From NCBI GenBank assembly GCA_030737835.1, contig CM060849.1, positions 20,134,074 to 20,198,073 of the forward strand: DNA of 64,000 nt, written 5' to 3'. Under the pieces are notes generated by a model. That model had not been told where the DNA came from and did no database searches. It saw nothing but the letters and a program-made list of their open reading frames with translations. Below are positions 1 through 64,000 of this stretch, piece by piece (positions within the stretch are counted from its first letter, which is position 1; each line of letters starts with the position of its first letter). Source of the DNA: Acorus gramineus (lineage: Eukaryota > Streptophyta > Magnoliopsida > Acorales > Acoraceae). The position numbers and the translations under genes were made by a program.

Positions 1-143
1 TGAACCGGTAGATGCTGATTCACCATCTATTAGCACCTGCTCTTGTCCTGTCAGTTCAATCTCTCTTCACCCTTTATCTACCATAATACAATAGCTACCT
101 GGCAGGTTTATTCTATATCCTGTTTTTCCCTATGGATGAGCAG

Positions 144-3100
144 GTTAGGCACATGTTTGAAGAAATTGATTACATCTCAGAGGCACAAAATGCTGAGCGA
201 TTTGCTTCTCTATATGCATCTCTTTCAGGTAATTCTTCTTGCACTTGTTATAGTCTATTCATTTCTGGAAGTTATTATTCAGCTTTTTATATTTCCAAAC
301 CCTTTTCCTGAATTTCACCTACAGATATTAATCGTAACAGTTATGTGATGGCACCAGATTGTATATTTGTACACAATTTTAGTCTGCAATAGCAGAAATG
401 TTTGGAGAATTTTTATGCTCGTCATGCACTGTATCTGTTGTTTATCACATATTTGAAAGTATCATGATTATCTTTTTGATTAATAGATAGTGCTCAGAAT
501 ACTCATGGGAGGAAACAAGTCATTAAGGTTCCAAAGATATATTGGAACTTCACCGGTCAGACTGTGCTTACAATGGAATGGATAGAAGGGATTAAACTCA
601 CTGATCTCGATCGCATGAGTAAAGCGTGCTTAAATCAAAAGGAATTGATTGATCAGGTATCTGGGCACCACAAATCCCATCTGCCCTTGCATTATTTAAT
701 CATTTTTTTATGCCCTCAGCTCTCCCATATTGGGTGCCCTAGAAAAAATTAGCATAATTATCTTAATAACAAATTTGGTTAGGAGTAAGGACATTCTTTC
801 CTATGCATGCAAATGAACAGCTAATGGGCAGGTTCCAAGTACAAGAAACCTGAATATATTCTCACATCCCATCTGCATGCACTAAACATTTCATGAAATA
901 TGTGGACTGGTCTCTTGTGAGCACCTCTCATTTCCTGCATTCTGAATGCCTTTCTCTTGGTACATCCAATTTTTTTTTCAGAAGATATTCTACTTTTTAA
1001 ATCTGGATTTTTTTCAAAAAAATGTGATTGCTTACATCAATTGTAAAAGCAGTTTAGCCCTTTAATGTTTTCAGTTCAAGGAGCATTTGCTGGTAAGTTT
1101 GTGTGATTGTGCATGGATATTTAAGAGATCAAATTATTGTTTTCTGGTAACTGATTAGAATTGTTTGACTTGTGATAATTGTAGAGCATTGATTATTCAT
1201 CCTCATAGAAAGGGAATTTCAGATTTAGTTGTTTGTTTGTTCAGTTTTTTATGTTGCACCAGCCTGAGATCTTTTGTCCTTTGCAATTTTTCCATCAGGG
1301 ACTTTATTGTTCCTTGCGGCAATTGCTTGAAGAGGGCTTTTTCCATGCTGACCCGCATCCTGGAAATCTCGTTGCTACTGATGATGGATCTCTCGCTTAT
1401 TTTGATTTTGGTATGATGGGTGAAATTCCTCGCCACTATCGTGTGGGGCTAATCCAAGTGGTTAGTTTACATTGTAATTGAGCTATGCAAAATATATTGA
1501 AATTTCCATCATTTTAAGACAGAGAACTTATGGATGTGCTGGAACTGTTCATGCAAGGTCTTTTTTTTTCTGTTCTTATTTTTTTATCCGTTTTGAAATG
1601 GTTATCGATGCATGCATGCATACATCATGTGACATTATAAGTTTTTTGACTGGAAAATTGCATTGATGGCTTCAAATTTGCTACCTTTAAATATTTTAAC
1701 TTGTCTCTTAACAAGAAAATATACATCCTATAGATGAACTGTTAAGTAGTAACTGCAAATTATATTGGCACCCTGGCAGATACAGATGCAGTTTGTGAGC
1801 AAGGTGAAATACTGCTCAGGTCTATATAATCAAAGGAAGGTGATAAAAGCTTATGCTGTAACCACTGTTTTTTTTTTCTTTCGAAAAGGTAGACAAATGT
1901 CTCCACGATTTACTGATCTTAATCGAAGTTACATAGTCAGAAATTGAGGTGAGGGAAGATAATAAAAACGGGAAAACGCAAGAGAAAGGAAGCTAAAACA
2001 TCAATTTATTTGAGGTAGACGAGACCTCTAGCCAAGCAAAACAAGTGGTGTCCAGTCCCCTCCAACCTGCTTACAATCTTATAGAAAGACAGCCATTATC
2101 AACCTGAACACCCTTCGCCCCTGCTAGGTGCCGACCCCAGCTTGCGAGGAAGCCCTTCCACGTATTCCACAGGTTCTCCAAATAAAAGCTAGAACCGTTA
2201 AAGAGCATATTGCTTCGACAATGCCAGATTGGCCATACCGCCACAGGATTCACCATCCATCGGACATTGGCTTATATGCTTCTGTCGTCTGCTGTGACCG
2301 CTGTTAAAAAGAGCTTTTGGAAAAATCATGAAAAGTGTCTAGTCACATTTCCTTGACCTGTGAGTTTTTGCTGGTTTTAATCTTTTTAGCATTTTTGTTG
2401 ATGGGTTTGTAAACCATTTGATCCATGCTGGACTGCTGGTTCACACTGTAAATAAATTTGTTTTTGCCCCCTTTACTGTATTTAATTTCACTAGCACATT
2501 GTGTAAATATCAAGCTTTATCTCATCTAATGATGTCAGCGAAAGAGTGCACCCAAAAATGTGGAAATAATACCACATGAGATGTAAATTTTACTGACTTA
2601 TGGTAGACCTGGGTCATTGTCAACCTGATGTCAACTTTCCCTAAAGCGTAACCAAAACATCTCTGGTTGATTTGTAGGAGGATGAGTACCTTGCAGTTAG
2701 ATGACAGCCACAAATGAAGAATTAGCTTTATATAATTAATAAGAGAAAAGGATTTAGGAAACTGGGATATGAACCAGAAACTTAATTTTGGTTGGTGAAA
2801 CCAAAATGTATAATTGTATTCTTTTTGTTCAAGATGATTAATATTGTGGCGATTATTTTAGCTGCTGAGCCAGTTAGATAGCACAACCATGCCTACCATT
2901 TCAAACGTTTAAAATAAAAAATATTAACAAAGTGTATGTACTTCATTACTTGCTGGTGTATCATATTCATCATGTGCTCTTCAGTTACTGTGGTATGTAT
3001 TTATGATTCTGATATCGTGGAAGTGGTTTTTGCACATATCATGGAATTGAACAATTGATTTTTTTTTTTTAAGTTTAATTTGAGATTCTGGTTGTAAAGT

Positions 3101-6100
3101 TGTTCAATGGAGTACTGGGTTTCTCATTTTGCTATATATGTCTCTGTACCTTATCCGCATTGGCATTTCTCATGTAGTTTTCTTCAAAGTCTGCATAGTA
3201 TAAAGGATGACTAATTCCTTGCACATTTCAGCTTGTGCACTTCGTCAATCGTGACTCCTTGGGATTAGCAAATGACTTCCTTTCACTGGGATTTCTTCCC
3301 GATACAACAGATATACAGTCAGTGGCAGATGCTTTGCAAGCTTCATTTAGTGATGGAACCAGGCAATCTCAAGACTTCCAGGTCCTCATCATAAGCCTTT
3401 GAAGTTTGTTATGTAGAATATTTTGCCCGTCACCAACCCTCTGAAAATAGTGAAATATCCTACTAATGTTTAACTAGAAGTATGGAATAATACATGTCAC
3501 GAAACAGTTCTCTTCACATGTAATCATATAGTATTGAACATCAATAGTTGAAATGAGTCATTTCATATATTCAGTCATATTTTGGCAGATTGTCAGAGGA
3601 CAGCCCTTGTAAATTATTGCAAATCTTAGTTGGCATTCAAAAATATTGACCCTCTTTCAACAATATAATTTGTTATTCCAATTTTAAAATGTGTAAGCAA
3701 TTGCTATAAAAAACTGAGATAATAAAGATCATTTTAGTTATTTTGAGTGCTATTAAATATAATCGGGGCACGAGTATGGGCATGAGAGACATCCAGGAGT
3801 GAAGGGAAATACAAACCCAGGAACGAGTGGAAATAAGCTACTCTATGGACTGAAGTAAGAAGGGATGAATTTACATATCCTGGTAGAGGAAGTGAATCCA
3901 ATGGACAAAGTCAGAAGAGGGAAACATACTGTAGAGTGCTTTAGAAAGGACCGATTGGTGACTACTTAATTTTTCTTTGTTTTGCTTCTTTCTCAGAACT
4001 ATGTAGTTTTCGTGTAATGAGTGGACCCAGTTCTATGATTCTATCTGATTCATATAGAATGAACAACTTGCTTAGCGAGGCAATCCGAGTGAGTCTTTAG
4101 CTACCAAACTTTTATGGAAATTGCTTTCTTTGGGATCCTTGCTGCTGATTGGTGCACACATTCTTTCTTTAAACTATAGTCGTTATTTATTAGTCAAAAA
4201 TAAAAAATGTTAATGAGTTTTACTTATTGCAATTTTGTCTTTTTTCTTAAATTTTGGGCCTTACTAAAAAGAAAATGTTGTCAGTTTATTGCCTTGCCTA
4301 CGTACATCTCAGGAAGTGCCTCAATGCTGTTCATTGCTATATATTTTTCTTCACCGAAAGTTAACGGAACTTTCTTCTTAGTTAACGTTACTTCATTGTA
4401 ATTTGCAGATAACTTTGTTGTTTAAAATTAGTAGTACTTAAAAATTGTTCTGACTTCTCTTGGGTTTGATTTCAGGGCATAATGGACCAGTTATATGATG
4501 TTATGTACGAGTTCAATTTCTCCCTCCCCCCAGACTATGCACTTGTGATTAGAGCTTTGGGATCTTTAGAAGGGACGGCAAAAGCATTGGATCCTGATTT
4601 TAAGGTTGTCGAGAGTGCATATCCTTTTGTCATCGGGAGGCTTCTTGCAGACCCCAGTCCTGATATGAGGAAAATATTAAGGGAACTTCTTATACATAAT
4701 AATGGCTCCATCCGATGGAATCGGTTTGAGCGCCTGGTGAGCAAATTTTCTCAGGTTTCCTAATTTTTCAAGAACTGGTTCTTATAGATGGTGTGATCAA
4801 AGTTGGGATGATGGTATGTTGCATACTGCATGTTGTGCCTTTATTAAGTTTACTAACATCTAGGCTGACTCTCTCTCTTTTTTTCAATTTTTTTTTTATA
4901 TCTTTTTATCTTATTTCTCTGTCATTTAGAAAAAGGTGAAGGTATAGATCTGCATTTATCAGGCACCATACTAGTAGTTTATTCTTCTCATGGTATGTTA
5001 CCATTATATTACTACTGGATAATGTGGCATCCACCTATGATTTAATTTTAAATATAGACATAATGCTTGAACATGTCATGTAATAAGATTCTCCTTTCCG
5101 AGGTGGTAAACTGAAATTCTAGAATTGGACCATATTCTTCTGTAGCAACACTCTGGATATCAGCAATTTTGCTAAAGAACATCCATAACTGCTTGTTGTG
5201 TTGTTATGTGCCAGGTAGAGTAGCAGTAATGCAGTGTGCTTGTTTTCCTGCATGAAAAAGTCCAGGGAAATGTATATAGCAGTCCGATTTCTGCCCGAGA
5301 GGACATACATCTTTAGTTAATCAATTTATTAAATTAAAAAAAATTAAGACCTTAGTCACCCTTGAGTGCCTTTTTTCTTTGCTCTGCTTTTGTAGGATAT
5401 TCAGTAAGTATCGGCAACACATAATACACTGTGTTTCAATAGAAAATGAAATGAGTTTGAAAGGAAGTTCATTTGCAACCTGATTTATTTTATTGGATGG
5501 CATATACTAGCCTTGAAAGTGTCAATTAGCAATTATTTTTAGTACAATGAAAAGAGAACTGTCATTTCATTTATGTATTTGATTTCCTCTGTAAAACCAG
5601 AAGTATTTTATTGGTTTAATATCCTGCAATTGTTGAACCTCCGATGGCCTAAACTCCTGTCTCCCTTGTTTCCTATGCAACCTGAAGAGGTAGCCAGCAA
5701 CCCAAACCTGATTGTTGTGTTTAATGTAATTCAATCCCATTTCAGGTAGCAGCAATCTCAGAACAAGCATCTGAGTCTGCCAATGAACTTCCTACTGAGT
5801 CGGCTCCAAGTTCTTCAAATCTCCATGGATGGAAATCATTCGACATGCGAGCTGTTGTTGCTGCTACAGAAGACCTATTCCATTTCATTCTGTCCGAAAA
5901 GGGCCGGAGAGTGCGTATCTTCCTCTCCCAGGACATCATTAAAGCCGCAGATGCTTTTCTACAAGAGGAAGCATTTCCTTGCATCTTCGATGATAGGCTT
6001 GATGAGAAACAAAGATCTGATGTCAAGGTTTGTTTTGTTGCTTGGACTGCCTTATATTTGAAATTGTGATATTACTCGGTCACGATGATTACTGGGAGGA

Positions 6101-6365
6101 TTGGTCTGTGATTGTTTTGCAGAGAGATGCGATGATCGCAAGGTTGATCAATGATTTTCGATCCCTCCGGAAGGCTGTAGGTTTGGCACCGGAGGTATGG
6201 ACTGCAATGCTGATTCGCATGTCATTGAAGTCTGAGGTCCATAAATTTTTGCTTGATATTGTGTCGACCTTGGCAAAGCATTCCAGTCATAGATTGCTGG
6301 AAAACTTCTGGCTTTGTTTGTCAAGGTTCCTTCACAATTTAGAGGCACAAGACAGTACAAAATGA
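144..6365 (+). CDS. ABC1-family atypical protein kinase (ABC1K/ADCK type), 3' part of gene
   Basis: The 5' end lies outside the window. Visible exons, all in phase: 144-228, 487-656, 1299-1460, 3232-3381, 4476-4736, 5746-6027, 6123-6365, giving about 450 residues and a TGA stop at 6363. Seen: a FEEIDY segment in the first exon, the catalytic loop FHADPHPGN and the metal-binding FDFG ([14 protein letters not shown]) in the third. These are signatures of the UbiB/ABC1 family. Plant members mostly sit in plastoglobules or mitochondria and affect prenylquinone metabolism. The C-terminal region after the kinase core (exons 5-7, with [22 protein letters not shown]) resembles a plastid-type plant subclade as I remember it; the exact paralogue is unassigned. 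A second donor for exon 5 at 4754 would add six residues; I prefer 4736 because it joins RL to VAAISEQ. The intron 1461-3231 carries a LINE tail. Confidence 0.9.
1870..2289 (-). mobile_element. 5'-truncated LINE tail in an ABC1K intron
   Basis: On the minus strand, 2256-2071 encodes a segment with [10 protein letters not shown] and [13 protein letters not shown], which looks like the region downstream of the reverse transcriptase in plant L1-type LINEs. The minus-strand 3' end runs into a T-run on the plus strand (about 1867-1880), that is, a poly(A) tail. Both sides carry a 16-bp direct repeat, tgctgtaaccactgtt at 1854-1869 and tgctgtgaccgctgtt at 2290-2305, 14 of 16 identical, as expected for an old target-site duplication. 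About 420 bp remain. It is antisense to the host gene. Confidence 0.75.
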
Positions 6366-6936
6366 TCCAACTCTCTCAATTGACCAAGAAAGTTCAATTC
6401 CTGATTCATTCATTGATCAAGATTTCCAGAACTAGGTAAATATATTTTTTTATTATTATAAATCAACTAGGAACTCATGATAGTTTAACCTTCTCAAAAT
6501 CTATGTGACCTCACAATACATTTGTATTGCATCATAGTTATGATTGAAGTTGAGCCACGAATTTATGATAGACACGAGTCCCCATTGAAGAAATTTTTTG
6601 ACATTGACGTCACGTTCTACTCCAGATGGCTCTCTTTTCATCCACAAATCAGAGTATGTGAAGTATTTTAGCAACATTTTCGAGTATTACGTTGATTATA
6701 CAAGTGCCACTTCATTCTCTCGTTTCTTTTCTTTTCTTTTTTTCTATGCTTTTCTGGCCCCTCCACTTTAGTAGATGTCTCACGTTTCTTCCATTACCAC
6801 ATTTTGTGGACCTGGTTTTTTGTCTCATGAATTTTTTTTCTTCAATGTTAGTGGCTCATCTCATGTGCACTCTTGTGAGCAGTATATGCACCCTTGAATT
6901 ATTTTAAGTGTACAGAAACATGTATTTTTATGAAAG

Positions 6937-6978
<42 letters not shown>

Positions 6979-7025
6979 CCATATACCCATTTTATGTGAA
7001 AAACAAAAAATCTTTTTTTTTTTTG
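6366..7025. other. 3' flank of the ABC1K gene, with AT microsatellite
   Basis: Presumed 3' UTR and spacer. It holds a perfect (AT)n run at about 6940-6977 and a T-run just before the foldback element. I see no further coding region. Confidence 0.6.
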
Positions 7026-8052
7026 AAAAATTAATTAGAGGTCCCTGAGGACACCTCTGTAATAACAATAGGTTTTTTGACTTTTTCTTGTTTTCTTTAG
7101 GTCCCTAAGTTAGTGGTGGTATTTTGTTTAGGTCCTTCTATCCAACTTCCATCCATTCTATTTTTTTTTCTTCCTCTTTTACCCCAAAGTGAATATGATT
7201 TGCTTCTTTATCTCTCCTAACCTCTCTTTCTCCCTCAAAAAACACAACAAGATGTGAGACTACCTCAGCCCTTTATTGTACCGATCTCGACTCCAACGCC
7301 GATCACGCCCCTCGACCATGTCCCTTCTGTGAGCTGTCTTCCGATTCTGTGTTATACTGTGTACATTGTTATTCCTAATATGTACATTGTTATACCTGTT
7401 ACAGGTTGTGCGTGTTATACTGCGTGCACTGTTACGTATATTGTGTATACTGTTATACCTCTTACAGATATCAGGTTTTGTGTTACACTTTGTATATTGT
7501 TATTCCCAATGTGAACACTGTTATACCTGCTACAGGTTTTGCGTGTTACACTGCGTACACTGTTACGCTCATTTGGTACATTGTTATACATGTAACAGGC
7601 TAGGCTCACGGACGGGGTTGTGAGAGGGGTTGGGCTCGCGAACAGGTTGCGAGAGGGGGTTGGGCTTGTAGATGAGGGTCGCAAGAGGGGGTTGAGCTCG
7701 CGGACGGGGTCACTCGAAAGAGGTTGAACTCGCGGATGGGATGCGGGAGACGGTCGGAAGAGGTCAGGGAGCGCGATCGGCGTTGGGGTCGAGATCGGCG
7801 CAATAGGGAGGTTGGTAGAGATGGTCTCATAACTTGTTGAGTTGTTTGGAGGAGAAAGAAGCTGGGGGAGATAGAGAGACAAATCATGTTTACTTATGAG
7901 TAAAAGAGAAAAAAAAATAGAATGGATGGAAGTTAGATGGAAGGATCTCAACAAAATATCACCACTAATTTAGGGACTTAAAAAAAACAAGAAAAAATTT
8001 GAAAGATCTATTTTTATTATAGAGGTGTTTGAGGGATCTCTAATTAATTTTT
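7026..8052. mobile_element. Foldback element with ~290-bp terminal inverted repeats and internal tandem repeats
   Basis: The left arm, about 7026-7321, and right arm, about 7762-8052, are inverted copies roughly 80-85% alike. Both outer ends read aaaaattaattagag inward, and both inner ends carry ccgatctcgac(t/c)ccaacgccgatc. Between the arms lie two tandem blocks. The first, 7341-7603, has two copies of a ~130-bp unit built from gttatacctgttacagg-like subrepeats. The second, 7603-7760, is a G-rich array of ~35-bp units with the core ggttgggctcgcg. No transposase is seen. Long arms plus internal arrays fit a non-autonomous Mutator-like or foldback element. A 9-bp target duplication cannot be called because the flanks are T-rich. 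Confidence 0.8.
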
Positions 8053-8434
8053 GCTTTTTTCTTTTTATTTTTGTTAACCCCTCCAGTTCACTAGAATGGG
8101 ACAATGTGACTTCATGCAGAGTTGTATTTGTGAACTGTTTATGACTTTTTTTTTTTTTTTTTAGTATTGTTATAAGATGATATCCAGACAGGTCTCATCA
8201 GTCGGTCTATAGTTTGATTGCAACCTTGTTGGGGATCTCAATTAGAAGGACGTGGACCAGTTATTTTCTCCGGACGTATGACGTGTGCACTGTTATCCAG
8301 TGCATAGCAGCTTGAATTCTTCTCCCGTAGTCCTGTTGTTGTCTCGTGACTTTTATTAGGGACTTCGTTTTTTTTTTTTTTTGAAAATGATAGATTTCGT
8401 TACCTTCATTTTATGAAAAATAATTAAAAAAAAA
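8053..8434. other. AT-rich spacer, nothing recognised
   Basis: It holds several homopolymer T-runs (about 8150 and 8370) and no coding signal or repeat boundary that I can support. Confidence 0.5.
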
Positions 8435-9160
8435 CTTTAAAAATTAGAAATATTCAAATCAATTATTTTTTAAAATTATACCTTAAAAAATTTCATTTCA
8501 CAATTTTGAAAATACAAAAGACTCATCTATCTTTATGTAATTAGATCCTTAACATATTTTATATCTTTTAATTTTGTTAAAATATTTTACCCTTTTAATA
8601 TTATTAATGTATTTCACACATTTGTTTTTTATTCTATACTCTTTGTGATTAGGTGGATTTTGTTAGATATATGTAATATAATTTGAGTTTTTTTTTTATG
8701 ATGAACTCTATTAAATGTTGATGTTTTTTTTTTTAAAATTGGATATGTACTAATAACGCCATTAAAATTTGTGAATAGCCAATCAAAAAATGTGAATAAA
8801 GATTTTAAATATTAAAATATCATCTGCTGCAGTGGGACGCAACACAAATTTCAATTACATATTATAATTATACATAATGAAAAATAATAAACAACATCAG
8901 GTAAGATATATATAATAAACACAAAATATGATATATAATAACATAACCTCCAAGGGGATTGATTTGGGTCATATAGAGAGAAATTGTTATTTCGTAGGAA
9001 ATATATATTTTTGGTGTGAAATAACCTAACAAGAGTTAGTTGGATGTTAAGGATCTAATTACATGAGGGTAGATTAGTTTTTTATGTTTATAAAATTGTG
9101 AAATGAGACTATTTTAGATATAATTTTAAAAAGTAACTGATTTGACTAATTTTTAAAAGC
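8435..9160. mobile_element. Second long-TIR non-autonomous element, ~725 bp
   Basis: The left arm, about 8435-8556, and right arm, about 9044-9160, are inverted copies near 80% alike. Each contains tcatttcacaattttg and atgtaattagatccttaacat in the arm-inward direction. The centre is AT-rich and non-coding. The exact ends and target duplication are not resolved. It is a separate family from the neighbour at 7026-8052. Confidence 0.65.
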
Positions 9161-10236
9161 GCTGGTAATGCTACTTCCCCACTAGTCACTGGGCTTGTCA
9201 ACGGGTCGTCGGTCGACCTGGACCCGATCTGATAAAAGGCATAAATACCTGATTCGATGGACTCGATTGACCCAATCCAAATACTTTGTGATTTTTTTTA
9301 TTTATGATCTAACCAAACACTAATTATCCAACTAAACATTTATAACTAAATATTAAATAATTATTTAAAATTTTGAACATTTGAAATATTTTTTCAACCT
9401 TTTGACTTCACTTAAAAGCATAATAATCCAAATCGCATTCCAAATGCCTTCTCATTAAATATTAAAAAAATCAAAATAGTGAAGAACTATTTATAATATA
9501 CTACATTCTAATAAAAAGAAAAAAAAAATGAAGCTATTGTAAACTCTTGAGAAGTTCATCAACCTCTCTTTGTCTGGCATAAACTTGTTAATGAATCGAC
9601 CCAACCCGATCCGAGACCCGACATAGACCTGACCCGAAGGACCCGACAATCAAACAGCGTGTTCTCCAAATACGTTCATGACCCCTTGAAAACCGTTATT
9701 TTTGTGAGTTTTTCAAATCGACCAGGCCCCATGAAAACCGCTTTTTCATGACTTTATGCATCTTGAATAAAGTCGAGCTCATGTTAATTGAAATGGTGCC
9801 CAGTACTGAATCAAAAAAAGGGGAAAATGCAAGTGGCTCTTAATACCTGTGGAGCTCATCAATGAGAAGCCATTAAATTATAGTCCTCCTGTTAAAGGTA
9901 TGCTTTATCGTTATGAAATAATATTACATATGGATTATGGAGGATGGCTGAAATATTATATGTATCTCATTAATTGATTGGGCACCAATCTACTATACTT
10001 TTAGCCCGTGTTTGGTAACTAGATGGCTAAAATAGTATTAATAGAATTGTTATCCATGGCTAGGACTCGATAATAAGCTTGGGATTTTTTTTCTGCATGG
10101 GTCTGGTTTATCTAACTTAACCAAAACAGGCAATAAAAATAAAAAGAGCATGAATAACTGGCTATTCAAGCAAGGGCATGGTTCCACAATGTCTTTTTTA
10201 GCATAAAATATATATCATGTTAAGAATTTTTCACAT
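9161..10236. other. Gene-free spacer with degenerate repeat remnants
   Basis: Around 9190-9240 and 9595-9650 there are facing clusters of gggtc/gaccc words (for example gacccgatctgat and cccaacccgatccgagaccc) that resemble the ends of a worn hAT-like element. The outer termini do not pair well enough to call one. A short MITE-like end, gcccgtgtttggt, starts near 10013. No gene is seen. Confidence 0.4.
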
Positions 10237-10245
10237 TTTTTATAA

Positions 10246-10773
10246 GGGAAAAATCCATACAACCCCTTAAAATCTAATTGAAATTCATATAACCCTCTGT
10301 CTTTTCTTAAAATTCATATAACCCTCTAAAAACACCTAGTAAATCCAAATAACCTCCTAAATAAAATTTTCGTTAATAGATGATGAATATTTTGTAAATA
10401 TTTCGTTTGGTTAAATCTGAGTGAAAACACAATATACTAAAAAGCCATTATAATGTGTTAAAAATGTGAAAAAATTTATGAAAATGATGATTTTACCCTC
10501 TCTGGATATATTATAAAACCCTATCTGGAGGGATAAAATCGTTATTTATAGAAGATTTTTTGTATTTTTAATATATTGTAGTTTTTTTTTTAGTATATTG
10601 TGTTTTCTACCAGAGTTAACCAAACATAATATTCATCATTTGCAAATATAAATTTTATTCTGGGGGTTATTTGGATTTACTAGGTGCTTTGAGGGGGTTA
10701 CGTGGATTTTAAGAAAAGTCAATGGATAATATGGATTTCAGTCAGTTTATAGGTGGTTATATGGATTTTTTCC
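10246..10773. mobile_element. MULE-like MITE with perfect 9-bp target-site duplication
   Basis: The terminal inverted repeats are about 200 bp. The left end reads gggaaaaatccatacaaccc; the right end is the complement of ggaaaaaatccatataacca. Both arms continue through cacctagtaaatccaaataac and aacacaatatactaaaaa. The flanks are identical 9-mers, tttttataa at 10237-10245 and 10774-10782. Length 528 bp, non-coding. A 9-bp duplication with long TIRs is typical of Mutator-like elements. Confidence 0.85.
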
Positions 10774-10782
10774 TTTTTATAA

Positions 10783-12430
10783 AGCCATGATACTCATGTC
10801 CCAATTTATACGCTAATACGCCCTACTCACAAGCCCTTTTATGCATCCTTTTCTTGTTGCATGGCTGGTTGATTTTTGTAAAACTAAATTGTAATTGAAT
10901 TTCTATTTTAATTACATCAAAATTTACCTAAAATACATCAAAACTTACTTAAATTTTTTTCTTCAAAATTCTTCAAATGGCCTAGATTTTTATTTCAAGA
11001 TGTAACAGAATTTTAAGAAAAAATAAAAACTATTAAAAATAACGAAAAAAAATATTTGCAGTATGAATTTGAATCTTAAACAAAAAAAAACATAAACTGT
11101 TCTTTATTTGTAAACAATTTGAAATAAATCATCTATATTCATTTAAACATTTTGTTTTTTTGGTGAAGTTCAGATTAATTGCTAAATGTGTGAATTTCAA
11201 AAGTCAATTACATTTCATAATAATTTGAACATTATATGCAAAATCATCTATCAAGATTTCTTATGGACTACCTTCTAAAGAAAATGTAACAAACTCCCGT
11301 ATAAAGACATTTCAGGCATTGCAAAAATAAGATAACTGGCTCACAGAATATTCATCATGACTTAATTTTGGAAATGTCTAGTAACATTTTAAGAATGTAA
11401 CAAAAAATCAGCGCAGTGTCTTGTTACATTTGAAAAATATAACTGGCTCAAATAGTTACATTTATAAATGAGCAGTTACATTTATACAGCAGTGCATAAG
11501 ATGTTCGAGTTTAAGTCTAACAATGTAATTGACATTCAAAAAAATCATTTAGAAAGGTTCAAATTAGCTTCGGATGTAATTTACATTCCAACATATATTA
11601 AAAAAATCAAGTAAAAACTTAATTGCACATTTGAACATTAGCAAATGCCAAACTTGATTCGTCAGACATTGAAATGATATTCAAATTATTCAAAAACAAA
11701 AACAGTGATGAACAAAATCCTCCTAAAAAAGCGTTTCGATCTGCTACTATGTGTTTTTCAGAAAAAATTGTGAACTAAAAAAAAAATTCGATTAATCATG
11801 GATAAAAAAGAATTCAATCGACGCACAGAAGAAAGAAGGGAAATCGTAACCATCTTGCATGATTGGGAGGTGGTTACCAAAAAAGTCAAAAGGGTGTAAC
11901 GGGTATTTATCCAGTGCCACCTCATGGGGTTTATAATGAGGCCTATAAAAATATAGGACTTAAAAAACATTATTGTTTCTATAAATGAGTTCATACAATT
12001 CATAAAAAAATCAAAATGGGTATGGACTTGAAAAGAGGTTGAAAAGGGACTAGAGATAGATTTTCATTCAAGCAATTTGTTCATCCTTCCTATCTGTTCA
12101 TTTTTAGTTTGGCAATGCGATAAGTGATGGAATAAAAGATAATTATAAGGAAAAGTGATGAAAAGAAAGAAAATTTATCATGTTTGGTATAAAAAAATAA
12201 TCGGGATAAAGTGTGAACAATTATCTTGATTTTAAAATGAAAATGATAATTTTTTGTTCTACCTAAAGGCTAGAATGACATTTATTCTCATTTTTTGTTC
12301 CAATTTTGACAAATATAAATATAAATAAAATTAATAAATTTTTTATCATCTAAAATCAAAACAATTTATCCTCCAAACTAGCCAAAACGATCCACCCAAA
12401 ACCATAGATGGGATAACTTGTCCAATTGAT
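10783..12430. other. AT-rich gene-free stretch
   Basis: No coding region is supported. Around 11868-11965 there is a segment (gccacctcatggggtttataatgaggcc) resembling termini seen again at 33905, 34385 and 35915, so an eroded transposon end probably lies here. Confidence 0.45.
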
Positions 12431-12624
12431 TTTTATTTTTTTATTTTTAATAGAAAGACTCTGTAACCAGAGCATAAAGACACAGGGTTACGAGACCCTG
12501 AAGAACTAGCCCAAAGGGCTATAGGAACTGGTCCCAAGGACTCAACCACTATTTTTTTTTCCAGCCTGAGGCAGGGTTAGACCCCAACACCTCCCCCAAA
12601 GGGGAAGGGTGTCCAACCGCCACA
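12431..12624 (-). mobile_element. tRNA-derived SINE, copy 1
   Basis: Read on the minus strand from about 12624, the head contains an A-box-like stretch (agtgtggcggttggacac), a gggggaggtg segment and a B-box-like ggtctaaccc. The tail, as T-runs at 12431-12450 on the plus strand, is poly(A). Imperfect flanking direct repeats, cttgtccaattgat at 12417 and ctcgtccaattggt at 12625, look like an old target duplication. It shares the head with the copy at 55582-55809. Confidence 0.65.
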
Positions 12625-12639
12625 CTCGTCCAATTGGTT

Positions 12640-14721
12640 ATCATCCAGGATAGCTGATAAGGTCATCCATTTCCACCTAAAAAAGAGACAGACCTTTCTA
12701 TTCATGGAAGAATTATAAAGTCTACAGACTGGCCAAAGCCATTTGTTTTCGTTTGCTTGCGCATCAAACCACTATAGCTACAGCTCTTCTGCCTTACTTC
12801 CTTCTCTCTTTTGCTTGCAAATCAAATGAGGTTTGAAAAGCTATCTGTGCCCATTGTAATTGGGCCATATGTTTCCACATCCAAGCGATACAAGGACCTC
12901 TTTTGTTATGTGTACATAAAGGAAAGCTTATTTTATATCCTCTTATCTTACGTGTATTTGGATGTCATTCACTAGTAATAGAACAATACAAAAGCTGTCT
13001 TGTTTGGATTGGTTGGATCATTTTCAAAGAAAAAAAAAGCAAGTATAAACCTTGTGTATCAATTTTTTTTTAATAGAAGTCAATAATAAAGATAAGATAC
13101 TATATCTAGAATAGCTTAACCTGTATGAGTTGGTTCTTTGACTAGTAATTGATACTGACAGTGTTTGGAAACAAGCTTGGACAAAAAAATTTTACTTTTA
13201 TAAAAATCATATTTAATTTAAATTCGTTTTCAAATGTTCTCAACGGTCATAAATTTTAATAAATGCAAAAAACTTTGAGTTACAAACAAAAAAAAAAAAA
13301 TCTCACAAAAGTGTGTTTTCTAAAAAAATGTTTTTAAAAGCTATTTTAAGTGAAAATATATAATTTTTCAATACTCTTTTACAAATGCACTTATACTCAG
13401 AGTTTGAATCTGTATATTTACAAATTCTTATGGAATTTCAATGTATTACACATGTATCTCATCCTAATAGTTAGCTTGGTTCGAGACTGAATTTGAATTC
13501 AATTAGCTCTCTAGGCCAATTCCACTTGGCCCATCTGATAATGTAACATAATAAGGTGGAATAGAATTACTATTCATTCAACAAGAAAACATTTTTTTCT
13601 TTCTATTTCTTAGAATTATTTTTTTTGTTTGGTTGGAATTTTTCATATTCAAGTGAGAATTATAAAAATAGATCGGATTTATTTATGAAGTGTTGCTAAA
13701 AAAAACCTAAAACAAGCCCGTTACGTCTCGTTGCTAAAATAGCTACCCCAACTTAATTAATTCAATCAAGTTAGGTGTCAATACATCTAATCAAACACAA
13801 CTTGAACAAATAATATTCTATTTCTGGGCAGTTGTGCATGCTGAAGGGTTAGGTTATAAACTCAAGCAGGTTAGAGTTTAACTTAGAATTGGAGACTAAT
13901 ATCGAAACCGAACCTAGGTTTGATAAAAATGATAAGATTTTAAAAATAAGTTATCATAATTTGATGAAATAAAATATTCATCAAATTTGTTTTTGTTATG
14001 TCGAATTTGTGTTGAAAATAAGACATGTTATTATACCTTTAAGGTAAAATATCATTATTTTTCATTTTTTGAGACAATTATACTTATTTATCCTTATTTT
14101 TTTATAACAAACAAGATAAATTATTTTTCAATAATTTATCTCACCGATTTCATTAAATTGGGTTGGATTTTTTGTTTTGATTCCAAGACATGTCATTTTA
14201 GACAATTCAAACCTCACAAATAGTTGGTGTCACGAGAGAAAAAATTCCTAAAAATAAAAATGAGGGATGATGCAGTAGAAATGAAACTGTAAAATGATAT
14301 ATTTTAAAGTAAAATAAATTGGATAATTTAAATTTAATCTCATCAATCAAAATTGAACTAAACGTTATCTTTTGCCTCGTTTTGTTTTTAATTTCATTCT
14401 CTCATCCTATGTTATCTACATCAGAATTGTATTTCATATTTAGTAGCCCAATATATCTCAACCCAAGCATAACTCCAATTGGATTCATATGGATCATATT
14501 CATGTTTAGTTTTGTACTAAAAGTGCAAAAATCTCAATTCAAACATATCCAAAAAAATTGCTTGAATAGGTGTAGCCTGCTCACGATGCAATCCTAAGCT
14601 AGTTCAAATCAATTCGATCCATCAGGATGAGATTGTAAGCCTTATAAATATTTTCTTACTATCTAATTGTGTGTTTTATAGACGGATACACACCACCTTT
14701 TAACTGTGACATGCCCTTTAA
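12640..14721. other. AT-rich gene-free stretch
   Basis: I see only low-complexity A/T sequence and no supported gene, RNA or bounded repeat. Confidence 0.4.
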
Positions 14722-15097
14722 CCCCCTTTTGGATAGAGAATTAAGTTATTATAAGGTTATGATAATTAGTATGAATAAAGATAAAATAATTTTTTTGTTT
14801 GATTGTATTTTGTATTATTATCGTTAAAAAACATAATAATAAAATTTTTGTTGTTTAGATAAAATGTGAATAAAGTACAGATAAAAATTAATAAAAGATA
14901 ATAAAAAAATGATGACAGTTGATTTATAAGAGGTGATGACAATTGATTTGACAGTAGACCTATATATTCTTTTGAGTTAAATAACTTAGAATAACTTAAT
15001 TTCAAGAATTAACTGGAATTCATATATCACTTTATAACAATTATTTTTGATATATAAATTCTCATTTATTTCAGAGCTCGGTTCTCAAACGAAATGA
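14722..15097. mobile_element. PIF/Harbinger-like MITE (TAA family), copy 1
   Basis: It shares with the copies at 33300, 38755 and 53109 the core gatttataagaggtgatgac followed by ttgatttgacagt and atattctttt, and the run gataaaatgtgaataaagta. The left end, ccccctttttggatagagaa, follows a TAA. The right end, near ttctcaaacgaaatg, is less clear. Non-coding. Confidence 0.6.
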
Positions 15098-15099
15098 GT

Positions 15100-15727
15100 G
15101 TCAAAGGACATCCACATAGCCCACAAAGTTCCAATTATCATTTTACGGGCCTAACTCGAAATAAAAACTCACCGAAGGACTTGAGAAGCAAAATCCCTCG
15201 GACATCATTTTCATCCCCAAAAGACCCCTAAATTCCAAAAACACCCCCAACGAAGACAACGGGAAGGAATGGATGCAAAATCCTCTCTCTCATGGTCCCC
15301 GTTGAACGTGATCGGTTCTCCTAACTTTGACCAGGTCTTCCTTTCGTGCCGGCCCGACACGTAATCCTTACCCATCCCCGACTCTCGCTTTTGGTCCGAA
15401 TTCCATTAAAAAAAAAAACAAACATTTATACAAAAATATTTTAAACAAAAAATAAAAACCTCCCCAAAACAAACAAAAACAACGCGCGTTCTCTCTCTCT
15501 CTTTCGATTCTTCTTTTCTCTGACCAGACCAAACCAAAATCAATCTCTCTCTGGTAAGGTTTGGTTTTCTTGATCTCTGGTTGGTTTTCTTTGCCGTGGA
15601 TCATCGTTTACTTATGCGTGTGTGTGTGTGTGTGTTTTTTTTTTTTTGGTGTTGATAGATGTTAGGGATTTTCGGCTGGATCGCGTGATTAGGGTTTCGG
15701 ATCGATCGAGGATCGTTTTGTTTCGCG
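15100..15727 (+). promoter_or_regulatory. Upstream region and 5' leader of the PP2C gene
   Basis: This is the space between the MITE and the PP2C start codon. It holds CT-rich tracts (ctctctctctctttcg at about 15490, and near 15543), common in plant 5' leaders, and a (TG)n run at 15616-15634. No clear TATA box is placed. Confidence 0.4.
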
Positions 15728-18700
15728 ATGGGATTCTTGAATAACGTCCTCTCGACGAGCGGAACGCACGTTGAGGACTCTCCCGTCAGCGGCGGCGGGC
15801 TTAGGTGATCTTCTTGACCGTTCATTCTCTTTCTCGTTCTTCATGTGGATTGATGGAGTTTATATTTGTTCGGATTTTGACGTGGTTTTGCGTGATTATG
15901 CGAGTCTTGGTTTTGGTGTGTGTGGAAGTTTTAAATCTGCACAGATCAAGGCGCGATTCTTGAAATCAAGAACAAATTGGTACCAGCTTATATGAATTTG
16001 TATCAATTTGTACGAATTGGTACAAATTCGTGCAAATTTGTGCAAATCGGTATGAGCTGTTTTGAATTTGACTTCTAAATTTGTTCCGATTCCTACAAAT
16101 TCGTGCCAATTGGTATTAGTTCTTAGAATTCATACCAATTGGGATTGTTTCCATTTCATATGATTCGTACTAAGTTGTACAAAATTGTACCAATTAGTCA
16201 CAAATAGGTATATAATATGTTAGATTTCTTCATTAATTTAACAAAGAATTTGCGATTCTTGAAGACTTTTTGCATAATTTGGTATTGGCGCAATGTTAAG
16301 TTATAGAATTGGGACATGTCCTACCTTTACCAGGCAATTGGGTGTTTTGGAACGGTTTATAATTTGGTTTCTTTTGAATAATTCATATTTAAAGAGAAGG
16401 TTATATACTGATGTTTGACAAATTTGTAGAGAGGTTGAAAAGTAGTGTGAGATCTTCTTGGTTATGTATTGCCTTCTGTTTTATGCCAAACAGCCAAAAT
16501 GGAAAGTTCAGCTATGGATATGCCAGTTCACCGGGGAAAAGGTCTTCAATGGAAGACTTCTATGAAACAAGAATCGACGGTGTTGATGGAGAAATTGTTG
16601 GCTTATTTGGAGTGTTTGATGGTGAGGATCCGTGATTTTTAAATGTCTTTCCTACAAATTGCCAACTGGTTTTACAAGGCTTATCCTTTATACTTTTGAT
16701 CAATTTGTTGTGAGAAATTCAGGACATGGGGGTGCACGAGCGGCTGAGTATGTTAAGCAAAACCTCTTCAGTAATCTGATCAGGCATCCAAAATTCATTG
16801 CAGATACGAAATCAGCTATAGGTGCATTCTTTTTTCCGAGGCCTTTAGATGTGATTGCATCTTTTGTTACGGTCCTTGGCCTAATCCTTTTACTGGAGAC
16901 GTATTGATATCTTTCCAATCCTGCAGCTGATGCCTACAGCCAGACAGACTCAGAGTTCTTGAAGTCAGAGAATAATCAGAACAGGGATGCTGGCTCAACC
17001 GCTTCCACTGCTGTTCTTGTTGGTGATCGTTTGTTAGTTGCAAACGTTGGTGATTCCAGGGCTGTTATCTGCAGGGATGGAAAAGGCAGGCGATTTTGTC
17101 TCATCAGTCATGTTGATATTCTTCGCAGCTTTAACAGCCCATGAGTGGTTCCTGGATATTTGAATGTTTTCTTTGATTAGAAACATTCTCAAGCTTTCAT
17201 CAATTCCAAATTCTTATTTGGATGAGCATTTTATTAAATCATACATGCACAAATGTATTCGTCAATGGCATTAAGTGGATAAGTTTTTACCATGTGATGC
17301 TTGGGAAAGCCTTAGTTATTTTTGTTTGTGAGATCAGCAATGCAATTGTTTCTTTGACCTGTAAGAAGGGTTCTTTTTTTAATTGTCATTGCTGATGCTT
17401 GATATAGAGATCAACTTGTGATCTATGCATAGCACATGTGAAAACAGGCTAGTGATGCTTGATAAGATTCTAAATGCTGCATATCATCCCGTTCTATCTG
17501 GATTCCTTCATTTCTAAAAACCTGATATGGAATTCTTCTTTTTATATCTTATTAAGAAACTCAGTGTCGCATGTATCGTTAATTTGTGCTTGTTAATGTA
17601 TATTCTTTATGCCTTTATTTTGTTGATGTACTGTGAACTAAAACCAGTGGAACATTTTTCTTAGAGAGGTCGCCGAGAAATATTTACTGTGTTAATGTAT
17701 GTTTCCATGGACAAGATCCCTTACAATTATTGGTTACCAACAATATTGTTAATATTAAGGCATACAGCTTTCTATAAACTTCTTTTGCTGCACAATATAT
17801 GGGAGTACTTGAGCTTCTTTTTGTTGATGTTCTGTGAACTAAAGCCAATGGAACATTTTTCGTAGAAAGGTCACTGAGAAATATTTACTTTGTTAATGTA
17901 TGTTTCATTAACAAGATCCCTTATAATTTTATTTGTCAAAAAAGATCCCTTATAATTTTATTTGTCAAAAAAGATCCCTTATAATTATTGGTTACCAACA
18001 ATATTAAGGCATACAGCTTTCTATAAACTTCTTTTGCTGCACAATATATGGGAGTACTTGAGCTTCTTCTTATGGATGAGCATTGTGCATTATATCTGTC
18101 TTATTGGTTACTGCTGTCATGAACATGCCGTTAATGACCATATCACAATTTTGTGCAGCTATTGCTGTTTCACGAGATCATAAGCCTGACCAGACGGATG
18201 AGAGACAACGGATAGAAGACGCGGGTGGATTTGTTATGTGGGCTGGTAAAAAGCAGACGACCTTTCTCTGGCAGTCTGCTCTGCCTAGTAGTTTTTCTTC
18301 CCCTAGCAGTTTACAGCAGTTATGGTATTTATTGCTTATCAAGATTTTATTGCAGGCACCTGGCGAGTTGGAGGTGTTCTTGCGGTCTCTCGTGCATTTG
18401 GAGATCGGCTATTGAAGCAGTATGTTGTTGCAGATCCAGAAATTCAGGTCTGAATTCTCCACATTGATCTAATTTCTGAGTGTTTTTTTTTTTTTTCAAT
18501 GGGCAGAGTGGGTATCAAAACTTAAATAAAGCAACAACATTATTGGAAATTATTAGCATATTCTCTTAAGACTGGGAAATTTGGCATGTTGTTTTTAACT
18601 TCTCTGATTGAGCAGTGCAAGCTTTCTGTAAATTCATTTATTGTGGATTATCAAGAGAATGCCTCACCTACTTAAGAACGCCAGTGTGCATCTGAGAGAG

Positions 18701-19216
18701 GAGGGATTATTTATATGTTGCAGAGGATTTGGAATAATATTCTCTTCATGTCTTGGTCTTAAGTTTGATTTGCCTTTGTGTATATGTATCTGACATTATA
18801 TCCATAAGATCAAATGTAGAGGGGTTTCTAGGTCCACATTTTGTAGAGAGAAACCTTTTAAGTTCCTTATAATTTTCATATGCTAATTTGATCGTGCAGG
18901 AAGAGGTGATCGACAGCTCTCTCGAGTTCCTCATCCTTGCGAGTGACGGTCTTTGGGACGTCGTTACAAATGAGGTTTTTCATCATTAAATTGCATGTCA
19001 TGCACATTATTTCTGGTCCATTTTAGTCTAGTTCATTATTCAATCTTTTGTTCATCGTTTCAGGAGGCTGTGACCATGATCAAAACAATTGAGGAGCCAG
19101 AACAGGCAGCCAAGAGACTGATGCAGGAAGCCTACCAAAGAGGCAGCGCTGATAACATAACTTGCATCGTTGTCCGTTTCATGGCAGGGGCCACCGTCCA
19201 GCAATCGCAAACTTAG
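15728..19216 (+). CDS. Protein phosphatase 2C (PPM family), WIN2/PIA1-like
   Basis: Exons 15728-15804, 16494-16621, 16723-16821, 16927-17085, 18159-18245, 18356-18447, 18900-18974, 19064-19216 give 289 aa. The start is ATG with [12 protein letters not shown]; the stop is TAG at 19214. Seen: [14 protein letters not shown], the metal-binding [64 protein letters not shown] and [13 protein letters not shown], that is, all core PP2C motifs and the Asp ligands. It is a Mn/Mg-dependent Ser/Thr phosphatase. The sequence closely matches, from memory, Arabidopsis At4g31750 (WIN2, a partner of a Pseudomonas effector) and PIA1. Intron 4 starts with GC (17086) if the family sequence is kept (GKAIAVSRD). 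A GT donor 12 nt downstream at 17098 would insert four residues in frame. A polyadenylation-like aataaa lies near 19478. Confidence 0.93.
17622..18072 (+). repeat. Tandem duplication within PP2C intron 4
   Basis: Two adjacent copies, about 17622-17820 and 17821-18072, share tgttgatgt(a/t)ctgtgaacta, gagaaatatttact and the block tataaacttcttttgctgca. The second copy contains a ~27-bp unit, agatcccttataattttatt plus tgtcaaaa, repeated in a row near 17920-17990. Confidence 0.8.
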
Positions 19217-20870
19217 AAATCTTCATCTGTGTGTTTATGATTATGAACTAAATGAGGTAAAACAAAGATTGCTTTTTAGATACAGAATTGGAGTTCTGGG
19301 GAAAAGAAATGGAGTTGGAGAAACAAGAACCTTTTACTCTATTCTAAGTCACCAAAACCACAGATGTAATTTCATTCAGTCTTGTTATCAGTTATGTAAA
19401 GCAGCAGTACTGACGTTTGTAAGAATCTCTGTATTCTCTCTTAAGACTGTTTTTTGTTATGTTGTTTGATAAACAAAATAAATTGCATTAAAAATCTTAA
19501 TATTTTGAGTGTTAGTTCTTCGTGCATGTATTGTCATAATATGGTGAAGTTGCGGGATGGAGTTTGATTTTGATTTTATAAACAGATGACCAAGTTTTGG
19601 ATTTCATTGTATCATGCTCATGTAAAAGGTAAAAGTTTATAAAACATTGGTGGATGTTTTCTTCAATCATCATTGGTGGATGAACCTAAAAACAATTTTC
19701 TCTGCGTGTGAGAAGAGTTTTTAAAGGTACCACAAAAAAAAAAAGAAAAAGAAGAAGAAGAGTTTCTTTTGTGAGAAGAGTTACTTTTGTGGTACCTTTA
19801 AAAAAAATGCTATTTTCGAGTCATAAGAGGTGGACAAATATGATTAACTTAAGAAAATCCTCATTGAATGCTCAAAAAAAAAAAAAAAAAAAAAGAACAC
19901 AGATGATGAATGAATAATAATAAAAAAGAAATATTGAAGAAGGGCCCGTTTGGCAAAGTGTTTTGATTGCGGTAGTTGGTGGCAGCTGGTGAACATGATC
20001 GCGCAGACAAACAACATTTTCACGTTCGTGTTGATTAGGCAAACAACATTTGTCATACACTTATTTGCTCCGTTTTCCTCTATGTTGCCCACCTCCACAA
20101 AACACCGCTCATGGCCATCTTAAAGAAATCCTACCACATGATCCTTCCCAATATACTGATAAACATATAGATAGGGAGAGTCCCTTGTCTCTCCTCCCGG
20201 CTTTGTTGCTCAGACCTTTTAAAAGGTCTACATTCTCTCAAAAAATAAAAATAAAATTCAATGCGTTAATTAGGATAGCAGGATTGTGAAATGATTCATA
20301 TCACCATCATAACCCAATAAAAATGTAAATTGACCACTCAACACCTCTAATTAGGGTTTTAACATGACCACCTTTTACTCTTTGTTTTTCCTCTTTTGTC
20401 TTCTCTATCATTAAAGATATATATACATATATATTTAAGGAAAATGTTATATTCAGTCACATTCACTAACTAAAACTCAGACCTCACATGATTTTATTTT
20501 TTTAAAAATAGTAACACAACATCTAATGAGATATATGCTTTGATAAAATGTGTATATCTTTTTATTTCAAATTGAATGAACCCATTTTTAATAAGTGTAA
20601 GAAAATATTTAATATGATATATACAACATCTAATGTGGTATATGTTTAACTAAATTTTAACGTGGTATATAGGACTGTGTTTTGAACTGAAAAAAAAAAA
20701 AAAAAAAAAACTGATTGTAAGAGCACTCTATATTTAATGGGGTGGATTAAAGTAACGTCAACCAAACCAACTTAATGGGCTGTAAAATGCAAAGGGTGAA
20801 AAAGTAATAATGGGCCTCATCCCATAAACAGAACCCGACAACCACGGCCTCAAACTTCAATCGAACGGTC
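19217..20870. other. Spacer between the PP2C and glutaredoxin genes
   Basis: It starts with the PP2C 3' UTR. It contains a perfect 20-bp inverted repeat at 19718-19737 / 19785-19804 and, at about 20430-20690, one copy of a dispersed repeat with aaaatgttata and aacatctaatg. No gene is seen. Confidence 0.5.
19718..19804. repeat. Perfect 20-bp inverted repeat (hairpin potential)
   Basis: The arms tttttaaaggtaccacaaaa and ttttgtggtacctttaaaaa are exact complements around a 47-base purine-rich loop. The word gagaagagtt also occurs directly repeated on both sides of the loop. Confidence 0.85.
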
Positions 20871-21301
20871 TAAAGTGGCAGATATGACTATAGGGTTCCA
20901 TCAAATACACAGTGTAGATTACCCTTCCATTATTCATGATTGTCGGTGTTTGAAATACGGGGTTCGAATCGAAGACACCATCATAGACGTCCAATCCAGA
21001 AAACAAAAACGGAAAGAAAAAAAAGATGTGCCTTCTGACAGCAAGTACCCTCTACACGCGGACCTTCTATAATCAGTCCAAAACCAAATCCAGGGACGTT
21101 TTCATCGATTTGTTTGAAGCCCGTCTCACCTCCGGTCGTCTCCGATTCTCCACCGGATCTCTCGCCGCCTCCGCCGTCTCCTTCAATCTAAGCCGTCCGT
21201 ACACATCTGTACGGTCGAGACTCATTCTTTCTCCATCACGGTCTCTCAAAACTGATCGGACTGCGTTGTTGTCGCAGGTGGAGGAGTTCTACAGGCGTCC
21301 G
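20871..21301 (+). promoter_or_regulatory. Upstream region and leader of the glutaredoxin gene
   Basis: From 21026 to the proposed start at 21302 the glutaredoxin frame stays open, with no stop, and would encode an Arg/Ser-rich stretch. It may be 5' UTR or an alternative N-terminal extension. No TATA box is clear. Confidence 0.4.
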
Positions 21302-24300
21302 ATGGTGATGGCGATGAGACGCGGCGGAGTCGCTCTGGCTCTTCTGGTGGCGGTGTCTCTGTACGGAAGCAGATCTGTTAGGGCATCCTCGTCCGACGAG
21401 GCTTTCGTGAGGAAGACCGTCTCTTCTCACGATATCGTCATCTTCTCTAAGTCATATTGCCCGTAACTCTCCTCTCTCTCGATCTCTCTAATGGCAGCGG
21501 TTTTGTGAATGCGGGGTTTTTTTTTGCGTTTGTTTTGAATTGAATCTGACGTTAATTTCTTGGATTTGGCATCTCTTATGATGTTTACATTAGTTTTTGT
21601 TTATTGAATTGTGGAGATCGGTAATTGGAGGTGTGAGTGAACTGTATTTCTTGAATTTGAGGTTCTGATAAGCTTTAGATTTGTTTTTTGACCTCTGACT
21701 GTGATTTTTTAATATTCGATTATATTTCTTGAATTTGAGGTTCTGATAAGCTTTAGATTTGTTTTTTAACCTCTGACTGATTTTTTAATATTCGATTATA
21801 TTGTTGGATTCTGATATTATTTTGCAAGACTGTAGTGGTTATGAGGAATCTGTATGATGAAAGGGTTACTTAGGTGTGAACCATTGGTTATCAGGATTGC
21901 CACAATTCGATGCATTTGTATTTCTATGTATTGTGTCTCTATGAGTCTTATTCAAAATGTCATTTCATTCAAATCCTCTTAAATCTTGCCCTTGTTATAC
22001 TTTAGACTTTAGTCGTTATGTGTCCATTGTTTACGTTATTACTGTATTTGTGAAACATGTAAAGGTGATGTTGTTTGGTTCTCTATTACCATGTCCCCCA
22101 TTTTAGTTTTATTGGCAATACTCATTCTGAAGAAATTAGCTTTTCCAGTTATATGAGATATCTTCTTCATCATTCTCATTTCAGGAGCAGCAGATATATC
22201 TATGCTTCTTCTAGCTGCTTAGCATTCTTCTTGCAACTGAACTAATCTTGTATATTCCTCATTGTTTTTCCTTTAAAATAGCTTATAACACAATGGTAGT
22301 ACAGAAATACAGCATACTAGAGGCCTCTATCCACTTATCCCACCTTTTTTTTCTCTCATGGAGACATCCATTGACTTTCATCCTTCATATTTCATGAAAC
22401 CATTTTTGTTGTATAATTCATTTGACTTTGGCTAAATGCTCTTCCAAGATCTATCTCATGTTGACTATATTCTGTTTGCCTCATCATGTTTTGGTAAATA
22501 AGCCTAACTTTAAAGTGCTTTGAAGTCTTAGTTGAACTTTGAATCTCTACCCCATAAATCCATCTCCTTAAACAGATGCCATCGTGCATTCCAGTCCAAC
22601 TAACTTGCATCATAGGGTCTTCCATTCTTATCAGTGGTCAAGTTGCCAAAAACAAGTGCAAAAGAGTAAACTTCTGATCCTTTATGGGGACCCTGAACAA
22701 TGCCGAATATGAATGTATTTTTACTTGTTCCTTCTCCTCCGTACATGTGTTTGATGATGTCAACCTACACTGCATCAATTTTCAGTTTACTGCTAAGTTC
22801 TTTCTGAAGCTTACTATATACTATGTGAAGAGGCTTACTCTGTACAAACTTCTGCATTTCAATTTATTGAATGGCAAAGGCCTATAGGCCTTCAAAGGTT
22901 GACCTTTACAAAGGCTAAATTGTTTCTCTTATATTTTTGTTGTGTCTCTGTTATGGTTTCCACCTCTACTTTCAAGTCATTATTTCATCTCTTGTAAAAT
23001 GGGATATCATTTTTCTTTGACTTGGAGAGGAGACTTTATGCCCCCTGCTTTTTTTTTTTTTTTTTTGAGTTTTGCCTCTGCTAATAACATCATATGCGGT
23101 GAGCTCCCACCTTTTGTTAAGTAAAACCCGTTGAACTATCGTAGGAAGACAATCATTAAGTTGAGTTTGCCTAAGCAGTAAATTTGTATCTGAAAAAAAT
23201 GAACCACGTGTGAGCTGCAAGACTGATCAGCAATTACTTTTCTAATTCAACTTTTCTGGTACATAATTACCATGTAGTGTGTATTTTAGATATATTACTT
23301 CTTACAAGGTAAAATGCTTCATGGTGACATTATTGATTGGAAACAAATCAAACAATCAATTTAGATTGATACTGTATCACATAATGGATATGTATCTAAT
23401 AGAGATAGTGTTTTATCTTTCAGTTTGAGCTATCTCTTACATTTCATTGATGACATTTAATTTCATCATTTTTCATAGGTAATGGAAAGGTTATTAATTG
23501 CCGCATGATAAGTCACTACGATGATTATTCCATGTGCTATTTTATTTTAGTAAATGCAAGAACAAGATCAACATCCTTAATGATATTTGACTTTATTTAA
23601 AAAACAAGCAATATCTATACTGATGGAAATTCTGTTATTTAAATATTCTGATGATAAAGATGAGCTAGTTAGTGTGCCTCCTTTTTTTTCATTATACATT
23701 GTTTTTTAAAAGAGGTCTTGCTGACATGCAGATACTGCAAAAGGGCAAAGGCTGTTTTTGCAGAGTTGAACCAGGTTCCTTATGTTGTTGAATTGGACCA
23801 AAGAGGTTTGTTCATTGAAACTCTATTTTCATGACATTTCAATGATGTTGTGAACTGATGAAATTATTTTGAGATGAGTGTTGTCTTTTTTGTTCTCTAT
23901 AGATTGCAGATGAAATGATGTTGTTCATCATCATATCATTGTTTTTCCATGCTGATCCTTCAAACTAGCTCCATGTAACTTAACATATTATAACTCTTGA
24001 AAATAAAGCTTCCATGCATGTCATATGATTGTAATATCCTAAAGAATTTGTGCTAGTTTTCGAACTTAAAATGTTGAACTATTATTGAAACATACACATA
24101 TGGCATGTGCAGCAGTTTGAATTGGGTGTCATGATTTCCATGGGTCATCTTTACAAGATCTTACAGTCTGGTCAAAGTGTCACCTTGTAATGCAATTTCA
24201 ATGTCAACTGCTATTTGATGGTTTAAATTACTTGTGATGGAACAGCAACATTTACATAACTGATATTCTAGGGAAAAAAAAATTTAGCTGGACTGCAAAT

Positions 24301-24610
24301 ACCCTACTCTTACATATTGGTCTGTTCTTTTATGTTTTTGCAGAAGATGGGAGTGATATTCAGGATGCTCTGAGCGATATGGTCGGGAGGCGCACGGTGC
24401 CCCAAGTTTTCATCAAAGGGAAGCACCTAGGTGGATCTGATGGTAATTGACTGACACTAACACGTTGTCTTTGATCTAATTTTAGGGAACATGCGCTTCA
24501 TGTCTAAATTTTTTTTCTTTCCATGATTGGATGCTACAGATACAGTGGAGGCTTACGAGAATGGTTCGCTGGCCAAACTTCTGGGCATCAATGTTGATGA
24601 TGATCTCTGA
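21302..24610 (+). CDS. GRXC4: CPYC-type glutaredoxin, GRXC3/C4-like, secretory-pathway form
   Basis: Exons 21302-21462, 23732-23805, 24344-24442, 24540-24610 give 134 aa with a TGA stop at 24608. Residues 8-29 form a hydrophobic N-terminal segment ([15 protein letters not shown]) consistent with a signal peptide or anchor. The active site SYCPYCK has cysteines at about 53 and 56, split by intron 1 inside the Pro codon. The glutathione-binding [14 protein letters not shown] and the [11 protein letters not shown] tail follow. Length and sequence agree, from memory, with Arabidopsis GRXC4 (135 aa). It is a glutathione-dependent disulfide oxidoreductase. I chose 21302 because family members begin close before the hydrophobic stretch; ATGs at 21308 and 21314 are also possible. 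A polyadenylation-like aataaa lies near 24801. Confidence 0.92.
21643..21802 (+). repeat. ~72-bp tandem duplication in glutaredoxin intron 1
   Basis: Two nearly identical adjacent copies each contain tttcttgaatttgaggttct, gataagctttagatttgttt and attcgattatatt. They differ by a two-base indel (gactgtgatt versus gactgatt) and one substitution, so the duplication is young. Confidence 0.9.
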
Positions 24611-25061
24611 ATGAGATCTGCAATTCTCTTCCATAGCAAATCTGCACTTTTTGTGTTTTTGATGTTGAAACAGTGATTGAGTGCATCCCTTCAAAAATCG
24701 TATTAGATATTAGTTTTTGGTGAATTAGAACGCGCAATAATATGGAAGGCAATGGTTGATCATCTTATCAAATCTCAGGTGATCGTGCTTCATACATTTT
24801 TAATAAAATGCATGTACTTGTAAAAGGTACATTTTTTTTTAAAAAAAAAGTAAACCTAAACATCTCTTAAGATCTGAATACTCAAATCACCATTTTTAAT
24901 AACTTTACCCAAAAGAGTATTCTTTTGTCACTATGTTATTTAAAATGTCTTCATTTTTTTTTGTCTGAAATTTTTTATATTATCAGTCTCTTCTAATGTT
25001 TGTTAAGATATTCTACACATTTTCCATCCATCGGGACGACTGGTACATGACATACATGATA

Positions 25062-25095
<34 letters not shown>

Positions 25096-25456
25096 GTTTA
25101 TGCAATTTTGGAAAATGGATGGATGATACGTTGAGAGTAGGATACACAATTAAGCAAAAGTTAAAAACACAGCAGGGGCTTTTTCATGTTTATCAGTATT
25201 TTCTTTATCGAGTGAACAGTGTGAAATATCGGTCTTTTTAGGTGATATTGTGGTTTAAAACTAGATACAGTGCTTAAAACCACTTATATGAGTATTTTTT
25301 ACGTCTTAAATAATTTTGTTCAGGTATTTTTTTTCCCTAAAAAATCCTTGTGAAGAATATATATATATATAGTATTTATCTTATAAAATCCAATTTTAAT
25401 TGATTTCGAGTACCTGTTCATGAAAATTAGTTCAGCCGCTCTTGTTTTCTTCAGCC
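24611..25456. other. Spacer between the glutaredoxin and JmjC/Cupin_4 genes
   Basis: The glutaredoxin 3' UTR is followed by AT-rich sequence with an (AT)n run at about 25060-25096. A tatatatatata stretch near 25357-25370, about 90 bp before the next ATG, could serve as a TATA element. No other gene is seen. Confidence 0.5.
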
Positions 25457-28400
25457 ATGGAAGGTCACCAAACGAAGAGGAGGAAGAAGAAGACAATCGA
25501 TTCGCCTCCCTTTGATGTTGACGTCGACTCTCAAAACCCTCGGTCGATCAAGACCCTTCTCAAAACCCATCTCGCCCTCATCAAATCCACACAAACAGCC
25601 ATCGAAACCCTTCCTGAAGGCCTCCTGTCTCGGCTTCCATTCCTCCTCAGATCCGAGTATGTCTCCCTCTCCGATCTCCTCCTCTCCTCTTCTTTTTGAT
25701 TCTCGTCATACCGATCTTCGGTTGCTTTGATTCTTCAGGTTCCCTAAAATAGCTGCTTTAAGCGCAGAAATCGTCGGTTCTTTGGCTCTCTCGTCGTTCG
25801 AGGCCAATACGATGTTAGCTTCGGATAAAGGGATCGTCGAGGGCTTGGTTGAAGCTTTGAAGAGTCGGGAGAGGAGAGTGGTTAAGGCGGGGTGTGATGC
25901 CGTGCTGGATTTGTCGACGGCTTCGATTGGGAGGGAAAGATTGAGAGATGCTTCAGCTGTGGAGGCCTTGTTGTGAGTGTTTACCGCTGTCGCATTATTT
26001 CTCTATATGTTTTTTTTGTTCATGGTCTGTTCATATATTCATTGTGCCCAGAAGAGTATCTCGTGATGGATTGATGGATGTGTTGTATGAGCCTATTTTT
26101 TGAACAAATGTGCAGCATGTTTAATGGGTTTTTAACATTCTTTTATTTTTTGTAATCAAGATTAATTGGTTTTTTGTGATTTTGTTGTTCTACTTCGCTC
26201 AGTCACGAGTTGGACATCAGCCAAGAACATACTTTGTTGTTCTGTTGTTACTTTATGAAAATTCTGTAAATGGCATGGTTTGGCTTTTATAGAATTGATG
26301 ACATTGGTTATATCACACAGTTCTCTTCAGAGTTGTGACAATAGGAGGGACAGCAGAAAGGTCTATGGAGTGAAATGAGAATTGGATATGATTGATAAAG
26401 ACTCCTGACTCTCCTGACAGAAGGCGCTCTCTCTAATGCTCAATCTAACATATGCCTAAAGAAATATTGTGAAAGATGACACTAGAGGAAATTTGTTTGT
26501 GCAGGATATATTTGAACTTCAGTTCTCTTTTTGAAAGTGAGTTGTTGAAATATAATTTCTAGTTCAGCACTTCTGGGGATCTGCTACTAATCATTAAATA
26601 ACACTTGTCATTGTAAATTCCCTGTCTGCTGTTTTTCGTAAATATAACTGTTGTACATGTGCTTATGAACTGACTTTTGATAGATCTATATATTGTCAGA
26701 ACACAACATCTCCCATGAGAAGCAATGCTGTTGATAGCACGGAAAAGGGGATCAGTAACTCCAGAATAGGATTTGTCAAAGATGATGTTCTCTCAAATGT
26801 GGTTCTTCATACGGCTGTTATCCTCATTAACACCTGTGATGAAGTGTTCCTGAGAAAGATCCCAGGAGAATTGTCTCTAAATTTTTTGCATTTATTGAAG
26901 GAGTCATGGGGAAGAATGCATAGTTGGCCTACACCATGGAAATGCCACGAGAAACAAAGTTCCACATTTAGCAACATGAGAGCAAATGATTTGGCTGAGA
27001 CTATTTTCAGGCTTTCAATGAATCAAGTTCCCCATGCAATATGTGCTGTTGATGTTGCGAGAAGAAGCATATTTGGCAGCACAGAATTGGAGTTTGAAAA
27101 TTTTATTATAAACCACTGGGAGGAATCACCCATTCTGTTGACCAAGGTTTCAAAGAATTTGGAGGGAGACAATATCATCTTCAGTCTCCTTGCTGATGTC
27201 TTTAAGTCTAGTACCATTGGTACCCTACTTAATTCTATCTTGAGAGGACTGGTATCCTGTCCGCCAATCAACTCAGATGAGATGGATATTCTAAATTTCT
27301 TGAAAAAGGTGAGGGATGAATTAGGTTCTCCAATGCTGTATGAGCAGGACATCCGAATCTTGAAGACAGTGAGATCGACTTCCATGTCCACTCATGGGCC
27401 TTTGAAGACAGAGGTGCATTATCCAATGAAATCTATGAATTCCCGCAACATGGAAAGGCCAGAGTTTACTGGTATAGACCTTGTCCGTCAATGTAAAAAA
27501 GCATATCATGAAGGTTATACAGTTGCCCTTCGTGGAGTAGAGTTCCGATGGGAGGAAGTTGCCATGATCACGGATAGACTAGCGATGCTCTTTGGTCAGC
27601 CATCTGTGGGTGCCAATTTATATCTGACACCAGCTAGATCACAAGGTCTGGTCCGGCATTTTGATGATCATTGCGTGTTCATTTGCCAACTTATCGGGCA
27701 AAAGCAATGGACTGTTTTACCTCGAGGTGCTGGCTTCTTACCACGATTGTATGAACCAACTTGTAATCTGCATTGCTCAGAGAGTGATGGCAATATAGCA
27801 GAAGGCAAGCATTTTTTACTTGGTGAAGGTGATATTTTATATATTCCTCGTGGTTATCCCCATGAGGCTCATACACTCAACAACGTGGATAAATCCTGTA
27901 TCGACGAGACTACTGAGTTGTCTCTACATTTGACACTTGGAATTGAAGTTGAACCACCTTTTGAGTAAGTGCGTCTTAGATTAATCTGCAGTTGTTCTTG
28001 TAAAAAGAAGAAAAAGAAAAAAAAACTTGCATCTGATTATGAGAAATGTTAAGGTGGCACTTCTCTTCATAAAATGTCAACTGGGTTATTTAACTGCTTG
28101 TTATATGCTTAGCTGCACCTATGAACAACTGTAATAGTTATATATTTGTATGCAATCTGATATCTAGTTTGCTCTTAGGTGCACACACGTATAATGTGGT
28201 TCTTTATGTTACATTTATGAAGGATATTTGTTTTTAAAATTGTTTTTAACTTATTTGTTTTGATTAATCAAAATCTATCAACATCAATGCAGCCATTTAC
28301 CCGACCATTTGGATTCAATTTTATGAATTCTACTGCACTATGAATTCATCATTTCTCACTTGAATCTTAGTCTAAATGCATCGAAGCATGCATTAATGTG

Positions 28401-29220
28401 CTATATGATATTTCATTGTTAACTAAAAAATGTGTTACCTGTCTATTATTTGAGACCAAGATGTAGATTTTCATGTCGTGCCATTGAAACAATGTTTCAG
28501 TGGTCTACATTTCCACAATGTGCACTTGTCTGCTTGTCTAAGTTTTTAATATTAAAGCTGTTCAATCCTTTAGTATTCTCATTATTACGGGTGGTCCACA
28601 GGTGGGAAGGCTTTGCTCACATAGCTCTGCATAGCTGGAACCTAACGCAGAGACGAGTAACTTTTAATCATCTTGATTCTGCATCACAGATTCTCAGTGA
28701 GGATATTGTGTATCTCTTGCATGTTGCAATAAGATTGATTGGCAATCGCAATCCTGTATTCAGGAAAGCTTGTTTGGTTGCTGCATCATCCTTGCCATCT
28801 CAAAGTGAAGGGGACAATCACATCCATGCTCATGCTCTTAACCAAAGGACAATTTTTGCACACATAATTAATCAAATAGATGCCCACTCCAGCTTCTTGG
28901 AAGCATTTGGCACTGTAAAAGTTGCTGTTTACGAGAAGAATGATGATTCCTTGCAGTGGATGGGATGGCTCCATCACCTTCCCCAAGAAGAAGAGAGAAT
29001 CGACTTCAATGATCCTTTGAGATTTTTTGAGGATCTTGTCCTATCATATGAGGGACACATCAATGAAGCTTGCAGTGCATTCATGCATGTTAAGTCTAGT
29101 TTCTGTAGAGACGTAAGATTTGAGGATACTCGTTCGAGCTTTGAGAGGCTGCTGGAGAAGTACAGGAAGACGAGAAAACAATTCATGAAAGGTATGCTCT
29201 CCCTACATTGTACTAAGTAG
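25457..29220 (+). CDS. Cupin_4/JmjC-type 2-oxoglutarate oxygenase (ribosomal oxygenase NO66/MINA-like)
   Basis: Firm exons: 25457-25656, 25739-25972, a large one ending at 27964, and 28602-29191, the last probably reading on to TAG at 29218. A small exon near 26505-26540 (IYLNFSSLFESE) is likely. The large exon then starts near 26720; this junction is unsettled. Total about 780 aa. N-terminal residues resemble helical ARM-like repeats (ALSAEIVGSLALSSFEAN). The catalytic jelly roll shows RHFDDHCVFICQLIGQKQW, giving the HxD iron ligands, and GDILYIPRGYPHEAHT, giving the distal His, followed by SLHLTLGIE and a winged-helix-like C-terminal part. Human relatives hydroxylate histidines of ribosomal proteins; plant function is not established. 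If the donor at 29192 is used, an alternative last exon could start at about 29953. Confidence 0.85.
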
Positions 29221-29330
29221 TTGCTTGTTTTAATAATCCCATCTCAATGAATAAAAATTGAAACCCAGAATTACTAAATTGATTAGTCATCTGTTCTTTC
29301 TTAAGATAGCAAGTTGATTCAAGCTACAAA

Positions 29331-29917
29331 CATAGTTGTCTGGGCGACGCCTAGGCGACTAGGCGGTCCAGGTGGACCTAGGTGACCGCCCACCTAATAG
29401 CATGTTAATTAAGCGGGCGCCTGAGCCCGCCTACCCCCCTAAATCACGTCTAGCCCATCTTAATCATGCCTAGTCTGTCAAATCCCTCGCCTAACCTCAA
29501 AAATAAAAGAAACAAAAAACACAATCGAAAGATTGAAACATCACCTAACATGCCGGCCAACGGTGCAGCGAATTCTCCCGGTCCCAAGTGAGTCTCTATT
29601 AATTTTTTGTCTCTCCCTCTTATCTCTCCTCAAAATTTCTAAACTCTTATCTCATTCTCTCTCAATCTCTTCCCCCTTTTCTCTTTCTTTAATGTCACTA
29701 GGGTTAGATTATATTAATTTTGTTGAAATGAACATGCACCAATAAATTACATCCATGTGCTTTTTATTTATAAATAACATTCTTCATTTTAAGTAATATT
29801 TATGAAAAAATTAAAAAACGGATAAGCAGATAAATAACTTTAATATAATTATCAATTTAAATAATAAAATCTTAATTAAGCGCCGCCTAGGCTCGCCTAG
29901 TCGTCCAGACAACTATG
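29331..29917. mobile_element. hAT-like MITE with perfect 8-bp target-site duplication
   Basis: The ends are catagttgtctgggcgacgc and the complement of gtcgtccagacaactatg, and identical flanking octamers gctacaaa lie at 29323-29330 and 29918-29925. Length 587 bp. The GC-rich subterminal regions are full of gcctaggcg/cgcctaggc words; the centre is AT-rich. No transposase is seen. The 8-bp duplication and TIR point to the hAT superfamily. It lies just after the likely end of the JmjC/Cupin_4 gene. Confidence 0.88.
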
Positions 29918-30067
29918 GCTACAAAAGAACATGGTTTTGCTTCAGACCATTTCTGCTTACATCAAATACTGAATGATTTTGAAGAATACCAGATAGCATA
30001 GCTGAGTAATCGAGAGAGAAATAATTACATGTAGAACTTCTTATCCTAATGTTGGTAATCAGATGCT

Positions 30068-30460
30068 CTATGGTTTGGGATGCTTGGGGAGGATATTTGG
30101 GTGTGTTTTTACTCCATGATAATCGATGTGGTAGATGACCTCCTCTTCATCTCTGCTTCCATGATCTCCTTCTGCACTCACTACTTCAGTGTCAGCTTCC
30201 ACCAATTCTGCAACCTGGATAAAAAAATCATGTCATCTTCTATTCATTTGTTGTATACAATAGAAGATTCACATTTTTGTTTAGGAAAATCCATATCAGT
30301 ATCAGACCTGAGCCTTGACTTCTTCCGTCATAGGTTTCATTGTCATCATCAGGATCCTCCTGCCTCGTATCTCTAATGATGCATCACCTCCAGAGATAGA
30401 TAATACACACAAAAACATTGTCAAAAAGCAGAGAAGCAAACAGAGGGGTTTCATTTCCAT
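30068..30460 (-). CDS. Small secreted peptide precursor, RGF/GLV (CLEL)-like
   Basis: Two minus-strand exons, 30460-30308 and 30214-30068, are joined by a 93-bp GT-AG intron in phase 0 and give 99 aa. Residues 1-25 form a clear signal peptide (MEMKPLCLLLCFLTMFLCVL). A variable, acidic middle follows (EGDHGSRDEEE). The conserved-looking C-terminus, about residues 81-99, reads IDYHGVKTHPNILPKHPKP. Asp-Tyr, five residues, then His-Pro is the spacing of sulfated RGF1-type root growth factors, and an acidic Asp-Tyr is the usual tyrosylprotein sulfotransferase signal. The tail PKHPKP differs from the usual Pro-x-x-Asn end, so a related or separate family (PSY- or CIF-like) is possible. A TATA-like tatatataaa lies at 30520-30511, about 50 bp before the ATG. 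Confidence 0.65.
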
Positions 30461-30510
30461 TGCTGAATTGAGCTGTTTTGTTTGTGAAGAAAGAGTTACC
30501 CTCAGAGAGG

Positions 30511-30520
30511 TTTATATATA
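30511..30520 (-). promoter_or_regulatory. TATA-like box for the peptide gene
   Basis: The minus strand reads tatatataaa about 51-60 bp before the ATG at 30460. The position fits a short 5' leader of some 20-30 bp. Confidence 0.5.
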
Positions 30521-30991
30521 GGAGCGTAGAAAGATAGGAAGAATAAATAATTGAAGCAAAAGGGAGATGCATCGAACACTGTTCAATCTATGAAAGGGAG
30601 GCATCACAAGACCACCAAACTGGCCTTAAATGACTGCCTGTCCGTTTGTAGCAGTGCTAGTGGTACCTATGATATTATCTTCCTCAGTCATTTCTCTCTT
30701 TTACACATTTTATATAAGTTTTTGAATGGTAAGGATTGTGTGTGTGTGTGTGGTTTATGAGCGTTGGATTGGAATGTAGGAATCCACGTGTGTTGAGAGA
30801 CAAAAACAACAGGTCATGTAAAGGATTGCCCTTTTTGTCTGTGGTTAATGTCTTGTCCAATGAGGACGGTCTTAGTTATGAGGAGGACCCCATTATTGAC
30901 ACTGAAATTTTCTCTGCCCAGAGGGGTTCATAAGTTTGACATAACTTTCTTGATGATTGGATTATATTTTCTCTCTTTTATCTCTTATAAA

Positions 30992-31022
<31 letters not shown>

Positions 31023-33299
31023 CATAAAAAATAAATCATACATTAGAATGAAACGAATGCATACTTTTGCATTTTCTAACATGTTATATACTAGCATAAA
31101 GTGCCCCATCTACTATAATCATGGCTAGATTTGTTTTAAGGTGAAGAATTAATCAATCAAGTGGGCTAAAAAATCAGCACGTTCAAACTGAAATCAACTC
31201 TTGTTATTGCTTGTCCATTCATGTGTATCAGTGTCCTTTTTTAAATTTGGAAATTTGAATAGATACAAAATTTTGTCACATGTGTTGTCTCTCTCTCTAA
31301 AACACACACACACACACACACACACACATCAACTAATAAAGTTTCACCCAGATAAATGTTGGACCCCTTACCCTGACAGGAAAGCTGTGTGTTGTGTCCA
31401 GATCACTTCTACAGTTCCAGTGTGTGTGTGAACCACATTTGTCCACCAATCGCTCCTCTCGTTCAATGGACCACCTTTTGGAGCCTCCTGAGACTGATGA
31501 GAAACATTGTTATGTGGTTTTTTTTTTATATATATAGGCAATCGTTGCACCTTCTGTGCCACAATGTGGGTTTGTCGTTGTAAACAGTCAGCTGAATAGA
31601 TATGATAATCAAATCTTTTGAAGATACTCTCTACAGAAGATAACTCTGAAAAGAAATGAAATGAAAAGAAACACAGAGAGAGAGATTGTTTCGCCCATTT
31701 TACAGCCCTTTGGTTTGAAAGCTCAAACAGTGTGCTATTTGTAGGAGTTGGTCAATCCGGTTGACTGGTTGGTAGAATAGGAGGAACCAGTTCTGTAATC
31801 TAGTACATCAAATGACCTGGATGTGTTTTTGGGGGGAGACATGCAATCCTCTTTTATATTCTATTAGTCCTCCATGGAATAACTAGGCAATTAGGGTCGG
31901 CAATCAAGCTTTCAATTGGTGTTCTGGGGCCATTTGAAAACAAGTTTGAAAAGTATGATTTTATACAAAGCAACTTAACAACACTTGATTATTAGAAAGC
32001 TCACTTTCTTTTTTTTTTTAAAAGCTGAAACAAATTTTTTAATTATGTTTTTTTTAAATCTTTTGGAAAGGCATTACACATTTGTGGGTTTTGGTTTTTA
32101 CAAAAACAAAAGCATGTGCAAACGTCTTTCTTAATTGGCCCCTAAAAGTTGTGCGTTTTGGGATGTTAAATTCTCTTCATTGTCAAAGTGGTTGCAGTTC
32201 TTAAAGGCTATTAATGGGGGTTAAGGTGGGGCTAATGCTGCCTCCTTTATAGTGGACCGAAAAAGCTGTTGTCCCACACCCGTTATAGCACCTATGTGGG
32301 ATCATTTATTATTATTATTATCATTATTAATACCTACCTAGATTAAATGTACTTTTTAAAACATCACATGTGCCGATGAAGGATTGTGTGTCGGTTGAAG
32401 GAGGATGGTTTAGGTTCCCTGAAAATAGTTCTTTGTTTGTGTAGGCTCTTTAGAGGATGCATTTCGGTTTGTCATCATGTGCAATAAAATTGTTTCATGA
32501 ACACTGTAGAAGTATTTCTTTGCTATATTTTTGTTGAGGGCTGCTGATAAGTCCCATCCGTAATTTAAAAGTGGTTTTTTCAGTCACCTATATACATACT
32601 GTGATAGTGTAATATACATTATCATAAAGTACGTTTGACTGTGAAATTGAAACATTGAGATTTTTAAAATCTTGTGTTTAAAATTCAGCTTTTAAAAAAT
32701 GTTGTTTTGTTAGTTTTTCAACCGCAAGATTTTTTGTTCTAAAAAGGAAAGATGATGGTTTGAAAAAGCTAAACGCTAAAAATGTGTTTTGATATGAGTT
32801 CGAGAATTTTTAATTTTTCAAACGCAGAATCTACCTAAACCCATATCCAACATGGCTGTAGTGTGAAAATTTTTAAAAAATATTCTTTCAAATGAAAAAA
32901 TACACTGGTGTCTTAGTATACATATCACTATTTATAATAGTATTTGTTTTAATACATGAATGTACATTTAAAAAAAAATTGGTGAGAGCTGTGGATATGG
33001 ATAAGACTGCATACACCACTAGACATATCATTTTCCTTTTATCCATGTTGTGGGGGCTTGGGCTTCTTTTTTTTTTTTTATACATTGGGCGGTGCAATCA
33101 TTGATATGGGAAATCGTAAGGTTCCAAATAGTTTATTACAACCCACAATGGACGTGGAAAATGCCAGAGATCCCCCAATATATGACAAAACATTGGGGGA
33201 ACAGTTAATATGTACACTCCCCACCCATGTCTATACCATATATATATTAAAGTGACAAATGGGGGTGTATGCGAGGACAAAAAAAGTGATCCAATCTTT
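30521..33299. other. Gene-free stretch with microsatellites
   Basis: It holds the upstream region of the peptide gene, a (CT)n run at about 30986-31016, a (CA)n run at about 31303-31328, a (TTA)n-like run near 32307 and homopolymers. The C-run at 33306-33319 follows. I find no gene. Confidence 0.5.
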
Positions 33300-33754
33300 T
33301 TTATGCCCCCCCCCCCCCCGGTGAGTATGATTTATTGTATATATATTTATTTTGACATAAGTAAATATAAATAAAGATAAAATAATTTTATGTTTAACTG
33401 TGTCTTGAATTATTTTCGTTGGTAAACGTAAGAATAAATAGTTTATTGTTCGAGTAAAATATAAATAAAGTATGGATAAAGATTTATAAAAGGTGAAAAA
33501 ATAATGATAGTTGATTTAACATGTGATTTATGAAAGATAATGACAGTTGATTTGACGGTGGATCCATATATTCTTTAAGTGGAATGATCTATGATAATTT
33601 TAATTTCAGAGGTTGATTGTAATTCATATACCATTTTATACCAATTTATTTTGTATAAAATATTAAAGGATATATCAGGTAAATAAACAGGTTAAAACCC
33701 ATATTCCAATCAATACCAAATTATTTGGGAGTTTATTTCCGTTTCAAACGGGGG
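33300..33754. mobile_element. PIF/Harbinger-like MITE (TAA family), copy 2
   Basis: It carries the family core: aataaagataaaataatttt, gtttattgttcgagtaaaat, tgatttaacatgtgatttat and ttgatttgacggtggatcc. The right end, gtttcaaacggggg, matches the copy at 38755-39207. The left end runs into a C14 tract, so it may be truncated. Confidence 0.65.
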
Positions 33755-36000
33755 TGACCAAAAATGTATTCATAGCTCTCTTTTTCTTTGGGGGCATTTT
33801 GGGTAAGGAAAGAATGGGCAGCGCACATGAGACAAAAATCATGTTGTAAACTTTTTGAATTACCTTTTTTATCCATGTGCAATTTTCATGAAATGATAAA
33901 GGGTCCTGCTATAAAGGCCTCACAATTTAGACCTCATTGACAGGCCTCATGAGGTGTCACTCCCTCATTGATTGCTTTTTAAATTTTATAAAAAGGTTAA
34001 AAATGTAAAATACAGTATTACCCCTCATTCAAATCTCACGTTTTCCTCTTTCATTAAACTCATCTCTCCTTTTTTTGAAAAACAAATCAACCTACTCCAT
34101 TTTAGAAATCCATTTTTTCAAAATCAATTAAAAAAAAACAAGAAGAAAAGAAACCATTAAAAACAAGACTGAAATTAGAATCCTCTCTCCAGATTCTTTA
34201 AAAAAATATGAAAAAATGAAATCATTGAAAGAAATCCATTTATTCAAAAACATTGAAAAGATGTAATTTTTATTTGCAACCTCACATTCAATCAGAAAAC
34301 GATGGTAATAAAGAATAATCAACATTTTGTTTATTTGAAACATTGCTGTTAAAATGATGATTATTTAATCAGTGCTGCTACCTGGGCCCTAGAAATTAGG
34401 CCTTATTCGTGAGCTTCAATAGGTGACACTCTTCTATTGGTTCTCTGCTTGACTTTTTCAAACCAAGAAAATGACAATGATATGACTACCCTTTTAAGAT
34501 TTTTAAAATTTAGCTCTAACTAACTAATATCACAATAAATGCTTGTAATGGAATCCCAAAAAAAAAAGGGGGATAATTGAATCCTCTCCTTAATCCACGT
34601 AACAGAATCTCAAAAAAAAAAAAAGGGGGGGGGGGGGTGTCATTGAATCCTCTCCGCCGATTTAACATATTCAAAAAAAAATTTAAAACTTAGGGTTTCT
34701 AAATTGAGTAAAACCATATGAACAAAAAAAAAAATCAACTATAAAGAGTTCATATCATCTGATTCTCTTCCCCAAACAGATTGTCAACAATGACGAAAAA
34801 AAAATGTTAGATTTCTTGCCACAATCGAAACTTCACCGTCGCGGTTTTTTTTTTTTTTGAGGGGACGAAATATCTGGTTTTCAAATTAAATATGAAACAA
34901 TCTCCTTCCGTTTTCTGGTTTTCATGTTAATCTGATTGAAAAATCAGTGTTTCAGATAAGTGCATCTGAAATATAAAAAAAGATTGGTTTGAAATCAGTG
35001 TTTCAGATACATGTATCTGAATCCAAACAAATCTGAGTTTTTTTTTAAAGTTTGGAAGCATGTGCTAAATCTCTAATATATAACGAAATTGTTTCTGCTA
35101 CATTGTCTTTGTCTACCAGTGTATCTAGATTAAAGGAAAAAAATTGACATTTTTTAATTGTTTAAGGGTTTCTCGTGTACATAGTTCATTTTCTGAGGAA
35201 ACAAAAAAATATGAACGTATACATAAGTGAGAGACATGTATCTGAAAATGTATATAATATGCAATTGTTTCTTAATTCAGTGAAACACAATCTGATTGAA
35301 TGAGCAATTGAAAATAACCAAATGAAATATTTGAAATGTCAGATAAATGTAGATCATGTATTATTATATTATATTTGATAATTAGAATATATTGGTTTGA
35401 TGAAAATATCTTAATGTTTTTGTAAACAATATGTGTATCTGAATCAACTGTATCTGTATATGAAAACATGTTAACCAAATATATTTAAATTTGAAGCAAT
35501 TATGTAGAAACATAGATCTCATTAGTCACATTACATTCTATTACAAAGTTGTATGTGCTGTGAATCAAAATATATAGTCTATTGATATCTTCAAACTTAT
35601 AATTTGGAATACTCAATTGTATCTGAAATGTTGTACTCATGTTCTATAAAACATATCTAAATCCCTTGATGAAAATGTCTTAATGTTTTTGTAAACACTT
35701 TATCACCAACCAGATCTGAATAAAAAATGAAATTCATATTTGTTTTCCTATCAGTCGATCATTCACAATCAGAAATGGAGAATCGTAAATTTTTTGGACG
35801 TCAAATTGAGAACAAATATTCAAAAACAGAAAGATATCACAAATTATAACTATCTTGAAATTAATGGGATGGTTATGGAATACTAAAACGATTAATTAGG
35901 GAAGGGGTAATATAGGTATTTCAAACTTGCCACCTCATAGGGCTTAGGATGGGGTTCATCAATTGGGGCCTAAAAATCATTATTGATTTTCATTTTGTTT
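33755..36000. other. Gene-free stretch with nested inverted transposon ends
   Basis: Segments at about 33900-33965 and 34380-34450 (plus sense) and 35910-35990 (minus sense) share an aggcc...atgaggtggcac-like terminal pattern, suggesting one or two related long-TIR elements of 1.6-2.1 kb. A poly(A)/poly(G) tract (G14) lies near 34625. The interior, 34930-35650, repeats the word tgtatctga. No coding region is seen. Confidence 0.45.
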
Positions 36001-36004
36001 GTTT

Positions 36005-36830
36005 TTTTCATATGGATATGTTAGGATGTATCGGGGACGGTAATGAAAATTTTAGATGTGTTTAAGATATTTTTTTAATCAAAATATAAATTTGATTTTT
36101 TTTTTCAAGATTTTGAATGACAATTTGTATTTTTTTATATTGATTTTTTGTTAAGCGTGAGGCACATTTTTTTTTGTTTGTCTTTTTTTATCCATAGTTT
36201 CCTTTTATTTTATTAAAGAAAAGAATGAACTTTTTGGATACAATCAATGGATAAACCCTACTCTTTCATGTATAGTGAGATTTTTTTATTGCAGTTGTAA
36301 AATGTCTCCCAGGTTAATGCATTCTGATTTTGTTGGTTTCATGTGGATGATGTTGGGCTATATATATTGGGGTACGCAATGAAAATGTTAAATATTATTA
36401 GATATTTTCTAGAGCAAAATATTTTTTCATTGAATTTTTGTTAAGCATCAATCATACAGACATTTTAGTGAAGAAAATGAGGAACTTTTTTTTACAGTTA
36501 ATTGAGGTATGCCCTTCTCTTCCATGTACACTCAATATTTTTTTATTTTTTATTTGTTGTAAAGTTTGTCTCCCATGTCAATACATTTTGATTTTTTGGG
36601 TTCGTGTGAATAAGTTTGGCCTATTTTGTGGTTCACAGTGAAAAATTTAGATATTTTTAAGATTTTTTTGGTTCGAAATAATTTTTTTATTGAACACAAA
36701 TTTTTTTCCAAATTTATTGGTTGACCTTGGGTTTTGTATTTGTTAGATTTCATTGGTTTTGATTTCATTGGGTTTCCAAACATTTCGATTTGTTGGGTTT
36801 GTAATGAATATTTCAAATTTTTTTTGCATT
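36005..36830 (+). repeat. Imperfect three-copy tandem repeat, unit ~260-330 bp
   Basis: Copies begin near 36009, 36340 and 36602. Each runs from a (a/c)(t/g)(a/g)tg(g/a)at-like start through tgaaaat(t/g)tta, gatattt, attttttcattga-like and ttgttaagc words to tcttccatgta and gtaaa(a/g)tgtctccca. The copies are diverged and non-coding. Confidence 0.55.
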
Positions 36831-37070
36831 ATATTACACTTGATTGGACGTTTGAAGCACAACTTTTATTTTTTTATTTGGTTTTCAGGAGTATATGTTA
36901 TTGTTTTTTAAAATCATATTTTTCAATATCAGATTGATTTTTGTTCTCTTTGATGACATATGTTTCAAATAGAAAACACATGATTTTAATGGATTAAATA
37001 CCATGTGTTTTTTATAATTCATGATTTATTTATTAATTATTTAATTTTATCATTATTATCTTAATTTCAT

Positions 37071-37194
37071 AACGGATGTCTTGTACGTGCATCAAAACTA
37101 GTATATAATATATATACACGCTCAATATGTGTAACGGATGTCTTGCACGTGTATCAAAACTAGTATATAATATATATACACGCTTAATATGTGT
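37071..37194 (+). repeat. 62-bp tandem duplication with Helitron-like CTAGT end
   Basis: Two copies, 37071-37132 and 37133-37194, differ at three positions. Each contains gtacgtgcatcaaaactagt or cacgtgtatcaaaactagt, followed by atataatatatatacacgc. A CTAGT end after a short palindrome recalls Helitron 3' termini, but no 5' end is found. Confidence 0.7.
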
Positions 37195-38754
37195 AACATT
37201 GGCGATGAAATCCAAGAGACTAAGGATTGGTTTAGAAATGAGCATTGGTAGTTTTTGAGTTTGTAAGAAGTTTTTTCCAGATCCGTTTCAAACAGAAAAA
37301 CTAGGAAAAAAAACTACAAGCAGATTTATGTGAAAAAAATATCCAAAATTGAGATTTTCAGAAGCTATGGAGAGGTAACTTCCTGTAAAATTAATTTTAC
37401 ACCCAGTTTATGCCTAAAATTAGTGGAATCGTGCAATCAATGCAACCTAAAATCCTTTTTAAGAAATCTCAATGAATATGGAGAGAGATGTAACTCCAAA
37501 TTTTCCCATTCAAAATGTGATTAATTTGATGGTCTAAGTTTTTTTTTCATCAATAAAAATGAACATTGTATTAAATTACTTTTATTAAATATACATACAA
37601 TGTTTTGGGGTATATCGTATATGCTAGTTGATAGGTAGAGGGAGAAAAAATGGCCTCAATGTTTAAATATAAAATCAAATCATGTGAGAACCAGTGAAGT
37701 TGTAATTAGTATATCATGTTTTTTTTTTAAGTATATACTCGCTTAATGAGATACAAAAGTAAAATATTATTACAGTATATTTAGATAAATCAGGACATAT
37801 TTTTTTTTTATAAAAATATTGAAAAAAAAAATTAAAGAGTATTATTACAGCATACAGACTAACAAAATCCTTGACTGAACGTTGGGCTGGTGACTAAAAT
37901 ATTTTCGACGTCTCTGCAATTAAAAGCTGATAAATCTGTGCCTCAGCCCAGCCCATGAGGATAATATTGAAAAGGAAAATGTTATACACAATACATTTTA
38001 CAGGAAAAAGTACAGATAATACATATTTTTATTTTTTTTTAAATCATATATTTTATTTTTATTTTTATAATAAGTGAAATCATTTATAAAAAATGTAAAA
38101 AAATTTCAACGAGATATATATTTCGATATAATGAGCGAATGACACTAACAAGGTATATAAAACTATATTTGAGAATAGAGCTATATTGAAAATGTTTTTA
38201 TTGCGCGATCAATTTTATATTAAGTTAATAATGATTTACAAATATCTGAATCACTTAATATTTAATCCATAGGTAACTGAGGCGAAAAGCATAGTGATTC
38301 CAACATAGATAGTTCATTATATATTGAACAATGTTTGATTAAACAGAGTTCAGCTTTCTGTGGCTTTCATACACTCGAGTCAGTATATTTATTTTCGATG
38401 ATCCTTCTTACATATTTGCGTATTTTTTTATATCAAGGTTTTGGGGCTAATTTATCGTGATTGTAATCAGCATTGATGTGGGCTTTATTCTGTAGGAATT
38501 TGCGATTGCAAAACTGATTCTGCAGGAAGCTCACTTTTCAATTTTTTGAAATCATAGCTTTTGAGCATTATTTATTTGAAATCTGTGTGCAGGAAACTGC
38601 TACAGTAAAACTGTTTAGTTGCACGATTGTAAACGCAGCTTCTTGCAATCGCAATCACAGCACAATCGGGTAACCAAACGCACTCAATGTCGTAATACTT
38701 CTTTATGAGCAAAAGGCGGTTATAGCGTATCAAGATATTCTCAGCGCGTCTTAA
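37195..38754. other. AT-rich gene-free stretch
   Basis: It contains, at about 37975-38190, another copy of the dispersed gaaaatgttatac repeat also seen near 20430 and 45185. Nothing else is recognised. Confidence 0.4.
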
Positions 38755-39207
38755 GCCACCGTTTGAAACATAAATAGGAATCGGATAACCTGGTATAAAG
38801 TGGAATAAGAGATTTTAGGTGTTTGAAAACACATGATAGCTAGGGATAAAGTATGTCAGAATAAACTGGTATAAAGTGGTATATGGATTCCAAGCAACCC
38901 TTAGAATTAAAGTTATTCTAGGTTATTCTACCTAAAGAATATGTGGTCCACTGTCAAATCAACTGTCATCACCTCTTATAAATCATCTGTCAAATCAACT
39001 ATCATTATTCTTTCACATTTTATAAATCTTTATCCATACTTTATTCACATTTTACCCAAACAACAAAAAAATTTATTCTTACGTTTACCAACGAGAATAA
39101 TTCAAAACATAATCAAACACAAAATCACTTTATTCTTATTTATAAATATTTATGCCAAAATAAATGTATACCAAAAAATAAGTTCCATTCCAGTTTCAAA
39201 CGGGGGC
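38755..39207. mobile_element. PIF/Harbinger-like MITE (TAA family), copy 3, reverse orientation
   Basis: The TIR is gccaccgtttgaaaca at the left and the complement of gcccccgtttgaaactg at the right. Both ends are flanked by TAA (38752-38754, 39208-39210). The core is the reverse complement of the 53109-53562 copy, including gtcaaatcaactgtcatcac and ctttatccatactttattca. Length 453 bp. A 3-bp TAA duplication is typical of PIF/Harbinger elements. Confidence 0.85.
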
Positions 39208-39210
39208 TAA

Positions 39211-40195
39211 GGTACTGTTTGGCAACTGCTAAGAAGTACTTCTGAACGACTTTTCTTTATACTGAATGAAAAGTGATCGCGTTTGGGAACCCAATAACTA
39301 ACATTTCTCCTTCTGCAGAAGGAGAAAAACTCCTCTTTCCATAATGAGAAAATAACTTATTCTATGGAATGAGTTTTTTCACTTCTGTAGAAGTTAAATT
39401 TTTTTTTTTGACAAAAATACCCTTATGAATTTTATAAATTCCCAAAAAACCATTTTTAGTTATTATTAATAACAAATTTTCTTTAATCTCTTTCTTTATA
39501 AATTGTTAAAGTTTTTTTACCATGTGAATTTGATCGAGTAACTGTATATAAAAAAACTATATATAAAAAAATTTCATAAAAAAAAACTATATATAAAAAA
39601 TGCTTCACATATTAATATTTTTAAAAATATCACAGATATTAATGCATAGGCATGTTGGAATATAATATAATATTATAACAAACTCACCAATCTCATAATA
39701 TTATAACAAACTCGCTGATGAACGTTATTAATGCATGTGCATGTTGGGATCTCCAATCTCATAATATTATAACAAACTCACCAAGCTAATGATATTTATT
39801 TGAGCCATTGCTTGCGTTATTTTTTAGGAATGAATCTTAAAAACAATGTCTTTATTTAATAAGATTATTACTATTTTAATAATATTGTTTTATATAATTT
39901 GATTATTAATGTGTTATGGGCAAATATTATTATAGTTATATGTGTGTTTTGGTCATTTGATTATATAATTGATTATATTTATTTATATTGATCTATTACA
40001 ATAATTATATAAAATAGGATCAAGAGTATTTTAGACAATTCATATGATAAACTATTACAAAAGTACTTTTTGAAAACATTACTTAATATGTGTTTTCAAA
40101 CAGCTTCTACTCTAAATACAAGAAATTCATTTTTTAAAAATAATTTATTTAATAATAAACTTTTGATAGAAGTACTTCTAAATCAGTTGAACACA
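39211..40195. mobile_element. Possible non-autonomous TIR element of ~1 kb
   Basis: The left end (actgtttggcaactgctaag, then aagtacttctgaa) and the right end (tagaagtacttctaaatcag, then ttgaacacag) pair as worn inverted repeats. The interior is AT-rich, with a short direct repeat, ctataacaaactc-like and catgttgg(a/g)at, near 39655-39785. The boundary and target duplication are not proven. Confidence 0.4.
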
Positions 40196-40226
40196 GGTGT
40201 ATTGGTCATGTGGTGGAGAGTCCTTC

Positions 40227-40271
<45 letters not shown>

Positions 40272-40443
40272 TCTGGGCACTGTCTCGGAGAGAGGCTCGG
40301 TGAAATAGACATGTCTGTGAAGATGCGGACTACCTGCACCTGGACAGAAAGACCCTATGAAGCTTTACTGTTCCCTGGGATTGGCTTTGGGCCTTTCCTG
40401 CGCAGCTTAGGTGGAAGGCGAAGAAGGCCCCCTTCCGGGGGGG
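40227..40443 (+). pseudogene. Plastid 23S rRNA fragment (nuclear plastid insertion)
   Basis: About 217 bp match the remembered domain V region of chloroplast rrn23: ttccttgtcgggtaagttcc, gcacgaaaggcgtaacgatc, agaaagaccctatgaagctt and ggaaggcgaagaaggccccc. It is almost unchanged, so the transfer is recent or the copy is slow-changing. It is joined directly to an rbcL piece. Confidence 0.9.
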
Positions 40444-40640
40444 TTCTATTTTTACTTAGTCTTTTTTAACATCTAGCTTATCTACTGGTTCGAAATAAAA
40501 TTGTATTTCCTTCCATACTTCACAAGCAGCGGCTAGCTCAGGGCTCCATTTACAAGCTTCACGGATAATTTGAGTACTTTCGCGAGCAAGATCACGTCCC
40601 TCATTACGAGCTTGTACACACGCTTCTGATTGATCGATGA
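40444..40640 (-). pseudogene. rbcL: rbcL 3'-end fragment (plastid-derived)
   Basis: The minus strand reads [16 protein letters not shown], then [20 protein letters not shown] and [12 protein letters not shown] before a TAA at 40458-40456, which is the C-terminus of the Rubisco large subunit. Some residues differ from the usual form, for example AREST where AREGN is usual. The upstream part does not match rbcL before EACVQ, so only about the last 60 codons are present. It lies next to the rrn23 piece although the two are far apart in plastid genomes. Confidence 0.88.
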
Positions 40641-41130
40641 GATAATTCATCCTTCGAGTGATCACTTGGCTGATCTATCGACAATCGCATAGACGAGTGA
40701 CCGGGATGGTCGATCGATTATCATGCTAATTGATGATAGTGCAGGCGAGCGGCCAGTACATGTGTTCGACATCTGACAACTCCTCATAACCCGCCTGCTA
40801 AATGACCCACCCCACACCATCCATACATTAAAACCATACTTTCCCCAACAATTATTTTTAGGCCCAAAAAAAAAAAAAAAATTAGGATTCCATGGTCCAT
40901 GCAAATTGAAAAGGGCGATGTTACACCGGTAGATGTGGATTTTTTTTTTTACCACGAATTGTCATTAATTCGGTTCTTTCGAAATTCGATCCAATTCGTG
41001 CATGGTGTACTGAATCGTCATTCGAATGATCGTTCAAACTCGTGCGACTGCTCTCAAGGACGTATTTGTGATCGTCACTTATTTTTTCTCAAAAATAAGA
41101 AAAGATGATATTTTTTTGATACTCGTCTGT
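40641..41130. other. Unassigned spacer after the plastid insertion
   Basis: It is moderately GC-rich at 40660-40800 (gatcgacaatcgcatagacg and similar), with no recognisable gene. Whether 40641-40800 is further organelle DNA cannot be told by eye. Confidence 0.35.
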
Positions 41131-42925
41131 AACGAAAAATTGTGGATTCTCTTCACGTTGACGCAGCAGGCCACGCAATGAGGTAAAACTCAGGTATCTC
41201 GTACAAAATGATTAAGATCTGGTTATAATAAAAATGTAGTAAATTATTTTAAAATAATAATAATAATAAAAAAAAGATATTAAATATGAGAATAATGGGC
41301 AAGATGATGAAAGCAATTGATGATGGAAAATGATGTTAGTGAGAATAGGGTTCATGAGATTTAAAGATTTTGAAAATAAATGCACACAGTCAATCAGTCC
41401 AAAGAATACAATTCAAAGAACTTCATGACAGCCAGCGAATAGAGCACCAGGAAAACCGACGGCCTTTTCTGGAGCTGTTCATAAATTATTTGAGATATCT
41501 TTTAATGAAAACATATTTATAGATAGGACTGACGGGGCGGGGCTCTTTACCGGCTGTCCCAAAATAAATTCTTAGAAGTAGTTAAAAAAATCGACGGTTC
41601 TATGACGAGCCATTATGACGAGCTGTCGACAGACAGTTCCAGGTTTTTTTTTTTTTTGTTTAGACAGAAAAAAAAAAAACAAAAAGAAGCAAAAGAGTAT
41701 CTATGGGAAGCTAAAACAAGGAAACAATACCACAATAGCTTAGCGGTAATGGAAAGACAGTAAAAAGTGAATAAATGAAACAATAAACAGATAAAAGAGT
41801 AATGACAATTAAACAAAACAAAACTTAAAAGAAAGCAAGTAAATGAGTTAGTAGTCCTTAGGATGAATCCAAACTTGATGAGATAGGGGGGTTCTCAAAT
41901 GGTCTTAAGACCAACTGGCCGACGGCCCTAGTGTGGCCGTCCGTCAGCTGCGTCTTCTTTCCAAAAGAGGAGTTTTAAGTCCAAGAGGTATGCAATCACC
42001 AACACTCAATTTTTTTAAATCATCTTCTTATATGATTAAAAAAGGGTTTACAAGAGTTGGTTTACAAGGTTTCTTTTGAATTGGGTTATGGGAGTTCTAA
42101 TAGAACCCTAAAAGAATTAAAAGAAAATGAAGGAGATGGAGGTGAGTGAGCAAGGTAAAATGGGTGGTTTCTTCTTTGTATTCTCTCCTCTTTTTTAGGC
42201 TAAAAGTGGACATAGGAGTGGATGAATTTGTGGGTCTTTCTTTCTTCTCCTTGCTTCTGCTTTTGCTTCACCCTCCCCCTCTATTTATAGTGCAAAAACC
42301 CCTCTCACAAGCTTCTCTCATCCTCCCTTTGTTAGACAACACATAGGGGCATTAAATGCTTCCTTTCCCGTCGTCCAGAGCCTGCAAACACGTCCCCTCG
42401 GAGTGGTAGTCGAAGGAGGAGTGCCATTTCCTTTTGCCCAGCTGTTTTGCTAGCATTTCGGATGTTGACAGATCGAAAGCTCCTGTCCCAGCCATCCCTT
42501 TTTTAAGTGTGTTTTATGACCCTCATGAAACAAGATCAAAAATCGGAGGTGTATTGCTCAAGTTATGGTCTGATCTTGTGGGGTGTCCGACCGTGAAGGA
42601 AAAATCGACGGCTCTTGTACAAGCCGTCAATTTTTGAGATCATGATCCTCGTTCTGTGAGCTTTCCAACGCCGCTGACGGATCGAGAATCGGAGTTGTAT
42701 TGATCAAGTTATGATACAATCTTGTGAGTGTGTCCGATTGCTTGTGTGGAGCATTCCTTCTACTTCTTCTTGGGCCAAATCACCTTGATTTTGAATTGTC
42801 TATTATTGTTTAATCTTGGGTGATTACTTTTGAGAGAATATATGGTTCAAGCCTGCATAAATCAAATATTACAAGTGATAAGTATTATGCTATTTTGATC
42901 GGTAAAAAATGGGGTATCTACAACA
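41131..42925 (+). mobile_element. Probable LTR retrotransposon remnant (solo-LTR-like)
   Basis: The segment ends in ggggtatctaca and contains a TATA-like ctatttatag near 42280 after a CT-rich run, plus typical LTR text such as gagctttccaacgccgct followed by cggagttgtattgatcaagt, which occurs twice (about 42545 and 42690). Words like cgacggctcttgtacaagcc also repeat. It is a broken fossil with no internal genes. The left edge is a guess, and the family (perhaps Ty3/Gypsy) is not proven. Confidence 0.4.
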
Positions 42926-43318
42926 CCCAGATCCGTTTCCAACCTCAATTCTAGTCTTATACGCGTCAATAGAAAATTAACAACGCATATGCTTACTTTA
43001 ACAAGGCATATGCTTAGAAAGAATTTTTTTACATTTTCTATAAATGTATCAATGCAATTTATTAAAGTATATACTTCATTTTCTATAAAAAAACATGTAT
43101 CTCATTAGATGAGATATACAATTAAAAAAAAAATCCAAACACATGTAGATTGAAATTGAGTCTGAAAATGGGGCTGGACGTAACATTATCCAATTGGAAA
43201 TTGTTTCATAGGATACAACATTCTATTTTTTTTGGAGAAACAAACACTCACTGATTAAAAAAAAAAAAAAATCAAATTCTCCTAGACAAATTGACACTTG
43301 ATTTAAAATTGACACTCA
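42926..43318. other. AT-rich spacer, dispersed repeat copy
   Basis: It contains words shared with the dispersed gaaaatgttatac family (atgtatctcattagatgaga, gtaacattatcc). No gene is seen. Confidence 0.4.
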
Positions 43319-43514
43319 GGGCCTGTTTAGATTGGGGCTGGCAGACGCGGTATTAGGTTGATGCAGCTGCGTTTCTTGAATCGTTCTTTTGGAGCGACCA
43401 TCAACGCCACCAAATTGCACAATAATGCCAAAAGATGTTTGGATGGGGTTTTCTGCGTTTGCATGCGTTCGACCCGCTACCTACCGTGAGGATGAGCCCC
43501 ATCCAAACGGGCCC
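43319..43514. mobile_element. Short GC-richer MITE, ~196 bp
   Basis: The ends are gggcctgtttagattggggc and the complement of gggcccgtttggatggggct, an imperfect ~21-bp TIR. The centre has gacgcggtattaggttgatg and gcgtttgcatgcgttcgacc. No clear target duplication is visible. Confidence 0.7.
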
Positions 43515-46500
43515 TTATATGCGTTACATTTGATCAAGAGAACAATATATTCAAAGTCGGTTTAGAATTCTATGCTACTGACATAGTACTTGGTTTTGTT
43601 CGGAGGGTAGACGCCGACCCATGTAAATGATGTGATTTTAATGCCCTCAAAACATACCTTTTTTATTTGACAAGATATAAGCTTATTTTCATTATTTTTC
43701 ATCAGTGTGGCATGTCCCTTGCAAATCCATGTTGATAACTATTTTCTTTTTCTTTTAATTTCTTTGGTGGGGCGGGGTGGTTTGTATATGAGGCACAACT
43801 TAATAGATTCTGTTATGGATCACAATATTATAATAAATTTCAACTGACCACCTAATTTTGTTCTAGTCCACCTGAAACGTCTGCAACCTATTTAAACTTG
43901 ACCAATATGACCATAAATTGTATACTTTTTTCATAAATGTTGAGAACCACCACCAATCGTACGTAGTGGAAATTCTTTGTGGTGTTCGCTTCACGGCATG
44001 ACTTTGAAGGTCCCAACATATGCTTCAATGATGATGATGATGATTTATACGACGAAGATGTGGAAATGATGGTAGACTTTGGTATTCATGACTTGTACAC
44101 AAAACTAATTCATATAATAATAATATAAAAGATATCGTAGGCACCGTGAAATCCATTAGTCCTATGTTTTATGAGTGGTGCGAGGTGCAGCCACCAGTAT
44201 TATGAAATTTTGTTTGCCTCTGTGATTTCACATGTCACATGTAGCATATATGATGTAATAAATTACTTGCATTTGTGTATTTATATATTTTATAGTACTG
44301 TGTAACAAATCGAGTTTGTGACCAGCAGATTAGCGCGCGCTCCCTTCAATAAAAAATCAATTTGATGTATAATTTTTTTAAAAAAAACAAAAAACTACTG
44401 TGTATAAATTATTCAATTAGTGTGGATTCCATTAATGTTTTTTTTTTTAAATAGCCAATGGGGACGTGTTATTTGATATATTTGACTTCTGATAGTTTTT
44501 ATATTCAGTAAAATATCCTATTTTTGACCGGATCAATTTTTGTTTTTTTTTTTTTCAATCTAAAATGAAATGCAGCCAGAAGTCTTACAATACCTCATCA
44601 TCTTCGTTTGGACCTGTTAAAATGTTGAAGTCGTCCATTTCAAAGTCATTGAGAGAAGGACCCACTAACACGTTGGGTTGAAAAATATTCGGCGGCCAAT
44701 AACCGATCACTTTTGCACAGGGATGATAAAAAACATTTTGGGACGAGCTTGGTTAATCAATTCTAATTTCAAATCCGCTAATAAAATTTTATTTCAAACT
44801 TATTTTAAATATGTAATGGGTTTGATTAACCATACCCCTTTTTTCTAGGTGCGGTCACCCTCTCATTACTATCTAATTAAATGGATTTTAATCAGACAGT
44901 GAACCCATGAAATCACATATATCCTGATAAATCATATCACCTCTCTCTCTCTCTCTTTATATATATATATAATGAGGTATATATCTTCACAAAAAATAAA
45001 AATATATATATTCAAATGAATTAAATGTATATTTATTTATTTTAATCAATTATATATTTATTTAACATAGTTTATAATCTACTAAAGATTAAAATATTTT
45101 TTAAAACAGTAAGAATGACGGAAGGAAAGAATGATGGAAGGAAAAATTAAAATATAAAGACTGACAGTAAGATTAAAATATACAATCAAGGAAAATGTTA
45201 TACAAAGTTCATTTTAAGTCCAAAATACAGATTGCACATGTGTTTATTTTTTTTAATCATATATATCATTTAATGATGTAATATTTTTATAAAAAGTAAA
45301 GTATAAATTCCATCGATATCATTTGTAGAATATGTAAATATTTTTTAAATATATACATATAAAGAGAGAGAGAGACTCACAGTTAGTAAAAAAGTCTAAC
45401 GAAATATATATAACAGTATTTGATATTTTTAAATGAAATTAGCCACACAGAGCTCTATATTCAATTGATATGATTACCTCCTAAGTGGACTTCCTTTTAT
45501 TTTTGTCAGAGACGGGAAGATGAGGCAAAACCACCCCACCCCACCCCACCGTTGACTGATTATACAGATCCGAGGACCCCTAGTCAACGTTTGAGTTGGT
45601 CACACAACCTTATGATTTCCCCTTTCTTACTCCAATAGTCCAACCCAGCCCCTTTTAATTTCTTTTCACTTTCTCCAAATTAGAAAGTAAAGAATGAGTC
45701 TTTTTTTAATGCAACAAACAATAATATGATGATTTATGTTAAGATACCAAACACAACTTTGAAAATGAAAAACAAAATCTCAAAAATACTGCATATATAG
45801 ATGAAAAATGAATATGCCCTTAGGTTACATGTCTTTCCATGACTCAATTAGGCTCAATTATGAATCTAATTAAACAAAATTACAAAATTTACTAAAAATT
45901 AAAAAATTAAATGAATATCGTAGCCAATTATTGTGAGGTCCTATATGATAGGTAGAATTGAAGACAATCAGTTTTAATTTTTTTTGTAAAATGAGAAATT
46001 GTCATATGAATAACTATAAAAAATAGTAAATTTGTTTATTGAAGAACCTTAGTGAAAGAATTTGGCTAATATTGTATGGTTAGTGGCACATAAACTAATG
46101 GTTATCCTCTCCATGAAATACTTCGACCTCTACGCCAAATCCGTGAGACTCTGAGATCCTTGCCATTTGTTTATGTTGACTAAAACTTTTGTGGTGCAGT
46201 CTTGTACGTGTGCAGAGCCTGAAAAACTCCATGACAAAAAACGTATGTATCTTCTTTGAATGACTCCACATAGCTTCAAAAAAAATGAAAATTCTCTAGA
46301 AAGTACCCTGAACTGGGACACCAATGTGGTGTACACTAAAAAGTCCCCAACATTAAGCAAACCATTCTAAAATATTATTTTTAAACGCCAGAAAGTAAAT
46401 AAGAATATTTTGTATCTTTGTTCATGGGATCATGTGTTACTTATAAACAATGAGAACCAATGGTAGGCCACCATATGACATATCCTTTAACCGTGTATGG

Positions 46501-46626
46501 CACGCATGATCTCGTGCGCAACCCCCTTCATTCGACCATATGCTCTCAAGCCAGGCCGTGTAGGGCACAACATGGGTCGTTGACTAGGTCAACCCCATGC
46601 CCACAACCTCACTAAATTGTTTCTTT
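43515..46626. other. AT-rich gene-free stretch
   Basis: It holds a copy of the gaaaatgttatac repeat near 45185-45475, a (CT)n run at 44941-44958, a short (GATGAT) run near 44028 and a ccaccccacc minisatellite at about 45530-45550. I find no gene or RNA. Confidence 0.45.
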
Positions 46627-47030
46627 AAGAGCATCTTTAATGAACATGTTAGTTAATCAAGATATTAAAGTGTCATGTTAGCACTTTATTATTCAGCTAG
46701 ACAATCATTTACTACATTATCATTTAGTTGGTTGTTGTTATTCAAATGGACTAGCTATATAACTAGCCAAAATAATAGTGGGCCCACCCCTCCATTTACT
46801 CAAACCTCTCCAACCATCTAAAATAATATTTTTTGAATCTTTTAAATGGTAGAGCCCACATTTGGTTGACTAAAGCACTAGCCACAGTTAACACTTCCCT
46901 TAACATATGACAGGCGGAACTCACATTTAGCTTACCTTTAATACTTCCATTGGAGCATCATTTTTACATGTTTTCTAAAAATCTGATACTAACTAGTGAG
47001 TTAACATGTCCACTGGAGATACTTTAATCA
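46627..47030. mobile_element. MITE with gagcatctt(t/c)aatg-type ends, ~400 bp
   Basis: The left end, gcatctttaatgaacatgtt, pairs with the complement of the right end, gtatctccagtggacatgtt. A terminus of the form gagcatctccaatgg is common in plant MITEs. Inside are cactttatt and tagccaaaataatag-like words but no coding sequence. The target duplication is uncertain. Confidence 0.6.
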
Positions 47031-48597
47031 CCTAATTTCCGCTCTTCTTTGGTCTCGACTGACCTTAATCAAACTCGTCGGCATTAGGTTACTGGGCTCG
47101 TAGACCGTTGTGGGACTGCGCTTGTTTGACGACTTCACACCTTCATTAGAGCTCAAAACAGTCTCACATCTACACGACACATGTCAACCTGTGATAACTC
47201 GTTATTTTTTCTCCTAAGATGTCAAACTTGGTATATGTATAATTTCATATTGTGGCTAGTTTACGATGAGTCGACGACTTTCTATATATAAATCTATCTA
47301 ACTTTACATGAAAAAAATATTGTCTTCCCATTTTTTAGTCTCATTTTTAGCTTTCAGGTAACATGTATTTAAAAAGTATATATGTAATAATGAATAAACA
47401 GTATATACTCTCAAATAAAAGGACAGAGCAAAAAATAAAGCTAAAAAAAGGGCTGGGTATATCAAAGTCATTATAGCATGTATAATAGTATATTTAAGTA
47501 TACGTAACAGTAAGTTTTCAAATATGGAAGATTGTATTTATGTGAACATGCTTAAGACCTAATGAAAAGGTGGGGTTTTGTGTGTGGGTCCCACTAACCT
47601 TGATTGCTAACAAAACGGTTGCTTGCGGTTTGGGGTTCGTGAGAGATTGGTGGACCTTTTTTGGCGGAATGGGGACCATCTTGTCAACGGTTGGGGGGTG
47701 TTACATTCTCAATGGTAATCATGTGACTTCCAATCACTCAATAATATCTATATCTTAATTTATTGTTGTTCTCCGTTTCATCGGTAACATGTAAGTTATG
47801 AACACGCAAAGCACAAACATTTAACGTGGTCATCAAAAACATGATCTTAATTAATATGGAAAGAATTTGTTTTGTTGACCGTTTTGAAACCATTAAAAAT
47901 AATAATAATAATCATAATAATAACATCCTTCGGTTCCTTTAGCTTGTCATCACCATACGTGATTATACTATATGCCTTGATTGATACCCAGTTTTAAATC
48001 ACAAACAAAAAATAAAAAATGGTTTGTTTGTTCTCTCCCATCATATAAGGTGTAGCATGTCACGGTGGGTGAACGGCCCATACGTGTGACATTGGTCCAA
48101 GTGAAGATATCATCATGCATGGATCAAATATTATATTTGATTAATCAAATATTAAAACCATCTAAACATGTAGTAGTACTGCACACAAGTGACCTAAAAA
48201 TTGGAAACCCTAGGAACCAAGAAAACCATTGTCCCTAGATGACGGAGCACCCAAAGTAATTGCCGGAACGGAAACCCTGTTTACGTGACTTTTTTGGTTA
48301 AATATATTAAAAGTCTTTTAGAGAAACCCCACCTCACAAAGACACTGAGAAAAATCTTTTCTTTCAATGGTCAAACATTTGTATTGGAACTGGGAGTTTC
48401 TGTTTCCACCCCTTAATCACTCTCTTACCTCAAATTCCAACGCACCCCCACCCCCCCTCTCTCTCTCTCTTCTCTCCCAAATTTATGATCAGAAACCCCC
48501 CCTTCACTCATCGCACTCTCTCTAATTACCATATATACTAATCTTCCAAACCATATCAACATCTCCTCCTCTTCTCTTGTTTGAGTGAAAAGAATCA
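47031..48597. other. Spacer and upstream region of the HD-Zip gene
   Basis: I see no gene here. Before the HD-Zip ATG there is a CT-rich leader (ctctctctctcttctctccc near 48458) and a TATA-like catatatac at about 48530, 65-70 bp upstream of the ATG. Confidence 0.45.
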
Positions 48598-49609
48598 ATG
48601 GAAGAAGAGACATGTTACACAGGTCTCGGACTTGGCTTGGGTTGCCGGGATTTCGGCCGAGAGCGAAAGCCGCCCGTGAAGCTCCATCTGTTGTTCCCGC
48701 ATGAGTCTGCGAAAGAAGAGATGAGAAGCGATGAAGATGAAGAGGTTGTGATGAAGGATAACAACAGTGCTGTTGGTGATGATCATGTCAACGACGACAT
48801 AGGGGTTGGTAATGCAAGGAAGAAATTGAGGCTCACCAAAGAACAGACGAGCCTTCTTGAGGAAAGTTTCAGGCAACACAACACTCTCACCCCGGTATGT
48901 ATGTCATATCTATATATCATCCCTACATGTGCATGTGAGAGAGAGACATAGAGAGAGCGCAATATATATATTGATTTTGTGTTGATGATTTTGCAGGCCC
49001 AGAAGCAAGAATTGGCGGAGCAGCTAAATCTACGCGCGCGACAAGTTGAAGTTTGGTTTCAGAATCGAAGAGCGAGGTGCGTATCTTGTTGTTATAATCA
49101 GATCGCTCTAACACCAGTTGTTGGTACCCGTACCCATAAATCATTATGATACTAATATCTTCAATGGGTTCTTTTTAAATCCACATAAAATATGAGGGGT
49201 GTTTGATTGAGTAAAACTGATTGATCTAACACTGACTAAATTCAATGAAGAAATTTAATTCATTGAACTTTTTTTTTTTTTTATTTTTAGGACCAAATTG
49301 AAGCAGACGGAGGTGGATTGTGAGTTCCTGAAGAAGTGTTGCGAGAGCCTGAGCGACGAGAACCGACGGCTGAAGAGAGAGCTACAGGAACTCCGATCGA
49401 TCAAGCCCGGCGCCGCCTCGCCTTTCTACATGAACCTCTCCAAGACGGCGGCCGTGACAACGATGACCGTGTGTCCGTCGTGCGAGAGGAACTCCGTCGG
49501 CAAAGATGGGAGGATCACCACCGGTGCCACCAACAACGGCGGCTTGGATTTCAAGCCCAATCTATACGGGACAACCGTCAAAGACTCTCCTTCAAATATG
49601 GCTTGTTGA
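48598..49609 (+). CDS. Homeodomain-leucine zipper transcription factor, class II
   Basis: Exons 48598-48894, 48997-49076, 49291-49609 give 231 aa with a TGA stop at 49607. The N-terminus has LGLGLG, an LxLxL EAR-type repression motif. The homeodomain, about residues 74-130, includes [18 protein letters not shown] and [17 protein letters not shown] (recognition helix). The leucine zipper, about 131-165, includes [20 protein letters not shown]. The class-II mark CPSCE follows at about residue 182. Such proteins bind CAAT(G/C)ATTG pseudopalindromes as dimers, mostly as repressors in shade and auxin responses. The second intron splits the homeodomain before RTKLK, a common position in the class. 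It is short compared with HAT1/HAT4-like members (about 270-300 aa), closer to ATHB17/18 or HAT22 groups. Confidence 0.93.
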
Positions 49610-52005
49610 GGAGACCTTGAATTTTCCTTTTTTTGTAAAAAAAAAAAAAAAATGGACTCACTTCCAGTGATTTGGATCATATGGAAACCGATCAAGAACA
49701 TGTGTAGTTTTTATTAATTGATATAATGTGTTCATATTGAAACCAAGATTGACTCATGATCAATTTTGGATGGTTTTCTTTTCTTCTTTTATTCTTATAT
49801 TCTAAACAATAATATTAACATTTAAGAAATGATTTTGATTCTGGTGTGTTTTTTTATTTTTATTGTTTTGGAATTCTTTCAAGAATTTGACCGAAAGATC
49901 GACCATTGGATGCAACAATGAGTCCAACAGATTGGATTAGTCAATGCACATGAAAAGGTTTGGAAGGCTAAACCATGTTCACATTTTTTTAAGAGGGTAC
50001 GCACTATGCACACATCCCTTTCATTAAAATACGAGGATCTATTGCTTTTGGACTCTATGAGCCGTTAATATTTAAAATCAAGACATCAAGCTTTATAAAT
50101 TATATGTGGAGCCCTATGTCCCAACTATTTCCCTAACTAGTTATACACTTATACGCTCCATGCATGTGTTTTTTTTTCGTTTTTTCATAAAATATATAAT
50201 TTATCAAAGTACATATTTTATGTATTTTTTTTTTCAAAAAACATGTTTATTCACATGATCTAACACTATCCTAGATCGGAAGATCATGGCATGTAATATT
50301 TTGCCACCACCATGTGAAAAAAAAGAAAAAAAAAACATCACTAGAAATGGTGATAAAACATGATTTTATCAACAAACATCTAATTAATATATAATAACCG
50401 TTGTCGTGGTATCAAAAGACATTTATTTTCGGTCGTTTCGCAGTTTAGATTAGTCAATTTTTCGTTTTGGGTGTCTTTTCTAAATTTAGTGGGGTCAAAT
50501 GGAAACATTCATTATCTGTGGCGGGTCTCCGGCTGAGAAGGAGGAGCTTGGGTTTCAAATGAGTAGGTCTTATTTTATCTAATAAATTAAGGAAAACAAA
50601 ACATGAGTGAATTATTATGAAAGAAACCATTGATTCAAAACATTAGCATAAGGCATATGTTTTTGGGCCCGCTTTACTGGTTAAATTAGATCTTAAGCGA
50701 ATTCTTAAAGCGAATCTCATGTATATATCAATACATTTTTTTATAGATACCAGAACAATTTTTTTGATAAATATAAAAAAAAAAAAATTAAAAATAAAGT
50801 GGGATCCTACTGTTTGTGCTTTAGGAGACCACCTAGGATTAGGATCAGCTTTTTTGTTGCACCACTTTCATTTAAAACATTTATTGAGTGTTACGTTCCA
50901 TATTAGTGTGAATTAATTTACTCATAAATAAGCCCAAAGTATAATTACCTCTTACTGTTTTTGTTTGGTGTGTATGAGGGAACCAACATTAGTTGGAAAA
51001 TTTTTCAAATGCCATCATTTTTGTTTTCTAGCTAAATCCAATCACTTGATACAAGTTATAAAATAAGCTACCAATATGTTCAATGTTGGAAATAGTTCAC
51101 TAATGTTGATTATTTTTTTACCTTGAGATATATGACAAGGGCACCGGGCGATGATGATTAATATTAAAATGGGTACTTGGGAACATAAAAATATAACATG
51201 CACGGGTGCGCGACCTCGTGTCAATCCTTCCAAGACGAGTATAATATAATTTAGCTACCATATCCCAAAGAAAAGATGGGGTACTTATAATTGAAAGCAT
51301 TATCATCATGTATATATGGTTTCTGTATAATATATATTATTTTTTAAATTCCAAGATTGCACGATGTGGGGAGTGGCTTCCTTGGCAAGCATCCTTAAGT
51401 GTGAAATGCTGACTTTCAACTTTAGTCGTGCGTGTACGGTTTTTGAATATATACCTGCCATTTTTTTGTTTTGTTCGGCTCGTTTTTTATCTCTCTCACG
51501 AATTGGAATTCAAAACTATAGAATTCCAGACATTCAATTCATAGAAGAGGTCGGTTTTCAATAACTATCTAACTCCGTTTGTTTTCCTTCTCCGTCGGTT
51601 TCTTAATTCGCCAACTACATGAAAATAAATGCCTGACAAAGCATGTACCCAGTTAATTTTTTTTAACATTTTTAATGATTCAAATAAAATCATTTAATAG
51701 AACATATATTTTAATTTTTATAAAAATACATATTTTATATATGATTTTAAAAATTAAAAACATAGATGATCTATGTTTTATACAGTAAAATATGTTAAAT
51801 GTAACATTTTAATTTCTATGAAAATATGAAAAAAATAATTTTAATTTGTTTGAATTGGTTTTAAAGCTCATCCAAACTCACGGATTCCTATTTCATGTTT
51901 AGCAAAATCAATTCTATCATAATATAAAAGATCACATTATATGATATCGTAAATCTTTTAAAACTCGTTTGAATGTGCAGTACAAACGTCTACATTATAT
52001 TCTAA
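49610..52005. other. Gene-free stretch after the HD-Zip gene
   Basis: The HD-Zip 3' UTR is followed by AT-rich sequence. A dispersed-repeat copy (catttaatagaacatatatt, gtaacattttaa) lies near 51655-51830. No gene is seen. Confidence 0.45.
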
Positions 52006-52515
52006 CCCCCCGTATGACATGGAACATAAGGCAAGAATAATGAAAAATAGATAAGAATAGCTAAAAAAAGTTGTTTGTTTTGATAGAATAAACCCTGATA
52101 GTTATGTCTGGATAAGCTAGAATAAGGCCTGATAACTATTCTAAGGAAATGATGGAATAGGCCAATGGATAAAAATACCATTCTCTGTCATTTTAAAAAA
52201 TTTATCTCACCTAACAGACTCACACAGATTCCAAAAACTGTCATATCTATCAAATCAATCATATATCTCTCACACTATTCTCAGGGCGTATAATTGTCAT
52301 TTAAAAAATCATAAACTCTTATTCATCCCTTATCAACCATTTATCATCACTTTATCCAAGGTGAACCAAACAACAAAAAAGTTATTTTTACGTTTTCCAA
52401 TGAGAATAACAAAAAAGACAACCAAACAAAAAGTTGTTTATTCAGCCTGGATTGTTATCTATCCGAGTATAGCTATCGGGAGCGAATAATCTAATGTCAC
52501 ACCCCATACGGAGGG
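52006..52515. mobile_element. Diverged PIF/Harbinger-like MITE with TAA duplication
   Basis: The ends are ccccccgtatg and the complement of ccctccgtatg, flanked by TAA at 52003-52005 and 52516-52518. The interior contains ttatttttacgttttccaat, then gagaataac, matching the reverse-oriented copy at 38755-39207, so it belongs to the same superfamily group. Length 510 bp. Confidence 0.75.
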
Positions 52516-53108
52516 TAAGAATCCAGGGGTTCAATTGAAAACATTCAAAATGATTTGAATGTTAATAAGCTATATGGAGAGTGCCAAGGCCAACGAAAAA
52601 TTAGTCTAAATGTAAGTTTGTATTTTACTTATCCATCCAAATGCAGCTGGGGTTAGAATGTTAGATACACATTCAGGTGGTTTCGAAAATAGTTTGAGGA
52701 ATGCGGTTCTTGTGAATCACAAATGGGTTAGATACACATTGATACGTGGTATTTGAAAATAGTTTGGGGAAGAACTTTTCACTAAAAAATAAATTTTTAA
52801 ATTAATAATTCAGAAACATGCTTTTCTTGGATTTTAAAAAGTTTTTTTAACAATTAAAATATAATTTTCATTCTCTTCACAAACTAGTGTTTATAGTTAA
52901 TTTGAAAATGATTTCGTATTCACTCTAATCTCTGCAAAAACAGAATCTTGAAACGCAAGTCTAACCTATTTTCAAATGAGACAGAATCCAGTCCTTTCAA
53001 TTCCCACCAATAAATTTGACATCAATTTATTGCCATAGACTGTCAATTCTTTTGTGAGGAAACCGTGTTTAAGGGATTCATTGAAGGTCCGAGTGGCTTA
53101 CAACTTAA
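52516..53108. other. AT-rich spacer, nothing recognised
   Basis: The phrase tagatacacattgatacgtg/tagatacacattcaggtggt repeats around 52670 and 52735, hinting at a small local duplication. Otherwise nothing is supported. Confidence 0.4.
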
Positions 53109-53562
53109 AGTTCCGTTTAGATACAGAATAGAACTTATTTTTGAGTATATGATTATTCTGGCATAAATGTATATAAATAAAGATAAAGTGATTTTATGTT
53201 TGGTTGTGTTTTGAATTATTCTCGTTAGGAAACGTAATAATAGAATTTTTGTTATTTGAATAAAATGTGAATAAAGTGTAGATAAAGATTTAAAAAAGAT
53301 GAAAAAATGATAATAGTTGATTTAACATGTGATTTATAAGAGGTGATGACAGCTGATTTGACAATGGGCCCACATATTCTTTGGGTGGAATAACCTGGAA
53401 AAACTTTAATTCTACATGTTTCATAGAATGGCTATCCACCTTTATGACAAGTTATTCAAGCAAAGATTATCCTTGAGTATCCAACCCTCCCAAACAACCA
53501 AAATCAGTTATCCCATTTTATTCCAAGATATCCACACCCTTATTCTATATCCAAACGGGGGC
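53109..53562. mobile_element. PIF/Harbinger-like MITE (TAA family), copy 4
   Basis: The ends agttccgtttagatacagaa and the complement of gcccccgtttggatatagaa are flanked by TAA at 53106-53108 and 53563-53565. The core is tgatttaacatgtgatttat, then aagaggtgatgacagctg and gggcccacatattctttggg. It is the best-preserved of four copies of similar length (about 375-455 bp). Non-coding. Confidence 0.85.
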
Positions 53563-53704
53563 TAAAAGTACTATAGATGGATTGGCAACTCCATGTACCT
53601 AACAAAGTTGGGGGCAAATAAGGATCCATAGTATATATTTCACTATCATAGTGAATTACTCAAATTTTTTTTCATGTTTTCATCATGAAAAAAACAAACA
53701 CTAA

Positions 53705-53945
53705 TATGTCTCAGTATGTATATACTTCATTTCATGCACTTTAAAAAGTAAGCATATGATTTATTTATTTTTTAAAAAAAAGAGGATGGACTACAATTAG
53801 GGTTGCAATAAGGGATGCGTATATTATCTCAGTATGTATATACTTCATTTTATATAACAACATGTACTTTAAAAAGTGAACATATGATTTTTTTTTTTTA
53901 AAAAAAAAATGGACTATAATTAGGATTGTAACAAGGACTGCGTGT
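53705..53945 (+). repeat. ~120-bp tandem duplication
   Basis: The two copies, about 53705-53828 and 53829-53945, share tctcagtatgtatatacttc, ctttaaaaagt and tggacta(c/t)aattagg. The copies end in (a/g)aggga(t/c)tgcgt-like text followed by an (AT)n run. Confidence 0.7.
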
Positions 53946-55204
53946 ATATATATATATATATATTTTTAACCCTTGAATGTGATAGGAATGAGTACACTCA
54001 ATAAACATTTTTCTTAAATGGTATTAATTTATTTAAAGCATACTTTAAAAAAAATAAGAACAGTTAAAGGGATTGCTCGAGACCTATAGAAGGCCAAAAT
54101 CATGACGTAAACCTAGCCATTGAAAACTGAGGAGACATGATTAGCTCATTTCCTTGATTGGATCCCATTCCTTCCTGTCTCCCGATCTCTAAATTACTCT
54201 TCTATCATTCCAACTTAAAATGTTTTCACTTCCTCTTCACATTAATAATTTTTTAAAAGATATATTGAATGAATGATGGTGATCCATATGACATCATCAT
54301 ATTTTTATTTTAATTATTTTTTATTAGATTTAGAATCAGATAATCATGAAATATATGTGATAAATAACTAATTTCAGATCAAATATGAGTTTTAAAATTC
54401 GATCTCATTTTCTTTTATGAAATAGTTATTTATAAGAAAAACCTATTTCACAGTCATAAATATATATCTAAAATCTCTTTCTAATGCGATATTAATTACC
54501 CCAATAAGAGCTATACTTGAAAATTTATATATTTTTTAAAGAAGTTCAAAAAATAATTTAATTCTTAGTTTTTTTTATACTTGTATATAAATTGGATAAC
54601 ATCACCAATCCACCGAATCTTATCTATTTGAGCGATAATGTTGGTTTTAGAGTACAAGGTTGATTGAGGGGCATATATACAAAAAAAACTTAATTTCAGT
54701 TGTTCCGTATCTCTTTTATGTGTAATTTTAAAATAAATTTTATAAACAATTTAATTAATCATTTTTAAAAATTTTACAAATATCATTTATGTATATATAA
54801 CATGATATATTATGTAACATATACATAGACTAAAAAAAACTGAGAGGATTGGTTATAAATGATTTTTTTTAAATATTATTTTAATTTATATACGAAAAAA
54901 CTAGTTTAATCTAATTGGTTACAATGCCAAAAGCCTTTTGAAAGGCTTTTGTTCCCTAACAAAAAGGAGCATGTAAAGGTGTATATTAGTTACCGACTCA
55001 CCGAAAAATTAAAGCGGTTGTCAAACGAGTTCACTGAAAGCCAGCATGAATACTCTTCAGATTGGTCAGGTTGAACAGCAAAGAATTTACAATTATAGAT
55101 AACAACATCAGGTGATAAAAAAGAAGTATCAAATATATTTGATGAATGTAATTGATCTATTCTCTAAGATATAACAAAGTCGACAATTAGCCTAAAATAA
55201 TCGG
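53946..55204. other. AT-rich gene-free stretch and 3' flank of the TBL gene
   Basis: It holds low-complexity sequence and a 26-bp imperfect palindrome near 54930 (aaaagccttttgaaaggctttt). It probably includes the TBL 3' UTR at its right end. Confidence 0.45.
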
Positions 55205-58200
55205 TCACCTCAACCTTTGATTCCATGCTGGTTTTTGTCTCATGACAAGGCTGGCGTATATGAGCTCGTTCCATGCATCTGGGACCCCAGGAAGACACCA
55301 GTGGCTGCAGTCTTGCCGTCTTAATGACACCTTTTGACCATATGCGAGTTTCTTCCTGTAAATCGATGGGTGACCATCCTTGCGGAAGTTGGTCAATTTC
55401 GTGACGTTCAAAAGGATCACAGGGACTCTCATTTCGTGGATAACGTCTTCAACAATCCTCATTTTCATAGGGTAGCTATCAAGGAAGGCTCCACTTAAGA
55501 TCGGCTCTGTCTCTCCACTACACGTTCCACCAGAGTCCCAGTCTCCTCCTCTGGTGAATATGACAATATCTTGATCAGATTTTTTTCTTGGTACAAGATC
55601 CCTATTGGGTTATAAAGTCTCTAACATACAGTGAGTATACTCGGAAGACTGAGCCATCATGCACCCAGATCTGACTGAGGAGCATAAGCCCACAAAACAC
55701 AGGGCTATACACAATTTTTGCAGTCTTGCAAAAATTGCAAGACTCAGAACCTGGGTCCCCCAAAGGGGGAGGTGTCCCATGAACCATTAGGCGATTGGTC
55801 CAAGGAACAACAATATCTTGATCAGATTGAATACCGAAACAAACATGATAAATAATTATGAAAATGATGCAGGAGTATTGCCTGAAATGAGCAGTTGAGT
55901 ATCCTCTGTAGAAGACCAGTTTCTTTGCAGGGTTTATGTTTTTGTTGATCCAGCTTCCCCAAGTACTCATGGCTCTCTTATATGCTTCAACAGCATCAAA
56001 TTTTGGATAGACAGTATCACCTTCCTGATAGTAGTCCTTCCTGCGATTGATTAGAGACATCATTGTACTGAAATGCTGCTGTGCTACACGATTAAAGTTC
56101 TGTTTGTTTTCCAAGTGTAAATTGCATGATAAATTGATAAGCAAGGGGTATCTATTATCAGGCCTTGTAATGTATAAAAGAAGGCTAAACTTACCCTTTA
56201 GATGTTTTTCCGTGAGTCCACCAGTGGCCGGTATTGAAAATCAGAATGTCAGCATGCTTCCATCGAGCAGCCGACTTGTCAATGCGATCTATCTGCAGAC
56301 TTGGCCTTGATTTTCCCTGTGCTGTAAGGTGGGTTCCTTCCCTAACGAGGAAATGCGAGCGACAGAACTCTACAGTGCAGTTAAAATCCTGTTTATTTAT
56401 AATGTCAGCAAAAAAACTTCAATTTATCAAGGTCATATCCAATGTTGAAGCAACCTTGAGCAATTGAAGTTAATTTCAGTATGTTCTTTGATGTCATGTA
56501 TGGATGTTGAAATTTTGACATTAGCTCCATGAAATTGTTTACCCGTACAAGAAATTTTGTTTTCAATCTATCATTATTCTTATTTTTTATCCAAAATTTA
56601 TTATATTTTGTGGAAAACAGCAAAGACAATGTGCTAAACAAGATGATGATGATCCTCACACTGGTCAGAGCACTGTAAAATGAAACTGCCCAAATGGTAA
56701 TTTAGTGCATAAACAAAATTGAATTTTCCTACCTGACAAAGAGAAACTTTCAAATGCCACTAGTATATTAACAAAACTGAAAAGAAAAAAAAAGCATACT
56801 GCAATGCAATTATATTTGTCCATCCTCAAATGGAAACAATTAGGATATCAATAACAAGTAGTTTCCAAACAAACTTTGGTATCACAGCATGATAAAAGTC
56901 AAATTTGCAACATCTGAGGTTTTAAATTCATTTTTTCATGATTATTTGATTTAGCATATGACATTTAACCTTGAAGTGGCATTATGAGGTAACTTAAGGA
57001 AACATGCCATTTTGTAAAATTTGGATTGAATTTCCACCGAACCAGAAGTCTCTGATCTAGACTAATCATGCAAGACCCCAACAATCCACATTGCATTCTA
57101 AATTTTACGTAAATAAAAATGATGATTGAAAGAATCAATAATTTACCGCAAATTGAAAGATAAAGTATCCTCGCCCTTTAGTTATTTTATAGCCTCGTGT
57201 CTCATACATCCGGCTCTTGTCAGGCAGCGCTTCTCGTAGAAGGCACAACATTGATTCAAATTGGTTGCGGTTCACAGAGTCCCCAACTAGCATCATCCTT
57301 TTACCTCTTAGCCTCTCCAAAAACTCTGTTGCGTTAAACCTACAAGCCATGTATGAGGAAAGAAAAAAAAAATCATGCACTTCTAATCATCATAATCAAC
57401 ACAAGATAATATCATATGTAATGAACTAGATGAAGAATCAGCTGTTCAAGGACATCCTGTGAAATAGTCAAGTTCTCAAACTTCATTACCAATTTACCAT
57501 GAATGAATTTCGGGATAGCGTTTAATTATTCTCACTTTTACTATCAATCTAACATTTTTGTATTCATGCGAGCTCTTGTCTGCATATAAATATTCCTTTT
57601 ATGTGTACCTAAATTTCTCTCTGAGAAAGAGGAAAAAAAGAAGAAAAAGAAGCAAACTTTTGTCACAAGTAAGTTAGATCAGGCTAGGCTCATGCTGTTT
57701 CTAACCACCAACACAGTGTTTCCAGATTCGACATGGAAAATAACTCAAATCAATAACTGATCACATATCTAATCAGCTTGTGGGTTGAACTCATGGTACA
57801 TCACAGCAAGGTCTGCAGTCTGCCACATCAATGATTAATTTGGCGCTTGCTTAGTGCAAAAAAGTGGGTTGTTATCAGTCACACACACTAAATGTGAAGA
57901 ATCAAGAAAGATTCTAAATGAGGGTTGATCCAATGACCCAAAAATTGACTAATTTTCTGACCCAATTTCATTTCGTACCGATCATAAGAGGACATGCCAT
58001 TCTATCAGTTAATACTGAGTGTTATCTTTTTTGGGATTGATCCACCTCAGATTCGATCACTGGGTAGGGGTCCAGATTTTGGCTATTAAAAAAAAATCTT
58101 CTTCTTTCTAAATTTAGATAGATAACAAACATGCTATGTTTCAAACTTTCAATCGCACCAACCTTCACACTTTCAGCATCATACATTATTTTTCAGCATC

Positions 58201-59017
58201 CATCAATGGGCCACAAATCCTCATGTCACATTCAATCTTTGCATTGCTGTCAATGAAAGATGAAATATAAATGAAGCATTTATGTCTTCAAGTGTTGCAG
58301 CATCAAAAAGACTACTAATGATTCAATTAATGAGTGGCATTCTTGGAATATAGGTCTCACGATTCAAAAACATCCAAACATTGCAAAAAAAAAATCAGCT
58401 TTTTTTTTTAAAAAAAAAGAAACAGTTACTCACCTGGGAAGATCACAGCCGTCCGGTTTCCATCTCCACTTCAGGTAACCCGAATCCGGCCGTCCGTTCT
58501 CCTGGCAAGTGAAGGCCTCGTCCACGTAAGGGCAAGATCCCGGCCTGTACAGCGGGTACTCTTCGTCCCTCGTCCATGTCCCTTGGAACAGATCACACTC
58601 ACCTCCAACTTGATCATCGTCTCTGTCATTGATGTTGTTGCCGTTCTCTTCTTCATTGACTATTTGAACATTCACCTTCTCATCGGACGGTTCAGTCTCT
58701 CCAGTGTCGTCGGGATCGACGGATCCGACATCGTCTTCATCTCCACCGTCCGAATCGGCGGGAGCCGGGGAGGTCGGCTGCGGCGTCGGAGGTGCAAATG
58801 AAGACTTGGAGAGAGAAGGGAAATCTAGAGCGAGGAGTGGTTGCGGGGGTTCTGATGAGGGGGAGATCGGGAGATTTGAAGTGGCATTGGAGCTGTAGAA
58901 GGAGAGGTTGGGCTTCAGAGAGCGCTTGTTGGAGGAGAAGAGGAGGAGGAAGAAGAGGAGGATGAGTGCAAAGGAGGAGAAGTATAAGGCGGAGCAACGG
59001 TTCAACTGCAGTGACAT
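55205..59017 (-). CDS. Trichome birefringence-like (TBL/DUF231) polysaccharide O-acetyltransferase
   Basis: Minus-strand exons 59017-58434, 57339-57147, 56388-56195, 56040-55882, 55550-55205 give 491 aa. The start [15 protein letters not shown] leads into a transmembrane helix (residues 12-28) of a type II Golgi protein. A long Pro/Ser then acidic stem follows. The TBL domain starts at [17 protein letters not shown]. The GDS motif is in [17 protein letters not shown]; the DxxH motif is in [15 protein letters not shown] near the C-terminus. Family members O-acetylate xylan, pectin or mannan. The sequence suits the TBR/TBL1-6-like group as remembered; the acceptor polymer is not deducible. Intron 4 starts with GC (CAG|GCAATA at 55881) and holds a SINE. 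All exon phases agree. Confidence 0.93.
55582..55809 (-). mobile_element. tRNA-derived SINE, copy 2, with perfect 19-bp target-site duplication
   Basis: Flanked by identical acaatatcttgatcagatt at 55563-55581 and 55810-55828. Read on the minus strand, the head has the A-box-like cgcctaatggttcatggg, ccccctttgggggaccc and a B-box-like ggttctgagtc. The tail is short poly(A) (T-run at 55582 on the plus strand). It sits inside intron 4 of the TBL gene in the sense of that gene. It shares the head with 12431-12624. Confidence 0.85.
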
Positions 59018-62000
59018 CGATGAATGAAAATGGGGGAAATAAATAAAAAGGTGACTCGATCGATCGGTTTATTCTGAAATTGTTTGAATAATTGCACCGT
59101 CGGAACAATTTGATAAACGGAAAGTGCTCCCGTCATTCGATTAGTGTGTTTTAGGACCGAGTGATGGCTGACGAGGATCAGGTTAGATTAACCGGTTCCG
59201 GCGGAGCAGTGGAACCACAACAATTTTTAATAAATATAAAAAAATTAACTAGATATATAAAATATCTAAAGAGATATATATCACTGTATCATTATTAAGA
59301 CATATAAACTATTTGTGAGATTGTACACACAAACTGTGTGTAATAGCCCAGAAAATTAAACAATACAATTCATATTAAAAAGAAGATTAGACTGTGCATG
59401 TCCCATTATGCTTGTACCAACACATGAAAACATTTGCTTTATAGTTTGGCTTATTGAAAACCGGTTTGGAGTGGAGTTTGAAGAAAATAAGTTTTTCAAA
59501 CATAAAAAAAAAAAATCTACACATTAATTTAAAATTGTAGACATTTTTTTATCAAAAATTGATCGAAAGCTAGCTTTTCTAGAATAGATCGATGGAGAAA
59601 TAGCTTTGCACGAACTCAATTTTAAACCTAACATTTGGTAAAAAGCTAACATCCAAACCTATTTTTAAACTGAGCCTTAGATCTCATTCATTTAAGAGAT
59701 ATTAAGCTCTATTATGAGTGATGATATATAATGTATTGCAATGTGGAGTCTTATATTAACATAATTTTTTTTAAGATTTGGTGCCCCATGTGTATGATAC
59801 CCCGACCTCCTTTAATTTACGGTGTCGACTTAATCAAAACTCGAATTAGCTTGAATTGTTACACTATTCAAAAGTTTTATGTCTCTCCACACACAATGAT
59901 GTTTAAGAATTATTGACACAACGGCTTTTTCAGGGTTAGATCTCACACATATATAATGAGCAAAAGAACAAAAAATCAACATAAGATAATACAATAATTT
60001 ATGTGGTTTGGTAAAAGTTACCTATCTATGAAGTAGACCAGTAAAAAAATTCACTCAAATAATCGAATTAAAAAAATCTTTCAACATCTTTCCTCAACAC
60101 CACCCCCTTTCTCTACAAAAAAAGCATATACACGACTAATGTTTCTTACAAAAAAATAAAATTTCACTTAACCCTGATAAGGAAGAAACAAAATAAAATG
60201 GACAAAAAAATTTACAAAAATAAGATATAAATTAAATATCTCCTCCGCACCGTCCCTAGTTTTTTTCAAAAAAAGAGGTCCGACGTTAAGCACCCGTGAA
60301 CAAATCTTTTATACCATTACGTTGATTTCAATCTTCTTAATTGTTCGAAAAAATAGGGGAATTCTATCTGGCTTTGATTTATAGATTCACATTGATTGTA
60401 TGTATCAGCATCTATAATATCTATTCCAGTACTGTTCTGGTTGTGGTTTTGTTTTTTTTTTTTTTTTTATCATATTAGACTCTTAAAAAAGTCGTCCAAA
60501 AAATCAAATCCAATAACAATCTAAAAAAAAAATTCTGAAAATTTACCACAAAAATGAAGCTGTTGATTCAATTATGAGCGTTCAAATGTGATATAGTAAA
60601 AAAAGGAAAAAAAATCGCAATTGAATGCCCCCCACACGCGGTTCCAAAGATGGAAGTGTTAACGGTTTGCATTAATTTCGCTTGAGAAGTTATTAAAAAT
60701 GGAATAATATGACTCATAGTTCAACTAAGATCATATAAAGAGTCGATTGATATGTAACTGATTGAGAATAACTTTTCAGCAAATGTAACTAACTATTATA
60801 ATAAATTGTGAACAACCTGGGAAATTTTTTTTTCACGAAAATGAATGGACGATTCAAATGTTGAAATTCAAAAAAGAAAAAAAAAAATTTGAATGCCCAG
60901 ATGCGTGATTCTAGAAATTAATTATCGTCTCATTTTCTTAATTGCCCCATTAATTACGGTAAACATTAACTATCACACTTAAAAGGTATTTTGAATAATC
61001 TAATCTATGCCATATCATGGGACTTACGAAGGCCTATGAAATAGGACTTATCAATCATTTTCCTTGAAAAAACTAACTTAAGGAAAGCATCAAAATAATG
61101 GTCGTTAAAATTAAAATAAACCAAAATCTCCTTAAAAACTGAAACTTGCACTATAAAAACGACTACAAAAGATCGCAAAAACTAAAAAGTGATTTTATAA
61201 ATCACCAAAAATGAGAGACCCAAAATCCCATTAAAAAAAAAGTATCTCAAATTTTGTTAAAAAAAGGTACAAACCCATCACCATACCTCTGAAAAATTGT
61301 AAGCGCGCTCATTCAATCTTACATATCTTGTCAGTCGATATATATATCTCCTTAATTTTTTTTTATATTTGTTAAAAATTAGTTCATTCAAATTCAAATG
61401 GGGTGATATACACTTTTCTAACAAAATATACACCTCATCAGTTGAAATCTACTATTTAAAAAATTAAAACACATGTGAACTATCCATGAGACTGCATTTG
61501 AGATTGTACCTAAAATTATCCAATTTTTTTAATACTCATACCCATAAAATAAATTTCAAATGATGACAACTTTTAGTTTCATTTTATTTTCTCTTCATGG
61601 AAACAATAATTTAAAACCGAATCGTTCAATGAACTTGAAAAATCAACGCGTCAAAGGTCATTAATTCAATCGTCAGATCAAACCAAGCTTGAACCGTAAC
61701 ATAATTATAATATAATAAATATATTAATTATCAACACTACATAAAAAATATGAAATATTTTATAAAAAATCTACATAAATTTTTTATTTAACATTATAAC
61801 AAGATTTGAGTGTATAAAATCTAAACATTTTATTCGATTACATATTTTATCAAATAATTAATCACAGTTTCTATGAATAAAGAATAGATTGGCTTAACCA
61901 ACCCGTGTCAATTCACAAAAAAGTCGATTCAACCAGTAGATTGATTGGGTTTTACTGTTTTTTTATATCATATGGTTTTAAGGGTAAAGTACTGAACCGG

Positions 62001-62227
62001 AATTAAAGCAGGAGAAAGTTTAACTTGTTCAACCGGCCTGGTTGAGTTTTAAAACATTGCATCGAAAGAGTTTCTCTCTTTATTTTCCTCTAGGTCTATT
62101 GGAAAAAAAAAAGCAATATTAGTTTGATGAACACAAAAACCTATACCCATGGTTTTATGGTTATGGGGTCCAGATCCAACTTGTGCGGTCCTCTTATGTA
62201 ACGCGATCATAGACAGTTCGATCAACA
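59018..62227. other. TBL upstream region, then gene-free AT-rich sequence
   Basis: The first few hundred bases should include the TBL promoter; no TATA box is clear. About 59970-60060 contains atttatgtggtttggtaaaa and ctatgaagtagacc-like text common in plant repeats, and a copy of the gaaatct/tatacacctcat repeat lies near 61380-61520. No gene is seen. Confidence 0.45.
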
Positions 62228-62857
62228 TTGAGGACTACCGAATAGATTATAATGATTGATTTATTCCTTGTTTTAGGATATATATTTGGATTTCAATTTA
62301 AATTTTGAATTTAAATATTAGTTAGGATTTCATGAGCATTTATTTGTGATTTAATGAGATTTGTTGAGATCTTAGTTTGTTAAGGACTCTCTGCGGCTTG
62401 TAATCACATAATTAATTCAGATTTGGTTAATGTAATTTTATTTTTTCTACTGTATTTTTGTTATCACAGGGATCAATTGGTATTAGAGTCTGTTGATTCC
62501 TAAAAACACCAGAAATGATGAAAATCTATATATTTGGTAATTCTTTCAAGATAACAAAATTACAGAGAAAATAAAATTATATTAACAAAATTTGAATTAA
62601 TTATATGATCAAAAGTCTATTTATAAGCAGAGAATCTTTAATAAACTAGGTTCTCAACAAAACTTTTTAAATCTCTCAAATCACAAATAAACGTTGATTA
62701 GATCCTAATTAATATTTAAATTAGAATTTAAATTCAAAATTTAAATTTAAATTCAAATACAAATATAAATCTTAAAACAAGAAAAGAAATTCGAACAAAC
62801 TTAAAAATTATTAAAATTGTAAATCAATTATAAGCATCCATTTGTAGTCTTCAATCT
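62228..62857. mobile_element. Inverted pair of LTR-like arms with a primer-site-like centre
   Basis: The left arm, about 62228-62505, and right arm, about 62510-62857, are inverted copies. Both contain aatttaaattttgaatttaa, catttatttgtgattt or its variant, and a ttgttatc end. After the left arm comes ttggtattagag, close to the initiator-tRNA-Met primer-binding site of plant LTR retrotransposons. It is a broken fossil, probably Copia-type, with no genes; copies are perhaps 80% alike, so it is fairly old. Confidence 0.5.
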
Positions 62858-62972
62858 AAAGTAGCTCTAGTGTATGGTCAGATGAATGAACCGCCGGGCG
62901 CTCGTATGAGAGTTGGTTTGACTGCCCTAACCATGGCGGAATATTTCCGGGATGTTAATGAACAGGATGTAT
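62858..62972 (+). pseudogene. atpB: Plastid atpB fragment
   Basis: The frame reads [19 protein letters not shown], then [18 protein letters not shown], which is the chloroplast ATP synthase beta subunit. It begins right after the inverted LTR-like pair and ends abruptly near 62972. The piece is about 115 bp and nearly unchanged. It is the second independent plastid-derived insertion in the window. Confidence 0.88.
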
Positions 62973-63540
62973 TGAATGATCAAAATATTTTTTTTTTACT
63001 TTTCATCCGTTTCTCTCATTTCCCCTGCCCTGGGACACAGAGACACCTTATAAATAAAGATTTATTAAGCTATTTTATATACCTATATCGAACGAGTTTC
63101 CAAATATTCTCTCAGAAATTAGAACTTTTGGGGTTTCCAAACAGCATAATTAATAAAAAGATACTAAAATCCTACAGAGTGTATTATTCTAAGTAATCAA
63201 ATAATTCTATGATTTATCATTGTATCATCGCTGGCTGTACTGATATCTAAACCCTGCCGTTGTGTGTACGATTCACGAGATTTAGACCGAGATGATCATG
63301 ATCAGACGGTGAAGATAGCCGGAGTCTAGTTCAAAAAATTAAACCATTCACAGCGCAACACGTCTTATTACTTTATTCTCTCAGGACGCCGGACCTGCTG
63401 AATAAAACCAAAAAAAAAAAACAGTTGGTCGGTTGACGCAAGCATGGCTGCTGTACAGACTATGATAAGATTCGATGTAATTTGGTTTTCGAAAGAATTA
63501 ATTAATTTGATTTTTTATGTGTCATTTGTTGTTTTCTTTA
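62973..63540. other. Unassigned sequence after the atpB fragment
   Basis: A frame stays open to 63196 (with words like [18 protein letters not shown]) but I do not recognise it. It may be more organelle DNA or chance. Nothing else is supported. Confidence 0.3.
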
Positions 63541-64000
63541 AGGTAAAAATGGACACCTGGTTTCATTTTTGAAAGACGAGGTACAACTATAAGTGGAGGT
63601 ACTAAAAAATGAGAAGAAAAAACAATACAGAAATTACAATCAAAAGTACAAAAAATACTCGATTAGAAGTGGTATCCGAAAACCGGAGAGGGAAAGCGAT
63701 GAGTCTGGCCCCTAACTTACTCTTCAGTCATCATATTGCCCTACATAGCTTGATCTCGCACACCTCCGCAGTATATTTTTTTCAGTTTGTCAAGCACGAT
63801 TACAACATGGTCCACATATTTTTTTCAGTAAATTTGAGTCTTCTGAACATTCATTTCAATTTGGATCCTCCAAATCGCCCACGCACCCGAAGGAGCCACC
63901 ACTTGGGTCACTTGGCTATCTTTCACCCACCTTTTTCTGTGCTTTTACCATCTTCATTTTCTATCTTTTTAGTTGTTCTTAAAAATAGCAGAATTCTATC
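63541..64000 (-). mobile_element. Possible LINE 3' remnant, cut by the window edge
   Basis: On the minus strand 63910-63840 reads VTQVVAPSGAWAIWRIQIEM, resembling the W-x-IW motif near the end of plant LINE ORF2. Further text to about 63570 looks like a LINE 3' UTR (ttgtacttttgattgtaatt). The resemblance is weak, and no poly(A) or target duplication is placed. Confidence 0.3.

Follow-up and report, generated by a model that had tools for sequence, protein, structure and literature searches.

Gene content of the region and structure of the candidate gene

The window, i.e. the whole stretch of 64,000 nucleotides analysed here, appears to come from a plant nucleus; the contig to which it belongs measures 32.4 Mb, in an assembly of 398.6 Mb. 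Among the translations listed for it, we recognized by eye what we take to be an ABC1-like kinase gene (480-6362, plus strand), a PP2C phosphatase gene (16393-19213, plus), a CPYC-type glutaredoxin gene (20987-24447, plus), an NO66-like (JmjC/cupin) gene (25424-29220, plus), a gene for an HD-Zip class II factor (48589-49606, plus) and a trichome-birefringence-like (TBL-like) gene (57138-59068, minus).

Gene finders easily miss short spliced precursors. The original prediction had placed such a gene on the minus strand, with two exons joined across a 93-bp GT-AG intron to encode a protein of 99 aa, and our direct reading returned the same coordinates and description. Joining 30460-30308 to 30214-30068 gives a 99-aa frame. 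Exon 1 (30308-30460, minus strand) contributes 51 codons, with a signal-peptide-like start and the motif RRIL. Exon 2 (30068-30214, minus strand) contributes 48 codons followed by TAG, and comprises an acidic pro-region (residues 52-81) and the tail DYHGVKTHPNILPKHPKP (residues 82-99). The predicted intron (30215-30307, minus strand; 93 bp) is in phase 0 after residue 51, with the boundaries CAG/GTCTGA and TTTTTTTATCCAG/GTT. Its G+C content is 0.28, against 0.42 and 0.46 in the two exons. The acceptor is strong by appearance. The consensus of donor splice sites is MAG/GTRAGT; counted by eye against this consensus, the donor GTCTGA fits at 6 of the 9 positions and is weak after +2. Three models of the candidate gene satisfy the loose gene rule defined below, namely the 99-aa intron from either ATG and an alternative intron (donor 30387, acceptor 30208). 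As the latter retains the DY tail, with loss of RRIL, the splice choice is not unique.

A candidate TATA box, TATATATAAA (30511-30520, minus strand), matches the consensus and starts 60 bp before the ATG, a fitting distance. With six occurrences of this decamer across the window for 0.58 expected, it gives weak support when taken alone.

Just downstream of the candidate, between 29400 and 29910, 'ctaggcg/gcctaggcgg'-like words are repeated, probably as a short dispersed repeat. On the opposite strand, a stop-free frame of 105 codons (30059-30373, plus) is antisense to the candidate and spans its intron; by eye, no signal-peptide-like start was found in this frame.

Features of the predicted precursor

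The signal-peptide-like start extends from residue 1 to about residue 24-28. It was assessed with a home-made hydropathy measure and the -3,-1 rule, and this simple assessment agrees with a signal peptide, as had been predicted. The protein has three cysteines in all (7, 11 and 18), every one within the signal peptide. The motif RRIL occupies residues 34-37. Across residues 52-81 we counted 10 D/E for a single K/R, which bears out the acidic middle originally described. The C-terminus is DYHGVKTHPNILPKHPKP, 18 residues starting at Asp82. It has DY at residues 82-83, then five residues, then HP, and ends in PKHPKP, exactly as first noticed. The predicted mature peptide therefore corresponds to 18 codons, from Asp82 to Pro99 (30071-30124, minus strand), with an N-terminal end placed by analogy with other DY peptides. 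The elements generally asked of a tyrosine-sulfation site are present, i.e. an Asp-Tyr pair (D82-Y83), a precursor predicted to be secreted and an acidic context (10 of the 30 preceding residues). The evidence for the gene model of a DY-tailed secreted precursor is good; we infer the expression, processing and sulfation of this precursor.

Frequency of similar gene models and coding statistics

We used a loose rule to count comparable gene models: a signal-peptide-like start, a 70-400-bp GT-AG intron that includes a pyrimidine tract, and a product of 70-140 aa. Dinucleotide-preserving shuffles of the window (n = 60) contained on average 1.42 ATGs satisfying this rule, and the real window contains five, at four loci. 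The real DNA examined, the window together with twenty 10-kb stretches, amounts to 264 kb; 19 ATGs in it satisfy the rule, and two of these are the candidate's own (30460 and 30454). Loose models are thus not rare, as would be expected if the locus held no working gene but an open frame resembling a precursor by chance or after decay. In contrast, a loose-rule model combined with a DY..P tail was found in 0 of the 60 shuffles, and nowhere in the 264 kb outside the candidate locus, although both figures flatter the candidate because the tail rule was written after the gene had been seen.

Codon statistics gave P = 0.34 for exon 1 and P = 0.10 for its portion beyond the signal peptide, P = 0.19 for exon 2 and P = 0.026 for its portion before the DY. 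Synonymous codon choice alone gave P = 0.13. One off-frame of exon 1 outscores the coding frame (0.048 vs. 0.016), and the same comparison beyond the signal peptide gave 0.434 vs. 0.220. The codon evidence is weak and mildly favourable to the candidate. These statistics, the weak donor, the lack of a paralogue (see below) and the post hoc tail rule all speak for a chance or decayed frame. Against it, the frame, the intron, the TATA box, the acidic pro-region and the G+C contrast agree with each other, and we consider this explanation unlikely. In our judgement, the candidate is probably a real gene.

Search for copies and homologues

No second copy of the gene was found in its own 398.6-Mb genome at an E value of 0.001, nor of its last 27 residues at an E value of 10; as this search scores only first-look candidates, it may have overlooked remote relatives. 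As expected, no relative turned up in the prokaryote and viral collections. We also searched for a duplicated block using the neighbouring genes. The NO66-like gene matched itself alone, and the best other match of the TBL-like gene was 63% over residues 139-194, so that we found no sister block in which to look for a second copy.

In Pfam, the whole protein gave a weak row for DUF1798 (E = 0.2) and exon 2 a weak row for zf-C2H2_REST (E = 0.14), both far below the cut-off. Exon 2 had no match among PDB sequences at an E value of 10. In the main text of the open-licence papers searched, the tail strings were absent, and guessed variants of the tail returned one six-letter word in one unrelated mouse paper.

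Comparison with the RGF/GLV/CLEL family

The original prediction left the choice between an unusual RGF/GLV/CLEL member and a separate peptide family. The candidate shares with this family a signal peptide (by the simple rule used here), a C-terminal peptide starting with DY and an RRxL site as in CLEL6. Furthermore, the D1, Y2, H8 and P9 of RGF1 (DYSNPGHHPPRHN) and RGF10 (DYMQPTTHPPHHN), as given in Table 1 of PMC11534595, are the same in the candidate. However, RGF/GLV/CLEL tails have 13-16 residues and a PxHN end, and the tail of the candidate has 18 residues and no PxHN. The profile domain of 13-16 residues was not found in it: P10 and N13 are invariant in nine Arabidopsis RGF tails, and the candidate has N at position 10 and P at position 13.

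A profile was built from these nine tails of 13 residues (RGF4, GLV8, GLV9 and CLE18 omitted); the Arabidopsis tails of this and the PSY and CIF profiles were taken from Table 1 of PMC11534595. Without gaps, the candidate scored 0.6 (permutation P = 0.17), and the nine RGFs, each left out in turn, scored 9.4 to 27.8. Among the 21 members of the RGF, PSY and CIF sets treated in the same way, every score was at least 9.4, with P ≤ 0.006. A 3-residue gap raises the score of the candidate from 0.6 to 13.0, with P = 0.089 when the shuffles may gap too. We then enlarged the set to 16 RGF tails, adding to the nine CLE18, two further published tails and four tails of this genome (RGF4, GLV8 and GLV9 omitted). 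With this set, the candidate scored 6.7 (P = 0.037). When left out in turn, 15 of the 16 tails scored at least 9.9, and the outlier DYYGASVHEPRHH, a published grass RGF tail (PMC8708909, section 6), scored 2.1. As this accepted tail scores below the candidate, a remote tie with the RGF family may hold. When just the four same-genome tails were used, the score was 0.9 (P = 0.093), and the best single RGF member shares 3 of 11 positions with the candidate (P = 0.55).

The Pfam family PF21529 (GLV1-2), whose model covers the GLV1/2 kind, gave no row for the candidate at a max_evalue of 10, a setting at which most matches with an E value beyond about 0.1 are still removed by the HMMER filters. In the same genome, PF21529 has six matches. 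Four of them (L008 to L011) have a DY..P.HN tail, the four sequences being DYHPVKRKSPVHN, DYSPARRRSPIHN, DYMPVRGRMPIHN and DYLPVRNRTPTHN; the two others (L012 and L013) have no such tail. The tail of L008 begins with DYHPVK, near the DYHGVK of the candidate. When the four tail exons were scanned, all matched PF21529 and two passed the cut-off, but these loci had been found by PF21529 itself and the scan is therefore no independent control. By eye, L010 and L011 each have a signal-peptide exon and a separate DY-tailed exon, an arrangement that speaks for the candidate as a precursor of this kind; on C3, some 10 kb separates these two loci, which face opposite ways. At the two first junctions of RGF loci read by eye in this genome, the intron is in phase 1 and directly follows the signal-peptide part, in contrast to the phase 0 after residue 51 of the candidate.

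Overall, the shared positions, the effect of the gap, the score with 16 tails, the RRxL site and the likeness to L008 are what a very divergent RGF member would show. The ungapped and gapped permutations, the comparison with the same-genome tails, the low identity to the best member, the lack of a PF21529 match and the position of the intron argue against it, and we regard this explanation as improbable. The choice between a separate family and a very divergent RGF stands as first proposed, whereas the lack of a PF21529 match and the score of 0.6 (P = 0.17) give no support to RGF membership.

Comparison with the PSY, CIF/TWS1 and PSK peptides

According to Table 1 of PMC11534595, PSY1 (DYGDPSANPKHDPGVPPS) resembles the candidate in its 18 residues, its DY start and its prolines (positions 9, 13 and 16). 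The PSY motif given in PMC7913133 is DYXXXX[AP]NXXHXP; two of its fixed residues fail here, as the conserved N8 and H11 of PSY peptides are replaced by H8 and I11. With the PSY profile, the candidate scored -5.5 (permutation P = 0.19, or P = 0.26 with gaps; PSY tails cut at 13). Among 29 PSY genes of wheat, seven consist of two exons (PMC11641228), as does the candidate; three introns are present in the others and in 8 of 9 PSY genes of tobacco, against one in the candidate.

The CIF/TWS1 peptides resemble the candidate by their DY start and their C-terminal place. With the CIF profile, built from CIF1-3 and leaving out CIF4 and TWS1, its score was 0.8 (P = 0.12), so that the profile does not recognize it. 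PSK precursors are small and secreted, with a DY site. They carry YIYTQ, which the candidate lacks, and no PSK family was among its Pfam rows. PSK was rejected on these grounds, PSY by the failure of its motif and CIF by that of its profile (CIF1-3). It is highly improbable that the candidate is a sulfated peptide of the PSY or CIF type whose 18-residue tail has been altered. The length, the prolines and the two-exon PSY genes speak for this reading, and the motif and the three P values against it.

Proposed maturation and place among DY-type peptides

Taken together, we lean, by a small margin of confidence, towards a real plant gene, with no second copy found in its genome, whose small secreted product would be the precursor of a peptide signal of the DY type. 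The most likely nature of this signal is a DY-type, probably tyrosine-sulfated peptide, outside the known families or at their far edge.

Beyond the reading frame, the steps proposed for this gene are drawn from likeness to CLEL6 and CLEL9, as described in excerpts of PMC7162652. The signal peptide would direct the 99-aa chain into the ER. A subtilase of the SBT6.1/S1P type may then cut at RRIL (residues 34-37): CLEL6 needs the S1P site RRAL, and both sites have the RRxL shape (PMC7162652). In the Golgi, Tyr83 would be sulfated by TPST, the single enzyme that carries out this modification (PMC7162652), aided by Asp82 and the preceding acidic stretch. After the Golgi, an aspartate-dependent subtilase would release the N-terminal end near Asp82. 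According to the same source, TPST and SBT3.8 both need the Asp before the Tyr. In vitro, SBT3.8 cleaves CLEL6 after this Asp (PMC7162652), so the N-terminal end given here for the candidate peptide is approximate. The 18-residue DYHGVKTHPNILPKHPKP, perhaps with hydroxyproline, would finally be secreted and bind a leucine-rich-repeat receptor kinase.

Should this DY peptide belong to none of the known families, an orphan receptor kinase would gain a new candidate ligand; should it be a divergent RGF, it would widen the accepted shape of the RGF-family end. The sulfated-peptide families of Arabidopsis listed in PMC11534595 are PSK, PSY, RGF and CIF (with TWS1). The mode of action expected of the candidate would be that of the RGF, PSY and CIF precursors, but its tail assigns it to none of these families. 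We tentatively suggest, as a somewhat unlikely reading, a further class of DY-type sulfated hormone with its own receptor, beside PSK, PSY, RGF and CIF/TWS1, and with a tail of the form DYxGVxTHPxxxPKHPxP, in which the variable places are guessed.
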